The position numbers and the translations under genes were made by a program. Shown here piece by piece: positions 1 to 64,000 of a DNA stretch of 64,000 nt (position 1 is its first letter; every line of letters begins with the position of its first letter). Source of the DNA: Lacibacter sp. H375 (GTDB lineage Bacteria > Bacteroidota > Bacteroidia > Chitinophagales > Chitinophagaceae); NCBI RefSeq assembly GCF_037892425.1, contig NZ_JBBKTT010000001.1:3534001-3598000 (forward strand). The letters run 5' to 3'. The notes under the pieces are model-generated. The model ran no database searches and was not told the origin of the DNA. It saw only the letters and a program-made list of their open reading frames with translations.

Positions 1-278
1 TACCTCTTACATTATGGCACCACAAAAAAGTATAACACGCTTAATGATAGTTGAAAACAGGTATAAGAACAAGTATTCAGTTGCTGCTTGCGGGCTTGCT
101 AATTGCTTTGGAAAAAAATAATCAAGTTCCGGAATCTGCAAATGCCGACAGAACAACTCTTGCAAAACGAAGCAATGCCACGGGAATCTTAAAACAAGGG
201 TGTTATATGATCATTGAAGTAACAAAAGGAGATTAAGAAAGAAAATTTGTAAAATATAATCAACAAAAAAAACAGACC
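1..278. other. Upstream flank of the DUF305 gene, no confident gene
   Basis: This flank contains only short open frames. One from a TTG at 51 to 236 has no ATG, and an ATG frame at 44-121 would encode 25 residues; neither has a recognisable family. A TGGCAC element at 15-20 resembles a sigma-54 -24 box but no -12 element follows it. I see no RNA gene or repeat here. Confidence 0.4.
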
Positions 279-953
279 ATGAAACAAGTAAGAAAAGGTT
301 TTATAACCGTGTGTATCTTTTTTTTAGCAGCATGTAACAACAGTGGTGAAAACGCTTCAGCAAATAGCGACACTGCCACAACACAAACCGATCACACAAC
401 AACACATCAACCATCGTTATCACACGACAGTGCTGCAGCTCACGGCAACCTCATGAAATCAATGGATGATATGATGAGCAACATGAAGAAAATGCAAATG
501 ACAGGCGACTTTGATATAGATTTTGCAAACATGATGATAGAACATCACCAGGGTGGAATAAACATGGCGCAAGTTGAAATTTCAAACGGTAAAGATGAGA
601 AGATGAAAACAATGGCGCAGGAAATTACCAGGAAGCAAAAAGAAGAGCAGCAAAAGTTAAGAGAATTTATCGGCAGTTATAAACCATCCGGCATGAAACA
701 TGGCGAAGGTGAACTGCAAAAATCGATGAGTGGTATGGATAGTAAATCGAAGGCCATGCAAACAAATGCTGATGTTGATAAAGATTTTGCAGTAATGATG
801 ATCTCGCATCATGAGCATGCAGTTGAAATGGCAAAAATGCAACTTAAACATGGCATGTCGGCTGAATTAAAAAAGATGGCGCAGGACATGATCAATGATC
901 AGAAAAAAGAAATAAGTGAATTTAAAACCTGGTTGAACGCAAGGGACAAATAA
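279..953 (+). CDS. DUF305 domain lipoprotein
   Basis: A 224-residue predicted lipoprotein: the signal peptide ends in a LAAC lipobox with Cys19. After a Ser/Thr/His-rich linker come two DUF305-type helical halves, each starting with a paired histidine: FANMMIEHHQGG (His89-90) and FAVMMISHHEHA (His177-178, His180). Methionine and histidine are abundant, which in this family suggests binding of a soft metal such as copper, although the biochemical role of DUF305 is not firmly established. It is probably anchored in the periplasmic face of a membrane. It stands alone, with no adjacent copper regulator or oxidase, so metal handling is inference. Confidence 0.88.
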   Translation: MKQVRKGFITVCIFFLAACNNSGENASANSDTATTQTDHTTTHQPSLSHDSAAAHGNLMKSMDDMMSNMKKMQMTGDFDIDFANMMIEHHQGGINMAQVEISNGKDEKMKTMAQEITRKQKEEQQKLREFIGSYKPSGMKHGEGELQKSMSGMDSKSKAMQTNADVDKDFAVMMISHHEHAVEMAKMQLKHGMSAELKKMAQDMINDQKKEISEFKTWLNARDK

Positions 954-968
954 TCCGCCCATCCGCCA

Positions 969-1002
969 GCCCGGGGTGTGGTGCAACCAGCCCCGGGATT
1001 CA
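969..1002. repeat. GC-rich palindromic element, copy A
   Basis: A 34-nt element whose arms CCCGGGG (970-976) and CCCCGGG (991-997) pair perfectly, with an inner TGGT/ACCA stem around a GCA loop. It matches 26608-26641 at 27 of 34 positions without gaps, and both copies are followed by an A/T-rich tail. This suggests a dispersed REP-like element or a small structured RNA; function unknown. Confidence 0.55.
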
Positions 1003-1388
1003 GAAAAAATAATATCCCAGGTGCCTTTGGGTGAATGACCCGAGGCAAGTAAAACGTTCAGCAACAAACGGCTGATGCTGCGTTCAGATCCTGCTCCGGG
1101 CTCTATTCGTCATCTTCCTTTAATATGCAGTCGAGTGTAATGTAAATGAATCGATGCAATGGAACAAGCGAATAATATTCTACGAGTTCCTTACAATAAA
1201 CTCAACTGCGATACAAATTGTAAACCTGCAAAATGGGAACGTCTGTCCTCATCGTTAATTTTCTTTTTCCCTTCCAAATTAACTGCTACACATCATTGAG
1301 TATTCTGTAGTGGTATTTCTGTGCACAGCATGGGGTACTAATTACCCAATGAACCGGCCATTCGCTTATTCTCACCCTATGTGTTTTA

Positions 1389-1404
1389 TGGCACGCTATT
1401 TAAA
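1389..1404 (+). promoter_or_regulatory. Sigma-54-like promoter for the repeat protein
   Basis: TGGCAC-GCTAT-TTAAA: a perfect -24 half (TGGCACG) at correct spacing, but a poor -12 half (TTAAA instead of TTGCW). It lies 64 bp upstream of the ATG at 1469. It belongs to the set of TGGCA elements described in the findings and is one of its weaker members. Confidence 0.35.
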
Positions 1405-1468
1405 ACTAATTCAGACATAACAACGGATGGCGGAGCCATTCAATTTCATAACAATAAAACTTTTAATC

Positions 1469-1810
1469 ATGGCAGAAGAACGTAACAAACCATCTCAAGG
1501 CGCAGGTCGTGGTGGAAATCAGGGCGAGAGCGATGAGCAACGTTTAAAGAGGGAAGGTGAAGAACAAAGGACAGGAAATGAAAGAGGAGGGCAAGGTAAC
1601 GGCAACGACAGGAATCAAAGTGAAAGCGATGAGCAACGCCGAAACCGTGAAGGTAATGAACAACGTACCGGAACTGAAAGTGGCGGACAAGGTAACCGCA
1701 GCGACAGAAACGAAGATGAAGGACGAGGCATGGAAGGCGGACAACGCAGACAGGATTCCGGAAGAGAGGGTGATAACAAAAGCAGGGATTCCCGCTCTGG
1801 TGGAATGTAG
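1469..1810 (+). CDS. Disordered hydrophilic repeat protein
   Basis: A 113-residue protein made almost entirely of Gly, Glu, Arg, Gln, Asn, Asp and Ser, with no hydrophobic core. I chose the ATG at 1469 because an upstream extension from 1427 is hydrophobic and out of character. Two 32-residue units follow each other (residues 20-51 and 52-83), both built on ESDEQR..REG.EQRTG...GGQGN..DRN. Such composition resembles hydrophilins and other desiccation-associated disordered proteins, but no named family is recognised. A strong terminator follows directly. Its position among stress genes supports a stress role by inference only. Confidence 0.75.
   Translation: MAEERNKPSQGAGRGGNQGESDEQRLKREGEEQRTGNERGGQGNGNDRNQSESDEQRRNREGNEQRTGTESGGQGNRSDRNEDEGRGMEGGQRRQDSGREGDNKSRDSRSGGM
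1526..1717 (+). repeat. Two tandem 96-bp in-frame repeats
   Basis: Units 1526-1621 and 1622-1717 encode the two 32-residue repeats of the hydrophilic protein. They begin identically at GAGAGCGATGAGCAACG and GAAAGCGATGAGCAACG. Period 96 bp keeps the reading frame, as expected from duplication within the gene. Confidence 0.8.
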
Positions 1811-1828
1811 ATTTTAACGATTGCAAAA

Positions 1829-1866
1829 GAGGTCTTCTTCCAACGAAGAAGACCTCCCTTTTTTTT
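1829..1866 (+). terminator. Rho-independent terminator
   Basis: A perfect 12-bp stem GAGGTCTTCTTC / GAAGAAGACCTC with a CAAC loop, followed by CC and eight T. It ends the transcript of the repeat protein. Confidence 0.93.
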
Positions 1867-1915
1867 GACAGGTGAATGGGTGTGCAAACAGCTTGTCATA
1901 ATAGATGACGTCAGC

Positions 1916-1949
1916 AAAAAAAATGACCATCCTTGTGGATGGCCTTTTT
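1916..1949 (-). terminator. Terminator of the lysine-rich small gene
   Basis: On the minus strand GGCCATCC pairs with GGATGGTC around an ACAA loop and is followed by A and a run of T. One pair is a G-U wobble on the minus strand but an A-C mismatch on the plus strand, so it serves the minus-strand gene ending at 2005. Confidence 0.7.
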
Positions 1950-2004
1950 GCAAATTTGTTTACTTGTTGGCGAAGACATATACAGAATTACCAATACGGT
2001 TAAC

Positions 2005-2181
2005 CTATCGGTTGTTGCTGCGTGCAGATCTTGAATTGGGTTCCATTCCGATTCGGCCTTCGTAAGTGCTGCTGTTGCTTTTGTCTTTCCTTGCTTCTTT
2101 CTTTTTTTGATAGGCTTGTTCGTGTGGTTGCTTGCTGCTCACACGTTTGCTATCTTCTTTCTTTTTTCTTGGATTGTCCAT
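2005..2181 (-). CDS. Small lysine-rich protein, 58 residues
   Basis: A short gene read from ATG at 2181 to TAG at 2005. The product begins MDNPRKKKEDSKRVSSKQ and is strongly basic, with Lys/Arg/Glu clusters and a SRSARSNNR tail; no hydrophobic segment and no recognised domain. Support comes from its context: a sigma-54-like element on its own strand 23 bp upstream (2205-2220) and a matched minus-strand terminator downstream. A nucleic-acid-binding role is possible from charge alone, but I do not recognise a family. Confidence 0.62.
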   Translation of the reverse strand: MDNPRKKKEDSKRVSSKQPHEQAYQKKKEARKDKSNSSTYEGRIGMEPNSRSARSNNR

Positions 2182-2204
2182 AGCATTTATTTTTTAATGA
2201 ACGA

Positions 2205-2220
2205 CCCAAATGTTATGCCA
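2205..2220 (-). promoter_or_regulatory. Sigma-54-like promoter for the lysine-rich gene
   Basis: Read on the minus strand: TGGCAT-AACAT-TTGGG, with a full -24 half and a TTGG -12 half at the correct five-base spacing. The ATG at 2181 is 23 bp further on, which gives a short leader. Confidence 0.5.
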
Positions 2221-2304
2221 CTCCAGCGAACGAATATTTTATCATGGAATACAACGCAAAGGAAATAGAACTATAGAACCCCTTGTGGTTAACTATCTTA
2301 GATT

Positions 2305-2691
2305 ATGGATAAAAAAATGATACTGGCTGAGCTTCATAAAAAAATGATTACAGAAATACAGGATTATGCAATCATCTTACTTGATATTGACGGAACTATT
2401 TTATCATGGAATAAAGGAGCAGAAAAAATAAAGGGATATAAAGAAGAAGAAATACTTGGGCAAAACTTCAGATTGTTTTATATGCCTCAAGACAGACAAG
2501 CTGGTCTTCCGGAACAATTAATTGAACAGGCAAAAAAGGAAGGTAGTGCAAGGCATATTGGAAGACGGGTTAAAAAAGGAGGAATAATATTTTGGGGTAG
2601 TATTCTCATTACTGCTTTGCATAACGACGATGGGGAAGTGATAGGTTTTACGAAATTAACAAGTGAGGTGAACGATTACAGCAATGAATAA
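2305..2691 (+). CDS. Stand-alone PAS domain protein
   Basis: A 128-residue protein consisting of one PAS fold (about residues 14-125): IILLDIDGTILSWNKGAEKI, then the KGYKEEEILGQNF segment, and a C-terminal strand DGEVIGFTKLT. There is no kinase, GGDEF, HTH or transmembrane segment, so it senses or binds a ligand or partner without its own output domain. Similar PAS modules usually head hybrid histidine kinases. No kinase lies next to it. Ligand and partner are unknown. Confidence 0.85.
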   Translation: MDKKMILAELHKKMITEIQDYAIILLDIDGTILSWNKGAEKIKGYKEEEILGQNFRLFYMPQDRQAGLPEQLIEQAKKEGSARHIGRRVKKGGIIFWGSILITALHNDDGEVIGFTKLTSEVNDYSNE

Positions 2692-2889
2692 AGCTGCAGC
2701 GTTGCACATGGGCATTTAGAACATATAGATGACATTCCTGTGGTTCAGTTCATGCCCCTTGCACAGGGAAGAGTGTTAAACAAATAACATCCCAGGCTCA
2801 AACCAAAGTTCCACAATCTATTTCAGCAATAATGAAAACACTGTTAAACCTCGAAAGCTGTGGATAACAAAATCTTGTTCATTATATCC

Positions 2890-2905
2890 TCGCATAGTTT
2901 TTGTT
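2890..2905 (+). promoter_or_regulatory. Sigma-54-like promoter
   Basis: TCGCAT-AGTTT-TTGTT, one mismatch in the -24 half and a good TTG -12 half at correct spacing, 32 bp before the ATG at 2938. Confidence 0.42.
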
Positions 2906-2937
2906 ATTCTACCTGAAAATTCGATCCTGTTCTGAAA

Positions 2938-3204
2938 ATGGAAAATTTACGAAACCTGGAAACCCATGTATTAATGGAGATGCTTGTGAGGCAAACTGCT
3001 GAACTAACAGCTAAGATTGCCGGCAGGGATCCCCGTGGTGCCGACCAATATGAATACGATTTAGCAATGATACAGGCTGAATTAAATTCCCGTCTTCAGA
3101 CGAAACAGAATACTACAGTTTCTGATACCGGTATAGAGTTTACATCTCCCGTACATCCCGCTGCTGCAGCGCCCGAGCCCGGAAGTCAGAGTACGACTGC
3201 ATAA
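2938..3204 (+). CDS. Hypothetical protein, 88 residues
   Basis: A small soluble protein with an amphipathic N-terminal helical part (residues 5-30, LETHVLMEMLVRQTAELTAK), a second helix around residues 38-55, and a Pro/Ala/Ser/Thr-rich disordered tail. No signal peptide or membrane segment and no recognised family. It lies between the PAS gene and Ku and has its own sigma-54-like element, so I group it with the stress genes by context only. Confidence 0.6.
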   Translation: MENLRNLETHVLMEMLVRQTAELTAKIAGRDPRGADQYEYDLAMIQAELNSRLQTKQNTTVSDTGIEFTSPVHPAAAAPEPGSQSTTA

Positions 3205-3637
3205 TAACCGGGCTTACATACAATATTTATTTTACCGCATATTACCGATGCTTCATACAGTCAGGCCAATCACCCTGATGCTGTTGTTGATTCGGTTTTA
3301 TTTTCTATAAAGCTCAGATCGCAGTTTGCAGTTAAGCGGAAGTATTAGTTGGTTGAAAAATGATTACTTTCTTATTTATCTGGTACGGTTTTATAATTAC
3401 AAAGGCAGGGGTTGTTCTCTTGTCTCCTCAAGCGGAGCTTTCTTTATTTTTCTCTTTTGCCGGTTTTACAAATAAGGACAGTTGTATGCCGGTGTAAGGA
3501 ATCTAAAAATGAATGAATGTGTGAAGGAAAGTTGTGTACCCCTTTGTGAAAAAATATGGATGCCGGAGAGAATTCCTTCATCAGCAGAAGTAGGTGAGCA
3601 TGGCATAGTATTTTCTAACTCTTTTAAAACATTTATT
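3205..3637. other. 433-bp spacer before ku
   Basis: No confident gene. An open frame in phase with ku begins at 3482, but its 52 extra residues do not belong to the Ku family, so I treat it as leader. The only regulatory element I can support is the sigma-54-like site at 3601-3616. Confidence 0.5.
3601..3616 (+). promoter_or_regulatory. Sigma-54-like promoter for ku
   Basis: TGGCAT-AGTAT-TTTCT: complete -24 half, correct five-base spacing, and a -12 half (TTTC) one base from consensus. It ends 21 bp before the Ku ATG at 3638, so the leader would be about ten bases. Confidence 0.5.
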
Positions 3638-4411
3638 ATGCGGGCAATCTGGACGGGAGCCATCGGCTTCGGGTTGGTAAATATTCCCATTAAATTATTC
3701 AGTGCAGTAAAACAAAGCGAACTGGAACTGGATATGCTGGATAAAAAAGATATGTCGAATATCCGCTTTAAACGGGTAAATGAAAAAACGGGCAAAGAGG
3801 TGCCGTGGCCTCAGATCATAAAAGCGTATAATCTCAATGATAAATACGTGGTGTTAGATGAGGATGATTTTGCACGTGCAGCTCCTGAAAAAAGCAGGAT
3901 CATTGAAATAAGTGAGTTCATCCAAGAAAAAGAGGTGGATAGTATTTATTACGAAATGCCATATTATGCGGAGCCTGAAAAAAATGGCAGTAAAGCTTAT
4001 GCATTGTTGCGGGATGCATTGCGTAAAACAGGGAAAGCAGGCTTGGGAAGTTTTGTATTGCGCAGCAAAGAAAGCCTGTGTTTAATTAAAGCGGAAGGTA
4101 AAGTGATTGTTGTAAACAGGATACGTTTTGCAGAAGAAATCCGCAGCACATCGGACTTAACACTGCCTGCTGCAACAACCAAACCTGCTGAAATGAAAAT
4201 GGCCGTACAGTTGATCGATCAGTTAACAGATAGTTTTGATCTCACAAAATATAAAGACACTTATACGGCCAAGTTGCTTAAAGTAATAAGGGCGAAAGCA
4301 AAAGGCACCATGAAAGCTGTGCCGCAAATGAAAATTGTTCATTCACGTGCTACCGACCTGGTGGCGCAATTAAAAGCCAGCCTTAAAACAGCTGATAAAA
4401 AAGCTTCCTGA
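3638..4411 (+). CDS. ku: Non-homologous end-joining protein Ku
   Basis: A 257-residue bacterial Ku, which binds DNA double-strand ends as a homodimer and recruits LigD. The ATG at 3638 gives the canonical N-terminus MRAIWTGAIGFGLVNIPIKL; the longer frame upstream does not match the family. The core beta-barrel and the arm region (VDSIYYEMPYYAEP, GLGSFVLRSKESLC, VNRIRFAEEIRS) are intact, and a lysine-rich C-terminus follows (residues 220-257), as in other bacterial Ku proteins where it promotes DNA threading and LigD contact. The stop overlaps the next start by one base (TGATG), so it is translationally coupled to the LigD phosphoesterase. Confidence 0.97.
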   Translation: MRAIWTGAIGFGLVNIPIKLFSAVKQSELELDMLDKKDMSNIRFKRVNEKTGKEVPWPQIIKAYNLNDKYVVLDEDDFARAAPEKSRIIEISEFIQEKEVDSIYYEMPYYAEPEKNGSKAYALLRDALRKTGKAGLGSFVLRSKESLCLIKAEGKVIVVNRIRFAEEIRSTSDLTLPAATTKPAEMKMAVQLIDQLTDSFDLTKYKDTYTAKLLKVIRAKAKGTMKAVPQMKIVHSRATDLVAQLKASLKTADKKAS

Positions 4412-5037
4412 TGTCGTTGGCCACTTACAATAAGAAAAGAAATTTCAAAAGCACTTCTGAACCACGAGGTAAACTGGCGAAAGAAGATGAACTACGATTT
4501 GTTGTTCAGCGACACCATGCAACGAATATTCATTATGATTTCAGGTTAGAAATGCATGGAGTGCTATTGAGTTGGGCTGTTCCCAAAGGGCCTTCGTTGA
4601 ATGGCGCAGACAGACGCCTTGCCATGCATGTAGAAGATCACCCGGTGAGTTATATTAATTTTGAAGGGACAATACCGAAAGGAAATTATGGTGCAGGTAC
4701 AGTAGAAGTGTGGGATCATGGCCGTTATATTCCGCTGAATGAAGATGGTGAACCGATCTCTGAAAAGCTGGCTTACGCAATGTATAAAAAGGGTAGTTTG
4801 AAAGTTGAGTTGAAAGGAAGAAAACTAAAAGGTGAATTTGCATTGGTGAATATGAAAAAGGATGACGGTAAAAGCTGGCTGTTGATCAAACACAAGGATA
4901 AGTATGCTGTAACTGAACAATACAATGCTGAAGAATTCAGCAAGAATAAGCGAAAAGAAGAATTGGCAACTATAAAAACAACAGCTAAGAAACAGGTAAA
5001 AAAAAAGCCCGCCCGGAAAAGAACCCGAACGACCTGA
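4411..5037 (+). CDS. LigD 3'-phosphoesterase domain protein
   Basis: A 208-residue stand-alone LigD phosphoesterase (PE), which in the family heals 3' ends by removing ribonucleosides and 3'-phosphates before ligation. The core FVVQRHHATNIHYDFRLEMH carries the equivalents of the Pseudomonas LigD metal and phosphate ligands: His35, His41, Asp43, Arg45, and His77 with Tyr81 in HVEDHPVSYINFEG. A Lys/Arg-rich tail (KKPARKRT) ends the protein. In Pseudomonas this domain is fused to ligase and polymerase; here it is a separate gene, coupled to ku by a one-base overlap and 26 bp before the ligase-polymerase gene in another frame. Confidence 0.93.
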   Translation: MSLATYNKKRNFKSTSEPRGKLAKEDELRFVVQRHHATNIHYDFRLEMHGVLLSWAVPKGPSLNGADRRLAMHVEDHPVSYINFEGTIPKGNYGAGTVEVWDHGRYIPLNEDGEPISEKLAYAMYKKGSLKVELKGRKLKGEFALVNMKKDDGKSWLLIKHKDKYAVTEQYNAEEFSKNKRKEELATIKTTAKKQVKKKPARKRTRTT

Positions 5038-5063
5038 TTGATTTAGTTAGAAACAGTAAAAAG

Positions 5064-6956
5064 ATGAGTGACTACATCCATCCTATGCTGGCTACTCCAA
5101 ATGAAAATATATTTGATGATAAAGCGTGGATCTTTGAATTGAAACTTGATGGATACCGTGCAATTGCAGAGTTGCGTAAAGACGGAATTTTATTGTATTC
5201 CCGAAATGGGTTATCCTTTCTTGAAAAATTTCCACTGATCGTTGCCGGTTTAAAAAAAATAAAACAACAGGTTGTACTCGATGGAGAAATTGTATTAACT
5301 GATGAACATGGGAAACCCGATTTTCAGAAGCTGCAACATTACCAGGAAAACACCCACCTGTTTCTGCAGTATTATGTTTTTGATTTGTTAAGTGTTGATG
5401 GAAAGAAAATGCAGGATTTGCCGTTGCTGGAAAGAAAAAAAATGCTGAAGAAAATTATAGGCGCAAATCCGTTGATACGTTATTGTGATCATATTGAAGA
5501 GCAGGGCAAAGCTTTTTACAAAAAAGTAGTGACGGAAGGGATGGAGGGAGTTATTGCAAAACGAAAGGAGAGTGTTTACATACAGGGTTATAGAACAACA
5601 GACTGGTTGAAAATAAAAAATGTACACACACATGAAGCGATCATTTGCGGCTATACTGCCGGGCGTGGCAGCAGAAAACATTTCGGTGCATTGATATTGG
5701 GACAGTATAAAAATAATCAGCTGCAATACATTGGTCATACTGGCACCGGTTTTAATGAACGCACATTGAAAGACCTCTGGTCATTACTGCAACCGCTGAA
5801 GAGTGCCCGTTCGCCATTTTCACAAACGGTTAAAGTAAATGCAGCGGTGATTTGGGTAAAACCAAAACTGGTAGCAGAGCTCAAGTATACAGCTATAACA
5901 GAAGATGGAATGATGCGGCACCCGGTGTTTCTTCGTCTTCGTCCTGATCAGGATGCAAAAACGATTACTATGAACAAAGAAAAAAAAGTAAAGGCTACAG
6001 CTGCGAAAATGAAACAAAAGCCATTAAAGGAAACAGAGCAGCCTGTTGAATCGAAAGAAATCTCAGTGGCAGGAAAGAAACTTGCTTTTACAAATCTCAA
6101 TAAAGTTTTCTGGCCATCCGAAAATTATACAAAAGCTGATCTCATTGATTATTACGACAGCATTGCAGATTACATTTTACCTTATCTCAAAAACAGACCA
6201 TTATCTCTCAAACGAAATCCAAATGGTATTCAGGATGCAGGTTTTTATCATAAAGATGCCGGTGGCGATGTTCCATCATGGATAAAAAAAGCAAACATCA
6301 AATCTGCATCAACAAACAAGATCATCCATTACCTTGTTTGTAATAATAAAGCCACCCTGCTTTTTTTGGCAAACTTTGGTTGCATTGAATTCAATCCATG
6401 GAATTCACTTACAACTAAACTCGATAAACCATCTTACCTGGTGATTGATATTGATCCATCAAAAAAGAACAAGTTTGAAGATGTTATTGAAACTGCACTT
6501 GTAACAAAAGCCATACTCGATAAAGCGGGTGCTGTTTCTTTTTGCAAAACCTCTGGCGCCAGCGGATTGCATGTGTATGTGCCAATGGGTAATAAATATG
6601 AAGATGAAACTGTGCGGAATTTTGCGCATCTCATTGCTTCGCTGGTTGTAGAGCAGTTGCCGCAAATTACTACGTTGGAAAGAAGTCTTGCAAAACGCAG
6701 CGACAAAAAGATATATGTTGATTATCTGCAAAACAGGAGAGGACAAACCCTTGCTTGTGCATATTCATTAAGACCGGTTGCTGGTGCATCGGTATCAACA
6801 CCACTCAGCTGGAAAGAAGTGAAACCTGGTTTAGATCCTTTGGATTTTCATATTGGCAATATCGTTACCAGGATAAAGAAGAAAGGAGATCTTTTTGCGC
6901 CGGTGTTAGGTGCCGGCGTGAACCTGGTAAATTGTTTAAAGCAATTGGATATATAA
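5064..6956 (+). CDS. ligD: ATP-dependent DNA ligase D, ligase plus polymerase domains
   Basis: A 630-residue NHEJ enzyme in LIG-POL order. The ligase domain carries motif I FELKLDGYRA with nucleotidyl Lys27, motif IV EGVIAKR and motif V DWLKIKNV, then an OB-fold to about residue 300. A lysine-rich linker leads into the archaeo-eukaryotic primase-type polymerase: SYLVIDIDPS with metal ligands Asp462 and Asp464, the SGASGLHVYVPM motif, and RRGQTLACAYSLRP. It seals broken ends and fills gaps with dNTP or rNTP. With the upstream PE gene the order is PE-LIG-POL as in the Pseudomonas fusion, but split into two proteins. It is the last gene of the ku operon. Confidence 0.96.
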   Translation: MSDYIHPMLATPNENIFDDKAWIFELKLDGYRAIAELRKDGILLYSRNGLSFLEKFPLIVAGLKKIKQQVVLDGEIVLTDEHGKPDFQKLQHYQENTHLFLQYYVFDLLSVDGKKMQDLPLLERKKMLKKIIGANPLIRYCDHIEEQGKAFYKKVVTEGMEGVIAKRKESVYIQGYRTTDWLKIKNVHTHEAIICGYTAGRGSRKHFGALILGQYKNNQLQYIGHTGTGFNERTLKDLWSLLQPLKSARSPFSQTVKVNAAVIWVKPKLVAELKYTAITEDGMMRHPVFLRLRPDQDAKTITMNKEKKVKATAAKMKQKPLKETEQPVESKEISVAGKKLAFTNLNKVFWPSENYTKADLIDYYDSIADYILPYLKNRPLSLKRNPNGIQDAGFYHKDAGGDVPSWIKKANIKSASTNKIIHYLVCNNKATLLFLANFGCIEFNPWNSLTTKLDKPSYLVIDIDPSKKNKFEDVIETALVTKAILDKAGAVSFCKTSGASGLHVYVPMGNKYEDETVRNFAHLIASLVVEQLPQITTLERSLAKRSDKKIYVDYLQNRRGQTLACAYSLRPVAGASVSTPLSWKEVKPGLDPLDFHIGNIVTRIKKKGDLFAPVLGAGVNLVNCLKQLDI

Positions 6957-7003
6957 TAAATGATCATTTCGTTGGATTAACCAACAGCGTGTCTTTAACG
7001 GGA

Positions 7004-7019
7004 TGGCATGAAGCTTGTT
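7004..7019 (+). promoter_or_regulatory. Sigma-54-like promoter, best match
   Basis: TGGCAT-GAAGC-TTGTT: full -24 half including the G at position 7, correct spacing, and a TTG -12 half. It lies 37 bp before the ATG at 7057. Confidence 0.6.
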
Positions 7020-7056
7020 TTTTCTACTTCATTACTTATCGAAAAAATATGTGATC

Positions 7057-7392
7057 ATGAAAGATGCACGGTTTGATGTGGTGTCGCTACTGTTTTTTTT
7101 ATTTCTTCTTTCAGCATTTTTATTTGTAAGCCCGACCGGTGGGAGCATCCGTGGAACTGTTGTTCCTGCTGATAGTGCTTTGCGTGCCTGTGCAATAAGG
7201 TTAAGAGACACTGTAAAAGCAAACGTTGTTGGGGGAAAGTTTATTATTGTTAAACTCAAGCCCGGTAAATATGATATTCTGATAGAACCTGTGCCACCTG
7301 CCAAGGGTATAAAATTCAAAGCCATTATGGTGAATGAAGGCAGGGTAACTGATGTAGGCGTCATTCAGCTGGGAAAGCAGAAAGCAAAATAA
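7057..7392 (+). CDS. Exported carboxypeptidase-regulatory-like domain protein
   Basis: A 111-residue protein with an N-terminal hydrophobic helix (VSLLFFLFLLSAFLFVSP) and one beta-sandwich resembling a carboxypeptidase regulatory-like domain (GSIRGTVVPADSALRACAIRLRD..GKFIIVKLKPGKYDILIEP), the transthyretin-like fold that in Bacteroidota often precedes TonB receptors. No catalytic or barrel domain follows, so it is a lone envelope domain. I chose the ATG at 7057 because it places a charged N-terminus before the helix. Function unknown; it probably faces the periplasm. Confidence 0.72.
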   Translation: MKDARFDVVSLLFFLFLLSAFLFVSPTGGSIRGTVVPADSALRACAIRLRDTVKANVVGGKFIIVKLKPGKYDILIEPVPPAKGIKFKAIMVNEGRVTDVGVIQLGKQKAK

Positions 7393-7408
7393 ATAAACCA
7401 AGGTAGTG

Positions 7409-7747
7409 CTACAGGTATTTTGATTTATTCGAGTTTTTTTCCACTTGCTCAACAAATGAAGTGAGAATGGGATCAGCAAAATCTTCATATGCGTTGATAA
7501 GTATTCCCTTCCTCCCGTCTTTCGTTTCCACCAAATACATAATGGTATTTTCAGAAGGATCATCAGTTAATTCAAATTGGTAATAACTATTGATCACAAC
7601 TTCTTCCGGCTTATAATAATAGAAATTATTTTTTACGTATAGTCCTGATTTTGTTACCTCAAAGTGTGAGACGTAACCGTCGGCTTCTGCTTTTCTGATA
7701 CAGTTTAGAAGAACAGGGATTTCTGTTGGATTGGGTTGACCTTTCAT
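7409..7747 (-). CDS. Small conserved Bacteroidota protein, paralogue of 56289-56597
   Basis: A 112-residue soluble protein. Its C-terminal half (DDPSENTIMYLVETKDGRKGILINAY) is clearly homologous to the protein at 56289-56597 (NPSDEEIVYAIESKDGHKGVFVNGY). Members of this family are sometimes labelled phosphoribosylpyrophosphate synthetase in databases, but no PRPP-binding motif is visible and the length is a third of the enzyme, so I do not accept that name. It follows the DUF2383 gene on the same strand, with a terminator between them. Confidence 0.75.
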   Translation of the reverse strand: MKGQPNPTEIPVLLNCIRKAEADGYVSHFEVTKSGLYVKNNFYYYKPEEVVINSYYQFELTDDPSENTIMYLVETKDGRKGILINAYEDFADPILTSFVEQVEKNSNKSKYL

Positions 7748-7754
7748 AACCTTA

Positions 7755-7786
7755 TTTTAAAAAGAGGTGCAGCGGTGCTGCACCTC
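7755..7786 (-). terminator. Terminator after the DUF2383 gene
   Basis: A 10-bp perfect stem GAGGTGCAGC / GCTGCACCTC with a three-base loop, followed on the minus strand by five T. It separates the DUF2383 gene from 7409-7747. Confidence 0.88.
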
Positions 7787-7796
7787 CCGTAAATAA

Positions 7797-8255
7797 TCAG
7801 CGACGCTCAACATCACGCAATGCTCTGATCTTATCATGCGAATCAGTAAGTGAACGCATTTGTTTTTCAAGTACCGCTCGAACATCGGCACTGAGTTCAT
7901 GATCCTGCAACGCTGTGCTGTAAGCTCTTAAAGCAGCATCTTCTCCAAACTCACAGGATTCCAAAGCAGCTTTTCTGTCGTTGGTGCTGAATGTTGCTTT
8001 TACACCCATCCAGGCACGATAGATCTTACCTCTTCCCGTCGTTCCTTCTTCCGGTTCATCCAGATATTGCTGCAATTCATTTTTGAATTGCTGGCTTTGT
8101 GCAGCCATATCTTTGAACAGGTTGCGGAGATCTTCATCTTTATCTTCTTCAAGAAAATCTTCGGCTTTATGGTAACCCTCAATACGGTCGTTGTTGATCT
8201 CTACCAGATCAGCAAGAGCTTCACGATTTTGTTTCATTGTTTCTGTTTGTTCCAT
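7797..8255 (-). CDS. DUF2383 (PA2169-type) four-helix protein
   Basis: A 152-residue all-helical, ferritin-like protein of the DUF2383 family. It has the two helical hairpins of the family: LADLVEINNDRIEGYHKAED and LFKDMAAQSQQFKNELQQYL, then WMGVKATFSTNDRKAALESCEFGED and the last helix. Glutamate and histidine residues occupy ferritin-like positions, but metal binding is unproven. Homologues are often induced by general stress. A palindrome at 8290-8309 lies just upstream and may be its operator. Confidence 0.88.
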   Translation of the reverse strand: MEQTETMKQNREALADLVEINNDRIEGYHKAEDFLEEDKDEDLRNLFKDMAAQSQQFKNELQQYLDEPEEGTTGRGKIYRAWMGVKATFSTNDRKAALESCEFGEDAALRAYSTALQDHELSADVRAVLEKQMRSLTDSHDKIRALRDVERR

Positions 8256-8289
8256 CTTGATTAATTTTTATTGTTTACAAATTGTAATT

Positions 8290-8309
8290 ATGTGGAACTG
8301 ATTCCACAT
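8290..8309. promoter_or_regulatory. Perfect inverted repeat, possible operator
   Basis: ATGTGGAA-CTGA-TTCCACAT, 8-bp arms with a four-base centre, 35 bp upstream of the DUF2383 start on the minus strand. The size and position suit a dimeric regulator; the regulator is unknown. Confidence 0.45.
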
Positions 8310-8656
8310 TTATTTCCCCAGCTACAGTTTAGTAATGATGTAATAAGGTTTATTCCGTCTAATCGTCTATACTTTGTTTTATACTTAAATAAAATTTGAA
8401 AAAACCATACCAGCTTCAAACGTTCTTTATCTTTCATTTTAACTTTCATGGGCAATATTGAGCATTAGGGAAAAGCTATGACCACAAATGAGGCAGAACG
8501 TTTATCGAAAGAATAGTAGTGAATGATTCACTAAGGATAAAAAAGTATATGGCTAACAGTTAATAAAAAATACAATCTAGCCCTACACGCAAAGTATCAT
8601 GTGTTTCAATAAATAAGTTGTTGAAGAAAAAAGATTAGCAAGCACAGATTTTAAAG

Positions 8657-8671
8657 TGGCATGGTTTTGCA
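8657..8671 (+). promoter_or_regulatory. TGGCAT..TTGCA element before DUF1328
   Basis: TGGCAT-GGTT-TTGCA: both halves match the sigma-54 consensus, but the spacing is one base shorter than standard. The site at 31071-31085 has the same TGGCATGGTTTTG core with the same short spacing, so the variant is repeated and not a reading slip. Confidence 0.4.
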
Positions 8672-8717
8672 CACAGTCAGTATGATAGCAATTTTCTCAC
8701 TACTTAAATCAAATATT

Positions 8718-8885
8718 ATGTTACGATGGACAGTGATATTTTTGATCATCGCAATAGTGGCAGCTGTTTTAGGATTTACAGGAATAGCTTCAGGAGCAGC
8801 TGCGGCAGCGAAGATCGTATTCTACATCTTTATTGTAATCTTCCTCATTTCTCTCATTTTCGGCAGAACTAAAGGAAGGGTTTAA
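8718..8885 (+). CDS. DUF1328 (YtjA) family small membrane protein
   Basis: A 55-residue protein with two transmembrane helices and the family pattern [33 protein letters not shown] and a short basic tail. I chose the ATG at 8718 because the family starts at MLRW and the 19 residues before it are not conserved. These inner-membrane proteins are typically stress-induced, and their function is unknown. The YtxH-like gene follows 27 bp downstream and is likely co-transcribed. Confidence 0.9.
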
Positions 8886-8912
8886 TAATCTTTAATCACT
8901 AAAAAAAGGGAT

Positions 8913-9119
8913 ATGACAAAAGGATCAAAGATCATTATCAGCGTAGCCGGTGCATTGGCAGCTGGTTTAATCATCAATTATCTGCTGCATACTGAAAAGG
9001 GCTCAGAGATTGGGCAACAGTTGAAAAAAGCAGCAGGCGACTTGCTTGACAAAGGGAAGGAATTGCTGGTTAAATCAAAAGAAGAGTCAGAAGCAAATTT
9101 AAAAGAAGCTACTGTTTAA
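8913..9119 (+). CDS. YtxH-like membrane-anchored helical protein
   Basis: A 68-residue protein with one N-terminal transmembrane helix (IIISVAGALAAGLIINYLL) followed by a TEKGSEIGQQLKKAAGD segment and a charged amphipathic helix, the layout of YtxH-domain general stress proteins (family T.PG..IR..L). It lies 27 bp after the DUF1328 gene on the same strand, which supports a two-gene stress operon. Confidence 0.78.
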   Translation: MTKGSKIIISVAGALAAGLIINYLLHTEKGSEIGQQLKKAAGDLLDKGKELLVKSKEESEANLKEATV

Positions 9120-9544
9120 CAACCCTCTCTTTTAAGCTGATCATGAAACGAACTGTGCGGAAACAGGAAACACTTTATTAAGCAAGCCTGTTTTTCGACT
9201 AGTCTGTATAGTTATAAAAAGAGTCGTGCTTTCGCTTGATCTCTTTTATTTCTGGTTGTTCTCTCAGTGTGACAGTCGCAGCGTTCTTTACCCGGTTTGC
9301 TTGCTGCTGTCACACTTTCTTATAACCCGCTTGATTTATTATTTGGGTGAGAAGAATTCCTCATGCTTTAATATGATTATGAAAACAATCCTTCTCATCA
9401 CTAAAGTACCCACTACATTACTGTTGCTTTTATAAAGCGAAAGCATTTAAATCTGTTTACTGGTAACAGTACTTGAGATATTCACCTTGCTGATTATTTG
9501 CGTTAATAGCTACATAAAATATTAATCTATAAAAACATCAACAC
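9120..9544. ncRNA. Hairpin-rich 425-bp leader before catalase, candidate structured RNA
   Basis: No protein gene is convincing. Two hairpins lie side by side: AGTGTGACAG/CTGTCACACT with an inner CAGC/GCTG (9266-9282 with 9303-9316), and TGAGAAG-A-ATT with AAT-C-CTTCTCA (9348-9358 with 9387-9397). Both are enclosed by an 11-bp stem TGCTTTCGCTT (9227-9237) with AAGCGAAAGCA (9435-9445). That would form a three-way junction of about 220 nt. It may be the catalase leader or a separate RNA; no known RNA family is recognised. A weak sigma-54-like site (TTGCTGA-TTAT-TTGCG) sits at 9487-9502. Confidence 0.4.
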
Positions 9545-11734
9545 ATGGCAACAAAAAAATCAAAACCAGTTGTTTTCAAAAAAAATGAAGAGAATAGTAA
9601 AGCAGTGAATTTGGCGCCGCATACAGAGGAAAGTATAAATGAAACGATGACCACCGACCAGGGAGTAAAAATAAATGACGATCAGAATTCGCTGAAAGCC
9701 GGAAATAGAGGTTCTTCTTTGCTGGAAGATTTTATACTCCGTGAAAAGATCACACACTTTGATCATGAACGCATACCTGAACGTGTGGTACATGCACGTG
9801 GCTCAGGTGCACATGGTGTGTTCAAAGTTTACAAATCGATGAATAGGTTAACCAAAGCCGGTTTTTTAAATGATCCATCTGTTGAAACGCCAGTATTTGT
9901 TCGTTTCTCCACTGTGGTAGGTTCAAGGGGTTCAACTGATCTTGCAAGGGATGCGAGAGGGTTTGCTGTAAAATTTTATACACAGGAAGGGAATTTTGAT
10001 TTGGTGGGTAATAACATGCCGGTTTTTTTTATACAGGATGCAATGAAGTTTCCTGATCTGGTACATGCAGTAAAACCCGAACCGCATAACGAAATGCCAC
10101 AGGCTGCTGCAGCACATGATACTTTTTGGGATTTTATTTCACTCATGCCTGAATCAACTCATATGATCATGTGGGCCATGAGTGACAGAGCTATTCCAAG
10201 AAGTTATCGGATGATGGAAGGGTTTGGTGTACATACATTCCGCTTTATTAATAAAGCAGGAGAATCCAATTTTGTAAAATTTCACTGGAAACCGATATTA
10301 GGTGTTCATGCAGTAACATGGGATGAAGCACAAAAAATTTCAGGAAAAGATCCGGACTTTCATCGCAGAGATCTTTGGCGGGCTATTGAGAGCGGTGCTT
10401 TTCCCGAATGGGAATTAGGCATACAGGTTGTGCCAGAAGCGGACGAGCATAAGTTTGAGTTTGATTTGTTAGATCCTACCAAGCTTATACCTGAAGAACT
10501 GGTGCCGGTGCAGAGAATTGGGAAAATGACACTCAATAGAAATCCGGATAATTTTTTCGCAGAAACAGAACAGGCTGCATTCCATGTAGGCAACATTGTT
10601 CCCGGTATAGATTTCACCAACGATCCACTTTTACAAGGCCGTTTATTTTCTTACACTGATACGCAGCTCATTCGTTTAGGTGGACCTAACTTTCATGAAA
10701 TACCTATCAACAGACCTGTGGTAACGGTTCATAACAATCAACGTGATGGTTTTATGCGTCAACAAATCAATAAAGGAAAAACAAGTTATCATCCTAATTC
10801 GTTAGGTGGTGGTTGTCCCTTTCAGGCGACGATGGCTGAAGGTGGATTTACTTCGCATGCGGAAAAAATTGATGCGCAAAAAGTGAGGGAAAGAAGTCCG
10901 AGTTTTCTTGATCATTTCAGTCAGGCAAAATTATTCTTTAACAGCCAGTCAGATGTTGAGAAAGATCATATTGTTAATGCACTCTCATTTGAATTGGGTA
11001 AATGTGAAACGGAAGCCATTCGTGTGCGTATGCTGGGCATATTATCACAGGTAGAAAAAAGCCTGGCATCGCAGGTTGCTTACAATCTTGGCTTGCATGT
11101 TCCAAAAACACCTGAGTATCCCATGAATCATAGTATTCCTGCAGATGGCGATGTTGCAAAGTTACAGCCAGTGAAGGTTAAAAGCAGTTTACAAAAGTCG
11201 GAGGCGTTAAGCATGGCGAATACCGTAAAAGATAATATACGCACAAGAATGATAGCCATACTTGCTGCTGATGGTGTAGATGAAAAATCGTTAAGTGCGA
11301 TGCAGAAAGCGTTGCAGGCAGAAGGAGCTACAACGGAAATCATTGCACCGAAATTGGGAATGCTGACAGGCGACAAAGGCACTGAAATACCAGTGAAACA
11401 AAGTCTGTTTACAACTGCATCAGTATTTTATGATGCAGTATATATACCGGGCGGAATAAGCACTGCTACTTTGGCCGCAGAACCCGATGCTATTCATTTT
11501 TTAAATGAAGCTTATAAGCATTGCAAAGCAATAGCTGCTGACACATCCGCACTGCAGCTATTTGAAGCAACCTATTTTCATAAGAAATTGCCGGACGATA
11601 ATAGCAAGGAAACTGCATTGACCGAAGGAATAGTAATTCATGATAACATTAAAGAACTTTCATCAAGATTCATCTCTGCTGTTGCCAAACATCGTTTTTG
11701 GGATAGAGAAAAGCCAAAAAAGGTTCCCGCATAA
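9545..11734 (+). CDS. katE: Large-subunit catalase HPII type
   Basis: A 729-residue clade 2 haem catalase that converts hydrogen peroxide to water and oxygen in the cytoplasm. The catalytic His83 is in ERVVHARGSGAHGVF, Asn156 in LVGNNMPVFFIQDA, and the proximal haem Tyr in GRLFSYTDTQLIRLGG near residue 368. After the catalase core, residues from about 570 form the flavodoxin/DJ-1-like domain typical of HPII (TRMIAILAADGVDEKSL, YDAVYIPGG). Length and domains are complete. It ends 14 bp before the convergent Nudix regulator. Its neighbours suggest general stress control rather than OxyR, but no operator is seen. Confidence 0.97.
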   Translation: MATKKSKPVVFKKNEENSKAVNLAPHTEESINETMTTDQGVKINDDQNSLKAGNRGSSLLEDFILREKITHFDHERIPERVVHARGSGAHGVFKVYKSMNRLTKAGFLNDPSVETPVFVRFSTVVGSRGSTDLARDARGFAVKFYTQEGNFDLVGNNMPVFFIQDAMKFPDLVHAVKPEPHNEMPQAAAAHDTFWDFISLMPESTHMIMWAMSDRAIPRSYRMMEGFGVHTFRFINKAGESNFVKFHWKPILGVHAVTWDEAQKISGKDPDFHRRDLWRAIESGAFPEWELGIQVVPEADEHKFEFDLLDPTKLIPEELVPVQRIGKMTLNRNPDNFFAETEQAAFHVGNIVPGIDFTNDPLLQGRLFSYTDTQLIRLGGPNFHEIPINRPVVTVHNNQRDGFMRQQINKGKTSYHPNSLGGGCPFQATMAEGGFTSHAEKIDAQKVRERSPSFLDHFSQAKLFFNSQSDVEKDHIVNALSFELGKCETEAIRVRMLGILSQVEKSLASQVAYNLGLHVPKTPEYPMNHSIPADGDVAKLQPVKVKSSLQKSEALSMANTVKDNIRTRMIAILAADGVDEKSLSAMQKALQAEGATTEIIAPKLGMLTGDKGTEIPVKQSLFTTASVFYDAVYIPGGISTATLAAEPDAIHFLNEAYKHCKAIAADTSALQLFEATYFHKKLPDDNSKETALTEGIVIHDNIKELSSRFISAVAKHRFWDREKPKKVPA

Positions 11735-11748
11735 AAAATCTGAAATAC

Positions 11749-12456
11749 TTACGAATAATAAATATCCGGATTGGGAATAATGGTTGCAACAGCATGAAAA
11801 TTTGCTTTGTAGTTCTTCCTGTTCATTTTATAATACCAGGCACCTCTTTTTGAATTGTCTTTATCTTTTTCATTGAGCTTTTCCAGCAGGTTCATCGATA
11901 AGATTTTCCTGCTGAAGTTGCGGTTGTCCATTTCAATGTCATACACTTCTTCATAAAGGCTTTTCAATTGAGGTAAAGTAAATTTTGCTGGCAGTAATTC
12001 AAAGAGGATGGGGTGGAAGGCAGATTTATAACGTAACCGGGCTTTTGCTTTCTCCACCATTTGTTTATGGTCGAAAATGAGTTTTGGATGTTTATTGATA
12101 TCAAACCATTCGGCATGGAAATCGTCGGTAATTTGTTTTTTATACTTGTTGATGTCGATCAATGCAAAGAAGGCGACTGAAACCGTACGTTCAACCGGGT
12201 CACGGCCTGGCTCACTGAAGGTTGATAATTCTTCCAGGTAAACATTTGATAAACCCGTACGGGTGTGCAGTACACGTGCTGCTGCCTGTTCAACGTTTTC
12301 GTTAGCGAATACAAAACCTCCCATTAAACTCCAACTGCCCATTTCGGGTTCCAATGCCCGTTGAACGAGGAGAATCTTTAATTGCTTTCCATCAAAACCA
12401 AAAACGATACAATCGACAGCTAAGAAAACCCTGGCTTGGTCAGGATAACGGCTCAT
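11749..12456 (-). CDS. NrtR/AraR-like Nudix-domain transcriptional regulator
   Basis: A 235-residue protein with an N-terminal Nudix fold and a C-terminal winged helix (about residues 150-225). The Nudix box runs from Gly47, and Glu53, Arg61 and Gly68 remain, but the catalytic core REUxEE is replaced by RVLHTR, so hydrolysis is unlikely. This is the pattern of NrtR-type regulators, which use the dead Nudix domain to sense a ligand; in Bacteroides the homologue AraR controls arabinose genes. It diverges from galK-galT, with half-sites TAACTGT/ACAGTTA in between, so I infer that it regulates galactose use. Confidence 0.85.
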   Translation of the reverse strand: MSRYPDQARVFLAVDCIVFGFDGKQLKILLVQRALEPEMGSWSLMGGFVFANENVEQAAARVLHTRTGLSNVYLEELSTFSEPGRDPVERTVSVAFFALIDINKYKKQITDDFHAEWFDINKHPKLIFDHKQMVEKAKARLRYKSAFHPILFELLPAKFTLPQLKSLYEEVYDIEMDNRNFSRKILSMNLLEKLNEKDKDNSKRGAWYYKMNRKNYKANFHAVATIIPNPDIYYS

Positions 12457-12463
12457 AGTATTA

Positions 12464-12506
12464 ACAGTTATTAGTAAGATAAAAATAACTGTAATTTTGA
12501 CAGTTA
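12464..12506. promoter_or_regulatory. Operator cluster between the Nudix regulator and galK
   Basis: Three copies of one 7-mer: ACAGTTA at 12464-12470, TAACTGT at 12486-12492 and ACAGTTA at 12500-12506. The last two form a perfect 7+7+7 inverted repeat. The third overlaps the -33 region of the galK promoter, and the first lies 8 bp from the regulator's own start. This suits autoregulation and control of galK-galT by the divergent regulator. Confidence 0.65.
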
Positions 12507-12526
12507 AAAAATTTTATTTTACTTTG
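12495..12526 (+). promoter_or_regulatory. Candidate galK promoter
   Basis: TTTTG at 12495-12499 and TACTTTG at 12520-12526, separated by 20 bp, resemble the Bacteroidota TTTG -33 and TAnnTTTG -7 boxes (one base short in the -7). A leader of about 145 nt follows. Confidence 0.5.
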
Positions 12527-12530
12527 TTAC

Positions 12531-12588
12531 ACCCTAAAGGGTCATAATCAATAGTCGGCGGGTAGTTTCCACTCTCCGCCCTTTTTTA
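12531..12588 (+). promoter_or_regulatory. galK leader with hairpin and T tract
   Basis: The leader has a palindrome ACCCTAAAGGGT (12531-12542), then GGCGG (12557-12561) pairing with CCGCC (12576-12580), followed by six T. This looks like a weak terminator inside the leader and could be an attenuator. I know of no matching riboswitch. Confidence 0.35.
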
Positions 12589-12676
12589 ATCTTTATTAAT
12601 AACAACAGGTTATTTCGTTTGCGTTTTGCTTTGCTTTTGCATCAAACAAATAATTCTGAACGAAACTGAATGCTAT

Positions 12677-13828
12677 ATGAAAGAAAATTTAAAAGCTGAA
12701 TTTTTGCAGCGTTACGAAAGCGAACCTGCTGTTATTGTTCGATCTCCCGGTCGTGTAAATATAATCGGTGAGCACACCGATTATAACGAAGGCTTTGTAT
12801 TGCCTGCGGCAATTGATAAAGCTGCTTATGTTGCTTTATCTCTTCGCAATGATGATGAAATTCATTTAACTGCTTTAGATCTGAATGAAACATTTTCTAC
12901 AACTGTTGCTGAGTTAAAGCCTGTTGGCGATATTAGCTGGCCTAATTATATTCTTGGTTCAGCAGCACAATTCATAAAGCGTGGACTTAAGTTACCGGGA
13001 TTCAATGCGATACTTTCCAGTGACGTACCCATTGGCGCTGGTTTATCTTCATCTGCAGCAGTTGAATGTGCAACGGTATATGCATTGAACGAATTATTGC
13101 AAACAAATATTGATCGTGTTGCAATGGTGGAGATGGCGCAAAAAGCTGAGCATGAATATGCGGGTGTAATGTGTGGCATCATGGATCAGTTTGCTTCAAT
13201 GATGGGGAAGAAAGATCATGTGATCAAACTTGATTGCCGTTCACTTGCTTACGAATATGTTCCTTTTAAGCTTGATGGAATAAAGATATTATTGCTGAAT
13301 ACGAACGTAAAACATTCTCTTGCTTCATCTGAATATAACACAAGACGTAATGAATGTAATCAGGCTGTTGATTGGATTAAAGTGCATCATCCTCAAGCAA
13401 CATCGCTCAGGCATGCAACCATTGCAATGTTAAACGAGCATGTGTTGCCAAAAGATAAAACGATCGATGACCGCAGCCGTTTTGTTGTGGAAGAGATCGA
13501 TCGATTGCTTACCGGTTGTGCTGATCTTCAACAAGGAGATATTGCGGCACTCGGTAAAAAAATGTTTGCAACACATGATGGTCTCAGCAAAATGTATGAA
13601 GTGAGTTGTAAAGAGCTCGACTTCCTGGTTGATTTTGTTCGTGATCGTTCCGAAGTGATTGGTGCACGTATGATGGGCGGTGGTTTTGGTGGTTGCACAA
13701 TTAACCTGGTAAAAGAATCGGCTATTGAAGAATTGATCAAGGCAATTAAACCGGCCTACGAATCTGAAATGGGTTTACAACTCGATTATTACATCGCTTC
13801 CATTGAAAATGGAACAGAAATTATATAA
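12677..13828 (+). CDS. galK: Galactokinase
   Basis: A 383-residue GHMP kinase that phosphorylates galactose to galactose 1-phosphate, the first committed Leloir step. All three family signatures are present: GRVNIIGEHTDYNEGFVLPA, the ATP loop PIGAGLSSSAAVE, and MMGGGFGGCTINLV near the C-terminus. The ATG at 12677 (MKENLKAEFLQRY) fits the family start; the longer frame adds 17 unrelated residues. galT begins 2 bp after the stop, so the two form an operon, probably controlled by the divergent Nudix regulator. Confidence 0.97.
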   Translation: MKENLKAEFLQRYESEPAVIVRSPGRVNIIGEHTDYNEGFVLPAAIDKAAYVALSLRNDDEIHLTALDLNETFSTTVAELKPVGDISWPNYILGSAAQFIKRGLKLPGFNAILSSDVPIGAGLSSSAAVECATVYALNELLQTNIDRVAMVEMAQKAEHEYAGVMCGIMDQFASMMGKKDHVIKLDCRSLAYEYVPFKLDGIKILLLNTNVKHSLASSEYNTRRNECNQAVDWIKVHHPQATSLRHATIAMLNEHVLPKDKTIDDRSRFVVEEIDRLLTGCADLQQGDIAALGKKMFATHDGLSKMYEVSCKELDFLVDFVRDRSEVIGARMMGGGFGGCTINLVKESAIEELIKAIKPAYESEMGLQLDYYIASIENGTEII

Positions 13829-13830
13829 CC

Positions 13831-14874
13831 ATGTTTGACAGTAAAGAACATTCGCACACACGTTTAAATATTCTTACAGGCGATTGGATACTTGTTTCAC
13901 CACATCGTATGAAACGTCCGTGGCAAGGTAAAGTTGAAACAGTGCCCGCAGATAACAGACCTGCTTACGATCCCAACTGTTATCTCTGTCCGGGTAATAA
14001 ACGTTCAGATGGAAGTATGAATCCTTCTTATGCAGATGCATATGTTTTTACCAATGATTTTTCTGCATTATTACCTGAAACACCGGACGGAGGAGAAAGC
14101 GACCAAGGTCTGCTCATCAGTAAAAGTGAAACCGGTATTTGTAAGGTCATATGTTTTTCGCCTGATCATAGTCTTACCCTTCCTGTTATGCAGGAAGATG
14201 CAATTGTAAAAGTGATCCATTTATGGAAACAGGAGTTCAAAGAACTTTCGGAATATAAGCATGTCAGGTATATCCAGATATTTGAGAACAAAGGTGAGAT
14301 CATGGGTTGCAGTAATCCACATCCGCATGGACAGATATGGGCTTCTTCTTCCTTACCATTGGAATTAACGAAAGAAACCACGCAACAAAAAAAGTATTAT
14401 GCACAACACGGAAGAAGTTTGTTGAGTGCTTATCTCGATCTTGAGTTGCAAAAAAAAGAGCGCATTGTTGTAGAGAACGAACATTTTGTAGCGCTGGTTC
14501 CATATTGGGCAGTGTGGCCGTATGAAACAATGATCATAAGCAAACGGCATGTGCAAACCATTTTACAATTCACGCCTGAAGAAGAAAAAGCATTTGCTTC
14601 TATTCTAAAACTGCTTACGACCAAGTATGATAACCTGTTCAACATCTCTTTCCCCTATAGCGGAGGTATGCATCAGGCTCCTGTAAACGATGGAGAAGAT
14701 CATGCTGAGTGGCATTGGCACATGCATTTTTATCCGCCATTATTACGAAGTGCAACCGTAAAAAAATTCATGGTTGGCTATGAAATGCTGGCGAATCCGC
14801 AACGGGATATAACTCCTGAAGCTGCTGCCGCAACATTGCAGCAGTTACCTGCCTCTCATTACTCGCTTCGATAA
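13831..14874 (+). CDS. galT: Galactose-1-phosphate uridylyltransferase
   Basis: A 347-residue enzyme that exchanges UMP between UDP-glucose and galactose 1-phosphate. The zinc site CYLCPG and the catalytic HPH triad in CSNPHPHGQIWASSSLP are intact, as is the C-terminal HAEWHWHMHFYPP. It starts 2 bp after galK, so it is almost certainly co-transcribed. No epimerase or galactose transporter is adjacent. A strong terminator follows. Confidence 0.97.
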   Translation: MFDSKEHSHTRLNILTGDWILVSPHRMKRPWQGKVETVPADNRPAYDPNCYLCPGNKRSDGSMNPSYADAYVFTNDFSALLPETPDGGESDQGLLISKSETGICKVICFSPDHSLTLPVMQEDAIVKVIHLWKQEFKELSEYKHVRYIQIFENKGEIMGCSNPHPHGQIWASSSLPLELTKETTQQKKYYAQHGRSLLSAYLDLELQKKERIVVENEHFVALVPYWAVWPYETMIISKRHVQTILQFTPEEEKAFASILKLLTTKYDNLFNISFPYSGGMHQAPVNDGEDHAEWHWHMHFYPPLLRSATVKKFMVGYEMLANPQRDITPEAAAATLQQLPASHYSLR

Positions 14875-14897
14875 AATACATTTATTCAACATAGAAA

Positions 14898-14935
14898 AAC
14901 AATTGTTTGCGGGTAAGCAAACAGTTGTTTTTTTT
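14898..14935 (+). terminator. Terminator of the galKT operon
   Basis: AACAATTGTTTGC pairs with GCAAACAGTTGTT (13 bp, one G-U) around GGGTAA and is followed by a T run. Confidence 0.92.
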
Positions 14936-15022
14936 ATGCAATTATGTTTTGATTCCAGCTTTTTTGGGGTTTAGTTTCAATTTATGCAATCGTTTTCCCA
15001 ACTCATTTCAAAACGGATTGGA

Positions 15023-15030
15023 TATATTTG
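15023..15030 (+). promoter_or_regulatory. -7 box of nagB
   Basis: TATATTTG matches the Bacteroidota TAnnTTTG -7 box exactly, 27 bp before the ATG at 15058. No convincing -33 box is seen. Confidence 0.5.
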
Positions 15031-15057
15031 GGCTCTTATTTAATAAATTTAGAAAGT

Positions 15058-16986
15058 ATGGCCAGAAAGACTGCTTCCATGGATCTTCTAGACAGTTTTG
15101 AGAAAATTCCCACCAAGATTTTTACTGATGCAAAGGAAGGATCGGCCTATGCTGCAACACAGATCGCTGAATTAATTCGTGAAAAGCAATCGAAGAATGA
15201 AAAATGTGTGCTTGGTCTTGCCACCGGTTCAACTCCAAAGTCATTATATGCGGAACTGGTGCGGATGCATAAAGAAGAAGGACTCAGCTTTAAGAATGTA
15301 ATTGCGTTTAACCTCGATGAATATTATCCCATAGAACCTGATGCTATCCAGAGCTATCATCGATTTATGAAACAACAGTTGTTTGATAAGGTTGATATTG
15401 ATCAGAACAACTGTCATATTCCTGATGGTACAACTGAAAAAGAGAACATCAAACAACATTGTTCTGCTTATGAACAAAAAATTGCAGATGCCGGTGGTGT
15501 TGATCTGCAGGTTTTAGGTATTGGTGTAAACGGCCACATTGGTTTTAACGAACCCGGCTCAAGTGTTTACACAAAAACCAGGTTAACTACACTCACCAAC
15601 TCTACACGATTAGCAAACAGCTACGAGTTTGCCAATATCAGTGAAGTGCCACGTTTGGCAATAACGATGGGTATTGGTACAATTCTGAAAGCAAAGAAAA
15701 TTATACTCATGGCATGGGGCCCAACAAAAGCCCCGGTTATTCAACAGTCTGTTGAAGGCGATGATACAGAACATGTGCCTGCTTCATTGTTGCAGAATCA
15801 TGATGATGTAACATTTGTAATTGACGAGATGGCTGCGGCTGAGCTTACACGTTATAAAAGTCCATGGCTTACCGGTGAATGTGAGTGGACAGACAAAATG
15901 ATCAAACGTGCCGTGGTGAACATGGCACTTAAACTCAACAAACCAGTCTTGAGTTTAACCAATACAGATTATAACGAATACGGCTTAAGTGATCTGCTGG
16001 TAGAGAAAGGTGATGCCTATGAAATTAACCTGCAGGTCTATTATTTATTGCGTGATAGTATTACAGGTTGGCCGGGCGGTAAACCCAATGCAGTGATCCC
16101 GAATCATCCTGAACGCAGTACTCCTTATCCAAAGAAAGTGATCTTGTTCTCACCACATCCAGATGACGATATTATATCAATGGGTGGAACCTTTCAGCGT
16201 TTACACGACCAGGGACATGAAGTGCATGTGGCTTATCAAACAAGCGGAAACATTGCTGTAACCGATGAGTTCGTTACACGCTTTCTCGATTTTGCAGTTG
16301 GGTTTGAACAGATGTTTGGTATTGATGCCGATAAATCCAAGAAGATATTAAGCGAAGCAAGAGGCTATCTTGAAAAGAAAAAATCGAATGAAGTTGATAC
16401 AAAAGCGATACGTGAGATAAAAGGATTGATACGTCGTTGCGAAGCAGCAGCAACCTGTCGTTATGTTGGTTTGAAAGAAGGACAATGGCATTTTCAAAAT
16501 CTGCCTTTCTATGAAACAGGAACGGTAGAGAAAAATCCGATGGGCGAAGAAGATGTACGACTCACAATGGAACTCTTCCGTAAAATAAAACCACAACAGG
16601 TGTATTGCGCCGGCGACTTTGCTGATCCGCATGGTACTCATCTTGTTTGTTTCAACGTGGTACTTGAATCGCTGAGACGAATTAAAGCAGATGGTGATGA
16701 CTGGATCAAAGATTGCTGGTTGTGGTTATACAAAGGTGCATGGCAGGAGTGGAATATTGAAGAGATTGAAATGGCAATACCAATGAGTCCTGAACAGGTG
16801 ATGAAGAAACGCTTTGGTATTTTTATTCATCAATCGCAAAAAGATATGGTACCGTTTCAGGGTAGCGATAGCCGTGAGTTCTGGCAACGTGCTGAAGAAC
16901 GTAATGCAGCTACTGCTGATCTGTATGGAAAGCTTGGTTTAACACAGTATGCAGCTATGGAAGCATTTGTGCGATGGCATTATTAA
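15058..16986 (+). CDS. nagB: Glucosamine-6-phosphate deaminase fused to a PIG-L deacetylase-like domain
   Basis: A 642-residue two-domain protein. Residues 20-270 are NagB: GLATGSTPKSLYAEL, FNLDEYYPI and GIGVNGHIGFNEPGS, the enzyme that turns glucosamine 6-phosphate into fructose 6-phosphate and ammonia. From about residue 360 comes a PIG-L/LmbE domain with zinc motif SPHPDDDIISMGG and a distal DPHGTH near residue 522, the family that removes N-acetyl groups from GlcNAc derivatives. One protein could therefore deacetylate and deaminate amino sugars, though only the deaminase activity is secure. The fusion is known in Bacteroidota. I chose ATG 15058 over 15028 because of the -7 box at 15023. 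Confidence 0.93.
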   Translation: MARKTASMDLLDSFEKIPTKIFTDAKEGSAYAATQIAELIREKQSKNEKCVLGLATGSTPKSLYAELVRMHKEEGLSFKNVIAFNLDEYYPIEPDAIQSYHRFMKQQLFDKVDIDQNNCHIPDGTTEKENIKQHCSAYEQKIADAGGVDLQVLGIGVNGHIGFNEPGSSVYTKTRLTTLTNSTRLANSYEFANISEVPRLAITMGIGTILKAKKIILMAWGPTKAPVIQQSVEGDDTEHVPASLLQNHDDVTFVIDEMAAAELTRYKSPWLTGECEWTDKMIKRAVVNMALKLNKPVLSLTNTDYNEYGLSDLLVEKGDAYEINLQVYYLLRDSITGWPGGKPNAVIPNHPERSTPYPKKVILFSPHPDDDIISMGGTFQRLHDQGHEVHVAYQTSGNIAVTDEFVTRFLDFAVGFEQMFGIDADKSKKILSEARGYLEKKKSNEVDTKAIREIKGLIRRCEAAATCRYVGLKEGQWHFQNLPFYETGTVEKNPMGEEDVRLTMELFRKIKPQQVYCAGDFADPHGTHLVCFNVVLESLRRIKADGDDWIKDCWLWLYKGAWQEWNIEEIEMAIPMSPEQVMKKRFGIFIHQSQKDMVPFQGSDSREFWQRAEERNAATADLYGKLGLTQYAAMEAFVRWHY

Positions 16987-17009
16987 CAGGCAATTGAATT
17001 ATATTACTT

Positions 17010-17042
17010 CAGCTGATCAATGTTTTGATCAGCTGTTTTTTT
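17010..17042 (+). terminator. Terminator of nagB
   Basis: A perfect 11-bp stem CAGCTGATCAA / TTGATCAGCTG with a TGTT loop and a run of seven T. Confidence 0.95.
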
Positions 17043-17142
17043 ACTGGACTATTTTAATTTCCGTTTGTCAGTTTTATTTTCCGTTCATGCGGGTAAAACA
17101 ACTTGAGGGAGAGAATACATAAATATGTCAACACATAGAAAA

Positions 17143-17150
17143 TAGTTTTG
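17143..17150 (+). promoter_or_regulatory. -7 box of the lipoprotein gene at 17177
   Basis: TAGTTTTG matches TAnnTTTG and lies 26 bp before the ATG at 17177. Confidence 0.45.
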
Positions 17151-17176
17151 CGGACCAAATCAAAACCTTATTATCT

Positions 17177-18289
17177 ATGCGTTTTTCATCTATCGCAATG
17201 GCAGCATTACTTCTGCAATTATTCATTTTTTCCGGTTGTAAAAAAAATACAAAACCTCAGCCACAAAGCCCTGTTGATATATCAACCGTTAAGATCAACG
17301 ACTTTCGATTTTCGGAGGTGAATTATTCTTCGATCCACATCGAACATCCAACAGTTGTGAATGGGATTGAAACAGTGCCGGGGCAGATTACCATCCGAAT
17401 ACCAAAAGGTAACACAGGATTGCAATTAACTCCACTTGTTTCCAATTTCCAAAAACAAGGATACAGCATTGCCCCACAGTTGGGGGTAAAGACAGATTTT
17501 CTTTACAAAGAACAGTTGTACACGATTACTTCTGCAAGCGATCCGCAGAAAAAAATAAACTATCGTGTAACTGTGCAGGAAGAACCTGTTGCCGGAATAC
17601 TTGCAATCACAAATTTTCGTTTTTTGAAATCAATGAACTCCCAGCTTTCAGAAGATATCTCGGCGGTTCAGATAATTAATGGAAATGGTTCCATTGGTAA
17701 AATACATGTAATTGTGCCGGCAGATACTCACTTTGGAGCACTTACCCCGGTTATCGAGCACAATGGAACACAAGTTGTTTACACACAAAATGCTTTTGAT
17801 GTTCCGGCGAACAGTACAAACGTTTATCCGCACACGGGCCTGTCGATTGATTTCGCTTATCCTAAAGGTTTTTATATTGCGGTGAAGAGGGGTGGAGAGG
17901 TGATGACCTACAGTGTGATTGTAGATGTTGAAAAACCGATCGTATTTGTAAGCGATTATGTAATCATGTCTGGTTTGCAAAGTGGGATTACCCAAACTGT
18001 GAAAGTGGGCGAGTTGTATAATCGTGGTAACAGACCCATAACAATAACGCAGATAGCTCATAGCGATCATGTGCCATATGGATCAGACCTGCGCACTTTT
18101 GTAACAATGCCCTCCGGTGGACTTTTACCTGGTGAAAAAGTAGATGTGAAAACAACTTTACTCGAAGGGTTTTTTGATCCGGGCACTTACGAAGTGAAGG
18201 CAAGTTTACGGCCAAGCTTTTTTCAGGAACCTGAAATACAGAATTATTTACAGCCCTCATTTTTTAATCTGAAAGTTCAATTGCAATAA
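17177..18289 (+). CDS. DUF5018-like repeat lipoprotein
   Basis: A 370-residue lipoprotein: the signal peptide ends in IFSGC with the Cys at residue 21. Two similar beta-sandwich units follow, each opening with a strand of the type KINDFRFSEVN or ITNFRFLKSMN and closing with YTITSAS..INYRVTV or TYSVIVDV, as in DUF5018-type proteins. A third domain (VSDYVIMSGLQSGITQTVKV..) resembles an Ig-like module. It probably sits on the cell surface or in the periplasm. No polysaccharide-utilisation genes flank it, so a glycan-binding role is only a guess. Confidence 0.7.
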   Translation: MRFSSIAMAALLLQLFIFSGCKKNTKPQPQSPVDISTVKINDFRFSEVNYSSIHIEHPTVVNGIETVPGQITIRIPKGNTGLQLTPLVSNFQKQGYSIAPQLGVKTDFLYKEQLYTITSASDPQKKINYRVTVQEEPVAGILAITNFRFLKSMNSQLSEDISAVQIINGNGSIGKIHVIVPADTHFGALTPVIEHNGTQVVYTQNAFDVPANSTNVYPHTGLSIDFAYPKGFYIAVKRGGEVMTYSVIVDVEKPIVFVSDYVIMSGLQSGITQTVKVGELYNRGNRPITITQIAHSDHVPYGSDLRTFVTMPSGGLLPGEKVDVKTTLLEGFFDPGTYEVKASLRPSFFQEPEIQNYLQPSFFNLKVQLQ

Positions 18290-18290
18290 A

Positions 18291-18327
18291 ACGAAAGAGG
18301 AACTGCAGTAAGCAGTTCCTCTTTCGT
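18291..18327. terminator. Bidirectional terminator hairpin
   Basis: A perfect 16-bp stem ACGAAAGAGGAACTGC / GCAGTTCCTCTTTCGT with an AGTAA loop, between two convergent genes. Confidence 0.85.
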
Positions 18328-18347
18328 TAAAATTATATCAAGCTGCT

Positions 18348-19268
18348 TTAATCTTTTATTTCGATCACACGCTCTTCAACATTTTCTATTCCTTCTGCAG
18401 TAACTTTTTTGGTTGATACACTGTAAATAACCCAACCATAATCGTGTATACGTGAACCTATCTCTAGTTCATTCACAAGGTTTTTGATGCCAAGATCTTT
18501 GGGTGCAGTTTTTCCTGCTGTTTTTGCAATTTTGCTGACATATTCTGTTACTGCAGCCAACAGTTGTTTTTCATCAACAGTTTGTTCATAGCGTAAAATA
18601 TAGTTTCCATCTTTTTCATTGATCTCATCAAGATAAAGTACTACATCGGCATCAAACGGTTTACCACCAAATATGTTTGGTATCTGTATGTTTGCTTCTG
18701 TTGTTTCGCCCTTGATGTATTTTCCACCATAAAACATATAAAACTGTTGAATGTCGTTAATGGCAATTGACTCAATATTTTCTTTGCTGTTATAAACCTT
18801 TCCTACCTCGGCCATGATCTCCATTAGTTTCGGTTCGTTTTTAAATTCCTGCAGCAAAAGAGTAGAAGTCTTTTTCAGATGATCCCTTACTTCCTGCCAG
18901 TTGAGCAAATCTTCAAAACTTCCCATTTCATCTGTTTTAAAACGGATAGTAAGGTCCTGGAAAACTGCGTCAATTTTTTGCCTGATGAGTTCGCCGCCGG
19001 TAACTCTGTAATTATTGTACTTCCATTCGATCACATATGAATTTGCTGTTGAATCAACGATGGTAATATCTACATCGTAGGTCAGTTGCGATTTAGAAAT
19101 TGTGTCGCCTTCTCTTATTTTAAATTTATCGGTGGTAATGGTATAACTCTGCTTTTCATTTATATCCCAATAACCGATGGCCTGCACGGTTGAATCTTTG
19201 TAATTGATTTGGGCAAATGCCGTTGCATTGAAAAGTATGGAAAATAAAATTGCGAGAAATTGTTTCAT
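18348..19268 (-). CDS. Secreted protein of unknown function
   Basis: A 306-residue protein with a signal peptide (MKQFLAILFSILFNATAFAQ). The mature part is a mix of beta strands and one long helix (residues 125-160), without a recognised domain or catalytic motif. The C-terminal YGWVIYSVSTKKVTAEG..ERVIEIKD looks like the end of a beta-sandwich. I do not recognise the family. It stands alone between a terminator and a divergent regulatory spacer. Confidence 0.7.
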   Translation of the reverse strand: MKQFLAILFSILFNATAFAQINYKDSTVQAIGYWDINEKQSYTITTDKFKIREGDTISKSQLTYDVDITIVDSTANSYVIEWKYNNYRVTGGELIRQKIDAVFQDLTIRFKTDEMGSFEDLLNWQEVRDHLKKTSTLLLQEFKNEPKLMEIMAEVGKVYNSKENIESIAINDIQQFYMFYGGKYIKGETTEANIQIPNIFGGKPFDADVVLYLDEINEKDGNYILRYEQTVDEKQLLAAVTEYVSKIAKTAGKTAPKDLGIKNLVNELEIGSRIHDYGWVIYSVSTKKVTAEGIENVEERVIEIKD

Positions 19269-19633
19269 ATTGATGGTATAGATAATAAATAATATTAAAT
19301 GATCACCTCAAATTACCAAAAAAAGAATGCCGGCGCAGTTTTCCGGACCTGTTCTTTTGTGTTGCTACGGTAATTGTTTATGAAGAAAAGTAACGGATGG
19401 TAACAGTGCAATGAACTGCGCCGGAAGGTGAACTATTGTTCAGCAGAATTATGTCCGTAGAATTTAAAGCTTGCATATGCATTGCCAATGATTATTGTAA
19501 CGCCCTCCCTAATTGTGCTAAACCTGTTGTTGAGTGCAGTACTAATAAAAAAAAGAGTAGTATATTTTACAAAATGTAAAAAATACCTGTCATAAAGTAA
19601 AATATGCATTACATTTGTAAAAACTAAAAAAAT
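19269..19633. other. 365-bp spacer with a GC-rich inverted repeat and operator sites
   Basis: No gene is seen. CCGGCGCAGTT (19330-19340) and AACTGCGCCGG (19414-19424) form a perfect 11-bp inverted repeat closing a loop of 73 nt. It is unusually GC-rich for this spacer. The right end carries two TTACA/TGTAA palindromes before the membrane-protein gene. Confidence 0.55.
19565..19620 (+). promoter_or_regulatory. Promoter and twin palindromes of the membrane/XRE pair
   Basis: TTTTACA-AAA-TGTAAAA at 19565-19581 and TTACA-TT-TGTAA at 19609-19620 share the same half-sites. The second contains TACATTTG (19610-19617), an exact -7 box, so a protein bound there would block its own promoter. The likely binder is the XRE protein encoded at 20100. 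Confidence 0.6.
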
Positions 19634-20110
19634 ATGTCAAACGAATTCTTATTACCAAATAAGTATAAACTTATTGGTTGGTGTCTTTTGATACCTGCTG
19701 CAATTTTGGGTCTTATTCTCACTTTTACAAGCATGGAGACTTTCCGTGTCAATTCAAAAGTATTTGCAATCATTAATGAGCCTCTAATGGAACCTACTGA
19801 ATTTTTTAAAGTAGTTAATTCTAATATTACGCCAACAATTGTTGGGGCTTTATTTATCGTTGGAGCAATGATGGTAGGCTTTTCAAAAGAGAAAAGCGAA
19901 GATGAATTTATAGCAAAAGTTAGATTGTCTTCTTTACTCTGGGCAGTTTGGATAAATTATATTTTATTGTTTTTAAGTTTTGTGTTTGTGCATGGTTTCT
20001 CTTTCTTAAATGTTATGATGTATAATATGTTCACAGTGTTAATTATTTTCATTGTGAGGTTTAATTACATTTTGTATAAAAACTCCAAATCTGTGTCTGA
20101 TGAAAAATAA
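19634..20110 (+). CDS. Four-helix membrane protein paired with an XRE regulator
   Basis: A 158-residue integral membrane protein with about four transmembrane helices (residues 13-33, 58-80, 95-117 and 120-145). It has no catalytic motif. Its last 11 bases overlap the start of the XRE gene, so the two are translationally coupled. Similar two-gene modules (DUF2178- or DUF2975-type membrane protein plus a 66-residue Cro-like regulator) are common, but their function is not established. I cannot assign this one to either family with certainty. Confidence 0.72.
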   Translation: MSNEFLLPNKYKLIGWCLLIPAAILGLILTFTSMETFRVNSKVFAIINEPLMEPTEFFKVVNSNITPTIVGALFIVGAMMVGFSKEKSEDEFIAKVRLSSLLWAVWINYILLFLSFVFVHGFSFLNVMMYNMFTVLIIFIVRFNYILYKNSKSVSDEK

Positions 20111-20300
20111 TATTAAGGTTGAAAGAGCTATCAAAAACATGACGCAAGAGGAGCTGGCAAATAAAGTATCAGTTAGCCGGCAGACGATTAATGCGATGGA
20201 GGCAAACAAATACGTGCCTTCTACTGTGTTGGCCTTAAAAATTGCAAAGGTTTTTTCCAAGTCTGTTGAAGAGATATTTTTCCTTGAGAAAGGGGATTAG
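20100..20300 (+). CDS. Cro/C1-type (XRE) small transcriptional regulator
   Basis: A 66-residue protein made of one helix-turn-helix: ERAIKNMTQEELANKVSVSR, QTINAMEANKYVPS and LALKIAKVFSKSVEEIFFLE. The length and the EEIF ending match the compact XRE family. It overlaps the upstream membrane gene by 11 bp. The palindromes overlapping the operon promoter (19565-19620) suggest autorepression, with the membrane partner perhaps modulating it; both are inference. Confidence 0.93.
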   Translation: MKNNIKVERAIKNMTQEELANKVSVSRQTINAMEANKYVPSTVLALKIAKVFSKSVEEIFFLEKGD

Positions 20301-20393
20301 AATTCCGGAAAATATTTCGGTGGAAGCTTTATCAGAAGAAGTTACCAATCCAAGTAAAATATTTAATAAGTCAGTTCGTCGCTATCGAATTTT

Positions 20394-20431
20394 GCTTAAA
20401 TCCACCTGCCTTTAGGCAGGTGGATTTAAGC
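20394..20431. terminator. Bidirectional terminator or palindromic repeat
   Basis: A perfect 17-bp stem, from GCTTAAATCCACCTGCC at 20394 to its complement ending at 20431, with a TTTA loop. It lies between the convergent XRE and UbiD genes. The CACCTGCC/GGCAGGTG core could also be a dispersed palindrome. Confidence 0.85.
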
Positions 20432-20433
20432 AT

Positions 20434-22266
20434 TTATCCAATCCCTTCCAAACTTCCACCTTTCGCAAACAGACGATCTATCTGTTTTTCTATAGCTGCA
20501 TCTTTCTCAACAGGTGGCGCATGGTGTGGCTTCAATCTTGCATCAAACACAACAGGTCCTTTGCAGCCCCAATGCTTATACTCAACAAAAGAAGCAATGC
20601 CATACACATCATGACTGGGATTGCATCTGGTATATGTAACCCACAAGTAATTGCGGAGATTGGCAGCAACAAAATTACTTTCATCACAAACAATGATTTG
20701 AGCTACGGAATTCAGTTCATGGTTCATGGCTGCTAGTTGATGGTTTAATAAATCTAACTCTTGTTGCGCTTCTTTGTAGGTTGTAAACTTCTTTGTTTGC
20801 AAAGCAACAACACCAGGCATGCAGAGTTGCGGATTTTCGAACTGTTGTAATTCTTTCAATGCAGCGGGGACTTCTCTGCACAAATCTCTTTTCTTATCAC
20901 CATATGCTGCTAAAACTAATTTGCTGCCACTGTTTAAACCGGTACCTGAATAATCTAATGTATCAATGGTAGTGTTGGTGTGAAAGTGGAGATCTCTTGT
21001 AAGATCAATGCGTTCAAAAATATATTCTAAATAAGGCTGCACATTGTGTGTGTGCAGTTGATTGCTGTCATCGGCTGTGATAAATAAAAATTTCGCAAGA
21101 CTCAGTTGCCCTGTGCCCAATACATGATTGGCGATGGTCAATAATTCCGCCGGTTGTTTGGTGGGAGTGTAAGGTGTGTAACGTTCGCTACCTATTGCAA
21201 GTAATAAGGGATGCACGCCGGCAGCATCAACCGCATGTACTTCTTTCAAGCCCGGTACTTCCTGTGGAATAGCGTTGCCCGTTAGTTCGTGTATCAGTTC
21301 GCCAAAGCTGGTATCTTCCTGTGGTGGACGACCAACAACAGTAAAAGCCCAGATAGCATTCTTCTTTGCATACACATTGTTCACCTTCATTACCGGGAAA
21401 GGATGTGTTAAACTGTAATAACCTAAGTGATCACCAAATGGTCCTTCGGGTTTATTGTGCAATGGATCAACTTCACCTGTTATGACGAAATCAGCATCAG
21501 TACTGATAGCGTTTCCCAATGCATCGTATGCATAACGAAAACGTCTGCTACCCAATACACCGGCGAATGTCATTTCACTGATGCCTTCAGGCAAAGGCAT
21601 CACCGCACTCAACGTATGCGATGGTGGTCCGCCAACAAAGCAACTTACTTTCAAAGGTTGTCCTTTCGCATTTGCTTTTGTTTGATGAATACCAATACCA
21701 CGATGCAATTGATAATGCAAACCGATCTCCTTATTCAACTCATAATCGTTCCCACTAAGTTGAATGCGATACATGCCGAGGTTCGATTTCATGATGCCGG
21801 GTTTATCTGCATCTTCTGTATATACCTGTGGTAATGTTACAAAGGCGCCGCCATCCATCGGCCAGTGTTTAATAAGCGGAAGATCGCTCACCTTTATTTT
21901 ATCAAACGAAAACGAAGATTGTTTTTTGGGTAATGCTTTCAGTGCTGCTAACCCTGTACTGAGGTTTTGAATGGGGCTCTTCAAAGCTTTCATAGGATCG
22001 CCTTTCAGTTCAATCAGCTTTTGTACCAATTGCAGTGTATCACGGAAAATGAATTTGCTGCGATCGAGTGTGCCAAAAATATTTGAAGCGGCCCGGTATT
22101 TCGATCCTTTCACGTTTTCAAACAAAAGGGCAGGGCCTTTGGCTTCATACACACGCAGATGGATAGCCGCCATTTCAAGGTGCGGATCAACTTCTTCTTT
22201 TATGCGTACAAGATGACCATTCTTTTCAAGATCGATCAAGCATTCTTCTAGTGAGCTGTATGCCAT
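20434..22266 (-). CDS. UbiD family decarboxylase
   Basis: A 610-residue member of the UbiD family, which uses prenylated FMN to decarboxylate aromatic or unsaturated acids. The hallmark GEVDPLHNKPEGPFGDHLGYY contains the E-x-GPFGD metal and cofactor motif. Length is nearer the menaquinone (futalosine-pathway) decarboxylases than E. coli UbiD (about 497 residues), so menaquinone synthesis is a possible role. No UbiX prenyltransferase or mqn gene is adjacent. It is a single gene in cytoplasm. Substrate uncertain. Confidence 0.93.
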   Translation of the reverse strand: MAYSSLEECLIDLEKNGHLVRIKEEVDPHLEMAAIHLRVYEAKGPALLFENVKGSKYRAASNIFGTLDRSKFIFRDTLQLVQKLIELKGDPMKALKSPIQNLSTGLAALKALPKKQSSFSFDKIKVSDLPLIKHWPMDGGAFVTLPQVYTEDADKPGIMKSNLGMYRIQLSGNDYELNKEIGLHYQLHRGIGIHQTKANAKGQPLKVSCFVGGPPSHTLSAVMPLPEGISEMTFAGVLGSRRFRYAYDALGNAISTDADFVITGEVDPLHNKPEGPFGDHLGYYSLTHPFPVMKVNNVYAKKNAIWAFTVVGRPPQEDTSFGELIHELTGNAIPQEVPGLKEVHAVDAAGVHPLLLAIGSERYTPYTPTKQPAELLTIANHVLGTGQLSLAKFLFITADDSNQLHTHNVQPYLEYIFERIDLTRDLHFHTNTTIDTLDYSGTGLNSGSKLVLAAYGDKKRDLCREVPAALKELQQFENPQLCMPGVVALQTKKFTTYKEAQQELDLLNHQLAAMNHELNSVAQIIVCDESNFVAANLRNYLWVTYTRCNPSHDVYGIASFVEYKHWGCKGPVVFDARLKPHHAPPVEKDAAIEKQIDRLFAKGGSLEGIG

Positions 22267-22332
22267 AATTCTTCAAAGGTAGGTGGAGAACTGTTTCGAG
22301 TTACAAGTTGGGGTTCCCGGTTGAGGATGAAG

Positions 22333-22435
22333 GTTACGGGTTATGGGTTATGAGTGGTTCACCGCAGGTTTTCTGCTAAGCTTGCAGAATGGTATAAGTT
22401 ATCAGTCCCATAACCTTTAACTCATAACCCGTAAC
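22333..22435. repeat. Intergenic phrase-repeat inverted repeat 1
   Basis: GTTACGGGTTATG (22333-22345) and CATAACCCGTAAC (22423-22435) form a perfect 13-bp inverted repeat, built from short words (GGTTATG, GAGTTA). The 19 bases ATAACCTTTAACTCATAAC at 22410-22428 recur identically at 25800-25818. Confidence 0.75.
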
Positions 22436-22497
22436 TTCTTCTACTCTAAACAAAATCGTCGTATAAGTGTTTAAACAACTTCACTCATCTTTGCAGT

Positions 22498-23289
22498 ATG
22501 GTTCAGGCATATAATTTTTTAGCATCGTGGCAGTTGTTCCCGGAAAAATGCAGTTACGAATTTGGCGAAACACCCAAGAGCGGCAACTGTAAAATTGAAT
22601 CGGTGAAAAACGGAACGGCACTTTCCATGAGCATCAACTGGGTTACTCATCTTAACGAAGCATTTTATACTTCCTATAATTTTGTGCCCGATGCAACAAC
22701 ACATCCATTTGAGAATACAGAAGTGGCACAACAGATCCGTTCAGACATTCCCAACTCATCAACATTGGTTGTAGAGCTCATCACGAACGGACAAATAAAG
22801 TTCACCGCTACGCATGAAATAATGCCCAATGGTTTTTTACGCATCACACAAAAAGGCTTTACACCAGAGTATAAACGATATACCAATGTAGAAGTGTATC
22901 ACAAGCAAATGAGTGTGTTACCTTATGCATCAAGCATTGGAGGTGTGGCTATCCGCCCAACAAAAGAAGGTGTTATCCGTCACCAGGCATTGACGGCCAT
23001 GGAAGAGCAAACCAATATGCAGCTCGACCAAATCAAACAACAAATTGAATTATTAGCAAGACAGGCGCAGGAAATTATAAAGCGCAAAGAATTATCGTTG
23101 ATGATCTATGATGCAAAACTGAACTTTCGCCCGGTGATTGGGCAGGTGTATCATTTATACCAGAAAAATGATGATAGTTATTTATTGTCGATGGTGAGTC
23201 CGAAGGAGTGGGGAGGTACGGGGCCGTTTAAACAATTTGTTGCTTCAGCAAAGTTGTTGGCTGACCATACGTGGATGGAAGTGAGTTGA
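22498..23289 (+). CDS. DUF2452 family protein
   Basis: A 263-residue cytoplasmic protein. The C-terminal half is the DUF2452 domain: LPYASSIGGVAIRPTKEGVI, the long helix MQLDQIKQQIELLARQAQEI, then VIGQVYHLYQKND and SMVSPKEWGG..LLADHTW. The first 130 residues form an extra beta-rich domain of unknown family. A CATCTTTG box ends 6 bp before the ATG, so the transcript could be almost leaderless. Function unknown. Confidence 0.82.
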   Translation: MVQAYNFLASWQLFPEKCSYEFGETPKSGNCKIESVKNGTALSMSINWVTHLNEAFYTSYNFVPDATTHPFENTEVAQQIRSDIPNSSTLVVELITNGQIKFTATHEIMPNGFLRITQKGFTPEYKRYTNVEVYHKQMSVLPYASSIGGVAIRPTKEGVIRHQALTAMEEQTNMQLDQIKQQIELLARQAQEIIKRKELSLMIYDAKLNFRPVIGQVYHLYQKNDDSYLLSMVSPKEWGGTGPFKQFVASAKLLADHTWMEVS

Positions 23290-23378
23290 GGAAGCCGGTA
23301 GTTGATAGTTCAAAGTTGAAATTCATTGTTCATGGTAAGACTGTCCAGACAGCGGTTTGAAACAAGAATTGGGAATTT

Positions 23379-23440
23379 GGATTTTGTTTTTTTGATTTTA
23401 CCATTTGGTTTTCAACATTGGATTTTGTTTTTTGGATTTT
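23379..23440 (+). repeat. Direct phrase repeat before the SET gene
   Basis: Two copies of a 21-base word starting GGATTTTGTTTTTT (23379-23399 and 23420-23440) differ at one position and lie 41 bp apart. They sit in the spacer before the SET gene. Confidence 0.65.
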
Positions 23441-23459
23441 GGTTCTTAACATTTGTGTG

Positions 23460-23867
23460 ATGAATTTTCCAATAGAAGTAAAGAAAAGCAACGTTGCAGG
23501 CAAAGGTGCTTTTGCACAAAAAGCGATTCCTGCAAAAAGGAAACTCGGCAACATGGCGGGTGAAATTATCAGCTACAAAGAAGCGCAACGCAGGGTGAAG
23601 CAACAGCATGCAGGTGAATTGCTGATGGTGGAGTTTGATAACGATCCTGTGGCCTTGGATGCAAGTATCAACCGCAATGCATTATCCTACATCAATCATT
23701 CCTGCGATCCTAATACATATATGCGTCGTGCATACAGGCAGGTAGAGTTCTATTCAAAACGTGCCATCAAAAAAGGAGAGGAGCTTACCTGCGATTATGG
23801 TGAAACACATCATGATGGAAAATTACCTTGCAAATGCGGAGCGAAGAATTGCAGGGGATTTATTTAA
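23460..23867 (+). CDS. SET domain protein (putative lysine methyltransferase)
   Basis: A 135-residue SET domain with the complete eukaryotic-style core: the N-terminal GKGAFAQKAIPA, NHSCDPNTYM, EELTCDYGE with the catalytic Tyr, and a post-SET cysteine cluster CKCGAKNC that should bind zinc. It would transfer a methyl group from S-adenosylmethionine to a protein lysine. The ATG at 23460 fits the family; the longer frame starts in the repeat DNA. No target gene is adjacent. Such proteins occur in scattered bacteria, often by transfer. Confidence 0.9.
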   Translation: MNFPIEVKKSNVAGKGAFAQKAIPAKRKLGNMAGEIISYKEAQRRVKQQHAGELLMVEFDNDPVALDASINRNALSYINHSCDPNTYMRRAYRQVEFYSKRAIKKGEELTCDYGETHHDGKLPCKCGAKNCRGFI

Positions 23868-24004
23868 AAGGTACAAGGCACAAGAAGAAACAAGGCACAA
23901 GCATGCAATAACAAACTGTGCTAAAAATGTGCAGGCTGAAATCTTGTTCATTGTCCCTTGTTTCTTGAACCTTGTTCCTTTTGTATTCTTCTTACCTTTA
24001 CGGC

Positions 24005-24727
24005 ATGACCAAGCTCTCCGTTAACATCAACAAATTTGCCACACTCCGCAACAGTCGTGGTGGTAACAGACCCAATGTTTTGCAAGCTGCCATTGATGCA
24101 CAAAGATTTGGTGCCGATGGTGTAACTGTTCATCCCCGCCCCGATGAGCGACATATCCGTTATGATGATGTGCGACAGATCAAACAGATCATCACTACTG
24201 AATTTAATATTGAAGGCAATTGCCGTGAGCAATCTTTTGTTGACCTGGTATTGGAAGTAAAGCCGCATCAGGTAACACTTGTGCCGGATACATTAGGCCA
24301 ACTCACCAGCGATCATGGTTGGGATACTATTCAAAATAAAAAGTATCTCATTGATATGATCGCCGTGTTTAAAAATGTCGGTATCCGTACGTCCATTTTT
24401 GTTGATCCTGAAATAAGAATGATCGAAGGAGCAATGGAAACAGGCACCGATCGTATTGAACTTTATACCGAAGGTTATGCAAAACGCTATGCGGCTGATC
24501 CTCGTGAAGCCGTGCAGCAATACCTTGTTGCGGCTACACGTGCCCGTTCGATGGGCTTGGGCATTAACGCCGGTCATGATCTTGATCTGCACAATCTGCA
24601 TTACCTCATTCAAACTATTCCCTGGATCGATGAAGTGAGTATTGGTCATGCATTGATCTGCGATGCATTGTATTTAGGATATGAAAATGCCATTCAATTG
24701 TATAAACGTCAGTTGAATGTGGAATAA
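24005..24727 (+). CDS. pdxJ: Pyridoxine 5'-phosphate synthase
   Basis: A 240-residue TIM-barrel enzyme that joins 1-deoxyxylulose 5-phosphate with 3-amino-2-oxopropyl phosphate to make pyridoxine 5'-phosphate. Family motifs are intact: LSVNINKFATLRN, GADGVTVHPRPDERHI, FNIEGN, LVPD, TDRIELYTEGYA, GINAGHDLDLHNL and VSIGHALICDAL. The ATG at 24005 (MTKLSVNINK) is the family start. It is a lone gene here. Confidence 0.96.
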   Translation: MTKLSVNINKFATLRNSRGGNRPNVLQAAIDAQRFGADGVTVHPRPDERHIRYDDVRQIKQIITTEFNIEGNCREQSFVDLVLEVKPHQVTLVPDTLGQLTSDHGWDTIQNKKYLIDMIAVFKNVGIRTSIFVDPEIRMIEGAMETGTDRIELYTEGYAKRYAADPREAVQQYLVAATRARSMGLGINAGHDLDLHNLHYLIQTIPWIDEVSIGHALICDALYLGYENAIQLYKRQLNVE

Positions 24728-24830
24728 GTTTGAAGTTTCAAATGTTTTCGTTAAAAGTTAAGAGTTACGTGTACTCATCATCTTTCCGTCTTACTGCCTT
24801 CCAGTCAAAAAAACATTTAATCTCATTTAT

Positions 24831-25712
24831 ATGTCAAACATTAATCTCATTATCGAAGAGCGTGCCGTTAACATCGGAAAATTTATGGTAGGCAGGTTGT
24901 TGCCATTCCGTCAAAAAAGAATGGTGGGCCCATTTATTTATATCGATCATATGGGTCCTGTTCAAATGAACGAGCGGGAAAATGTTGATGTATTTGCACA
25001 TCCGCACATCGGGTTGAGCACACTTACGTTTTTGTTTGAAGGAAGTATGATGCACCGTGACAGCATTGGTACAGAAATGGAAATAAAACCCGGCGCTGTT
25101 AACTGGATGACGGCTGGCAAAGGCATCGTTCACTCCGAACGTACACCTGAATACCTGCGCCATTCAAGCAAAACCATGCACGGCTTGCAGATATGGGTGG
25201 CATTGCCAAAAGAGCTGGAGCAAATGGAGCCTGAATTTTTTCATATTGAAAAAGAACAGATACCTGCATGGGAAGAAAATGGGTTGCAGTATAAATTAAT
25301 TGCAGGCGAAGCATGTGGACGAAAATCGCCGGTGCCCGTTTACAGCAAGTTGTATTTGATCGAGATCAAAAGCTCAACTACACAAACCGTGAAATTAGGA
25401 AGTGAATTGTATGGCGAATCGGGTTTGTATATACTCGATGGAAGTATTGAAAGTGAAGGCAATTTGTATGAACCCAAACGCCTGCTCGTAGCAAAAGACA
25501 GCAAGCTCTGCGAGTTTACCATTACAGCAGGCAGCAGTATTTATATTTTTGGTGGTGAGCCTTTTGCTGAAGAACGTTTTATCGATTGGAATTTTGTTTC
25601 ATCAGACAAAGCACTTATTGAAGAAGCAAAACAAAAATGGATCGCTCAGGAGTTTGATAAGATAAAAGGAGAGGAGAACGATTTTGTTCCTTATCCGGCA
25701 CCGAAGAGATAA
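24831..25712 (+). CDS. Pirin family protein
   Basis: A 293-residue bicupin pirin. The N-terminal cupin has the metal site HPHIGLSTLTFLFEGSMMHRDS and GIVHSERTPE, giving the usual three His and one Glu that bind Fe(II). The C-terminal cupin (residues 150-290) lacks these ligands, as is normal. Bacterial pirins have been reported as quercetin dioxygenases or metabolic regulators; the role here is open. Phrase-like spacer repeats flank the gene. Confidence 0.93.
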   Translation: MSNINLIIEERAVNIGKFMVGRLLPFRQKRMVGPFIYIDHMGPVQMNERENVDVFAHPHIGLSTLTFLFEGSMMHRDSIGTEMEIKPGAVNWMTAGKGIVHSERTPEYLRHSSKTMHGLQIWVALPKELEQMEPEFFHIEKEQIPAWEENGLQYKLIAGEACGRKSPVPVYSKLYLIEIKSSTTQTVKLGSELYGESGLYILDGSIESEGNLYEPKRLLVAKDSKLCEFTITAGSSIYIFGGEPFAEERFIDWNFVSSDKALIEEAKQKWIAQEFDKIKGEENDFVPYPAPKR

Positions 25713-25732
25713 CCGGCCGTTATGGGCTAAGT

Positions 25733-25818
25733 GTTATGAGTTATGGGTACTCATCACTCATCATTGATCACTCATCGCTTGAACGATCACCCGTAACCTA
25801 TAACCTTTAACTCATAAC
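25733..25818. repeat. Intergenic phrase-repeat inverted repeat 2
   Basis: GTTATGAGTT (25733-25742) pairs with AACTCATAAC (25809-25818). The words CACTCATC/TCATCATTG repeat in the loop. The right arm shares a 19-base identity with 22410-22428. Confidence 0.7.
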
Positions 25819-25897
25819 TTATCATCCATTTCCCCATTTCGTTCATCATTTACCTCATTACATACATGCTATGGTAGTGCAGCAGTCGAGCGCAAAT

Positions 25898-25905
25898 TAG
25901 TTTTG
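25898..25905 (+). promoter_or_regulatory. -7 box of the cupin gene
   Basis: TAGTTTTG, an exact TAnnTTTG match, 17 bp before the ATG at 25922. Confidence 0.45.
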
Positions 25906-25921
25906 TTGAAAATAAACCATC

Positions 25922-26476
25922 ATGAACTATCTTTTGCCTCATACCATCGAAAATGTACTCGGCGAAAAGCTTGTATTCCTTGCAACTGAAAAAGGAGAGG
26001 AAGGCGATAAGCTAATTGTTGAAAATTTTGTTGATCCCGGTTTTGGCCCCATTATGCACACACATTGGTTGCAGGATGAATGTCTTACAGTAGTAAAAGG
26101 ACGCATTGGTTATTTGGTAAAAGGCGGCACAGAGCAATTTGCAGGTGAAGGCGAAACTGTATTATTTAAACGTGGTGTGGCGCACCGTTTCTGGAATGCC
26201 GGTGATGGCGAATTGCATTGCAAAGGATGGATTTATCCTGCACATAACATTATGTTTTATCTCACCTCCATCTTTGAAGCACAAAACAAATCGGGCAAAG
26301 CACAACCCGAAGTATTTGATGGGGCTTATCTCATCACCCGTTATAAAACAGAATTCGACGTAGATATAATTCCTCGGTTTGTAAAAAAAGTGATATTGCC
26401 CGTTACTTGTTTCATTGGCAAAGTGTTAGGCAAGTACAAACATTTTGAACATGCTCCTGCTCCGGTAAGAAAGTGA
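25922..26476 (+). CDS. Cupin domain protein
   Basis: A 184-residue protein with a single cupin fold in residues 20-100 (PGFGPIMHTHWLQDECLTVVKG, GETVLFKRGVAHRFWNAGDG), retaining His and Glu of the metal site (H46, H48, E52 region and a distal His in GVAHRFW). A C-terminal helical extension (ITRYKTEFDVDIIPRFVKKV, then a hydrophobic stretch) is not part of the cupin and may lie on a membrane. Substrate unknown. Confidence 0.82.
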   Translation: MNYLLPHTIENVLGEKLVFLATEKGEEGDKLIVENFVDPGFGPIMHTHWLQDECLTVVKGRIGYLVKGGTEQFAGEGETVLFKRGVAHRFWNAGDGELHCKGWIYPAHNIMFYLTSIFEAQNKSGKAQPEVFDGAYLITRYKTEFDVDIIPRFVKKVILPVTCFIGKVLGKYKHFEHAPAPVRK

Positions 26477-26503
26477 GTTTCGATAGGTTACGGGTTACAA
26501 GTT

Positions 26504-26543
26504 ATGAGTTAAGGGTGCTCATAAACTGCAACCTTTAACTCAT
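26504..26543. repeat. Intergenic phrase-repeat inverted repeat 3
   Basis: ATGAGTTAAGGGT (26504-26516) pairs with ACCTTTAACTCAT (26531-26543), 13 bp with one G-U. AACCTTTAACTCAT is shared with the repeats at 22412 and 25802. Confidence 0.65.
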
Positions 26544-26607
26544 CGCTTTTTATAACATCGTTGGCACAGGTGTGCAAGGAATATGTTTTCGTAACGCCGC
26601 ATCGACT

Positions 26608-26641
26608 GCCCGGGAGCTGGTGCAACCGACCACTGGATTCA
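26608..26641. repeat. GC-rich palindromic element, copy B
   Basis: Aligns without gaps to 969-1002 with 27 of 34 identical bases; the core TGGTGCAACC is unchanged. The outer stem is decayed (three mismatches of seven), so this copy is a weaker hairpin than copy A. Confidence 0.55.
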
Positions 26642-26727
26642 AAATAAATAAAATATAAATCGAATAGTACACCTTGTGAAATCTCCGCAGACAAATCCAA
26701 CAAAATAGTTTGCTAACTTTAACCACG

Positions 26728-27273
26728 ATGACAGCAGGTATTTTAAATACAATCGGGCAATTCACCGGTTTTGACTGTGAGCTTTTTGAGAACCATACAA
26801 CAATACAAAAGCTTAACAGAAACGAGCTCTTATTAAAAGAAGGCGAAGTTTGTACCTCTTTCTATTATGTGCTGCAAGGTGCATTTGTTCAATTTCAAAT
26901 GAAGGATATTGATGAACAGGTGATTGATCTTCACTTGCAGCATGAATGGATGTTTAACCAGGAAAGTCTTACCGGGCAACTGCCTTCAACCACCAACATA
27001 AAAGCATTTTCTGAGTCTGAAATACTGGTTTTAAGCCTCAACAGCTTTCATGCTTTGTGTGCCCGCTCACAGTCTTTTTTGCAATTTGGAAAAATCCTGA
27101 ACCAGACGAAATACAGAACTTCTCTTTACGATAGTTCACTAAGTCCTTCAGATAAATACAGGTTTATCAATTCGGCCAAACCCGGGTTAACAACAGTTTT
27201 TCCATTAAAACTGATTGCCTCTTATCTTAAAGTAACACCTGAAACGTTAAGCAGGGTAAGAGCTGCCAGTTAA
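26728..27273 (+). CDS. Crp/Fnr family transcriptional regulator
   Basis: A 181-residue regulator: a cyclic-nucleotide-binding-type beta-barrel in residues 20-110 (LNRNELLLKEGEVCTSFYYVLQGAFVQ in two blocks) and a C-terminal helix-turn-helix (FPLKLIASYLKVTPETLSRVRAA). The residues that bind cAMP in E. coli Crp are not conserved, as in most Bacteroidota members, so the ligand is unknown. The first ATG is at 26728. It may regulate the VOC gene 60 bp downstream. Confidence 0.88.
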   Translation: MTAGILNTIGQFTGFDCELFENHTTIQKLNRNELLLKEGEVCTSFYYVLQGAFVQFQMKDIDEQVIDLHLQHEWMFNQESLTGQLPSTTNIKAFSESEILVLSLNSFHALCARSQSFLQFGKILNQTKYRTSLYDSSLSPSDKYRFINSAKPGLTTVFPLKLIASYLKVTPETLSRVRAAS

Positions 27274-27333
27274 ATTTCTTGATCAGAATCAAGTGATGGT
27301 TTAAAAAGTATTTACAACCTTTGAAAAAAAAAT

Positions 27334-27690
27334 ATGCTCACTGCTATCATCGCCAAACTGCCGATGCGTAACAAAACTGTTACCCAAAATTATTTTGTAA
27401 ACAAGTTAGGTTTCAAATATATTGGAAGCGACGACTTTGATCATTATCTCATTGTAGAGAAAGACAATTTACAAATTCATTTTTTTGAGTTTAAAACACT
27501 CGACCCTAAAGAAAACTACGGGCAGATATACATACGTACAAACAATATAGATGAATTGTATCAGTCTTTATTAAATAATAAGGTTGACATTCACCCCAAT
27601 GGTCACCTTGCAAACAAACCCTGGCAACAACGTGAATTTTCTTTACTTGACCCCGATAATAACTTACTCACTTTTGGGCAAAGCCTGTAA
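27334..27690 (+). CDS. VOC superfamily (glyoxalase/bleomycin-resistance fold) protein
   Basis: A 118-residue single VOC domain: paired beta-alpha-beta-beta-beta units with FVNKLGFKYIGSDDFDHYLI, IHFFEFK, YIRTNNIDELYQSL and REFSLLDPDNNLLTF. The fold is that of BLMA-type binding proteins and small dioxygenases; metal ligands are incomplete, which favours a binding protein. It follows the Crp-like gene by 60 bp on the same strand and may be its target. Confidence 0.88.
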   Translation: MLTAIIAKLPMRNKTVTQNYFVNKLGFKYIGSDDFDHYLIVEKDNLQIHFFEFKTLDPKENYGQIYIRTNNIDELYQSLLNNKVDIHPNGHLANKPWQQREFSLLDPDNNLLTFGQSL

Positions 27691-27758
27691 ATAATAAAAC
27701 GTACACAGTCTTTAGTCTTTTACTATTGTTGACTGGCAAGCCCAAGTAACTTCTCACC

Positions 27759-27788
27759 CTTGTATTGTGCAACAAGCCACAATACAAG
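27759..27788. repeat. Perfect inverted repeat in spacer
   Basis: CTTGTATTGTG (27759-27769) and CACAATACAAG (27778-27788), 11 bp with an 8-base loop, after the VOC gene. There is no T tract, so it is a poor terminator. Confidence 0.55.
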
Positions 27789-27959
27789 CCCTCAACATTA
27801 TTTGTAACTTTAAGAAAGGGACACTTTATCGTCAGCCCAATTGAGGATTGGCTAAACAACTTTTCAGGAAATAAGCCTGATATTTCAGACAATTCTTAAT
27901 AGGAGAAGACCTGCTATAGCGTCTCTTGGCATCCAAAATTCACAACAAAAAAAACTGCC

Positions 27960-28691
27960 ATGACACACGCATCCAGTAACAATCAAAAAAAAGAAACAGC
28001 AAGGGTTGAACTCTTTAGTGATGGAGTATTTGCAATTGCCATTACTCTTTTGGTGTTGGAATTGATTCAGATATTGCACCCCGGAACTGAAACAGATCTT
28101 TTAACAACCTGTTTCCATCATTGGCACTCTTTCCTTGCATTTTTTATTGGGTTTATTACCATACTTGTTTGTTGGATAAATCATCATGTTGCTTTTGAGT
28201 ATATTCAGAAAGTGGATACAAGGTTTCTGTGGGTAAATGGATTTTTATTGTTTGTTGTAACATTTACACCATTTCCTACGGCTATATTGGCTCAGTACAT
28301 GCAAACAGAAAGTACCGTTGCGTTAGCGGTGTTTGGATTTAACTACATATTAATTTCAATTGCAGCAAACGGCATTTGCCAGTATGCGTACAATCATCAC
28401 TTAATTGCAGAGGAGGACCGCTCTTTTTTTAATTCATACAGGTTAATTTATCGTTACAGTATTTTTTATAATATACTGGCGTTCTTTATTTGTTTCCTTT
28501 CTACCTGGGTTGCGGTGTTTTTATACATTTTTCTGTTTGTCTTGTTTGCCCGGCCCAAAGAATTGGCATTGCAGCTTCAAAAAATAATTAAGAGACAGAA
28601 GAGTAAATCAAAAGCAAAAGAACCGCCACAAAATGGAGAAGCTGAAAATGTGGTCGCCGGTATGGAAGATGATATCAACGGCCCAATTTAA
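27960..28691 (+). CDS. TMEM175-type (DUF1211) potassium channel-like protein
   Basis: A 243-residue membrane protein with six predicted transmembrane helices. The first helix carries the family signature RVELFSDGVFAIAITLLVLE, in which the FSDG motif shapes the selectivity pore of bacterial TMEM175 potassium channels. The WINHH motif of the third helix is also present. The C-terminus is lysine-rich and then acidic. It would form tetramers in the inner membrane. No ion-stress genes are adjacent. Confidence 0.93.
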   Translation: MTHASSNNQKKETARVELFSDGVFAIAITLLVLELIQILHPGTETDLLTTCFHHWHSFLAFFIGFITILVCWINHHVAFEYIQKVDTRFLWVNGFLLFVVTFTPFPTAILAQYMQTESTVALAVFGFNYILISIAANGICQYAYNHHLIAEEDRSFFNSYRLIYRYSIFYNILAFFICFLSTWVAVFLYIFLFVLFARPKELALQLQKIIKRQKSKSKAKEPPQNGEAENVVAGMEDDINGPI

Positions 28692-28712
28692 TGTATTCAG
28701 GCACAAAGTTTT

Positions 28713-28740
28713 TTTCCGTTGATGGTTAATACAACGGAAA
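28713..28740. repeat. Inverted repeat after the TMEM175 gene
   Basis: TTTCCGTTG (28713-28721) and CAACGGAAA (28732-28740), 9 bp with a 10-base loop. A T run precedes rather than follows it, so termination on the plus strand is doubtful. Confidence 0.45.
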
Positions 28741-28822
28741 GGATCAGCTGTTCAGTGGTTTTAAGAAAGTAAAGTGTGAAAACATGTTTCGTTATCGTAC
28801 TTTGTAACGAAACATCTTAAAC

Positions 28823-29212
28823 ATGAACAGTATAACCGATGAACAATTGCTGGAACAGTTTCAGCAAATTGAAGACAATTTCAACGCTGCAGTAATCAGC
28901 AACCGTGTTGATGATATAAAAAAATGCATAACAGGGGATTGGGTGCTGGTTGACAGCCAGGGCGGAATTATACCACAAGAAGGATTCTTTAATGTGCTTG
29001 AAAAAGGATTGCTTTCTCATACAACAATGACAAAGAAAATATTAAGAGTAAAACTTTACGATAACATTGCCTTGGTAACTGGTCGGGGACAGAATACCGG
29101 AACATGGCAAGGGCAACCAATGGAAGCAGATGAATGGATCACCGATGTTTATAAAAAAGAAAATGAACGGTGGCTTTGTGTATTAACTCATTTAACGCCG
29201 GTAAAAAAGTAG
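28823..29212 (+). CDS. NTF2-like (DUF4440/SnoaL) protein
   Basis: A 129-residue cone-shaped NTF2-like fold: a helical start (DEQLLEQFQQIEDNFNAAVI), CITGDWVLVDSQGG, and the final strands IALVTGRGQNTG and ERWLCVLTHLTPV. No catalytic dyad is obvious. Proteins of this fold serve as binding proteins, isomerases or immunity proteins. The TACTTTG box at 28798-28804 may be its promoter. It is one of two NTF2-like genes within 3 kb. Confidence 0.85.
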   Translation: MNSITDEQLLEQFQQIEDNFNAAVISNRVDDIKKCITGDWVLVDSQGGIIPQEGFFNVLEKGLLSHTTMTKKILRVKLYDNIALVTGRGQNTGTWQGQPMEADEWITDVYKKENERWLCVLTHLTPVKK

Positions 29213-29309
29213 GTTCACAAATGAAATAAGCCCGTGTTTTCATTGTTATCATTTAACTTTAGTAAACATTGCCTGCAATCAAATAATAACCAATGAAAAT
29301 ACATGCAAC

Positions 29310-30152
29310 ATGAAATCAATCATCGTCCTTTTATTCTTGTTTTTGAGTTCCGCAGGTTTTAGCCAGGATGTAAAGTCAGACTTCAGCCATATTGAAATTA
29401 TCATAGATTCAGCTTCGTTTGAAAAACTGGTAGCAAACGATTTTATCAGAACTAAACTGGCTCCTTTTACTTATGACACCATGATGCTTTCTCCGCTGGT
29501 GCTCAGCTATTATATTTATGGACAAAACAATTTCATTCATTTCAATCCTGCAAGGGGCTATTTTGCTACCCAACGTGGAACGGCCTACGTGATTTTTCAA
29601 ACCCGAAGGCCGGGACAGGGGAGACTTTTGGAAAAAGCGTTTCGGGAAGTTGCCGCCGACTCAATTGTTTTGTATGATTTTGAAGGACCTGGTTTTACAT
29701 TGTCGGAAGTTGTGTATACTCATCACGACCGGATAAGTAAAAAGAAGCAGAATAATCTTATACCAATGTTGAGTTCGTACTCTGTTGATACCTATCGTAA
29801 ATGGGGCTTTGGTGATTCTGTCGAAGTGAGCATGAAACAGTTTCTTGCAAGAGAGCCGGTAAAAGAAAACAAACTGTTTGAAACTATTGTTTCCATTGAA
29901 TTAGTAATTACACAAAAAGAACTGCAGGATCTTATACCTGTTTTAAAACTTGCCGGATACCGTAAAGAGAGAAATAAGTTTATAAAGACCAATGAGCCAA
30001 CTATTTCTTATGTGGTGAATAATACAGTTAATATATCAAAGGTTAAAAAACTCACAGTAAGACTTTCTGAAGATGCGGGTAACAAAAGCTTCAACTTTGG
30101 CAAAATGAATTTGCTCATAAAGAAAAGCAGTGCGGTGTTTACTTTTGACTAG
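29310..30152 (+). CDS. Secreted protein, possibly DUF5829-like
   Basis: A 280-residue exported protein with signal peptide MKSIIVLLFLFLSSAGFSQ. The mature N-terminus FSHIEIIIDSASFEKLVAND, followed by a VIFQTRRPGQGRLLEKAF strand-helix, resembles VOC-like folds, and DUF5829 proteins start in a similar way. The C-terminal part (residues 175-280) looks like a second copy of the same fold. No metal ligands are clear. Function unknown; the family assignment is tentative. Confidence 0.68.
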   Translation: MKSIIVLLFLFLSSAGFSQDVKSDFSHIEIIIDSASFEKLVANDFIRTKLAPFTYDTMMLSPLVLSYYIYGQNNFIHFNPARGYFATQRGTAYVIFQTRRPGQGRLLEKAFREVAADSIVLYDFEGPGFTLSEVVYTHHDRISKKKQNNLIPMLSSYSVDTYRKWGFGDSVEVSMKQFLAREPVKENKLFETIVSIELVITQKELQDLIPVLKLAGYRKERNKFIKTNEPTISYVVNNTVNISKVKKLTVRLSEDAGNKSFNFGKMNLLIKKSSAVFTFD

Positions 30153-30276
30153 ACATTTGTTTCTCCTTTTAATTGTGTCTTAACGAAACATGTTTTTCAG
30201 TTCACATCATTTCTTATATTAGCTTACTGTTGTTTTAGTGCGCCCGGTAAATATTCAAACCCAATCATCTTACTGC

Positions 30277-30906
30277 ATGAGAAGAAATTATTTTTTCTGG
30301 GCCAGCTTATTTTTGCTGTTTCTGTCGCTGGTTGCGTTTTCAGATAATCTGTTTTACGATGTGGGGCAAAAGAGTAACAGCGATCCAAAATTCATCATTC
30401 ATGGCTTGTTTTTTCTTGCGTGGTTTATTATCCTGGTAATACAAACAGGATATATACGAAAAGGAAATTACAATGCACATCGTACACTCGGCATAACAGG
30501 TATGTTGATAGGTTTGGGTGTAATCGTCAGTACTTTTTATGTGTTTGTAGCGGTGTATAAGGGGTGGTCGGTAATGCCTTCTTATGTAAAAGCAAACAGG
30601 TTCTTCACCATAAGTTTTGCTGTTCTTATTTTGCTGGCTTATATCAATCGTAAGTATGGCGTAAAGCACAAACGGTATGTTTATGTGGGAACACTTTATG
30701 TATTGGGGCCTGTGCTCGACAGGGTTGCCGCAAAAATGATGATCGATACGGATGCGGGTTTTGTATTATTTGAAACCATTATCTGGAATACGTTGTTTAT
30801 TTCACTGTTTGTATATGATTGGCGCACGCTCAGGAAAATACATCCCATCAGTTGGATTGGCTACATCTGGTTTTACATGGTGTGGACACTTGCCAGCGTA
30901 CTTTAG
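30277..30906 (+). CDS. Membrane protein with seven predicted helices
   Basis: A 209-residue integral membrane protein starting MRRNYFFWASLFLLFLSLVA at the ATG 30277; a GTG start at 30238 would add 13 polar residues and is less likely. It has about six or seven helices, with conserved-looking HGLFFLAWFIILV, NAHRTLGITGMLIGLGVIVS and KHKRYVYVGTLYVLGPVLDR. The two histidines (HGLFF and AHRTLG) resemble haem-b ligands in small cytochrome-b-like proteins, but this is a guess. Function unknown. Confidence 0.7.
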   Translation: MRRNYFFWASLFLLFLSLVAFSDNLFYDVGQKSNSDPKFIIHGLFFLAWFIILVIQTGYIRKGNYNAHRTLGITGMLIGLGVIVSTFYVFVAVYKGWSVMPSYVKANRFFTISFAVLILLAYINRKYGVKHKRYVYVGTLYVLGPVLDRVAAKMMIDTDAGFVLFETIIWNTLFISLFVYDWRTLRKIHPISWIGYIWFYMVWTLASVL

Positions 30907-30927
30907 GTGATTGTTGTTCTGTTGCTT

Positions 30928-30957
30928 AACGGTTATCTTCTCCGACTAACCGTTTTT
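30928..30957 (+). terminator. Terminator
   Basis: AACGGTTA / TAACCGTT with an 11-base loop and a five-T tract, after the membrane-protein gene at 30277. Confidence 0.85.
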
Positions 30958-31070
30958 ATTCCCAAGCTTGAAACGTATCATGGGCTTATTTCCAGCTCAT
31001 TAAGGTTAAGGAGTGTAGAATTAATTCCTCAGATAAAATGCAGGTTACTTTACCTGAGATAGTATGAGTA

Positions 31071-31085
31071 TGGCATGGTTTTGTT
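31071..31085 (+). promoter_or_regulatory. TGGCAT..TTGTT element
   Basis: TGGCAT-GGTT-TTGTT, the same short-spacing variant as at 8657, 37 bp before the ATG at 31123. Confidence 0.4.
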
Positions 31086-31122
31086 AAGTCTTAGGTAAGA
31101 TTATTCACTAAAAATTAAAACA

Positions 31123-31341
31123 ATGAAAGTTTCAACAAGCCTGAAGTATGCATTCTCTGCACTGGTGCTGTTCCTCGTTAACATCGCCTTATATGCACAG
31201 GAACGAAAAGTAGATGTGGATATAGATCTCGATAAAAATGAGGCTCAATGGTATAGTAATCCGATTGTTTGGGTAATTGGCGGCGCAGTTTTTATCCTGC
31301 TGCTCGTTGCGCTTCTTCGTGGTGGAAAAGCGAAAGGTTAA
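31123..31341 (+). CDS. Small exported or membrane protein, 72 residues
   Basis: A 72-residue protein with an N-terminal hydrophobic segment ending in ALYAQ, typical of a signal peptide, then an acidic linker (ERKVDVDIDLDKNEAQWY) and a C-terminal transmembrane helix (NPIVWVIGGAVFILLLVALL) with a basic end. This gives a tiny inner-membrane protein with a short periplasmic acidic loop. No family recognised. Its promoter element matches that of the DUF1328 gene, suggesting common stress control. Confidence 0.72.
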   Translation: MKVSTSLKYAFSALVLFLVNIALYAQERKVDVDIDLDKNEAQWYSNPIVWVIGGAVFILLLVALLRGGKAKG

Positions 31342-31370
31342 GAGGGTCATTTTTTATTATACAGTTATCA

Positions 31371-31412
31371 GATGATCAAATGCCTGTTATAACAAACAGG
31401 CGTTGATCATTT
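31371..31412 (+). terminator. Hairpin after the small membrane gene
   Basis: TGATCAA..GCCTGT pairs with ACAGGC..TTGATCA around TATAACAA with a small bulge. There is no strong T run, so termination is probable but not certain. Confidence 0.55.
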
Positions 31413-31458
31413 GATTGAATTTTATCGTGCATTAATTAAACTTAAAGACCAATAAATT

Positions 31459-31833
31459 ATGGAATCAGAAATTCTTGAGTTAGAAAAAAAGTATTGGCAG
31501 GCAATGGAAGATCACGATTTTGATACGGTGAAAAAGCTCACCCGTTTCCCTTGTATTGTTGCCGGTAAAAACGGCGTTCAAAGTGTTGATGAAGCTGCAT
31601 TTAAAAATATGTTTGAGTCTGGCAGCAACGCAAAAATAAAAGTGCTGAATATTTCCAATGTCGAAAGCCAGGCGGTTAGTAAAAAAAGTGCTGTGATTGC
31701 TTATCATGTTGAACTTGGAACGGCATACGATGTACAGGGCCCGTCAATGAAATGTGCCTGCACGTCAACATGGACAAAAGAAGATGACGGATGGCTTTGT
31801 GCGCTTCATACAGAAGCCGAGTTAGCGCAATAG
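31459..31833 (+). CDS. NTF2-like (DUF4440) protein
   Basis: A 124-residue NTF2-like fold: the helix ILELEKKYWQAMEDHDFDTVKKL, FPCIVAGKNGVQSVDEAAF, the strand SAVIAYHVELGT and the ending CTSTWTKEDDGWLCALHTE. The CACTSTW segment has two cysteines close together. No catalytic residues are clear. It shares the fold and size of 28823-29212, but sequence identity is low. Function unknown. Confidence 0.83.
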   Translation: MESEILELEKKYWQAMEDHDFDTVKKLTRFPCIVAGKNGVQSVDEAAFKNMFESGSNAKIKVLNISNVESQAVSKKSAVIAYHVELGTAYDVQGPSMKCACTSTWTKEDDGWLCALHTEAELAQ

Positions 31834-31993
31834 CTATCTAGTTAATAAAAAATCCTCGCTGGCGTTGAATGATCTTGCTAAACATTTGCGCCAGGGAGTA
31901 CTATAGATAAAATGGAATTGTTAGTGAGGAATAATACCTACGTCAACAAGAGTTCTTACAACTTACAATTCAGAACTTGTACTTTTATTAGAA

Positions 31994-32743
31994 CTATCCT
32001 CCGGTTTGTCCTGTTCTGATTTTTATTTTCTTCTTGCCCGCATTCTTTTTTTCGTAATCGAGAATCTCTTTGGGTTTTACTTTTTCTTTGGGCGTATCTT
32101 TTTTAGTAGTGTTTGCATCAGCAGGATCGTTGGGATCTTTTTTAATAATGCCGTTTGCTGAACCAGTACCATCGTCCAGCTTGCCAAGGATAAAGTTTTC
32201 CTTACGTAACACTTTGCCTGAGCCCGGTTCATAGATTGTCCAGAAACCATGCGCTACTGAAGATGCTTCCAGCTTTACTTCCACGAGATATACTTTCTTA
32301 GGATCGTTCACATCATACACTTCAATTGTTTCAGTTGGTTTCTCCGGATTTTGAGCAAGCCAGCTTTCTTCACGAATCATATCGCCCATGGCATTAAAGT
32401 ATTGTTGTTTACCGTGCTTGTTTCCCCAACGGTAAAATTCAATGGCTAATACATCGCCCATAAGTGTGTACACACGCCACGGGCCTTCTTTCTTTCCATT
32501 ACGGAATTCGCCTTCTTCTTCATAACCAGGTTCGCCACGCACTTCTTCATATCGCACCACCCATTTGCCTTGCTTCAGGTCTTTCATGTCGGTGCAATTC
32601 AATGTATCGCCCTTAACACTAATGGTATAGTCCTTACATTGTGCTGAACCGTTCATCCAAAAAAGCAACATCGCCACAACAGTTAAGGCGGGTATTCGTA
32701 AGTTTGAAAGGTTGAATAGTTGATTCATTTGTCTATTTTTCAT
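31994..32743 (-). CDS. Exported MORN-like repeat protein
   Basis: A 249-residue protein with a signal peptide (LTVVAMLLFWMNGSAQ) and YwqK/MORN-type strands: KQGKWVVRYEEVRG, EEEGEFRNGKKEGPWRVYT and WGNKHGKQQYFNAMGDMI. The tail is lysine-rich and ends KKKIKIRTGQTGG. I chose the ATG at 32743; 32728 is an equal alternative, and the longer frame upstream overlaps the divergent promoter. Such repeats are annotated as YwqK-family antitoxins, but no toxin is adjacent. A structural periplasmic role is more likely. Confidence 0.75.
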   Translation of the reverse strand: MKNRQMNQLFNLSNLRIPALTVVAMLLFWMNGSAQCKDYTISVKGDTLNCTDMKDLKQGKWVVRYEEVRGEPGYEEEGEFRNGKKEGPWRVYTLMGDVLAIEFYRWGNKHGKQQYFNAMGDMIREESWLAQNPEKPTETIEVYDVNDPKKVYLVEVKLEASSVAHGFWTIYEPGSGKVLRKENFILGKLDDGTGSANGIIKKDPNDPADANTTKKDTPKEKVKPKEILDYEKKNAGKKKIKIRTGQTGG

Positions 32744-32835
32744 TTGATTTCGGACAGATAATACTGATCGTTTTCGGTATTCTTCAAAAAAACATGAGAT
32801 TAAAAAACCAAAGCTGTATGCTCCATTACAAAACG

Positions 32836-35385
32836 ATGGCAATGTTCAAAAATTGCCTGATCAAAGTTACTCCCGTTCTCCCGTTTCTGCTCTTTGTTCT
32901 TACCAGTAATGCACAAATTAAGCCAACCCCTGCCGAAGAAAGACTGAAAGGCATGGAGTTGCGAAAGCAAATGGAGAAGAAATCTTTGTTAAAAGATGCA
33001 AAATTCCGCAATATCGGTCCATCCGTGATGAGCGGAAGGGTAAATGATGTGGAAGTAAATCCTGAAGACCCAACAGAGTTTTATGTGGCTTATGCCAGCG
33101 GAGGCTTGTGGCATACAAAGAATAACGGACAATCATTTACACCCATTTTTGATAATGAAGATGTAATGACCATTGGGGACATTGCTGTGAAGTGGTATGG
33201 CAGTCGTGTGATTTGGGTGGGTACAGGTGAAGTAAACAGTAGCCGTTCATCTTATGCAGGTAATGGTGTATACAAAAGCAGCGATAATGGTAAAACATGG
33301 GAATACCTTGGTTTGCCCGAAAGTCATCATATAGGTAAAGTGCAATTGCATCCAACCGATCCTAATACTGCTTGGGTGGCGGCATTAGGTCATTTATATT
33401 CGGCCAATAAAGAACGTGGTGTATATAAAACAGTTGACGGTGGTAAAACATGGAAACTCACGTTGTCAATTGATGATAACACCGGTGCAGTTGAAATGGA
33501 GATGAATCCAAACAACCCGAATGAATTATATGCGGCCATGTGGCATCGTACACGCCGTGGCTGGTTGTTTACAGAGAGCGGACCAACAAGCGGTATTTAT
33601 AAAAGTACTGATGGCGGTAATACCTGGAGCAACATTACAGCACCGGGCAGTGGTTTTGCAGAAGGGAAGAAGCTTGGTCGTATTGGGTTGAGTGTGTATG
33701 CAAAAAATCCAAACATTGTTTATGCCGTCATTGATAATTACAATCCATTGCCTGATACTGCAAAGAAAAAGCCGGTGAGTGATACTGTTCTTCAACTCAC
33801 CGATTTTAAAACCATGACGGCTGATAAATTCCTAGGTCTTGATGATAAAAAACTGGATACGTTCATGCGTAAGCAACGTTATCCTGCAAAATATACCGCA
33901 GCATCTGTAAAAGAAATGGTTCGTGCGGGGAAAATTCAACCCATTGCTATGTGGGATTATTTTGATGCAGGTGATGATGGTTTCAGCAACGCAGGTATTA
34001 AAGGTTGTGAAGTGTACCGTAGTGATGATGCAGGTAAAACATGGAAACTGGTGAATAATAAATTGCCGCAGGTGTTCAGCACGTATGGTTATTACTTCGC
34101 AAAAATTTATGTGTCGCCAACAAATCCGGATAAAGTGGTAGTGCTTGGTGTAAATGCATGGATGAGTACTGATGCAGGTAAGACCTTTAAAAATATTGAA
34201 GGAAGAAATGTGCATTCCGATCATCATGCATTGTGGATCAATCCCAAAAAAGATTCACACATGATCAATGGTAATGATGGTGGTATTAATATAACCTATG
34301 ATGATGGGGCAAACTGGTTTAAAGCCAATTCAGCGTCACTTGGCCAATTTTATGCCATTACGGTTGATGATGCAAAACCTTACAATGTATATGGTGGCTT
34401 GCAGGATAACGGTACATGGTACGGCCCAAGCAACAACCGTGAAACAGTTGACTGGCACGACAACGGCAGCTATGCGTTTAAATCAATTGGTGGTGGCGAT
34501 GGCATGCAGGTGCAGGTTGATACAAGAGATAACACAACTGTTTATGCAGGATCACAATTTGGTGCTTACAGCCGTGCAAATAAAAACACGCCGTTTATGG
34601 GTCGTGTAAATGTGCGGCCGCAACATGAGCTTGGTGAAAAGCCATTACGTTTTAACTGGCAATCACCCATTCTTTTATCAAAACATAACCAGGATGTATT
34701 TTATTTCGGCACAAATCGTTTTCACCGCAGCTTTAATAAAGGCGAAAACAGTGCTAACCTCAGCAACGATCTTACAGGTGGGAAAAAAGAAGGCAATGTT
34801 CCGTTTGGAACATTGGTCACCATGAGTGAATCGCCTTTGCGTTTTGGGTTGATCTATACAGGTAGCGATGATGGGTTTATTCACGTAACAAAAGATGGTG
34901 GCTATAGCTGGAGTGCGGTACATAGCAAGCTTCCAAAGAATGTACAAGGGCTTTATGTTAGCCGTGTGATTGCATCGAAATTCAAAGAAAGCAGGGTATA
35001 TGTTACGCTGAACGGTTACCGTAACGATCATTTTGCAGCATGGGTATTTGTAAGTGAAGATTACGGTACTACCTGGAAACAACTGTTTACTGATCTGCCT
35101 GCCGAACCGGTGAATGTAATTCGTGAAGATCCAAAGCAGGAAAATCTCCTGTATGTAGGAACCGATCATGGATTATATGTATCGTTCGACGGGGGTGCAA
35201 GCAGCATGGCATGGATGAGCGAGTTGCCTCGTGTAGCGATTCATGATATTGCGATCCAGGAAAGGGAAAATGAAATTGTGTTGGGTACACATGGCCGGAG
35301 TATTTATATTGCTCCCCTGGGTGAGGCACAAAAACTGGCTGCCGACAAAGCCTATCACGACAAGAAAAAGGCAGATTTAAAATAA
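32836..35385 (+). CDS. Secreted BNR/VPS10-like beta-propeller protein
   Basis: An 849-residue exported protein (signal peptide ending LTSNAQ). It carries many Asp-box repeats of the sialidase/sortilin type: VYKSSDNGKTWEYL, VYKTVDGGKTWKLT, IYKSTDGGNTWSNI, VYRSDDAGKTWKLV, TKDGGYSWSAV and VSEDYGTTWKQL. These form one or two large beta-propellers with no sialidase Arg triad, so a hydrolase role is not supported. The family is common and highly expressed in Bacteroidota, with unknown function. It diverges from the MORN-like gene. ATG 32836 or 32842 is possible. Confidence 0.9.
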   Translation: MAMFKNCLIKVTPVLPFLLFVLTSNAQIKPTPAEERLKGMELRKQMEKKSLLKDAKFRNIGPSVMSGRVNDVEVNPEDPTEFYVAYASGGLWHTKNNGQSFTPIFDNEDVMTIGDIAVKWYGSRVIWVGTGEVNSSRSSYAGNGVYKSSDNGKTWEYLGLPESHHIGKVQLHPTDPNTAWVAALGHLYSANKERGVYKTVDGGKTWKLTLSIDDNTGAVEMEMNPNNPNELYAAMWHRTRRGWLFTESGPTSGIYKSTDGGNTWSNITAPGSGFAEGKKLGRIGLSVYAKNPNIVYAVIDNYNPLPDTAKKKPVSDTVLQLTDFKTMTADKFLGLDDKKLDTFMRKQRYPAKYTAASVKEMVRAGKIQPIAMWDYFDAGDDGFSNAGIKGCEVYRSDDAGKTWKLVNNKLPQVFSTYGYYFAKIYVSPTNPDKVVVLGVNAWMSTDAGKTFKNIEGRNVHSDHHALWINPKKDSHMINGNDGGINITYDDGANWFKANSASLGQFYAITVDDAKPYNVYGGLQDNGTWYGPSNNRETVDWHDNGSYAFKSIGGGDGMQVQVDTRDNTTVYAGSQFGAYSRANKNTPFMGRVNVRPQHELGEKPLRFNWQSPILLSKHNQDVFYFGTNRFHRSFNKGENSANLSNDLTGGKKEGNVPFGTLVTMSESPLRFGLIYTGSDDGFIHVTKDGGYSWSAVHSKLPKNVQGLYVSRVIASKFKESRVYVTLNGYRNDHFAAWVFVSEDYGTTWKQLFTDLPAEPVNVIREDPKQENLLYVGTDHGLYVSFDGGASSMAWMSELPRVAIHDIAIQERENEIVLGTHGRSIYIAPLGEAQKLAADKAYHDKKKADLK

Positions 35386-35467
35386 CATTAATCGCCATTT
35401 GTCATTCAGGCAACAATATTGCTGGTAATTTGTTTTATCTTGAAACTCTAATAAAAAACAGAAGAAC

Positions 35468-35974
35468 ATGAAACGTATTTTCAGTTTAATGACCGTTTTC
35501 GGTTTGTTGCTTTCCATTACAGCTTGTGCACAAAATCAAACAAAGCCTAGTCCGCCTGCATCAACAGAGTTCAAAGCGGGTGGTGCAAACATTAAGATCA
35601 GTTACAGCGCTCCTTCGGTAAAAGGAAGAGAGATTTGGGGTAAGCTGGTTCCTTATGGCGAAGTATGGCGTACAGGTGCTAATGAAGCAACCGTATTTGA
35701 AACCGATAAGGATATTAAAATAGAAGGTAAAACATTGCCTGCCGGTAAGTACGGACTGTTTACAGTGCCGGGCAAAGATGAGTGGGTGATCGTTTTCAAC
35801 AAAACATGGAAACAGTGGGGCGCTTACCAATACAAAGCAACAGATGATGCTTTGCGTGTAACGGTTAAGCCAACCGCAGGTGACATGACTGAAACACTTA
35901 AGATCGATGGCGCCGCCGACGGTGTTACCATCAAATGGGAAAAATTAAGTGTACCATTTAAGATTTCACAATAA
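35468..35974 (+). CDS. DUF2911 family lipoprotein
   Basis: A 168-residue lipoprotein: the signal peptide ends in LLSITAC. The mature domain has the DUF2911 pattern IKISYSAPSVKGREIWGKLVPYGEVWRTGANEAT (in several blocks), then LPAGKYGLFTVPGKDEWVIVFN. It is a beta-sandwich found almost only in Bacteroidota, function unknown. It lies 82 bp after the BNR protein and may share its transcript; a terminator follows. Confidence 0.92.
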   Translation: MKRIFSLMTVFGLLLSITACAQNQTKPSPPASTEFKAGGANIKISYSAPSVKGREIWGKLVPYGEVWRTGANEATVFETDKDIKIEGKTLPAGKYGLFTVPGKDEWVIVFNKTWKQWGAYQYKATDDALRVTVKPTAGDMTETLKIDGAADGVTIKWEKLSVPFKISQ

Positions 35975-35998
35975 GTATAAACCATCAATGTGTGATCG

Positions 35999-36024
35999 AT
36001 CCCCTGAGCAATCGGGGGATTTTT
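35999..36024 (+). terminator. Terminator of the DUF2911 gene
   Basis: ATCCCCTGA / TCGGGGGAT, nine pairs with one G-U, closed by a GCAA tetraloop and followed by four T. Confidence 0.88.
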
Positions 36025-36096
36025 CATTTCACAGCTTATCCACAACCAGCAAGGGTTTCAATGCTGCACTGTAATTAATGAGTAGTTTGCACGGGA

Positions 36097-36957
36097 ATGA
36101 AGGATTCGAGGAACATATTGCTGGTGATCGTTTCACTATGTTTGATTGGCACATGGGTTTATCATCTCTACGATAAAAATAAATATGCCAATACTGATGT
36201 GTTGCTGCCCGTGAAAGATTCGCTTGCTGAGCAAACAAAAGTGAACGATTCATTGCGTGTTGCTTATAATGGTTTATTGCGCCAGATCGATTCATCACGT
36301 ACCGCAGCGGTTGTTGATACTGCATTTGTTCCGCTTGATTCAACCAGGAATGCTATTGATAGTTTACGTAATGAAATTGCTTCAATCCTCGCCATCAACA
36401 ATATCACCAAGGAAGATCTGCGCAGGGCAGAGGAAAAGATAAAACAATTGCAGCAGCGGTTATCTTCTTCAGCTTCAACGCCTGTAACTACTTCAACTGA
36501 AATAAAGAATACAACGTCTCCGGCAACAAATCGTGTAGAAACCATCAGTAAACCAATAGCAGAAGATCCTGTGTTTACAGCATCGGCCATCAGTTTCAGA
36601 GCAATACAATCGGGTAAGGAACAGGTAACGGCCAATGCAGATGCAACAGGTTATTTCAGCATTGCCTGCACGGTTCAAAACCCCACAGCTTCATTCAGCG
36701 ATACGGAAGTGTATATGGCGTTGATCGATCCTTCTGGTGATGTGGTACAGGATGATCCCTGGCAATCAGGTATGCTCACTACTTCTAACAACGATCGTAT
36801 TCCCTATACCCGCAAAGCAAAACTTTCTTATGCAAAAGGTGATGCAAGCCGCATCGCAATGAATCTGAAACTGTCTGCGTATGATAAAGGCATGTACAGT
36901 GTGCAGTTCTATCATAATGGAGTTAGGATTGGACGCACAAACCTGCGATTGAATTAG
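36097..36957 (+). CDS. Membrane-anchored coiled-coil protein with beta-sandwich tail
   Basis: A 286-residue protein with one N-terminal transmembrane helix (ILLVIVSLCLIGTWVYHLY), a coiled coil in residues 40-125 broken by a Ser/Thr-rich region, a low-complexity linker, and a C-terminal beta domain (about 155-286: VYMALIDPSGDVVQ, AMNLKLSAYDKGMYSVQFYH). The tail probably lies in the periplasm and resembles domains in which chaperone-like or binding proteins are displayed. No family recognised. Confidence 0.72.
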   Translation: MKDSRNILLVIVSLCLIGTWVYHLYDKNKYANTDVLLPVKDSLAEQTKVNDSLRVAYNGLLRQIDSSRTAAVVDTAFVPLDSTRNAIDSLRNEIASILAINNITKEDLRRAEEKIKQLQQRLSSSASTPVTTSTEIKNTTSPATNRVETISKPIAEDPVFTASAISFRAIQSGKEQVTANADATGYFSIACTVQNPTASFSDTEVYMALIDPSGDVVQDDPWQSGMLTTSNNDRIPYTRKAKLSYAKGDASRIAMNLKLSAYDKGMYSVQFYHNGVRIGRTNLRLN

Positions 36958-37066
36958 ATCAGCTTTTCACTTAATCACATTTTTTTCACAGTTGCTTAAA
37001 TGCGTTGCATTAATGGGTACAACAGAGTTCCTTTGTGTTACTTTTACCCAAAGTACAACTTACATT

Positions 37067-38209
37067 ATGTTGAAGAAGCAAGTTTTGTTACTGGTGTCCC
37101 TCGTTATTACGTTGGGTTATCAGTCATCTGCTCAAACCAGCACCCAAACTAAATATACAAGTGTTCCTGATCTTTATGCGGGCATTGAAGTGGGATCGAA
37201 AGGAGTGAAGCTGAGTGTGATAGAAATGAAAAAAAATAAGGAGACAGGTAATAGTTTTTCCATTGTTAAAGACACTTCTTTCAATACTGACTTCATTTCC
37301 TTTACACAACCAACCTTTGATGCAACGGCTACAAGTTTTGCCGGAATGTTTCAAACAGCAGTTACAAAGTTTAATATTCCATCAAAAAGAGTGTTTACTG
37401 TTATAAGCAGCGGTGTAAAGATGCAGGCAGAAAAAGAGAACAAAAAAGAATGGGTAGAGAAACTTATCAAAGAATTCCGTTCTAAAGTAAATGAACCAAC
37501 ACGTAAGGTTGAAGTGGTGGATGTGCAGCAGGAAGCAAAATTATCCCACCAGGGAATTGTGCCTGCAAATCGTCGTTACAACACTTTTCTTATTGATATT
37601 GGCAGTGGTAATTCAAAAGGTGGTTTCTTTCCTTATGGTAATGATAGCTATTTCTATCTCTTTCAATTATCATGGGGTACAAAGAGTACAGCCAATGCCG
37701 CAGAAAAAATGTGTGGCGATGATAAGTCGCATGAAAATTACACACGCCAGTTGTTGCGTGTAGCAGCAGGTGCCGAAAATACAGAGATCGCCTATACGGT
37801 TAATACGAGTGGCAGCTATCCTGTGAGCGATCATATTGCATTCAGTGGTGGTATTGCCTGGGCAACTGCAACGTTGTTGTATCCCGAATTAAATAATAAC
37901 CCTGTAGTACCGGTTACTTATGAAGATGTGGAGCGTTTCCATAAACGTGTTACAGAAAATTATTCTTCCTTCTCTGAAAGCTATTTAATGAGCAAGCTCA
38001 CAAATGGCAAATGGGATAAAAAACTTATTTCATCTGAAGTAAAGCGTGTGCATGGAGTGTTCGATCAGCGTTCACTCATGGCCGGTAGTGCATTGCTGCT
38101 GCGTATTATGCGCCAGTTCAAATCGGTGAACGAAGCCAAACAATTTTATTTGATCAAAAACGGCCAGGTAGGCTGGGTATCAGCATATGTTGATAATGCT
38201 GTTGATTAA
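37067..38209 (+). CDS. Exported Ppx/GppA phosphatase-like (ASKHA fold) protein
   Basis: A 380-residue protein with a signal peptide (MLKKQVLLLVSLVITLGYQSSAQ in two blocks, cleaved at SAQ) followed by an actin-like fold of the Ppx/GppA type: YAGIEVGSKGVKLSVIEM (phosphate 1), VQQEAKLSHQGI (the EA..S.G motif of exopolyphosphatases), FLIDIGSGNSKGGFF (phosphate 2) and FSGGIAWATA (adenosine-type motif). Normal Ppx and GppA are cytoplasmic and larger (over 500 residues), so an exported form is odd: neither ATP nor ppGpp is expected in the periplasm. It could act on polyphosphate or have lost activity. Confidence 0.85.
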   Translation: MLKKQVLLLVSLVITLGYQSSAQTSTQTKYTSVPDLYAGIEVGSKGVKLSVIEMKKNKETGNSFSIVKDTSFNTDFISFTQPTFDATATSFAGMFQTAVTKFNIPSKRVFTVISSGVKMQAEKENKKEWVEKLIKEFRSKVNEPTRKVEVVDVQQEAKLSHQGIVPANRRYNTFLIDIGSGNSKGGFFPYGNDSYFYLFQLSWGTKSTANAAEKMCGDDKSHENYTRQLLRVAAGAENTEIAYTVNTSGSYPVSDHIAFSGGIAWATATLLYPELNNNPVVPVTYEDVERFHKRVTENYSSFSESYLMSKLTNGKWDKKLISSEVKRVHGVFDQRSLMAGSALLLRIMRQFKSVNEAKQFYLIKNGQVGWVSAYVDNAVD

Positions 38210-38237
38210 TGTGTACTTCTACTCCATTATATAAAAG

Positions 38238-38263
38238 CTCCGGCATTTGCCGGAGTTTTTTTT
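38238..38263 (+). terminator. Terminator
   Basis: A perfect stem CTCCGGC / GCCGGAG with an ATTT loop and eight T, after the Ppx-like gene. Confidence 0.95.
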
Positions 38264-38374
38264 ATTTAGATTAAACCACATTGTCATTTGATGGTCTATG
38301 CATCCAACCTTTGTATTACCTCGTTAAATAGAAAGGCATTTAATCCGTCACCATAACAATCCTTAATAATAGTT

Positions 38375-38390
38375 TGGCATGGTGTTTGGC
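38375..38390 (+). promoter_or_regulatory. Sigma-54-like promoter of the barrel gene
   Basis: TGGCAT-GGTGT-TTGGC: full -24 half, correct spacing, and TTGG followed by C. It lies 15 bp before ATG 38406 and 21 bp before ATG 38412, which favours the second start. Confidence 0.5.
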
Positions 38391-38411
38391 AATCATCAAA
38401 AAAATATGTTT

Positions 38412-39104
38412 ATGAAAATCAAACTTCTTTGTCTTGCTTTTTTTGCTGTAACGATCAGCAGTGTGTCAGCGCAAAATTCTTCAGTATTTATTAAAGCCGG
38501 TTACAACCTTGCGAATATCTCTATCAGTGAGGATGGAGATGTTGATGAAAACAGGGCGTTGTCAAGTTTTCATGTGGGACTGCAAGGTGATATCTCACTT
38601 ATTAAAAACATTCTTTCTATTCAACCTGGATTGATGTTTACAGGTAAAGGCTCAAAGTTGCAAACAGGTGAACCTGGTCAGAATGGCTATTTCCGTTCAG
38701 TTGTGAATCCTTATTACATTGAAGTTCCTGTAAACGTAGTTCTGAAAGCGCCATTAGGTGGTGATGCAAAATTCTTTGTTGGTGCAGGTCCTTATGCCGC
38801 TGTGGGTATAGGTGGCAAGAGAAAACTGGATTATCAGGTAATTGGTATTGCGTATAACAGAACTGATAAAATTGAATTTTCAGATGATGATCCTACAACA
38901 CAAGGTGAAGAGGGCTCAGGTTATGGAATCCTTCGTCGTTTCGATTATGGTTTAAATGGAACCATTGGTTTTGAAGGTGAGAAAGCAATGCTCTCAGTGA
39001 ATTATGGATTGGGTTTAGCAAAACTTCAATCAGGTGCTGATAATAATGTTGATGAAAAAAATAAGCATAGAGTTCTGAGTTTTACGATCGGTTTCCGTTT
39101 GTAA
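38412..39104 (+). CDS. Outer-membrane beta-barrel protein (porin family)
   Basis: A 230-residue exported protein (signal peptide ending SSVSAQ). The mature part is an eight-stranded barrel of the kind called outer membrane protein beta-barrel domain: FIKAGYNLANISI, FHVGLQGDISL, LSIQPGLMFTGKGS, YYIEVPVNVVLKA, KFFVGAGPYAAVGI and the final VLSFTIGFRL. The terminal FRL fits the BAM recognition signal. No enzyme domain. The start at 38412 (MKIKLLC) gives a normal signal peptide. Confidence 0.88.
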   Translation: MKIKLLCLAFFAVTISSVSAQNSSVFIKAGYNLANISISEDGDVDENRALSSFHVGLQGDISLIKNILSIQPGLMFTGKGSKLQTGEPGQNGYFRSVVNPYYIEVPVNVVLKAPLGGDAKFFVGAGPYAAVGIGGKRKLDYQVIGIAYNRTDKIEFSDDDPTTQGEEGSGYGILRRFDYGLNGTIGFEGEKAMLSVNYGLGLAKLQSGADNNVDEKNKHRVLSFTIGFRL

Positions 39105-39121
39105 TAACCTGCCGGACTGAG

Positions 39122-39157
39122 AAGGGCGCATTGCTTAGCAATGCGCCCTTTTATTTT
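39122..39157 (+). terminator. Terminator
   Basis: A perfect 13-bp stem AAGGGCGCATTGC / GCAATGCGCCCTT with a three-base loop and a T-rich tail, after the barrel gene. Confidence 0.9.
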
Positions 39158-39265
39158 ACCGCTGAGGAGATGATTATAATTGATGCGAATGATAGACTAG
39201 CTGATAATATTATTACAGTTGCCGATATATTTACTATCGACTTGTAACTACCGGCTTTCGTTTTT

Positions 39266-41506
39266 CTACTTCTTAAATTTGTTCTTCAACGCTGCCAATG
39301 CATCATTTACACTCAAGCTGGTTAAGTCTTCTTCTTTTTTGAACCTTGTTGCCGGGCCGTGTATCTTGGGCCTTGCACTTCGGGCAGGTGCTTCCTCTGT
39401 TTGTTTGATGGAAAGTGCAATACGCTTACGTGCAATATCAACTTCCACAACTTTCACCATCACTTTATCATTCAGTTTTAATTTTTCTGCGGGGTCAGTA
39501 ATGTAATCATGTGAAATTTCAGAAACATGAACTAATCCATCCTGCTTCACGCCAATATCAACGAATGCACCGAAGCGTGTGAGGTTGGTAACCATACCGG
39601 GTATCACCATTCCGGGTGTAACATCTTCAATCTTAAAAATGTTAGCATATTCAAATGCTTGTGCTTCGCTTCGTGGATCAAGTCCCGGTTTCACCAATTC
39701 TTTCAGGATGTCGGTTATAGTTAATTCACCAATTGTTTCGCTCACATATTTTTTTGCATTGATCTGTTTAATTGTTGCTTCGTTGCCGATTAGCTCTTCC
39801 ACTTTCAATTGCAGATCATTCGCCATTTGCTCAACAACAGGATAAGCTTCGGGATGCACGGCGCTTTTATCCAATGCGTTCTCGCCATCATTAATGCGTA
39901 AGAAACCTGCGCATTGTTCAAATGCTTTATCGCCAAGCCTTGGTACTTTTAATAATTGTTTACGTGACGTAAATCGACCTATCTCATTTCTATACTTCAC
40001 AATGTTTTCTGCAATGCTGCTGTTGATACCACTCACATAACTCAGCAAATGTTTACTGGCCGTATTTAAGTTTACACCCACCTGGTTCACGCAACTTACT
40101 ACTGTTTGATCAAGTCGTTCCTTTAAACGCATTTGATTAACATCGTGCTGGTATTGACCAACACCAATACTTTTCGGATCGATCTTTACCAATTCAGCCA
40201 ACGGATCCATTAACCTGCGACCAATACTTACAGCACCACGTACCGTTACATCTTTATCTGGAAATTCTTCACGTGCAACTTCACTTGCACTGTAAACAGA
40301 TGCTCCATCTTCATTCACCAAAAAGATAGGCAAGCCAAGATTTAATTTTTTAATGAATTGTTCTGTTTCTCTTCCTGCTGTGCCATCACCTATAGCAAAT
40401 ACTTCTGTCTGGAATGCTTTCACCAAATGACGGATGGTCATTTCAGAGGTATAAAGCTTGCCAGGCTCATGAATAAAGATGAGATCAGTTGTTTGGAGTT
40501 CACCTTTTTCATCTAAACACACAACTTTACAACCTGTTCTGTAACCAGGATCAAGTGCAAGAATTCGTTTGCTGCCAAGCGGACTGCTCAACAAAAGCTG
40601 ACGTAAATTTTCTGCAAATACGGTAATCGCTTCTTCATCGCCTTTTTGTTTTAACTGCGAACGGAATTCTGTTTCAAGACTTGGTTGCAGTAAACGTTTA
40701 TAAGCATCTTTGATCGCTTTCTTCACGTGTGTAGTGCTTTCGCTCATGCCTTTTACATATTGCGCATCGATCAATTCAATTGCCAACTCTTCTTCAGGTT
40801 CAATGCTCATTTTCAAAACACCTTCTGTAAATCCACGAAGAATCGCAAGGATACGATGTGAAGGTATTTTATGTACAGGCTCACTGAAATCAAAATAATC
40901 TTTGAATTTTACACCTTCTGTTTCTTTGTCTTTCATCACGGTGCTCTTCACCAATGCTTCATCTTCAAAAAACTTTCGGAGTTTGGCACGCACATTCGCA
41001 TCTTCATTCACCATCTCGGAAATAATATCTCTTGCACCTTGCAATGCATCTTCTGCCGTTGCTACTTTTTCATTGATGAACGTTGCTGCCTGTTCATTAA
41101 CGGCAATATCTTTTTGCTCAAGTAATAACAAAGCCAATGGTTCCAAACCATTTTCTCTCGCCGTTTGTGCTTTTGTTTTGCGTTTGGGTTTGTACGGGAG
41201 ATAAATATCTTCCAGTTCATTTAATGTAGTTGCTTTATCAAGCTTAGCTTGCAAAGCGTCTGTCATCTTTCCCTGTTCGGTAATTGTTTTTTCTATAAAC
41301 GTTTTACGTTCAGTAAATTCTTTCAGGAATTTTGCCTGATCCTGTATTTGTTGAATAGCCACCTCATCCAGGTTGCCGGTCTTATCTTTCCGGTATCGGG
41401 CAATAAAAGGAATCGTTGCTCCTTCGTTCAATAATTCTATCACAGCCTCGACCTGCTGCACTCGCAGGCTCAGCAAACCTGCAATCTTTGATGAAAATTC
41501 TGTCAT
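39266..41506 (-). CDS. tex: Tex family transcription accessory protein
   Basis: A 746-residue Tex protein, an RNA-binding factor linked to transcription. Domains in order: helical N-terminus with GATIPFIARYRKDKTGNLDE, the YqgF-like nuclease fold (RILALDPGYRTGCKVVCLDE, FAIGDGTAGRETEQF), helix-hairpin-helix segments (HLLSYVSGINSSIAENIVKY, LKVPRLGDKAFEQ), and a C-terminal S1 domain (TPGMVIPGMVTNLTRFGAFV). Length matches the family. Single gene. Confidence 0.97.
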   Translation of the reverse strand: MTEFSSKIAGLLSLRVQQVEAVIELLNEGATIPFIARYRKDKTGNLDEVAIQQIQDQAKFLKEFTERKTFIEKTITEQGKMTDALQAKLDKATTLNELEDIYLPYKPKRKTKAQTARENGLEPLALLLLEQKDIAVNEQAATFINEKVATAEDALQGARDIISEMVNEDANVRAKLRKFFEDEALVKSTVMKDKETEGVKFKDYFDFSEPVHKIPSHRILAILRGFTEGVLKMSIEPEEELAIELIDAQYVKGMSESTTHVKKAIKDAYKRLLQPSLETEFRSQLKQKGDEEAITVFAENLRQLLLSSPLGSKRILALDPGYRTGCKVVCLDEKGELQTTDLIFIHEPGKLYTSEMTIRHLVKAFQTEVFAIGDGTAGRETEQFIKKLNLGLPIFLVNEDGASVYSASEVAREEFPDKDVTVRGAVSIGRRLMDPLAELVKIDPKSIGVGQYQHDVNQMRLKERLDQTVVSCVNQVGVNLNTASKHLLSYVSGINSSIAENIVKYRNEIGRFTSRKQLLKVPRLGDKAFEQCAGFLRINDGENALDKSAVHPEAYPVVEQMANDLQLKVEELIGNEATIKQINAKKYVSETIGELTITDILKELVKPGLDPRSEAQAFEYANIFKIEDVTPGMVIPGMVTNLTRFGAFVDIGVKQDGLVHVSEISHDYITDPAEKLKLNDKVMVKVVEVDIARKRIALSIKQTEEAPARSARPKIHGPATRFKKEEDLTSLSVNDALAALKNKFKK

Positions 41507-41850
41507 TCTTCTTCAGTTAAACTTGTTTAAAAGGGGATGCAATATAGCTGTGCTTCAGTAGAAAAAAAATTTGTTCATTTCAAACATTAGAACAAAATAA
41601 TAAGTAAAGTTCAGTGACATGATTATGACAAAACACATGCAAAATAAAGTGGTTATGTAAAAAACGTACAAGTGAGGTTTCGTTCAACCCGACTTTTTTA
41701 CCACTCTTCAAAACAAACAAGTTAAAACGCAGCATCACATAAACATGTGTTGTCAGTTAATTCATAGTGTACGTTATTCGCACACTTTTAATTGATCTTA
41801 ACAAAGAGAGGATCAATCAATTTATTAATCACATCAAAACCTTATCATTC
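41507..41850. other. 344-bp spacer before susC
   Basis: No gene. Two inverted repeats are seen: CACAT-AAAC-ATGTG (41736-41749) and ATTGATC (41791-41797) with GATCAAT (41811-41817) in the susC leader. No clear -7/-33 pair and no ECF sigma/anti-sigma genes are nearby, so the regulator of the SusC/SusD pair is not visible. Confidence 0.5.
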
Positions 41851-44850
41851 ATGACAAGAGAAAACCTCAGGGTTCTCTTTGCATTTGTGATTGGTCTGTT
41901 CTCCGTTGCCTTTGTGCAGGCACAAACAGTAACGGGGAAGATCACATCACAAACAGGAGAACCACAACCTTTTGCTACAGTACAGGTAAAAGGTACGCAA
42001 ACCATTACTACTGCAGACGCACAAGGAAATTTTTCAATCAAAGCAAAACAAGGTGATGTTTTAATTTTCACTAGTACTTCTTTTGAACGTAGAGAAGTAC
42101 CTGTTGACGCAGCAGTGATGAATGTAACGGTAACAGCCACTTTTAATGCATTAAAAGAAGTGGTGGTAACAGGTTACAGCACACGTTCAAAAAGATCTAA
42201 CATTGGTTCGGCGTCAACAGTTGTGATCGACGACATCCGCACACAACCCATTGCATCATTCGATCAAATTCTGCAAGGTCAGGCACCGGGATTAAATGTA
42301 AAAACAGGTTCAGGTCAACCTGGTCGCAATGCAGATGTGATCATTCGTGGACGCACATCTGTAAATGGTTCTGTTGATCCATTATACATTGTTGATGGTA
42401 TAGAAGTAAGAGCCGGTGATTTCAGCACTATGAACCAAGGTGATTTTGAAAGTGTGTCTGTATTAAAAGATGCAGCATCAACAGCAATCTATGGTTCACG
42501 TGGTGCAAACGGTGTTATTGTTGTTACTACCAAGAAAGGCAGAAGTGGAAAAGTTCGGTTTGCTTACGATGGCCAAATTGGCGTTTCAACATTACCAGAG
42601 AACAAGTTGAAACTGATGAACACACAGGAGAAACTTGATTTTGAAATGAACATTGCAGGTAATCCATGGGGATGGTCGCCTGCAGAAGTTGCTGAGTTCC
42701 GAAATGTGAATACAGATTGGAACGATGCTGTTTTTCGTGATGGTAAAATGCAGTCGCACCAGATCAGCGCAAGCGGAGGTAATGAAAAAACGACATTCTA
42801 TACCTCATTCAATTATTTCGACCAGGAAGGTGTAACCATCAACACTGGGTTAAAACGTTACAACGGACGTTTGAATCTTTCACACGCAGAACGTAATATC
42901 AAGTTTGGCGTGAACTTAGCTGGTGGCTGGTCAAAATTCAGAGGAACATTTGAAGGTGATCAAAGTATTGGTTCGCCTTTGAATACAGTTATCTGGGCAT
43001 TGCCTTACGAGAAAGTTTATAATGACGACGGTACTTATGCAGGTTCGGTACAATTCCCGTTCTGGTTAAACCCGGTTGAAGAATTAGTTGTCAATGGAGA
43101 TAACAGCTGGCAATTAAAATCAACAGGTAACGTGTTTGTAGAATACAATATTCCATGGATCAAAAATCTTACCTATCGATTAAATGCGGGTGGTGATTAT
43201 TCTCAAATCGAAGGATTTGGTATTACAAAGAATGGTACACAATCGGCTCAGCAAAATGCAGCATTCGGAAGTGCATTTGCAGGCGAAGGTGCGTTGGCAA
43301 GAAGCCTCGACCGTCGTTTCCGTACAACGATCACCAATAGTCTTACATATAAAACTACATTTGGTGAAAATGATGATCACGAGTTAACTACTTCTTTGTA
43401 TACTGAATACATCCGACGCAAAGGACGCAGTTTCAATTTTACCGGTTATGGTTTGTTGTTGCCGTTTGATAATGAAGCTGGTCTTGTTACAGGCACTGCT
43501 GCCAATGGATATATTCCAGTTGTTGGTGGCGGCTTTCCTGAAAACAGTTCTTTGCTTTCTTATTTTGGAACAGCAGATTATTCTTTCCGCAACAAATACT
43601 TTCTTTCACTTTCCGGAAGAACAGATGGCTCATCACGTTTAAGTCCTGCAAATCGTTGGACGCAGTATGGTTCAGTGGGTGCAGGTTGGATCATTTCAGA
43701 AGAGAAATTCTTTAATTTAAATGCGATCAATTACCTCAAGTTAAGAGCAAGTTTCGGCGCAGTGGGTAATCAAAATGGTATTGGTGAATTCCCTTATATA
43801 CAACAGTACGGACGTGGCACTTATGGCGGACAGGGTACGTTAAGTATCAACAGTCTTGGAAATGCTGAACTTACCTGGGAAAAAAGAAGAACAGCAAACG
43901 TTGGTGTTGAAATAGAATTCTTAAAAAGCCGTATCAGAACATCCGTTGAGTATTATAACAGCTTAACAACAGGTTTATATTTCCAACCTACTGTACCAGG
44001 TACAAGCGGTGGTAACGGTACTATTCTCGCAAACAATGGAAGTATGGAGAACCAGGGGATTGAAGTAAATCTTTCGCTCAAAGTTATTAACGCAAAAGAT
44101 TTTAAATGGACAATTGATGCAAACTATGCATACAATAAGAACACTATTAAATCATTACCAGATAATCAAACCTTCCAATTGTATAAGAGCTTCCAAGCAT
44201 TGCAGGTAGGCAAACCATTGAACAGTTTTTATCTTGTACAATATGCAGGCGTTAATCCTGCAAATGGTAATTCGCAATATCTGAAGGCTGACGGTAAAAC
44301 TATCACAGAAGATTATGATGCAAATGATCTTACGGTTTTAGGAACAAGTGATGCGCCTCATAACGGAGGTCTTACAAATACATTCAACTTTAAAGGATTG
44401 GAGCTTTCTGCTTTCTTTGTTTATTCACAAGGCAACTACGTGTACAACAATGCCCGCTTCAATGTTGAGTATTATGCATACACCACATCAGGTTTTGCAC
44501 GCAGCGGTTTAACTGCCTGGACAACTCCGGGACAGCAAACAAACTTCCCTCGGATTGATGAAGCTACACAAGGACAAACAACACGTTTCTTAGAAAAAGG
44601 CGATTTCCTTCGCTTGCGTAATGTGATGCTTTCTTATTCATTACCGAGAAGTGTAACGGAAAAACTGAAAATACAGGGACTGCGTTTGTTTGTGCAGGGC
44701 CAGAATCTTTACACATGGCATAAGTTCCAGGGATGGGATCCGGAAGTTTCAACAATCGTTAACTCCGACGCTAATTCAAATGCTGCTGTAAGTGGTGCGC
44801 AATACCCATCCTTACGTAGTGTAAACTTTGGTTTGAATTTAAATTTTTAA
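41851..44850 (+). CDS. SusC/RagA family TonB-linked outer-membrane receptor
   Basis: A 999-residue receptor: signal peptide (VGFLFS-type, ending VQAQ), an N-terminal carboxypeptidase-like domain (TVTGKITSQTGEPQPFATVQ), a TonB box-like EVVVTGYS, the plug (IASFDQILQGQAPGLNV, IRGRTSVNG, DPLYIVDGIEV, AASTAIYGSRGANGVIVVTT) and a 22-strand barrel ending LRSVNFGLNLNF. With SusD it imports large ligands powered by TonB. The start at 41851 gives the signal peptide; the longer frame does not. No glycosidase or SusR-like regulator is adjacent, so the substrate (glycan, peptide or other) is open. Confidence 0.96.
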   Translation: MTRENLRVLFAFVIGLFSVAFVQAQTVTGKITSQTGEPQPFATVQVKGTQTITTADAQGNFSIKAKQGDVLIFTSTSFERREVPVDAAVMNVTVTATFNALKEVVVTGYSTRSKRSNIGSASTVVIDDIRTQPIASFDQILQGQAPGLNVKTGSGQPGRNADVIIRGRTSVNGSVDPLYIVDGIEVRAGDFSTMNQGDFESVSVLKDAASTAIYGSRGANGVIVVTTKKGRSGKVRFAYDGQIGVSTLPENKLKLMNTQEKLDFEMNIAGNPWGWSPAEVAEFRNVNTDWNDAVFRDGKMQSHQISASGGNEKTTFYTSFNYFDQEGVTINTGLKRYNGRLNLSHAERNIKFGVNLAGGWSKFRGTFEGDQSIGSPLNTVIWALPYEKVYNDDGTYAGSVQFPFWLNPVEELVVNGDNSWQLKSTGNVFVEYNIPWIKNLTYRLNAGGDYSQIEGFGITKNGTQSAQQNAAFGSAFAGEGALARSLDRRFRTTITNSLTYKTTFGENDDHELTTSLYTEYIRRKGRSFNFTGYGLLLPFDNEAGLVTGTAANGYIPVVGGGFPENSSLLSYFGTADYSFRNKYFLSLSGRTDGSSRLSPANRWTQYGSVGAGWIISEEKFFNLNAINYLKLRASFGAVGNQNGIGEFPYIQQYGRGTYGGQGTLSINSLGNAELTWEKRRTANVGVEIEFLKSRIRTSVEYYNSLTTGLYFQPTVPGTSGGNGTILANNGSMENQGIEVNLSLKVINAKDFKWTIDANYAYNKNTIKSLPDNQTFQLYKSFQALQVGKPLNSFYLVQYAGVNPANGNSQYLKADGKTITEDYDANDLTVLGTSDAPHNGGLTNTFNFKGLELSAFFVYSQGNYVYNNARFNVEYYAYTTSGFARSGLTAWTTPGQQTNFPRIDEATQGQTTRFLEKGDFLRLRNVMLSYSLPRSVTEKLKIQGLRLFVQGQNLYTWHKFQGWDPEVSTIVNSDANSNAAVSGAQYPSLRSVNFGLNLNF

Positions 44851-44869
44851 TGAACGAAATTTTTAAGAT

Positions 44870-46309
44870 ATGAAGATGACACTAAAACCGGTTTACATCA
44901 TGCTTGCCCTGCTGCTCACAGGATTCATGGCATGTAAGAAACCATTAGACACAATACCTGATACTTCATTAACGGATCTAAAAACGTTTGATGACGTACG
45001 CAGTGCGTTACGTGGTGCGTACGATGGTTTCCAGAGTAACAACTATTATGGCAGCCCGGCAGCCTCCGGTTCGGCCAGTGCATGGAGTGCGTTACCTGAA
45101 CTGATGGGTGATGATTTTGTTGAGGCATTAGAAAGTTTAGGGAATTGGAATATTATGAGCGAAATGAGTTATGCTTCTGATAATGGCGTTGCTGCTGCAG
45201 CGTTCATTCAACCCTATGAAATTATTTCAAGAGTTAATAACCTGCTGAAGTTTGTTGAGAAATATGAAACCGGTTCAACAGAAGCTGAGGCAAAACGCAT
45301 TAAAGCTCAGGCATTGGCAATTCGTGCACATGCGCATTTTGACCTGATGCGTTATTTCGCTGTTGATTTTGGTCGTAACTCAACGGCGTTAGGTGTACCA
45401 TTTGTAACTGTTTTCGATCCTCAAAAGCCGTTTGCTAATTTACCTTCCCGTAACACCGTAAAAGAAAACTATGATGCAATTCTGAAAGATCTGGGAGATG
45501 CATTGGTCGCTTTTCGTGCTGGCGGAAATACTACCGGCAATGGCTCACGCAACTATATAGACAGTGTGGTTGTTTATGCTATGCGTGCACGGGTAAATTA
45601 TTACGCTTCTGAATGGAATGCTGTAATTGCCGATGCAAATATTGCATTGGGATTAAGACCCGTTGGCTCAGCAGCAAATTATATTTCTGCATTTGCCACC
45701 GCAGGTGAAGCTGCTCCGTCAAGTGAAGTGTATTGGGCAATCCCTTCTGATAATGCTTTACGTCCCGGTGGTGCTATCAGCGGAGCAAGCCCTAACTACC
45801 GTGTAACAGCAGCCATGAGTGCAATCTTACAAGCCCAAGGCGGTGCTTATGTTGACCCGGGTGTAAACCGTTTCAACCAGGCTGGTTCGGGTGGTATTCA
45901 ACGTACACTCAGCTGGAAGTATCCCGGTATACGCAGCTTTAAAGTTTTCCGTGCGGGAGAATTGTTGTTGATGCGTGCTGAAGCGAAACAACGCACCAAT
46001 GACCTTAGCGCATTAACTGATCTCAATACATTGCGTACAAATCGTGGCGTGGCAATTGGAGCGGAAGTTGGCGCTGCATTGCTCGATGCTATCTTGTTAC
46101 AACGCAGGGTTGAATTGTTGGGCGAAGGTCATCGCTGGTTTGATTTGCGCAGAACTACCAAAACAATTGTGCGTACAGAATGTGGTGTTGCCGGAGGTTC
46201 ACGGGCAGCAAACTGCAATATCGGACCAACATCAAGGTCATGGACATTCCCGATCCCTTTCAATGAAATAAAAGTGAATCCCAATCTTGTTCAAAATCAA
46301 GGCTACTGA
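44870..46309 (+). CDS. SusD/RagB family lipoprotein
   Basis: A 479-residue lipoprotein (lipobox LTGFMAC with Cys22) that forms the lid over the SusC barrel at the cell surface. Features of the family: LTDLKTFDDVRSALRGAYDG at the start, tetratricopeptide-like helices (AKRIKAQALAIRAHAHFDLM, YAMRARVNYYASEWNAVI), the C-terminal LLQRRVELLGEGHRWFDLRR and the closing IPFNEIKVNPNLVQN. It starts 19 bp after susC on the same strand. Confidence 0.96.
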   Translation: MKMTLKPVYIMLALLLTGFMACKKPLDTIPDTSLTDLKTFDDVRSALRGAYDGFQSNNYYGSPAASGSASAWSALPELMGDDFVEALESLGNWNIMSEMSYASDNGVAAAAFIQPYEIISRVNNLLKFVEKYETGSTEAEAKRIKAQALAIRAHAHFDLMRYFAVDFGRNSTALGVPFVTVFDPQKPFANLPSRNTVKENYDAILKDLGDALVAFRAGGNTTGNGSRNYIDSVVVYAMRARVNYYASEWNAVIADANIALGLRPVGSAANYISAFATAGEAAPSSEVYWAIPSDNALRPGGAISGASPNYRVTAAMSAILQAQGGAYVDPGVNRFNQAGSGGIQRTLSWKYPGIRSFKVFRAGELLLMRAEAKQRTNDLSALTDLNTLRTNRGVAIGAEVGAALLDAILLQRRVELLGEGHRWFDLRRTTKTIVRTECGVAGGSRAANCNIGPTSRSWTFPIPFNEIKVNPNLVQNQGY

Positions 46310-46335
46310 TACTGATTAACGAAGGGTTTAATAAG

Positions 46336-46374
46336 AAAGAGCTGTTCAGGTAATACTGAACAGCTCTTTTCTTT
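46336..46374. terminator. Terminator after susD, bidirectional
   Basis: AAAGAGCTGTTCAG / CTGAACAGCTCTTT, 14 bp perfect, loop GTAATA, T tract on both strands. The stop of the convergent gene at 46373 lies in it. Confidence 0.92.
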
Positions 46375-46678
46375 ACGATTGTTGCTCGTGCTCTTCCTGT
46401 TGCGGAAGATGTGCATTCATCACTTCTTCGATCTTCTCGTGCAACACCGCTGTTGAGGAAGTCACCCAGTCGGGCAGATCGTGGTTTTCCAGTATTTTCC
46501 ACTTGTTATCTTCTTTGTGCATTTTAAAGAGTAACCTGTTGCCACGTTCATCGGCCACATCTACGCTGAACATGCCTTCTTGAAGGCCACCAAGCTTTCT
46601 GAAGTTAAATTCACGTAGGCGTCCATCTGCCTTGATGAGACGGGTGAATTGAATGTTTTTTACGACTTGTAGTTTCAT
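46373..46678 (-). CDS. Hypothetical protein, 101 residues
   Basis: A small soluble protein: beta strands in residues 1-60 (VKNIQFTRLIKADGRLREFN, GMFSVDVADERGNRLLFKM), then a helix and an acidic Gln/Glu tail (PQQEEHEQQS). No signal peptide or membrane segment; no family recognised. The pattern suggests a small beta-sheet domain of a kind common in Bacteroidota. It lies alone between susD and the cyclophilin. Confidence 0.68.
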   Translation of the reverse strand: MKLQVVKNIQFTRLIKADGRLREFNFRKLGGLQEGMFSVDVADERGNRLLFKMHKEDNKWKILENHDLPDWVTSSTAVLHEKIEEVMNAHLPQQEEHEQQS

Positions 46679-46796
46679 CAGTAAGTTTTTAAAAGTTGTG
46701 TGTGCACAGTTTTACCGATGCGGATATGGGGACATTTTATAAAGCAAAACTCATGCACAAATGATTTTTTGTGGAAAACTTGCCTTTTACAGCTGT

Positions 46797-46822
46797 TAAA
46801 AAATCAGATTATTGCTGATCTG
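46797..46822 (-). terminator. Possible weak terminator of the cyclophilin gene
   Basis: On the minus strand CAGAT / ATCTG with an 8-base loop, followed by A and six T. The stem is only five pairs. Confidence 0.4.
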
Positions 46823-46875
46823 CTTTCAATGTTTATTGCTCATTGAGTAATTCAATTCGCCGATTAAACAAACAT

Positions 46876-47514
46876 TCAGTCTTTAATGATCCGGGCTTCT
46901 TTGATGATATCGATCTGCGGGAATTTGTTGATAAACCATTTATTGCCCTTAAAGTAAATTGTATCAGCCGGTTTCATGGCATCATTGCCATAGCCTGAAA
47001 AGAATTGTCGCACCACATCCATACCAGTAATCACTTTTGCGAAAGGTACAAAACCTTTCACGCCACCTGCATTTAACGTATCATACGTGAGATTATTTCG
47101 CAGGTTGATGAAGATGGAGGTTTTGCGGGTGTTGGGAGCGCCACGTGAAAAACAAATGGTACTGTCGGTATTGGAGCCAACCACGGGTTCGTCTTTCAGA
47201 TTTTTTCCTTGCCAGAATATATTCTTCTGTTTGTCTTCGCTAACACCAAACTGCACCAAAAAATCTTTCACCACCCGAAAGATCACAGTGTTGTTATAAT
47301 AACCACTGCGGATGAGTTGATAAAAACGGTCAGCGCCAAGCGGCGACCAGCTTCGATATACTTCAACAGTGAAGTTGCCTTTGCTGGTAACGAACTCTGC
47401 TTTGAATGTTTCAGGTGCTTTTAATTTTAAGAGATTGGCATCTGTCTTTAATACCTGTGCCTTTGTTTGCAACAAACAAAAAGCTGCCAACAAAAAAGAA
47501 AAAATCGTTTTCAT
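46876..47514 (-). CDS. Exported cyclophilin-type peptidyl-prolyl isomerase
   Basis: A 212-residue protein with a signal peptide (MKTIFSFLLAAFCLLQTKAQ) and a cyclophilin domain: FVTSKGNFTVEVYRSWSPLG, FYQLIRSGYYNNTVIFRVVKDFLVQ in blocks, with the conserved Arg of IFRVV and Gln of LVQFG that line the proline pocket, then FVPFAKVITGMDVVRQF. The usual FMQGG is changed to LVQFG, so activity may be altered. It would fold proteins in the periplasm. Confidence 0.9.
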   Translation of the reverse strand: MKTIFSFLLAAFCLLQTKAQVLKTDANLLKLKAPETFKAEFVTSKGNFTVEVYRSWSPLGADRFYQLIRSGYYNNTVIFRVVKDFLVQFGVSEDKQKNIFWQGKNLKDEPVVGSNTDSTICFSRGAPNTRKTSIFINLRNNLTYDTLNAGGVKGFVPFAKVITGMDVVRQFFSGYGNDAMKPADTIYFKGNKWFINKFPQIDIIKEARIIKD

Positions 47515-47540
47515 GAATTGTATCTCCGTCTGCTAAAATT

Positions 47541-47574
47541 AATAAACCCCGACTGAATTCAGACGGGGTTTATT
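47541..47574 (-). terminator. Terminator of the M14 pair
   Basis: AATAAACCCCG-A-CTG-AATT-CAG-A-CGGGGTTTATT: an 11-bp stem, an A-A mismatch, then three more pairs. It lies between the end of the M14 gene and the cyclophilin start. Confidence 0.85.
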
Positions 47575-47602
47575 ACACTCAGAACTTTAGAACTAAAAAA
47601 CT

Positions 47603-49339
47603 TTATTTCTTCGCTACACCACCTTTCTTGCTGTCAACACTGATGGTATATTTTCCGCTGCCCTGCACCACCCAACGAACAGTAACAGTTGATAAGCCCG
47701 GAATATTCTCCACTTTAATTTTCTCCGGGTTACTTGTTTGTTCTGTTGTGATGTTGAGATCAGCATTTTCAACGATCATTCCCGCAATCGCTTTTACACC
47801 GCTGATGGAAATATAATCAGGACGTTCGATTTTGTATTTCAGATCATGACTGCTGTGCGTTGGCATAATACGGCTGTTTGAAATGACAGCAGTTACTTCT
47901 TTCAATCCATTGCCTAAGTCTTTTTCAGTAACTGTATCAACTTTCAACAATGGTGTATGATATGCATGATAGATGGTGAAAGCCATGTTACGATGTGCGT
48001 CACTCTCTAATAAAAAGCCGGGGTGTGCACGACCGAAATTTTTCTTGAAGCCGCCAATTTCAATTTTACCGTACTGCGGATGATCATATTCATGCCAATC
48101 AACAAATGCATCTTTAAATAAAAGATAAGTATCAAAGTTGAAGTTGGTATTATCCTGCGGGTTACGGGTTGCGTCTTTATTAAAAAATAAAAAGGGCGTC
48201 CATAATTCGTTTGAATAAGTGTAGATGCCACGGCCACCATAGAACCAATCGAGTTCACCACCGTAAGCAGGGTAGAGGTCTTTATGAACAACGAGATAAC
48301 GGTAACCGGGAATCAACTCTTCACCTTTCTTTGCAATAATATCATACACCTGTATGTCTTGCGGATTGTAAGTAACCTGGTCTGTTGGATCACCGGGGCC
48401 ACGTAAGATCATACCACCTGCATTGTGATACGATTGTGCTCCTGCAATATTCGGATGCTTCATTACAAAGTCCATCACTGCTCTTGTTTCGGGTAATGAG
48501 AAGGGATATTTATACGCACCATTCTGTATATAGTTTGGTTGCCATCCCCAGCCCCAATCACGGTTAGGATCGTATTGAAAAGTATAACCGTCTTCGTTCA
48601 CCACACCATCACCATCATTATCTTTTCCTTCAAGACCAAGCATTTCATATTCACCTTTTTCATCGGGTCCAACCTGTATCATTCTGCGTGGATCAGACGG
48701 ATCAACACGTAAACGTCCATTTGGATTTTTGCGGCGCATGATCAATACTTCATTATCACCATCCAGGTCATCGTAACCATCTTCATCAACTAAACCATCA
48801 CGATCATTATCAACCGGCAATACACCCGAACGTGGTGAACTTCCTGTATTGGGTTCGTGAAAATAACTATCACGTCCATCAGGGTTGATGGTTGGAACGA
48901 TATAAAAAACTTTATCGGCCAATAACTCTTTAATGAAGCGAGTGTCTTTAAATGATTCTGTTAAATACCATGCGGTGTACATCGAGAACTCTGCACCTTG
49001 AACTTCGTTTGAGTGAATATTGCCATCGATATACATGCCCGGTTTCTGATCAGTATTGCCTGTTTTAAAATCAGTAATGGTAAGGCACCAGATATCTCTG
49101 CCTTTAAATGATTTGCCGATCGATTGCAGTTTTGCTAACTCAGGGTGCGCTGCTGCAATCTTTTTCAGGATATCTGTAATGCCTGCATGATCGTAATAAC
49201 GGTTCCAACTGATAGCAACTTTTGGATTAGCCGGTGAGCCAGATGCTTTAAATACCTGGTCAGCCGTTTGTGCAGTCGCAAACAATGCTGTAAAGCTGAA
49301 AGCTGTTGATACGATGAATTGTTTTATCTGAAATTTCAT
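47603..49339 (-). CDS. M14 family zinc carboxypeptidase, secreted
   Basis: A 578-residue exported metallopeptidase (signal peptide ending TALFATAQ). The zinc motif GNIHSNEVQGAE gives His109 and Glu112, and a distal His sits in AQSYHNAGG near residue 310; INPDGRD carries the substrate-binding Asn/Arg, and KIEIGGF the catalytic Glu. An inserted acidic stretch, DNDRDGLVDEDGYDDLDGD, looks like calcium-binding loops. A C-terminal beta domain follows. I chose ATG 49339 for the signal peptide; ATG 49363 overlaps the upstream stop (TAATG), so it is also possible and would imply coupling. Confidence 0.93.
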   Translation of the reverse strand: MKFQIKQFIVSTAFSFTALFATAQTADQVFKASGSPANPKVAISWNRYYDHAGITDILKKIAAAHPELAKLQSIGKSFKGRDIWCLTITDFKTGNTDQKPGMYIDGNIHSNEVQGAEFSMYTAWYLTESFKDTRFIKELLADKVFYIVPTINPDGRDSYFHEPNTGSSPRSGVLPVDNDRDGLVDEDGYDDLDGDNEVLIMRRKNPNGRLRVDPSDPRRMIQVGPDEKGEYEMLGLEGKDNDGDGVVNEDGYTFQYDPNRDWGWGWQPNYIQNGAYKYPFSLPETRAVMDFVMKHPNIAGAQSYHNAGGMILRGPGDPTDQVTYNPQDIQVYDIIAKKGEELIPGYRYLVVHKDLYPAYGGELDWFYGGRGIYTYSNELWTPFLFFNKDATRNPQDNTNFNFDTYLLFKDAFVDWHEYDHPQYGKIEIGGFKKNFGRAHPGFLLESDAHRNMAFTIYHAYHTPLLKVDTVTEKDLGNGLKEVTAVISNSRIMPTHSSHDLKYKIERPDYISISGVKAIAGMIVENADLNITTEQTSNPEKIKVENIPGLSTVTVRWVVQGSGKYTISVDSKKGGVAKK

Positions 49340-49362
49340 TTTTGTAATTTTTAGCGTGAACA

Positions 49363-51000
49363 TTAAAGCGTAACCTCAATTGTTTTTGTGCCTGTTGTTG
49401 GGCTGCCTGCTTCAATTGTGATCTTGCCGCTACCTTTGATCAGCCAGCTCAGTTGTTTGGAGCTGTAACCTTCCAACGCATTCAACAGTTGAATCTTTTT
49501 TCCACTGATTATCGATTGGCTGCTGCTGTTGTTCACTTTTACATTAATGCGTTTTACCCAGTAACTGCGCTCGCCCAATTTTGAATGAGAAGGCAATGCA
49601 GATTTGTTGATCACATCAAGGGTAACTCTTGTTAATCCATTTGCCAGCTTTTCTGTTTGCACATTAATGATGTCCAGTTCCGGTTGAGACGCAGCGAGTT
49701 TGATTAAAAATGCACTATGCTTTTTTACAAGATCAGAAACAAGTGAGTAGGGGGGCGTGTTTTGAGCAAACGGATCAACACCGCCAACTTCTACTTTCTG
49801 ATTAGGGAAATCGGGATGCTGAATTGTTTTCCATTCTGTAAACACATTGCTGACGTTTTGTTGCGACGCCCAACGGAGATAATTTGCGGAAGCATCTTCT
49901 ACAATGAATGCTTTTTCATTCTTAGCGGTATCAGGTTTTGTTTTTGGTACCCACCATCCCGGTGTGCTGAAACTGAAACGGCCATAGTGATAATATCCCC
50001 ATGATAACAGATCACCACCGCTCACTGATGATGCAGGCGCATCTTTCAAGCCAACAGTTTTGTTATAAAGTTCGCTTACCATGCTGTTCACTTTTGTATC
50101 GGGCATTAACCAGCCAGCAAGAATAGGAGCCGTTGCTGCCTGTGCATTAAAAGAGTAAGGCGTACTTAAATTATTATTGCTGCTGAAACTGATCACTGCA
50201 TATACATTAAAGCGATCAAACAACTCATCAAGCAATGCTCTTGTTTCTTTTTCACTTGCAGGAAATTCACCGGAGCCTTGTGAAAAAGAAGGATGTTTGA
50301 AAGTTAAATTCTTATTGAACCAAACGCCGCCTTCTCCATCTTCATTAAAGCTGCCGTCTTTGTCATTGTCTTTTCCTTCAGCAAAAACAAGATAGTTTCC
50401 TTTTTCTCCTTTGCTAACATCGGCTTTGATCAATACTCTCGGGTCATTCGGATGAACACGATGTGTACCAACAGGTGATTCAATACGCATCCAGGTGATC
50501 TTGCCATTGCCATCAAGATCATCATAATCATCTTCATTATTGTTTCCATCACGGTCGTCATCTGTAGAGGTGGCATTGCCCTGGCGTTCGTAACGTAGCG
50601 ATGAAAAGTATTGTTCCATTGCATCAGGACTCATGTTAGGAAAAATATAGTACGTGGTTTTGTTGAGCAAGTTCTTGATACTGTCGGTTGCAATGCCTTG
50701 CATCAGTTGTTCTGCAAAACCAATGGCGAGTTCGGTGCTTAATGGCGCATTTCCTTCCACACCACCAATCACTGCAATGGCAGGTTTTGTTTCTGTGTTA
50801 CCTGAGCCGATGGTGATCTGCCAAATGTCTTTGCCGCCGTTTGTTTTAGTCAGCGATCTTACTTTCACCCATTGTGGATTTGCTTTTACCAATGCATTGA
50901 TGCGGTTGGTTTGCTGGGCGAAGTTGCTGTAGCTGGTTTGTGCAGTTATGCTGTTGTAACATAAAAGGCACAACAAATAAATACCTATTCTTTTCATCAT
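49363..51000 (-). CDS. M14 carboxypeptidase homologue lacking zinc ligands
   Basis: A 545-residue exported protein (signal peptide ending SITAQ) homologous over its length to the next gene, including the acidic TDDDRDGNNNEDDYDDLDG insert. The zinc motif is lost: HSNE becomes EGNA (residues 82-85), the distal His becomes part of ISFSSNN, and INPDGR becomes MSPDAM. The Glu of KVEVGG remains. It is therefore probably a pseudoenzyme that binds peptides or partners the active M14 protein encoded directly after it. ATG 51000 gives the signal peptide. Confidence 0.88.
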   Translation of the reverse strand: MMKRIGIYLLCLLCYNSITAQTSYSNFAQQTNRINALVKANPQWVKVRSLTKTNGGKDIWQITIGSGNTETKPAIAVIGGVEGNAPLSTELAIGFAEQLMQGIATDSIKNLLNKTTYYIFPNMSPDAMEQYFSSLRYERQGNATSTDDDRDGNNNEDDYDDLDGNGKITWMRIESPVGTHRVHPNDPRVLIKADVSKGEKGNYLVFAEGKDNDKDGSFNEDGEGGVWFNKNLTFKHPSFSQGSGEFPASEKETRALLDELFDRFNVYAVISFSSNNNLSTPYSFNAQAATAPILAGWLMPDTKVNSMVSELYNKTVGLKDAPASSVSGGDLLSWGYYHYGRFSFSTPGWWVPKTKPDTAKNEKAFIVEDASANYLRWASQQNVSNVFTEWKTIQHPDFPNQKVEVGGVDPFAQNTPPYSLVSDLVKKHSAFLIKLAASQPELDIINVQTEKLANGLTRVTLDVINKSALPSHSKLGERSYWVKRINVKVNNSSSQSIISGKKIQLLNALEGYSSKQLSWLIKGSGKITIEAGSPTTGTKTIEVTL

Positions 51001-51134
51001 AAAGAAATTGTTTTGGAAACCGAATATACTGAAAACAAAACCCTGCAACATTGCTTTTGATGAATGGTGGAATGGGGTGATAGGAAGATGTAGGAATCAG
51101 GAATTGGGGATTAGTAGTTGGGGGTCGCTTTGCT

Positions 51135-51743
51135 TTATCTGAATTTTGCAGAAAGAGTATAACAAACTTTCTCGTTAATGCGATAGAATATTTCGTTGTT
51201 TACCTTCCTTGCTCTTCGCAGATTGCGTCTGTCGAGTAAGATCCCCTTCTCATCGTAGTATTGCGGCTGGCTATAAAACGTAAGAATAAAATATTTTTCA
51301 GGAGCAAAAGGCGCACGAAGCGATTTGTTGCGAATAGACATGAACGTAAGCAAACGCTTCTCTCCAGCCACATAATAGTCGAGTTTGTTCACCCAGGTGC
51401 AATGTGCTTTCTTCATATACTGCAGTAAATATGCAGTTGCGGTTGTATCGTATCCGTATTTGTATAAACTGTCGTAGAGTGATGGGTCGTTTAAATTAAA
51501 TTCATACACATAACGAATGCTGTCAGTTTTCATTTCAATTAATACATGCCTGAATTCCTCATCTGTAAAGCCAAGCGATAATAGTTTTGTTTGGGCAATA
51601 TGGCTATAGACAGCTTCTATCCCCACAATATCTTTTTCATGTTCATTGTAATAATTTATAGGGAACTGTCGTGACACAGAACAGGAGGTTGTGGTTACGA
51701 TGAACAGTGCGAAATAAATAATATGTTGCAGGTGCTTGCTCAT
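51135..51743 (-). CDS. Lipoprotein of unknown function
   Basis: A 202-residue predicted lipoprotein: the signal segment IIYFALFIVTTTSC has a lipobox-like TTSC with Cys21. The rest is mixed alpha/beta with no recognised family (YDTTATAYLLQYMKKAHCTW, EKYFILTFYSQPQYYDEKG). The start overlaps the end of the upstream gene by 4 bp (ATGA), so the two are translationally coupled and probably work together at the envelope. Confidence 0.7.
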   Translation of the reverse strand: MSKHLQHIIYFALFIVTTTSCSVSRQFPINYYNEHEKDIVGIEAVYSHIAQTKLLSLGFTDEEFRHVLIEMKTDSIRYVYEFNLNDPSLYDSLYKYGYDTTATAYLLQYMKKAHCTWVNKLDYYVAGEKRLLTFMSIRNKSLRAPFAPEKYFILTFYSQPQYYDEKGILLDRRNLRRARKVNNEIFYRINEKVCYTLSAKFR

Positions 51744-52630
51744 TTCCTGTTTTTTACACTCCAGCTAACGCCATAGAGTATACGTTTAAAAGTGCTTAAT
51801 TCAATTTGTCGTTGTGTGGTAAAGCCTGCGTCCCAGTAAGTCATTGTGACGATGCCATTTTCTTCAGTAAGTTTTTTCAGGATCACAAAATGTGTAGGGA
51901 TGTGTTTTTTTATTTTTGCATGATTCTTACGGCGAAGAACTGCGTTATTGAGATAAAGAAAGACATCGCCAATCTCTAATTTTTCCTGCAGGAATTCAAC
52001 TGGCTTTCTCAGCTTTAGTCTTGTGAGATCGTAACCAATACATTGTATTTCTGCTTTCATGGTTACACGCAGCATGTCATTAAATTTTGAAAGATTGGTT
52101 GCTGCCCACAAGCCAAGCTCTCTTCCTTCTTTATAGTTAAGATGAAAAAGATTGATATAACCTTTGAAATGATCGGCCAACGTAAAGAACAACATTTGAT
52201 CAGCATCGTTACGATCCAGTTCGCCTTCATATAAAACCAATCCCACCCGTCTACGTACTGCATCAGATGGTTTGTACATTACCCCGGCATATTCTGCTTT
52301 GCCATTTTTATACAGATTGATCATGAATTGCACATATCCCAGGGGATCCTGTCGTGTTAATGCATAACCCACCGCAGCGAACGCACAGAAGTTGGTGTTG
52401 CGGCCAGCATACAGAAAAACAGGATGTTCAATATTTCGTTCCAGGTTTTGTAAAAACAATTGCTGATTCACCGAGGCCCATTGGGTACTGTTGGTAAGCT
52501 TGGTTTGTTTCAAAAAGGCTAAAGCCTGTTGTTGTTTGCCGGCAAAAGAAGTTCCATTTGTTTGAGAACGGGAACAAATGGGTACACTGAAAATGAAGTA
52601 AAAACAAATAATAACCTTTGATAATCTCAT
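51740..52630 (-). CDS. Predicted secreted papain-like cysteine peptidase
   Basis: A 296-residue exported protein (signal peptide ending SRSQ). The segment NTNFCAFAAVGYAL looks like a papain-type active-site helix with Cys82, and THFVILKKL..TMTYWDAG supplies His247 and Asp267 in the order Cys-His-Asp with the usual strand spacing. No database family is recognised, so the peptidase assignment rests on this pattern alone. The ATG at 52630 is preferred since the longer frame would bury the signal peptide. It overlaps the lipoprotein gene by 4 bp. Confidence 0.62.
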   Translation of the reverse strand: MRLSKVIICFYFIFSVPICSRSQTNGTSFAGKQQQALAFLKQTKLTNSTQWASVNQQLFLQNLERNIEHPVFLYAGRNTNFCAFAAVGYALTRQDPLGYVQFMINLYKNGKAEYAGVMYKPSDAVRRRVGLVLYEGELDRNDADQMLFFTLADHFKGYINLFHLNYKEGRELGLWAATNLSKFNDMLRVTMKAEIQCIGYDLTRLKLRKPVEFLQEKLEIGDVFLYLNNAVLRRKNHAKIKKHIPTHFVILKKLTEENGIVTMTYWDAGFTTQRQIELSTFKRILYGVSWSVKNRK

Positions 52631-52875
52631 GCTTCGCTGTTGCGTGGTAAAAATAATGAGAAACTTGTTACGGCCACTTCCTATTAAACGCCATTTGACT
52701 GTCAGATTTTTTGGCTTCAGTGCTTGCATTTCGTAAATGAAATGATTAATTTGGAATACTTACTTCCTGCAATCCGAATCTATTAATTCTAACAGCTGCT
52801 TTGTGGGTCATTTATTTATTCAGCAGCATCTGTGCTTACCCTCGTTTTATTTCAAAACCTAAAAACAAAAAAGCA

Positions 52876-53580
52876 ATGAAAGAGAAAACGCAAAAACATG
52901 TACCGGCACGCAGGAAATTTTTGACTGCCGTTGCTGCAGGTGCTGCTGCATTAAGTTTGGCTTCTTTGCCAAAAGCAGTTCAATCAGCACCATTACTAAA
53001 TGATGACGTTTTAGCCGATGAAAGCAATCCCGACGAATGGTTTAAACAGATCAAAGGAAAACACAGAATGGTGTTTGATGCTACACAACCGCACGAGGTG
53101 TATCCGTTTGCATGGCCAAAAGTTTTCCTGATGACCAACGAGGCTACGGGCACTGCTCCAAAAGATTGCAGTGTTGTGGTAGTGCTGCGGCATACAGCCA
53201 TTGGCTATGCTATGGAAGATAAGCTCTGGGAAAAATATAAGCTTGGTGAATTGTTTAAAGCCAATGATCCAAAGACAGGTAAAGCGGCAACACGCAATCC
53301 TTTCTGGCAACCAAAGCCGGATGATTTTGTAATTCCTGGTATTGGTGCAGTACCGTTGGGTATTAATGATCTGCAAAAAGATGGTGTAATGTTCTGTTAC
53401 TGCCAGGCGGCATTTTCCGTTTATTCTGCTGTTGCAGCAGGTATGGCGAAAATGGATGTGGAAGCTATTCGTAAGGAATGGCTCGCCGGTATACTGCCAA
53501 ATATTCAACCTGTTCCTTCAGGCGTATGGGCATTAGGCAGGGCACAGGAACATGGGTGCGGTTATATTTTCGCCGGTTGA
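52876..53580 (+). CDS. Tat-exported DsrE-like protein
   Basis: A 234-residue protein. The N-terminus ARRKFLTAVAAGAAALSLAS is a twin-arginine signal (RRKFL), so it is exported folded. The mature domain resembles DsrE/DsrF-like folds: CSVVVVLRHTAIGYAMEDKL, MFCYCQAAFSVYSAVAAGMA and PSGVWALGRAQEHGCGYIFAG. The FCYC cysteines occupy the position where DsrE proteins have a persulfide-type Cys, so sulfur or redox chemistry is possible. The ATG at 52876 is the first that puts the RR near the N-terminus. Confidence 0.75.
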   Translation: MKEKTQKHVPARRKFLTAVAAGAAALSLASLPKAVQSAPLLNDDVLADESNPDEWFKQIKGKHRMVFDATQPHEVYPFAWPKVFLMTNEATGTAPKDCSVVVVLRHTAIGYAMEDKLWEKYKLGELFKANDPKTGKAATRNPFWQPKPDDFVIPGIGAVPLGINDLQKDGVMFCYCQAAFSVYSAVAAGMAKMDVEAIRKEWLAGILPNIQPVPSGVWALGRAQEHGCGYIFAG

Positions 53581-53587
53581 TAAAAGT

Positions 53588-53626
53588 AATCCCTCGTTGA
53601 TCTTTCATCAGCGAGGGATTATTGTT
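53588..53626. terminator. Bidirectional terminator
   Basis: AATCCCTCGTTGAT / ATCAGCGAGGGATT, 14 pairs with one G-U, five-base loop. It lies between the convergent DsrE-like and cupin genes. Confidence 0.85.
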
Positions 53627-53659
53627 TATAATCAGTAATAAGTTGGGCAATTGAAGCTT

Positions 53660-54073
53660 TTACATTGAAAAGCCGGGTGCAACATTTTCATAACCACTTT
53701 TAATTACTGTTGAGATCATTTTGAATTTTTCAAAAGCGTTGATGTAATGTATTTTGTGAGCAGGAATAATAATCCCTGTTCCTAAATGCAATTCATGTTT
53801 ATTGTTTTCGATGGTGATCTCAGCTTTCCCGTCGATGATCTGAACAAAAGTATCGAAGGGGGTAATTTTCTCACCTTGTTCTTCGCCCTGATCAAAGGAA
53901 AGTGCCGTAACATTTCCCGTTGTTTTGCGGATGATCGTTTTGCTTACCACAGCATTAGGGACATAATCGATAATCTCAACCACTACATGTGGTTTTCCTT
54001 TTTCCAATTCTCCGTTGTCGTCCTGCATATTGTTACTTTGCATGTTTTTCTGTTTTATATGATTCCCATTCAT
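53660..54073 (-). CDS. Small cupin domain protein
   Basis: A 137-residue single cupin: VTALSFDQGEEQGEKITPFD, FVQIIDGKAEITIENN, LHLGTGIIIPAHKIHYINAF. The first cupin motif has Gln/Glu in place of the usual HxH, while a His pair is kept in PAHKIH, so metal binding is doubtful. Start choice is open: ATG 54073 or 54043. It may act as a sensor or binding protein. Not linked to a transporter. Confidence 0.8.
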   Translation of the reverse strand: MNGNHIKQKNMQSNNMQDDNGELEKGKPHVVVEIIDYVPNAVVSKTIIRKTTGNVTALSFDQGEEQGEKITPFDTFVQIIDGKAEITIENNKHELHLGTGIIIPAHKIHYINAFEKFKMISTVIKSGYENVAPGFSM

Positions 54074-54186
54074 GTAATTCGAAATGGCCTCTTGTAAAAC
54101 GATATTAGTAAATGTAAACTATTTTGGCAGCTTATTCGATTAAATTGCATAGCAATACAAAACAGACCGTTTTAATGATTATAAAA

Positions 54187-54220
54187 CAAAACCCGTTTCA
54201 TTTGAAACGGGTTTTGTTTG
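54187..54220 (-). terminator. Terminator of ahcY
   Basis: CAAAACCCGTTTCA / TGAAACGGGTTTTG, a perfect 14-bp stem with a two-base loop; T-rich tail on the minus strand. Confidence 0.9.
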
Positions 54221-54251
54221 TTGCATGAAGCAAATAACTTCTTGCTCTTTA

Positions 54252-55580
54252 TTAATAACGATACAATTCAGATTTGAACGGACCACTCTGTGGAATACCG
54301 AGGTACTCAGCTTGTGCAGGAGTTAATTCATCTAATGTAGCACCAACTTTTGCAAGATGTAAACGTGCAACCTTTTCATCCAGATGTTTTGGAAGAACGT
54401 ACACTTTGTTTTCGTACTTGCTGTGGTTCTGCCACAATTCAATCTGCGCTAATGTTTGGTTGCTGAATGAGTTACTCATCACGAATGATGGGTGACCTGT
54501 TGCACAACCTAAGTTTACCAAACGGCCTTCAGCTAACAGGATGATATCTTTACCATCGATGTTATAAAGATCAACCTGTGGTTTAATGGTATCTTTTGTA
54601 TTGCCATAGTTTTGGTTCAACCATGCAACATCAATTTCAATATCAAAGTGTCCAATGTTACAAACAATTGCTTTATCCTTCATCAATTTGAAGTGTTGAC
54701 CAGTGATCAAATCACGACAACCTGAAGCAGTAACGATAATATCCGCTTCCTTCACTGCATCGATCATACGCTTTACTTCAAAGCCATCCATTGCAGCTTG
54801 CAATGCACAAATAGGATCGATCTCAGTAACAATTACACGACAACCTGCACCACGTAAACTCATGGCACTTCCTTTACCCACATCACCATAACCTCCAACA
54901 ACTGCTACCTTACCAGCCATCATTACATCAGTTGCACGACGGATCGCATCAACTAAACTTTCCTGGCAACCGTATTTGTTATCGAACTTAGATTTTGTAA
55001 CGCTGTCGTTAACATTGATCGCAGGCATTGGTAATGTACCTTTCGCCATACGCTCATATAAACGGTGAACGCCGGTTGTTGTTTCTTCACTCAAACCTTT
55101 AATGCCGGCAACGAGTTCAGAATAGTTATCTAATACGATGTTGGTTAAATCACCGCCATCATCAAGGATCATATTCAACGGACGATCAGGTGAACCAAAG
55201 AACAATGTTTGTTCAATACACCAATCAGCTTCTTCTTGCGATTGACCTTTCCATGCATAAACACCAATACCTGCAGCAGCAATTGCAGCAGCAGCCTGAT
55301 CTTGTGTAGAGAAGATGTTGCAAGAGCTCCATTTTACTTCAGCACCTAATGCAATCAATGTTTCAATCAACACAGCTGTTTGAATGGTCATGTGCAAACA
55401 ACCGGCAATACGTGCACCTTTCAATGGTTGAGAAGCGCCATATTCTTCACGAAGACTCATTAAGCCAGGCATTTCTGCTTCCGCCAAACGAATTTCTTTG
55501 CGGCCCCATTCGGCCAATGTGATATCTTTTACTTTGTACTTCAGATCGAAGTCAATTGTGTTTCTTGTGAGCGTTGACAT
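54252..55580 (-). CDS. ahcY: Adenosylhomocysteinase
   Basis: A 442-residue SAH hydrolase, which splits S-adenosylhomocysteine into adenosine and homocysteine and so keeps methylation running. Family motifs: [31 protein letters not shown], the NAD site [38 protein letters not shown] and the C-terminal FKSELYRY that supplies Lys and Tyr to the neighbouring NAD site. Start at 55580 ([11 protein letters not shown]) is the family start. A TACCTTTG -7 box lies upstream; it diverges from the Lrp-type regulator. Confidence 0.97.
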
Positions 55581-55598
55581 ATGTAATGTTTTAGATGG

Positions 55599-55606
55599 CA
55601 AAGGTA
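55599..55606 (-). promoter_or_regulatory. -7 box of ahcY
   Basis: TACCTTTG on the minus strand, an exact TAnnTTTG match 18 bp before the ahcY start. No SAH riboswitch is visible in the short leader. Confidence 0.55.
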
Positions 55607-55696
55607 GTTTTTCAGGATAAAATAATACGAATGTGAATAAATTCAGGAAATCATTCTAATTTGGTGGTATATAAAAGGATAAAAACCTGATTACCC

Positions 55697-56194
55697 ATGG
55701 CAAAAGCGACGAAAACAGAACAAACGACTAAAGAATCGGTTACACTCGATAAAACCGACCTCAGCATTCTTCGTCTCCTGCAACAAAATGCAAGGATGAC
55801 GGTGAAAGAGATCGCTGATAAAGTACACCTGAGTACCACGCCTGTGCACGAACGTATCAAGTGGCTTGAACGAAGTGGTGTAATCAAACAGTATGCGGCT
55901 TTGATCGATCATGCAAAAGTAAAGAAAGGGTTGATGGTGATCTGTTATGTATCGCTAAAAGAGCACAGCAAAAATGCAGGCACAAAATTTATTAAGCATA
56001 TTAACGAGCTGCCTGAAGTGATCGAGTGCTATAATATTTCAGGCGAGTTTGATTTCATGTTGAAGGTGGTGGCAGAAAACATGGATGATTATTATAACTT
56101 TCATGTAAACAAACTGAGTCAAAGCGAAAACATCGGTAACGTGCAGAGCGTATTTGTGATGGGCGTGTTGAAGCAGACACATGTGATGGTGTAG
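55697..56194 (+). CDS. Lrp/AsnC family transcriptional regulator
   Basis: A 165-residue regulator: a helix-turn-helix in residues 17-70 (LDKTDLSILRLLQQNARMTV, KEIADKVHLSTTPVHERIKW) and the RAM/AsnC ligand domain from residue 80 (MVICYVSLKEHSK, ELPEVIECYNISGEFDFMLK). It senses small molecules, usually amino acids, as an octamer. It diverges from ahcY, so it may regulate methionine-cycle genes and itself; this is inference. Confidence 0.95.
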   Translation: MAKATKTEQTTKESVTLDKTDLSILRLLQQNARMTVKEIADKVHLSTTPVHERIKWLERSGVIKQYAALIDHAKVKKGLMVICYVSLKEHSKNAGTKFIKHINELPEVIECYNISGEFDFMLKVVAENMDDYYNFHVNKLSQSENIGNVQSVFVMGVLKQTHVMV

Positions 56195-56288
56195 ACAAGT
56201 TCGATGTATGCAACGTCAGGTGCCCTCGTAGGACGTTTAACAGCGAATAATTATCATTTTCAAATTATCAACTATAAATTAAACATCT

Positions 56289-56597
56289 ATGTACAACTAC
56301 GACACTGTAACCGAAGCAATCAACGACTTAAAAGCAAGAGGATTTACGCTTGATTTCAATTTGCAGACAAATGCTTTGCAATGTTTCAATCCCGATCTCA
56401 ATCTTGAACCCGAAGAATTTGAGATCAAAGAGATTTATCGGTTTGAAGGTGATACCAATCCATCAGACGAAGAAATTGTATATGCCATTGAATCGAAAGA
56501 CGGACACAAAGGAGTGTTTGTAAATGGTTATGGCACTTCAGCCGATGTCGTGGGATCTGATATGATGAAGAAGCTGGTTGATCATCATAACCAATAA
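56289..56597 (+). CDS. Small conserved Bacteroidota protein, paralogue of 7409-7747
   Basis: A 102-residue soluble protein starting MYNYDTVTEAINDLKARGFT, with DFEIKE-type strand FEIKEIYRFEGDTNPSDE and VYAIESKDGHKGVFVNGYG. Homologues occur throughout Bacteroidota and are sometimes named phosphoribosylpyrophosphate synthetase, without visible support. The paralogue at 7409-7747 shares the C-terminal half. Function unknown. Confidence 0.85.
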   Translation: MYNYDTVTEAINDLKARGFTLDFNLQTNALQCFNPDLNLEPEEFEIKEIYRFEGDTNPSDEEIVYAIESKDGHKGVFVNGYGTSADVVGSDMMKKLVDHHNQ

Positions 56598-56599
56598 TC

Positions 56600-56893
56600 T
56601 TATTCCATTTTTGGGAGCAGGTAAATAATGAAGCCGAAGAAGATAATGAGTGCTGATACATGAATAGCAACAAATGGTTTTGCTTCAGGTTCTCCTCTTG
56701 TTAATTTGATAAAGTAACGGGCGGAAAAGAACAGGCTTATAATGGGGAAAGCCCAGAATGCATAAACAAGAAGTGCATTGCGATATGGAAAGCCGGGTGT
56801 GATGTAAACATTGAACAAGTTAACGATGTAGAGTAAGTATAATACAATTGTAATACTGATGTTAAGAAAACGATCGGAGAAATTGAACTTCAT
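56600..56893 (-). CDS. Small integral membrane protein
   Basis: A 97-residue protein with three predicted transmembrane helices (residues 11-31, 40-60, 72-92) and a short charged loop RYFIKLTRGEPEAKP. No recognised family. It ends 3 bp from the convergent gene at 56597 and is followed on the same strand, 36 bp upstream, by the PrsW-like gene, so it may be its co-transcribed partner upstream. Confidence 0.7.
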   Translation of the reverse strand: MKFNFSDRFLNISITIVLYLLYIVNLFNVYITPGFPYRNALLVYAFWAFPIISLFFSARYFIKLTRGEPEAKPFVAIHVSALIIFFGFIIYLLPKME

Positions 56894-56929
56894 TTGCCTT
56901 ATATCTTGAATTGAGTTTGTTGTTGCTCT

Positions 56930-57643
56930 TTAAATATCGGGATGAAACATATTCTTTGAAAGATTATGATGCTCTTTAATGGCTTTCTTTGAAAGCCATA
57001 CTGCAAAGATGAAGGAACCAACTGCTCCAACAAACAATAAACCATCGCTCAGGTATTTATTGACAGTGGGATTTCCCTGCAGGAATAAAAAGAAATCATA
57101 GGTTCCATGAAAGAATGCAGCCCAGAAAATACCGGTGAACAAGTAAAACTTTCTTCGTTCCGGTTTAAACTTTGCCTTACCTGCAAAATACCCCATGAGA
57201 ACGGCAAATGTTGCATGTGCAGGTACACTTAAAAACATACGCACCACTGCAGTGCCTAAGCCATGTTGCTGCACATACAAAATATTCTCTACTGTTGCAA
57301 AGCCCATCCCGATCATTACGCTGTACACAATGCCATCAAAAGGTTCGTCAAAACTTTTCCTGGGATAAGCATACGACCGAAGCATAATGTATTTGCTCCA
57401 TTCTTCACTCAGCCCAACAATGATATAGGCAAACACGGCTGTATACAAAATTCCACCACCCATCAACCTTTCTACAGGTTTTACCGTAAGTAGTTGAATA
57501 ATGATTGCGGGGATAATGCTTAGGCACCCGAGCAGAAAACATAATAGCAGGTTGAAATGTGGCTCACGGTTAAACCGGTCTTTCAGAAAAATGTAAAGAC
57601 TGATAGCAATACCGGGTGCAATGGAAAGGGCGAGCAGAAGCAT
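56930..57643 (-). CDS. PrsW family intramembrane metalloprotease-like protein
   Basis: A 237-residue polytopic protein of the PrsW family, related to CAAX-type (ABI) proteases. The family residues are present: GLSEEWSKYIM (paired Glu), GMGFATVENILY, SVPAHATFAVLMGYFAG and FFHGTYDFFLF, giving Glu and His ligands inside the membrane. In Bacillus PrsW cuts an anti-sigma factor; no anti-sigma gene is adjacent here, so its target is unknown. Confidence 0.92.
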   Translation of the reverse strand: MLLLALSIAPGIAISLYIFLKDRFNREPHFNLLLCFLLGCLSIIPAIIIQLLTVKPVERLMGGGILYTAVFAYIIVGLSEEWSKYIMLRSYAYPRKSFDEPFDGIVYSVMIGMGFATVENILYVQQHGLGTAVVRMFLSVPAHATFAVLMGYFAGKAKFKPERRKFYLFTGIFWAAFFHGTYDFFLFLQGNPTVNKYLSDGLLFVGAVGSFIFAVWLSKKAIKEHHNLSKNMFHPDI

Positions 57644-57712
57644 GGCGGTGAAATTGCTTAAAGATACTTGCAGAAGATGATTTTATTTGCTCAGTTCAAT
57701 TTATTTTTAAGT

Positions 57713-60538
57713 ATGAATCGGAAATCTTTTATTGCAACGATTGTATTTTCTGTTTTGTTGACTTGCCAGTTAAAAGCGCAACGCTTTGGAGGTAATCCAC
57801 CTTCACTGAAGTTTTACCAGTTGAATACCGATACTGTGCGTATCATCTTTCCAAAAGGTTTGGAGAAACAAGCAAAAGAAGCGGCCTGGTTATCACATCA
57901 GTTGGTGCGTGATTCAGCAGCTTCATCGCTTGGATATAAATTACGAAAGTTCAATGTTGTGCTGCAAAATCAAACCACGGCCTCAAATGCATATGTTGGC
58001 CCGGCACCGTGGCGCAGTGAATTTTATATGATGCCTGATCTGTCGAATCTTGGTAGTGGCAGTATTCCATGGCATCAGTATTTAACCTTACATGAATTCA
58101 GGCATATTGAGCAGTTTTCAAACTTCAATCGTACCATTCCAAAAATTGCAGGTTTCTTTTTTGGTCAGGAAGGACAAGCGGTTGCTATGAATCTTGCTGT
58201 GCCCGATTGGTTTTGGGAAGGTGATGCTGTATGGCAGGAAACAGTGAACAGTAAACAGGGGCGTGGACGATTGCCTTCTTTCTTTAATTCCTATCGCTCG
58301 CTTTGGTTAGCGAATAAAAATTATTCTTACGAGAAATTACGCAACGGTTCTTATCGTCACTTTGTTCCCAATCATTATGATCTCGGTTATCTGCTGGTAA
58401 GTTATGGCCGTGAAAAATATGGCAATGATCTGTGGACAAAAGTGAACAACGATGCGCTGGATTTTAAAGGATTATTTTATCCATATCAAAAAGCAGTGAA
58501 GCGGCATACAGGCGTTGCTTACAAACAGTTTGTGAACGATGCATTCAACTGGTATAAAGAGGAAATGAAAACAAAAGAATCGTCGGTGTTTCAGTCGCTT
58601 CAATCGATCAATAAGCCAACAAAGAACAGTGTGGTGAATTATGAGTATCCGTTTATTACGGATGATGGGAGTGTTTTGGTGTTGAAGTCGGGTTATAGGC
58701 AAATACCGAGATGGGTGCGTATTCATACAGATGGACAGGAAGAAAAATTGAGAGTGAAAGATATTGCCGATGATAGTTATTATTCTTACAGAGATGGGAG
58801 GGTTGTGTACACGGCTTTCGATACGGATGCCCGTTGGGGATGGAAAACTTATTCTGTACTCAAGGTATGGGACACAAGAGTCAATGAAGTTAAAAAGATC
58901 AGCAGCAAAACAAGATTATTCCAGCCAGATATTTCGCCCGATGCAACTGCTGTTGTTGCCGTGAATGCAGGAACAGATCAACAAACAAATCTCAGATTAC
59001 TGCAATTGAATGACAGTGGAGTTGTTGATCTGTCAAACGCAAATCAATACATTTATACCTATCCCCGTTTTACTGCTGATGGTTCTTCTGTGATCAGTGC
59101 TGTGAGAAATACAAAAGGGGAAATGACATTGTTGCAAACAAATCTTTCATCGAAGCAGGAAGAGATTTTATTTCCGTTCAGCAATGCAGTATTGGCGTAT
59201 GTGCAGGTGGCAGGTGATACGGTGTTGTTTACTTCTTCTCAAAAAGGAACAGATGTTTTGTATTTGTATGATATAAAAAGTAAAAAGTTGTTTCGTGCAG
59301 CTGATTTACCCAATGGAAATTACCAGGCAAGTCTTGATACAAAATCGCAAACAATTATCTGGAACACATTTACTGCTGATGGTAATATGTTGCTGAAACA
59401 AAAGTTGAGTGAAGCAAAACTGGTGGAGGAGAAATCAGCTACTCCATTAAGTGATCTGTATTTATCCGGTAAAACATTTGCAGCTACTGACCTGTTGAAA
59501 AATGTACAGCCTTTAGCTGGTGAAGTAACTCGTTATCGCTCAGGCAAAGGGTTGTTGAACATTCATAGCTGGAGGCCTTTTGCAGATGATCCCGATTACG
59601 GCATCACATTCTATAGCCAGAATATTCTCAACACATTCGTTGGTGAATATGGATATACGTATAACCGCAATGAGGGTTATAACCAGGTGTCGGCCGATTT
59701 GATCTATGGTGGATGGTATCCGCAATTATCAGTTGGTGCATCCCAAACATGGAACAGGAATTTTGCATTGAATGAGGATACAACAATCACATTCAACCAA
59801 ACAAATCTGAATGCAGGTTTTAGTATTCCGCTGAACTTTACGGGAGGAACAACGTATAAGAATCTTACGCTGTCTGCCACTTACAATACTGAACAATTCA
59901 ACTTCACAGGTATTGCCAAGAAGATTCTTAAAGATCAGCAATTCAATTATATCAGCACCAGCCTTAACTGGGTTACACAAAGTCAGCAGGCGAGGCAACA
60001 AATATTTCCCAAGTGGGCAAATGTTATATCGTTGCGATACAGAAGAACTACAGATGGGCAACTAGGTAATCAGTTACAAGGCAATATCGGATTTTATGTT
60101 CCTGGTTTATTCCGGAATCACAGTATTGCTTTTTTTGCAACAGGCTTTGCACGTGATACACTTCGTGGTTCTGCTTTCAGTAATAATTTTCCTTTTGCAA
60201 GAGGATATGCTGCTTTCAACTATCCACGTATGTGGCGCTTCAGCACGAACTATCATTTCCCTATTGCCTATCCTGAATTCGGAATTGGCCAGATGATCTA
60301 TTTCCTGCGGGTGAGGGCAAATCTATTTTATGATTACACGGCTATCAAAAGTTTGCGAACGGGGAATGTGTTTCCATTTGAATCTGTGGGAGGAGAATTG
60401 TTTTTTGATACACGCTTGTGGAATGTGCAGCCGTTTTCGTTTGGTGTGCGTTACAGTTATTTGTTAAGTGTAGATGATCTTGGATTGAATCGCAACCCAC
60501 ATCAGTTTGAGTTGGTGTTGCCGTTGGATTTGTTCTAG
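57713..60538 (+). CDS. Predicted outer-membrane gluzincin with beta-propeller and barrel
   Basis: A 941-residue exported protein (signal peptide ending QLKAQ, chosen start 57713). Residues 80-260 look like a gluzincin metalloprotease: LTLHEFRHIEQF supplies HExxH (127-131), and DWFWEGDAVWQE supplies the third ligand Glu169, as in M1-type enzymes. From about 310 to 600 come TolB/WD40-like strands (VNYEYPFITDDGSVLVLKSG, SPDATAVVAVN-type repeats). The last 330 residues alternate short strands (WYPQLSVGASQTWNRNF, VGGELFFDTRLWNVQPFSFG) and end in PLDLF, like an outer-membrane barrel. A protease fixed in the outer membrane is the simplest reading. Confidence 0.75.
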   Translation: MNRKSFIATIVFSVLLTCQLKAQRFGGNPPSLKFYQLNTDTVRIIFPKGLEKQAKEAAWLSHQLVRDSAASSLGYKLRKFNVVLQNQTTASNAYVGPAPWRSEFYMMPDLSNLGSGSIPWHQYLTLHEFRHIEQFSNFNRTIPKIAGFFFGQEGQAVAMNLAVPDWFWEGDAVWQETVNSKQGRGRLPSFFNSYRSLWLANKNYSYEKLRNGSYRHFVPNHYDLGYLLVSYGREKYGNDLWTKVNNDALDFKGLFYPYQKAVKRHTGVAYKQFVNDAFNWYKEEMKTKESSVFQSLQSINKPTKNSVVNYEYPFITDDGSVLVLKSGYRQIPRWVRIHTDGQEEKLRVKDIADDSYYSYRDGRVVYTAFDTDARWGWKTYSVLKVWDTRVNEVKKISSKTRLFQPDISPDATAVVAVNAGTDQQTNLRLLQLNDSGVVDLSNANQYIYTYPRFTADGSSVISAVRNTKGEMTLLQTNLSSKQEEILFPFSNAVLAYVQVAGDTVLFTSSQKGTDVLYLYDIKSKKLFRAADLPNGNYQASLDTKSQTIIWNTFTADGNMLLKQKLSEAKLVEEKSATPLSDLYLSGKTFAATDLLKNVQPLAGEVTRYRSGKGLLNIHSWRPFADDPDYGITFYSQNILNTFVGEYGYTYNRNEGYNQVSADLIYGGWYPQLSVGASQTWNRNFALNEDTTITFNQTNLNAGFSIPLNFTGGTTYKNLTLSATYNTEQFNFTGIAKKILKDQQFNYISTSLNWVTQSQQARQQIFPKWANVISLRYRRTTDGQLGNQLQGNIGFYVPGLFRNHSIAFFATGFARDTLRGSAFSNNFPFARGYAAFNYPRMWRFSTNYHFPIAYPEFGIGQMIYFLRVRANLFYDYTAIKSLRTGNVFPFESVGGELFFDTRLWNVQPFSFGVRYSYLLSVDDLGLNRNPHQFELVLPLDLF

Positions 60539-60550
60539 TTGAGTATAAGT

Positions 60551-60595
60551 AAAAAGAAAAAGCCGATTGGGTTTTCAATCGGCTTTTTCTTTTTT
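60551..60595. terminator. Bidirectional terminator
   Basis: A 19-bp perfect stem with GCCGATTG / CAATCGGC at its tip and an A/T-rich base; T tract on both strands, between convergent genes. Confidence 0.95.
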
Positions 60596-60605
60596 GTGTT
60601 ATTAG

Positions 60606-61076
60606 TTACATCACCTTTATTTTGATTTCGGGTGCAGTATAATAATAGCCAAACCGGTCTTTCACAATAATATCCGTGATAATGATCTCGTCTTCCTTTT
60701 TAATGATCTCGTACAGATTTTTTTGCCAGAGTTTCGATAAGTAGCCGGAATTTCTAACGTTGGTTGCAGTAGAGTTATACTTGCTTTTTATTTCACCTGT
60801 TTTTTCATCTTCATATTTATCCTTGCTGCGATGCACCACAATAAAACGTGACACATGATAACGGTTTTTTTTATCGTCGATTACCCACACAGCCGAGTCA
60901 ATAGTTGTTAAAACCATTTCAAGCGGAAGATCACCACCCTTTGTTTTGCCCCAAAATGTTTGAAGTGGCGGTGGTTTTAAGGTGTTAGGCTTCGGTTTGT
61001 TCTGCGCCTTTGTTTGTAAACTTAAAAGCAACACCAACAGAGGCAAGAGTAAACGGAATGGTCTTTTCAGCAACAT
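60606..61076 (-). CDS. Secreted protein of unknown function
   Basis: A 156-residue protein with a signal peptide (RLLLPLLVLLLSLQTKAQ), a proline-rich linker (NKPKPNTLKPPPLQ) and a beta-rich domain (AVWVIDDKKNRYHVSRFIVVH, EIIITDIIVKDRFG). No family recognised. It starts 19 bp after the valS stop on the same strand and may be co-transcribed with it. Confidence 0.72.
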   Translation of the reverse strand: MLLKRPFRLLLPLLVLLLSLQTKAQNKPKPNTLKPPPLQTFWGKTKGGDLPLEMVLTTIDSAVWVIDDKKNRYHVSRFIVVHRSKDKYEDEKTGEIKSKYNSTATNVRNSGYLSKLWQKNLYEIIKKEDEIIITDIIVKDRFGYYYTAPEIKIKVM

Positions 61077-61094
61077 GAATCTTATTGATTTGTG

Positions 61095-63725
61095 TTATAA
61101 CGATGCAAGGCTTTCTTCTATTGCTTTGATCTTGGCTTCGGCATCGGCTTTCTTTTTCTTCTCAATATCTACCACTTCTGGTTTAGCGTTCTGCACAAAG
61201 CGTTCATTGCCGAGTTTCTTTTCAACAGACAGAAGAAATCCTTTCAGGTACTCAAGGTCTTTGAGCATCTGTTCTTTTTGAGAAGACGTATCAATTGCCT
61301 GTTCAGTTGCAATGTAAAATTTATCCTTTTGGATAACTGCTGAAATAGTACCAGCTACAGATGCAGATACATATGATATACTCTCAGCATTCAGTTGTTT
61401 TGCAAGTATTGATTCAATTGCCCGGTATAACTGTTGCTGATCTGTTTCAATTGAAAGTTTAATGGCTTCTTTTGGTTTGATCTGGTTCTTCACCCGAATA
61501 TCACGCAAAGCAGTGATCACTTCTTTCAATTGAATAGCAAGTTGTAATACCTCTTTATCTGCTTTTGCAGCTGCTGAAATTTGTTTGATGGTGATATCGT
61601 CACCTGCTGCTCTTTCTTTTAATGCGTGGTAAATTTCTTCTGAAATAAACGGCATAAACGGATGAAGCAACTGCATCAGCTCTTCAAAGAAATCAACTGT
61701 TTTGTTATATACTGCAGCGTCGATCGGTTGTTCAAAACCAGGCTTCACCCATTCCAAGTACCAACTGCAGAAATCATCCCAGATTAGTGAGTAGATCGTT
61801 TTCAATGCTTCACTCAAACGGAATTCTTTGAACAACTGATCGATCTCAGCTTTCGCTTCATTTAACCGGTTATCAAACCATTCAACAGCAAAATTACTTT
61901 CAGCTGTGGTCTGTTGTCCGTTGCCTGTCGTCCTTGCTTCCCACATCTTCACCAGCTTCAATGCATTCCATAATTTGTTGTTGAAGTTGCGGCCTTGTTC
62001 ATTGCTGCTTTCGTCCCATAACAGATCGTTACCTGCCGGAGAGGAGATGAGGATGCCGAAGCGACAGGCATCTGCACCATATTTGTCGATCAACTCAAGC
62101 AAATCAGGAGAATTGCCGAGGCTCTTACTCATCTTACGTCCTTGCTTATCTCGCACAATACCTGTGAAGTAAACTTCTTTAAATGGAATTTCTTTTTGGT
62201 ATTCCATGCCAGCCATGATCATACGGGCCACCCAGAAAAAGATAATTTCGGGAGCAGTGACCAAGGTATTGGTTGGATAATAATACTGCACATCTGCATT
62301 GCCGGGATTGCTGTAACCTTTAAACACTTCAAAAGGCCAGAGCCAGGAAGAGAACCAGGTATCGAGGCAATCTTCATCTTGTGAAAGTGTATTGCCAACA
62401 GGAGCTTTACCAAATTTTGTTTGATATTGTTGCAGCGCATCTTCGTGTGTAGCCGCAACAACATAATTTCCATCAGCATCATACCAAGCAGGGATACGAT
62501 GTCCCCACCAAAGCTGACGACTGATACACCAATCCTTAATATTCTCCATCCAATGACGATAGAGATTCTTGAATTTGGCGGGGTAGAATTTTATATCATC
62601 ATTCATCACCACATCCAGTGCAGGGCCGGAGATCTTTTTCATATCTACCCACCATTGCAAACTCAAACGTGGTTCAACAACTGCATCGGTGCGTTCGCTA
62701 TATCCAACTTCACTGGTATAATCTTCTGTTTTAATGAGGTGACCTTTTTCTTCAAGTTCAACAACGATCTTTTTTCTTGCTTCAAAACGGTCTTCGCCAA
62801 TTAATATCTGTGCATCATCATTCAATGTTCCATCTTCATTGAAAATATCAACTACTTCCAGGTTGTGCTTTTGACCCAACTGGTAATCGTTCATATCATG
62901 CGCAGGCGTAACTTTCAATGCACCTGTACCAAAATCCATTGTTACATATTCATCAGTAATGATGGGTATGCGGCGGTTGATAAGCGGAACAAAGGCAAAC
63001 TTGCCATGCAGGTGTTTGTAGCGCTCGTCTTTTGGATGCACACAAATCGCTGTGTCTCCCATGATGGTTTCAGGTCGAACAGTGGCAATGATGATATGTT
63101 CATCGGTTCCTTCAATTTTATATTGAAGATGATAAAGTTTCTGATTGGTCTCTTTCCGGATCACTTCTTCATCACTCAAAGCAGTTTTTGCTTTCACATC
63201 CCAGTTGATCATGCGCTTGCCACGGTAGAGAAACCCTTTATTATACAGATCAACAAACACATTGATCACAGATTGGTAGTAATCGGGATCCATTGTAAAA
63301 CTGGTACGTTCCCAATCTAAACTGCAACCCATTTTCTTTAACTGCTGTAAAATGATGCCGCCGTATTTTTCTTTCCATTCCCAGGCATAGCCGAGAAATT
63401 CATCCCTGCTGATGGAAGCTTTCTGAATCCCTTTTTCACGGAGCATCTGCACCACTTTTGCTTCGGTTGCAATGGAAGCATGGTCGGTACCCGGCACCCA
63501 ACAGGCATTTTTACCCTGCATACGGGCACGACGAACAAGCACATCCTGGATGGTATTGTTGAGGCAATGGCCCATGTGCAACACGCCTGTCACATTGGGC
63601 GGAGGGATCACGACCGTATAAGGTTCACGATCGTCAGGAGTGCTGTTGAAATACTTCTGTTCGTTCCAGTAGCTGTACCACTTTTCTTCGGATGCCTTAT
63701 GTTCAAAATTCTTGCTCAGTTCCAT
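61095..63725 (-). CDS. valS: Valyl-tRNA synthetase
   Basis: An 876-residue class I synthetase that charges tRNA-Val. Signature sequences: PPPNVTGVLHMGHCLNN (HIGH as HMGH), the editing domain DTAICVHPKDERY and the loop KMSKSLGNSPD. A C-terminal coiled coil (LKDLEYLKGFLLSVEKKLGN) is complete. The ATG at 63725 (MELSKNFEHKASEEKWY) fits the family; upstream ATGs belong to the leader. A TAACTTTG -7 box sits at 63751-63758. Confidence 0.98.
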   Translation of the reverse strand: MELSKNFEHKASEEKWYSYWNEQKYFNSTPDDREPYTVVIPPPNVTGVLHMGHCLNNTIQDVLVRRARMQGKNACWVPGTDHASIATEAKVVQMLREKGIQKASISRDEFLGYAWEWKEKYGGIILQQLKKMGCSLDWERTSFTMDPDYYQSVINVFVDLYNKGFLYRGKRMINWDVKAKTALSDEEVIRKETNQKLYHLQYKIEGTDEHIIIATVRPETIMGDTAICVHPKDERYKHLHGKFAFVPLINRRIPIITDEYVTMDFGTGALKVTPAHDMNDYQLGQKHNLEVVDIFNEDGTLNDDAQILIGEDRFEARKKIVVELEEKGHLIKTEDYTSEVGYSERTDAVVEPRLSLQWWVDMKKISGPALDVVMNDDIKFYPAKFKNLYRHWMENIKDWCISRQLWWGHRIPAWYDADGNYVVAATHEDALQQYQTKFGKAPVGNTLSQDEDCLDTWFSSWLWPFEVFKGYSNPGNADVQYYYPTNTLVTAPEIIFFWVARMIMAGMEYQKEIPFKEVYFTGIVRDKQGRKMSKSLGNSPDLLELIDKYGADACRFGILISSPAGNDLLWDESSNEQGRNFNNKLWNALKLVKMWEARTTGNGQQTTAESNFAVEWFDNRLNEAKAEIDQLFKEFRLSEALKTIYSLIWDDFCSWYLEWVKPGFEQPIDAAVYNKTVDFFEELMQLLHPFMPFISEEIYHALKERAAGDDITIKQISAAAKADKEVLQLAIQLKEVITALRDIRVKNQIKPKEAIKLSIETDQQQLYRAIESILAKQLNAESISYVSASVAGTISAVIQKDKFYIATEQAIDTSSQKEQMLKDLEYLKGFLLSVEKKLGNERFVQNAKPEVVDIEKKKKADAEAKIKAIEESLASL

Positions 63726-63750
63726 GCAGGATGTATCTTTTTTGGTGGGC

Positions 63751-63758
63751 AAAGTTAA
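63751..63758 (-). promoter_or_regulatory. -7 box of valS
   Basis: TAACTTTG on the minus strand, an exact TAnnTTTG match 25 bp before the start at 63725. The leader is too short for a T-box. Confidence 0.5.
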
Positions 63759-63811
63759 GGAAAGCGAGGCTGATTGGCCGAAGGAATCCTCTGGTTGAGA
63801 AGGGGATAGAA

Positions 63812-63840
63812 ATGAAAAAGCTCCATTACTGGAGCTTTAA
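63812..63840 (-). terminator. Terminator of the small membrane peptide gene
   Basis: AAAGCTCC / GGAGCTTT with a six-base loop and a five-T tail on the minus strand. A second hairpin, GCTGTTC-TTAC-GAACAGC (63863-63880), lies between it and the gene. Confidence 0.7.
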
Positions 63841-63912
63841 AAAAAGGTGAAAAAGGTACTTAGCTGTTCTTACGAACAGCAATTGAGTAAATTTCTTATC
63901 ATAGGCAATTGA

Positions 63913-63996
63913 TTAACCGAACATTAATAAGGTAATCAATGCAATCGCTGCGAAAAATACAATTACAAAAATTGTAGTTTTCACTGTGTCACTCAT
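63913..63996 (-). CDS. 27-residue single-helix membrane peptide
   Basis: From ATG 63996 to TAA 63913. The product begins MSDTVKTTIF and continues as one hydrophobic helix rich in Val, Phe, Ala, Ile and Leu, ending LMFG. The helix and the two hairpins downstream, one with a terminator T tail, support a real gene. Its upstream region is outside the window except for four bases, so promoter and start context cannot be checked. Confidence 0.5.
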   Translation of the reverse strand: MSDTVKTTIFVIVFFAAIALITLLMFG

Positions 63997-64000
63997 TTGT

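Follow-up and report, generated by a model that had tools for sequence, protein, structure and literature searches.

Sigma-B, RpoS and EcfG are known to direct general stress responses; to our knowledge the EcfG/NepR/PhyR system is absent in Bacteroidota. The promoters of sigma-54 consist of a -24 box, TGGCAYR with an invariant GG, and a -12 box, TTGCW with a conserved GC. In the available part of a study of Sphingopyxis, the EcfG/PhyR output includes ku-ligD, csbD and catalases (PMC7083833). The output of the alphaproteobacterial EcfG/PhyR response is thus of the same kind as the one described below, yet that response belongs to another sigma family and follows another activation logic. As far as the consulted part of PMC12316311 goes, predicted Bacteroidota sigma-54 regulons are enriched for chaperones, and GrpE and GroES are stated to be sigma-54-dependent in Bacteroidota species; its main text holds none of the tried COG numbers for Ku, DUF1328, YtxH and DUF892, nor the words 'end joining'. 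With sigma-54/NtrC-family systems the present locus and its genome share the TGGYAYR -24 half, an RpoN with an RpoN box, a G[AS]FTGA activator and palindromic upstream sites. Unlike those systems, the -12 half here is T-rich without the conserved GC, the predicted regulon comprises general stress and non-homologous end joining (NHEJ), and in some relatives a sigma-54 paralogue lies beside the regulator. The RpoNp of Bradyrhizobium DOA9 is a rhizobial second RpoN that, unlike the RpoN2 described here, is borne on a megaplasmid, and the opening of its abstract makes no mention of an NHEJ island with an adjoining activator.

We find that the element preceding the DNA-repair and stress genes is real and conserved in relatives, as are its place and the genes that follow it. 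In the window (the whole stretch of DNA analysed, 64,000 nucleotides) the features are:

1331..1348, candidate enhancer palindrome TGGGGTACTAATTACCCA, centred 49 bp upstream of the 1389 site; in the motif-learning set
1389..1404, plus strand, promoter-like element TGGCACGCTATTTAAA, score 16.5, before the repeat protein at 1469
1469..1810, plus strand, hydrophilic repeat protein of 113 aa without Pfam match
2005..2181, minus strand, lysine-rich protein of 58 aa, from its translation
2205..2220, minus strand, element TGGCATAACATTTGGG, score 13.0, 39 bp before the lysine-rich protein
2890..2905, plus strand, weak element TCGCATAGTTTTTGTT, score 11.1, 48 bp before an 88-aa protein (2938-3204)
3601..3616, plus strand, element TGGCATAGTATTTTCT, score 19.1, 37 bp before ku; position kept in relatives
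3638..4411, plus strand, ku, with 4411-5037 and then 5064-6956 tightly downstream
7004..7019, plus strand, element TGGCATGAAGCTTGTT, score 11.7, 53 bp before an envelope-like protein at 7057
7797..8255, minus strand, DUF2383 protein (Pfam PF09537)
8291..8308, candidate enhancer palindrome TGTGGAACTGATTCCACA, an exact match to the degenerate palindrome; outside the learning set
8397..8412, minus strand, element TGGTATGGTTTTTTCA, score 17.2, 157 bp before DUF2383
8657..8672, plus strand, element TGGCATGGTTTTGCAC, score 14.6, 61 bp before DUF1328; spacing to GC one base shorter
8718..8885, plus strand, DUF1328 protein of 55 aa (Pfam PF07043)
8913-9119, after DUF1328, YtxH-like protein, its YtxH match below the cut-off
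31014..31031, candidate enhancer palindrome TGTAGAATTAATTCCTCA with three mismatches, its centre 48 bp upstream of 31071; part of the learning set
31071..31086, plus strand, element TGGCATGGTTTTGTTA, score 15.8, 52 bp before a 72-aa protein
38375..38390, plus strand, element TGGCATGGTGTTTGGC, score 15.0, before a protein judged barrel-like by eye

The reading frames at 4411-5037 and 5064-6956, which we take to be parts of LigD, likely form one operon with ku.

The preliminary description had listed eight of these sites as repeats of TGGCAT-N5-TTG, and all eight are present where it placed them. Its remarks on their two halves hold as well: TGGCA is intact in seven, the exception being TCGCAT at 2890; the -12 half varies, with TTG in six of the eight and, after N5, TTAAA at 1389 and TTTCT at 3601; and the spacing is N4 at 8657 and 31071. 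The distance to the ATG, given as 15-65 bp, in fact ranges from 4 to 80 bp. The 1389 site lies 80 bp before the start at 1469, and at 38375 the called ATG falls inside the site, the following in-frame ATGs being 31 and 37 bp further. The literal pattern did not survive: with at most one mismatch it matches the window 24 times, shuffled sequences averaging 30.8 matches, and, lacking an excess there, it was replaced by a matrix; genome-wide, exact matches number 70, against 50 for the reversed pattern. The underlying element stands on the matrix, its position and its conservation. Information resides in position and in bases outside the earlier pattern, namely an R at position 7, found at 8/8 of the listed sites and after 42% (214/511) of TGGCAY occurrences in a 464-kb sample of the own genome, and a run of T at 9-13. 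On its own, TGGCAYR is scarcely denser upstream (0.34 per kb) than in coding DNA (0.27 per kb), so the T-run is needed, and the consensus is better written TGGYAYR-N-WTTTTK. The strict pattern shows little excess genome-wide (29 matches versus 21 for the reversed control). A further comparison, with TGGCACG-N4-TTGCA at up to two mismatches (384 versus 221 reversed), was set aside because the reversed pattern differs in dinucleotides.

Are the sites chance matches to a loose pattern? The counts for the literal pattern and for TGGCAYR alone would agree with chance, but for the set this explanation is refuted by a cross-species matrix, by shuffles and by the constant place of the element before ku, and we give it almost no weight. 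The matrix was trained on the upstream regions of relatives, from 7 sites of ku and 22 of DUF1328 (the latter comprising 16 strict ones and 6 near forms chosen by eye), with zero sites from the own genome. It scores the eight sites at 11.1-19.1, all at least 11; the weakest are 2890 (11.1), 7004 (11.7) and 2220 (13.0), and 2890 and 7004, taken singly, may be chance matches. Within positions 1-12000 of the window, where the coding mask was set by hand and counted some 70 bp of the gene for the lysine-rich protein as non-coding, nine matches scoring at least 11 fall in 2977 bp of non-coding DNA and none in 9023 bp of coding DNA, against a mean of 0.43 and a maximum of 3 in 200 shuffles. Among these nine, the match at 2794 on the minus strand precedes no gene and that at 3381 lies 257 bp before ku. 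The rest of the window has six matches scoring at least 10 inside genes, the best 15.7 at 36190 on the minus strand.

Larger samples, for which genes were called with a simple codon-score caller that mis-started some of them, give the same picture. Coding DNA does not carry the element at a density equal to that upstream of genes: in the own 464-kb sample the upstream density is 21-fold higher at score 12, 12-fold at score 11 and 1.8-fold at the loose cut-off of 7, with 9 sense sites of at least 12 in 30.2 kb upstream versus 5 in 393 kb coding. At 18 loci of relatives and the own genome (13 RpoN2 islands, 4 DUF1328 loci and the own rpoN locus), 40 sense sites at score 11 lie upstream versus 8 in 274 kb of coding DNA. 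Fourteen other family loci around the regulator or DUF1328 have, at score 12, 16 sites upstream versus 8 in 206 kb of coding DNA, a 13.5-fold enrichment, or 11.8-fold without the DUF1328 genes. Across all sets, upstream density exceeds coding density by about 12- to 45-fold at cut-offs 11-12. A site is present in 13/391 upstream regions of the own genome (mean of 20 shuffles, 2.2) and in 34/310 of the islands (mean of 20 shuffles, 1.55); because the matrix was trained on ku and DUF1328 sites, the ku-locus and island counts include training genes. Antisense upstream matches are also raised, at 16 versus 40 sense in the 18 loci and 10 versus 16 sense in the 14.

The place of the element is kept. 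It lies 35-42 bp before the ku ATG in 11 of 16 loci, and likewise in four of the five ku loci outside the 11 that supplied training sites; the strict element is absent at 5/16 ku loci. Before DUF1328 the strict element occurs at 18 of 30 loci, the own two included, and is absent at 12.

The -24 half is that of sigma-54. In 18 hand-listed own sites, position 6 is always Y and position 7 always R, and GG occurs in 17, partly by construction. Most of these sites lack the canonical -12 GC (G14 in 4/18, C15 in 8/18), a T-run taking its place; the run occupies 11-13 in most of 85 sites, and the spacing of the two halves is one base shorter at 8657 and 31071. With the -12 GC largely lost, recognition by sigma-54 is an inference. 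The same loss would suit another alternative sigma factor, for example of the ECF type, with the element as its promoter, or the -35 part of it, driving a stress regulon, and EcfG elsewhere runs genes of this kind (PMC7083833). We consider this unlikely: the element is a single conserved block, no column 15-44 bases from the first T having one base in more than 11 of 18 DUF1328 sites, TGG-Y-A-Y-R agrees with the -24 box of sigma-54, and the element is linked to a sigma-54 paralogue and to an enhancer-binding protein.

The own genome has rpoN and ten activator-domain matches, five of them strong. The GxFTGA loop is present in three of these five, the island regulator included, the other two having GSFTSA and GAFTDA. 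That regulator (C1:4003891-4005336) combines a receiver, a sigma-54 activator and a Fis-type HTH domain, with the loop GSFTGA; a histidine kinase adjoins it, and both sit in a second own stress island that also carries the element. As rpoN is universal (44/44 family genomes, 118/118 in a larger set), its presence or absence cannot test sigma-54. Among the 44 family genomes, the own included, 13 have two rpoN genes, and rpoN2 is adjoined by a matching activator, the stress regulator, in 12 of the 13. RpoN2 of one relative (L137) has all three sigma-54 domains (AID, CBD and DBD), and the RpoN box (ARRT) is in every copy aligned. Of the five own activators, the stress regulator is the nearest to each of the nine RpoN2-linked activators compared. 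Its orthologue occurs in 24/26 genomes that have DUF1328 and in 4/13 of the others (Fisher P 1.4e-4); in 11 of the 24 genomes carrying both, the two lie no more than 10 kb apart.

A candidate enhancer palindrome, TGGGGAA-N4-TTCCCCA, often stands 45-85 bp upstream of the element. It was fitted on 50 regions, nine from the own genome; counting k-mers and dyads as a way to enhancers had given weak matches before. In the islands it is enriched and preferentially spaced; regions lacking a strong site have it in excess too. Fifteen of 27 palindrome-element pairs are spaced 45-85 bp and 10 of the 29 strict own-genome sites fall in the 41.7 kb of the two stress islands, islands and interval having been chosen after the matches were seen, which makes their P values smaller than they should be. 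The islands hold 5 of the 17 best own-genome palindrome places, four of these outside the learning set. Only two of nine window sites have the palindrome within 300 bp upstream, both in the learning set, and the palindrome at 8291 is 357 bp ahead of the 8657 site and on the downstream side of the 8412 site. The palindromes before rpoN2 have no element scoring at least 8 within 350 bp of the gene. Could the element itself bind an activator or a repressor, with an ordinary Bacteroidota promoter downstream of it? That it stands at a regular position before genes, with some matches on the antisense strand, would agree with this, but the motif is not a dyad, its strand bias is 40 to 16 in favour of sense, its -24 half is that of sigma-54, and the separate dyad could serve as the binding site; we regard such a role as quite improbable.

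Taken with the unequal coding density, the rpoN and activator genes, the kept place, the paralogue linkage and the palindrome spacing, the sigma-54-type reading of the preliminary description is supported, and the elements are probably promoters of this type for a general stress and DNA-repair regulon. Sigma-54 RNA polymerase would sit closed on TGGYAYR-N-WTTTTK. Under stress, the presumed signal, the NtrC-family island regulator, whose histidine kinase adjoins it, would be phosphorylated, bind TGGGGAA-N4-TTCCCCA some 45-85 bp upstream and, as the activator, open the promoter using ATP. The predicted output is Ku/LigD end joining and small stress proteins (DUF1328, DUF2383, DUF892, DUF4142, YtxH-like), and some relatives have a second sigma-54 gene beside the same regulator. 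With somewhat less confidence, we suggest that Chitinophagaceae and near relatives have a true sigma-54 general stress response, marked by a private paralogue in some species, a single NtrC-type activator with an enhancer palindrome of its own, an altered, T-rich -12 and an output of NHEJ and stress proteins. If so, the response would be silent until an ATP-driven activator fires, and double-strand break repair would be placed under sigma-54 stress control. Since activator, promoter class and candidate enhancer are named, stress control in many soil and water bacteria becomes directly testable. The origin of a stress-serving sigma-54 paralogue, and whether -12 recognition has changed, are questions that this raises.

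Two observations concern single sites. The site at 1389 reads TGGCAC, not TGGCAT. The minus-strand element at 8412 (score 17.2), before DUF2383, was absent from the earlier list, and DUF2383-like genes of the second own island and of two loci of relatives (L222 and L223) are preceded by a near-identical element.

We find that a conserved element, most likely a sigma-54-type promoter, precedes stress and repair genes of Lacibacter sp. H375 (5.08 Mb in three contigs) and its relatives, in a form that departs from the one first proposed. The eight TGGCAT-N5-TTG sites of the preliminary description are all present in the window sequence. As a bare pattern, however, TGGCAT-N5-TTG is not over-represented there (24 matches vs 30.8 expected, one mismatch allowed), so the site claim holds only once position and further bases are added. 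TGGCAYR lies 35-42 bp before the ku ATG in 7 of 11 named relatives, which by record titles are Chitinophagaceae and other Bacteroidota, and within 150 bp upstream of DUF1328 in 18 of 30 loci (26 genomes, the two H375 loci counted); by eye, six of the 12 remaining loci carry near forms, e.g. TGGTATG and TGGCATC. Alignment of the ku and DUF1328 sites gives TGGYAYR, one free base, a T run through position 13 and K at 14, hereafter the element. A matrix was built on 29 sites from genomes other than H375, 7 of them before ku and 22 before DUF1328 (including six near forms), and was used for all later scans.

Between window positions 1 and 12000, nine matches score at least 11 in non-coding DNA and zero in coding DNA, compared with a mean of 0.43 and a maximum of 3 when the non-coding parts are shuffled (200 dinucleotide shuffles). 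One of the nine, at 2794 on the minus strand, has no gene after it, and another, at 3381, is distant from ku. Nor is coding DNA equally dense in sites: in a 464-kb sample of the H375 genome, sense density at score 12 is 21-fold higher upstream than in coding DNA (9 upstream vs 5 coding; antisense 4 upstream, 8 coding), an excess that is 12-fold at score 11 and 1.8-fold at score 7. At score 12 a site is found in 13 of 391 upstream regions vs a mean of 2.2 in 20 shuffles (antisense 7). Strict sites, TGGYAYRNWWTTTK, number 29 genome-wide vs 21 for the reversed pattern; seven of them, one intragenic, fall in C1:3989646-4021212, around a second stress-gene island, and three in C1:3532319-3542399, two of these within the window. 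By chance, 10 of the 29 would fall in these 41.7 kb with a probability of about 2e-14, the intervals having been set post hoc. A strong match within a gene (window 36190, minus strand, score 15.7) is probably due to chance. The DUF2383-like genes at C1:3989646 and C1:4007507 in the second island, and that in the window, each have TGGTAYGGTTTTTTC 151-157 bp upstream. A large protein, catalase-like by eye, adjoins the stress genes at window 9545-11734; the matrix scan of the window places no element before it.

As for the machinery, rpoN is present in the H375 genome as a single copy. A PF00158 search returns ten matches, five of them strong, and the activator loop reads GxFTGA in three of the five and GSFTSA and GAFTDA in the other two. 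One NtrC-family enhancer-binding protein with receiver, sigma-54 activator and Fis-type HTH domains lies in the second island, together with a second DUF1328, DUF892, DUF4142 and DUF2383:

C1:4003891-4005336, the regulator, GSFTGA loop, histidine kinase adjoining

The element is likewise enriched in relatives. At score 12 it occurs in 34 of 310 island regions (mean of 20 shuffles 1.55; antisense 16) and in 11 of 123 ku-locus regions (mean of 20 shuffles 0.75; antisense 7). Across 14 extra loci, of which 13 are regulator-bearing and lack training genes other than DUF1328, there are 16 upstream sites (14 without DUF1328) vs 8 in 206 kb of coding DNA; antisense sites number 10 upstream and 5 coding. 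Ten of 14 ku loci score at least 11, every one at 35-42 bp; adding L050, whose site is at 42 bp, and L043, which has none, brings the total to 11 of 16.

All 44 family genomes searched for rpoN, out of 60 and counting H375, contain it, and 13 of the 44 have two copies. The second paralogue, RpoN2, measures 469-474 aa (ten copies). All three sigma-54 domains are present in the L137 copy, the single one scanned, and the ARRT box in every copy aligned; RpoN2 is 35% identical to RpoN1 of the same genome. In an 18-sequence tree, the five RpoN1 sequences group together with full support, and one RpoN2 (L143) is sister to them (0.87). Across the phylum, a 118-genome sample with few members of the family yields a second full-length rpoN in the query genome only, and other second matches look like fragments of one gene. 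The regulator gene adjoins rpoN2 in 12 of the 13 two-rpoN genomes, and sensor-kinase genes come next (by eye; Pfam-checked in L137). In L137, L140, L147 and L148 ku lies within the same fetched RpoN2 island, and DUF1328 is at most 10 kb from RpoN2 in 6 of 10 genomes having both. For all nine RpoN2-linked regulators compared, the H375 stress regulator is the nearest of the five H375 activators (45-51% identity, near full length), the next-scoring one reaching 39-41% over a shorter stretch. A regulator orthologue (E <1e-100) is found in 24 of 26 genomes with DUF1328 vs 4 of 13 others, hand-picked out of 34 (P 1.4e-4).

Fitting 49 of the 50 regions that lie upstream of strong sites produced a candidate enhancer, the palindrome TGGGGAA-N4-TTCCCCA. 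These regions contain 8 copies when up to three mismatches are tolerated, where 60 permuted palindromes average 0.17; the 307 comparison regions lacking a strong site, part of them island DNA, show an excess as well (20 vs 1.17). At a limit of two mismatches, H375 has a single copy across 360 kb of ordinary DNA, 3 copies in its 20-kb island, 2 between window positions 1 and 12000 and none in the remaining window; in relatives, 8 copies fall in RpoN2 islands (244 kb scanned), 7 in regulator islands (240 kb) and 2 in ku loci (134 kb). Genome-wide, a loose form gives 422 matches vs 304 for the reversed pattern, and 5 of the 17 H375 palindromes with at most one mismatch are in islands, four of them outside the fitting set. 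Palindrome and element are 45-85 bp apart in 15 of 27 pairs vs 2.5 if uniform, an interval picked post hoc; for 7 of the 9 window sites the 300 bp upstream contain no palindrome. In 7 of 10 loci (L137, L139, L140, L141, L142, L144 and L145) a similar palindrome, with no more than four mismatches, begins 160-200 bp upstream of rpoN2, with no sigma-54-like element between palindrome and rpoN2 in those seven; the regulator may control its own operon via a different route.

In the mechanism that we propose, sigma-54 holoenzyme would sit ready on the element, and the regulator, once phosphorylated by the kinase, would bind the palindrome and open the promoter. The element fits this uneasily in that its -12 GC is mostly gone. 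The arginine of the SR pair, presumably part of the recognition helix, is kept in both RpoN types; the residues that follow SR are TTQ in enterobacteria, ANS in RpoN1 and mostly TSN or TCN in RpoN2, and our guess is that such changes may shift the -12 preference. In the window, ku is closely spaced with two ORFs that we take to encode a phosphoesterase-like protein (4411-5037) and a ligase-polymerase, ligD (5064-6956); given this gene anatomy, the ku promoter probably drives the entire NHEJ set. LigD is seemingly split between these two ORFs.

Predicted sigma-54 regulons of Bacteroidota include chaperones (PMC12316311), and the COG numbers that we tried for Ku, DUF1328, YtxH and DUF892 are all absent from the main text of that study. 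The available text of a 2011 comparative sigma-54 study (PMC3162934) has no word starting with 'Bacteroid'. Among the matches listed, mainly open literature, we found no published description of such a regulon, and an earlier one is possible. In Sphingopyxis, according to the available text of PMC7083833, EcfG governs similar kinds of genes (ku-ligD, csbD and catalases), so the proposed regulon seems to meet the same need by an independent route. Barrel-like proteins, outer-membrane by eye, also carry the element (window 38375; L138, a relative's locus, 16938-17603; C1:4579568), and envelope change may thus belong to the stress response.
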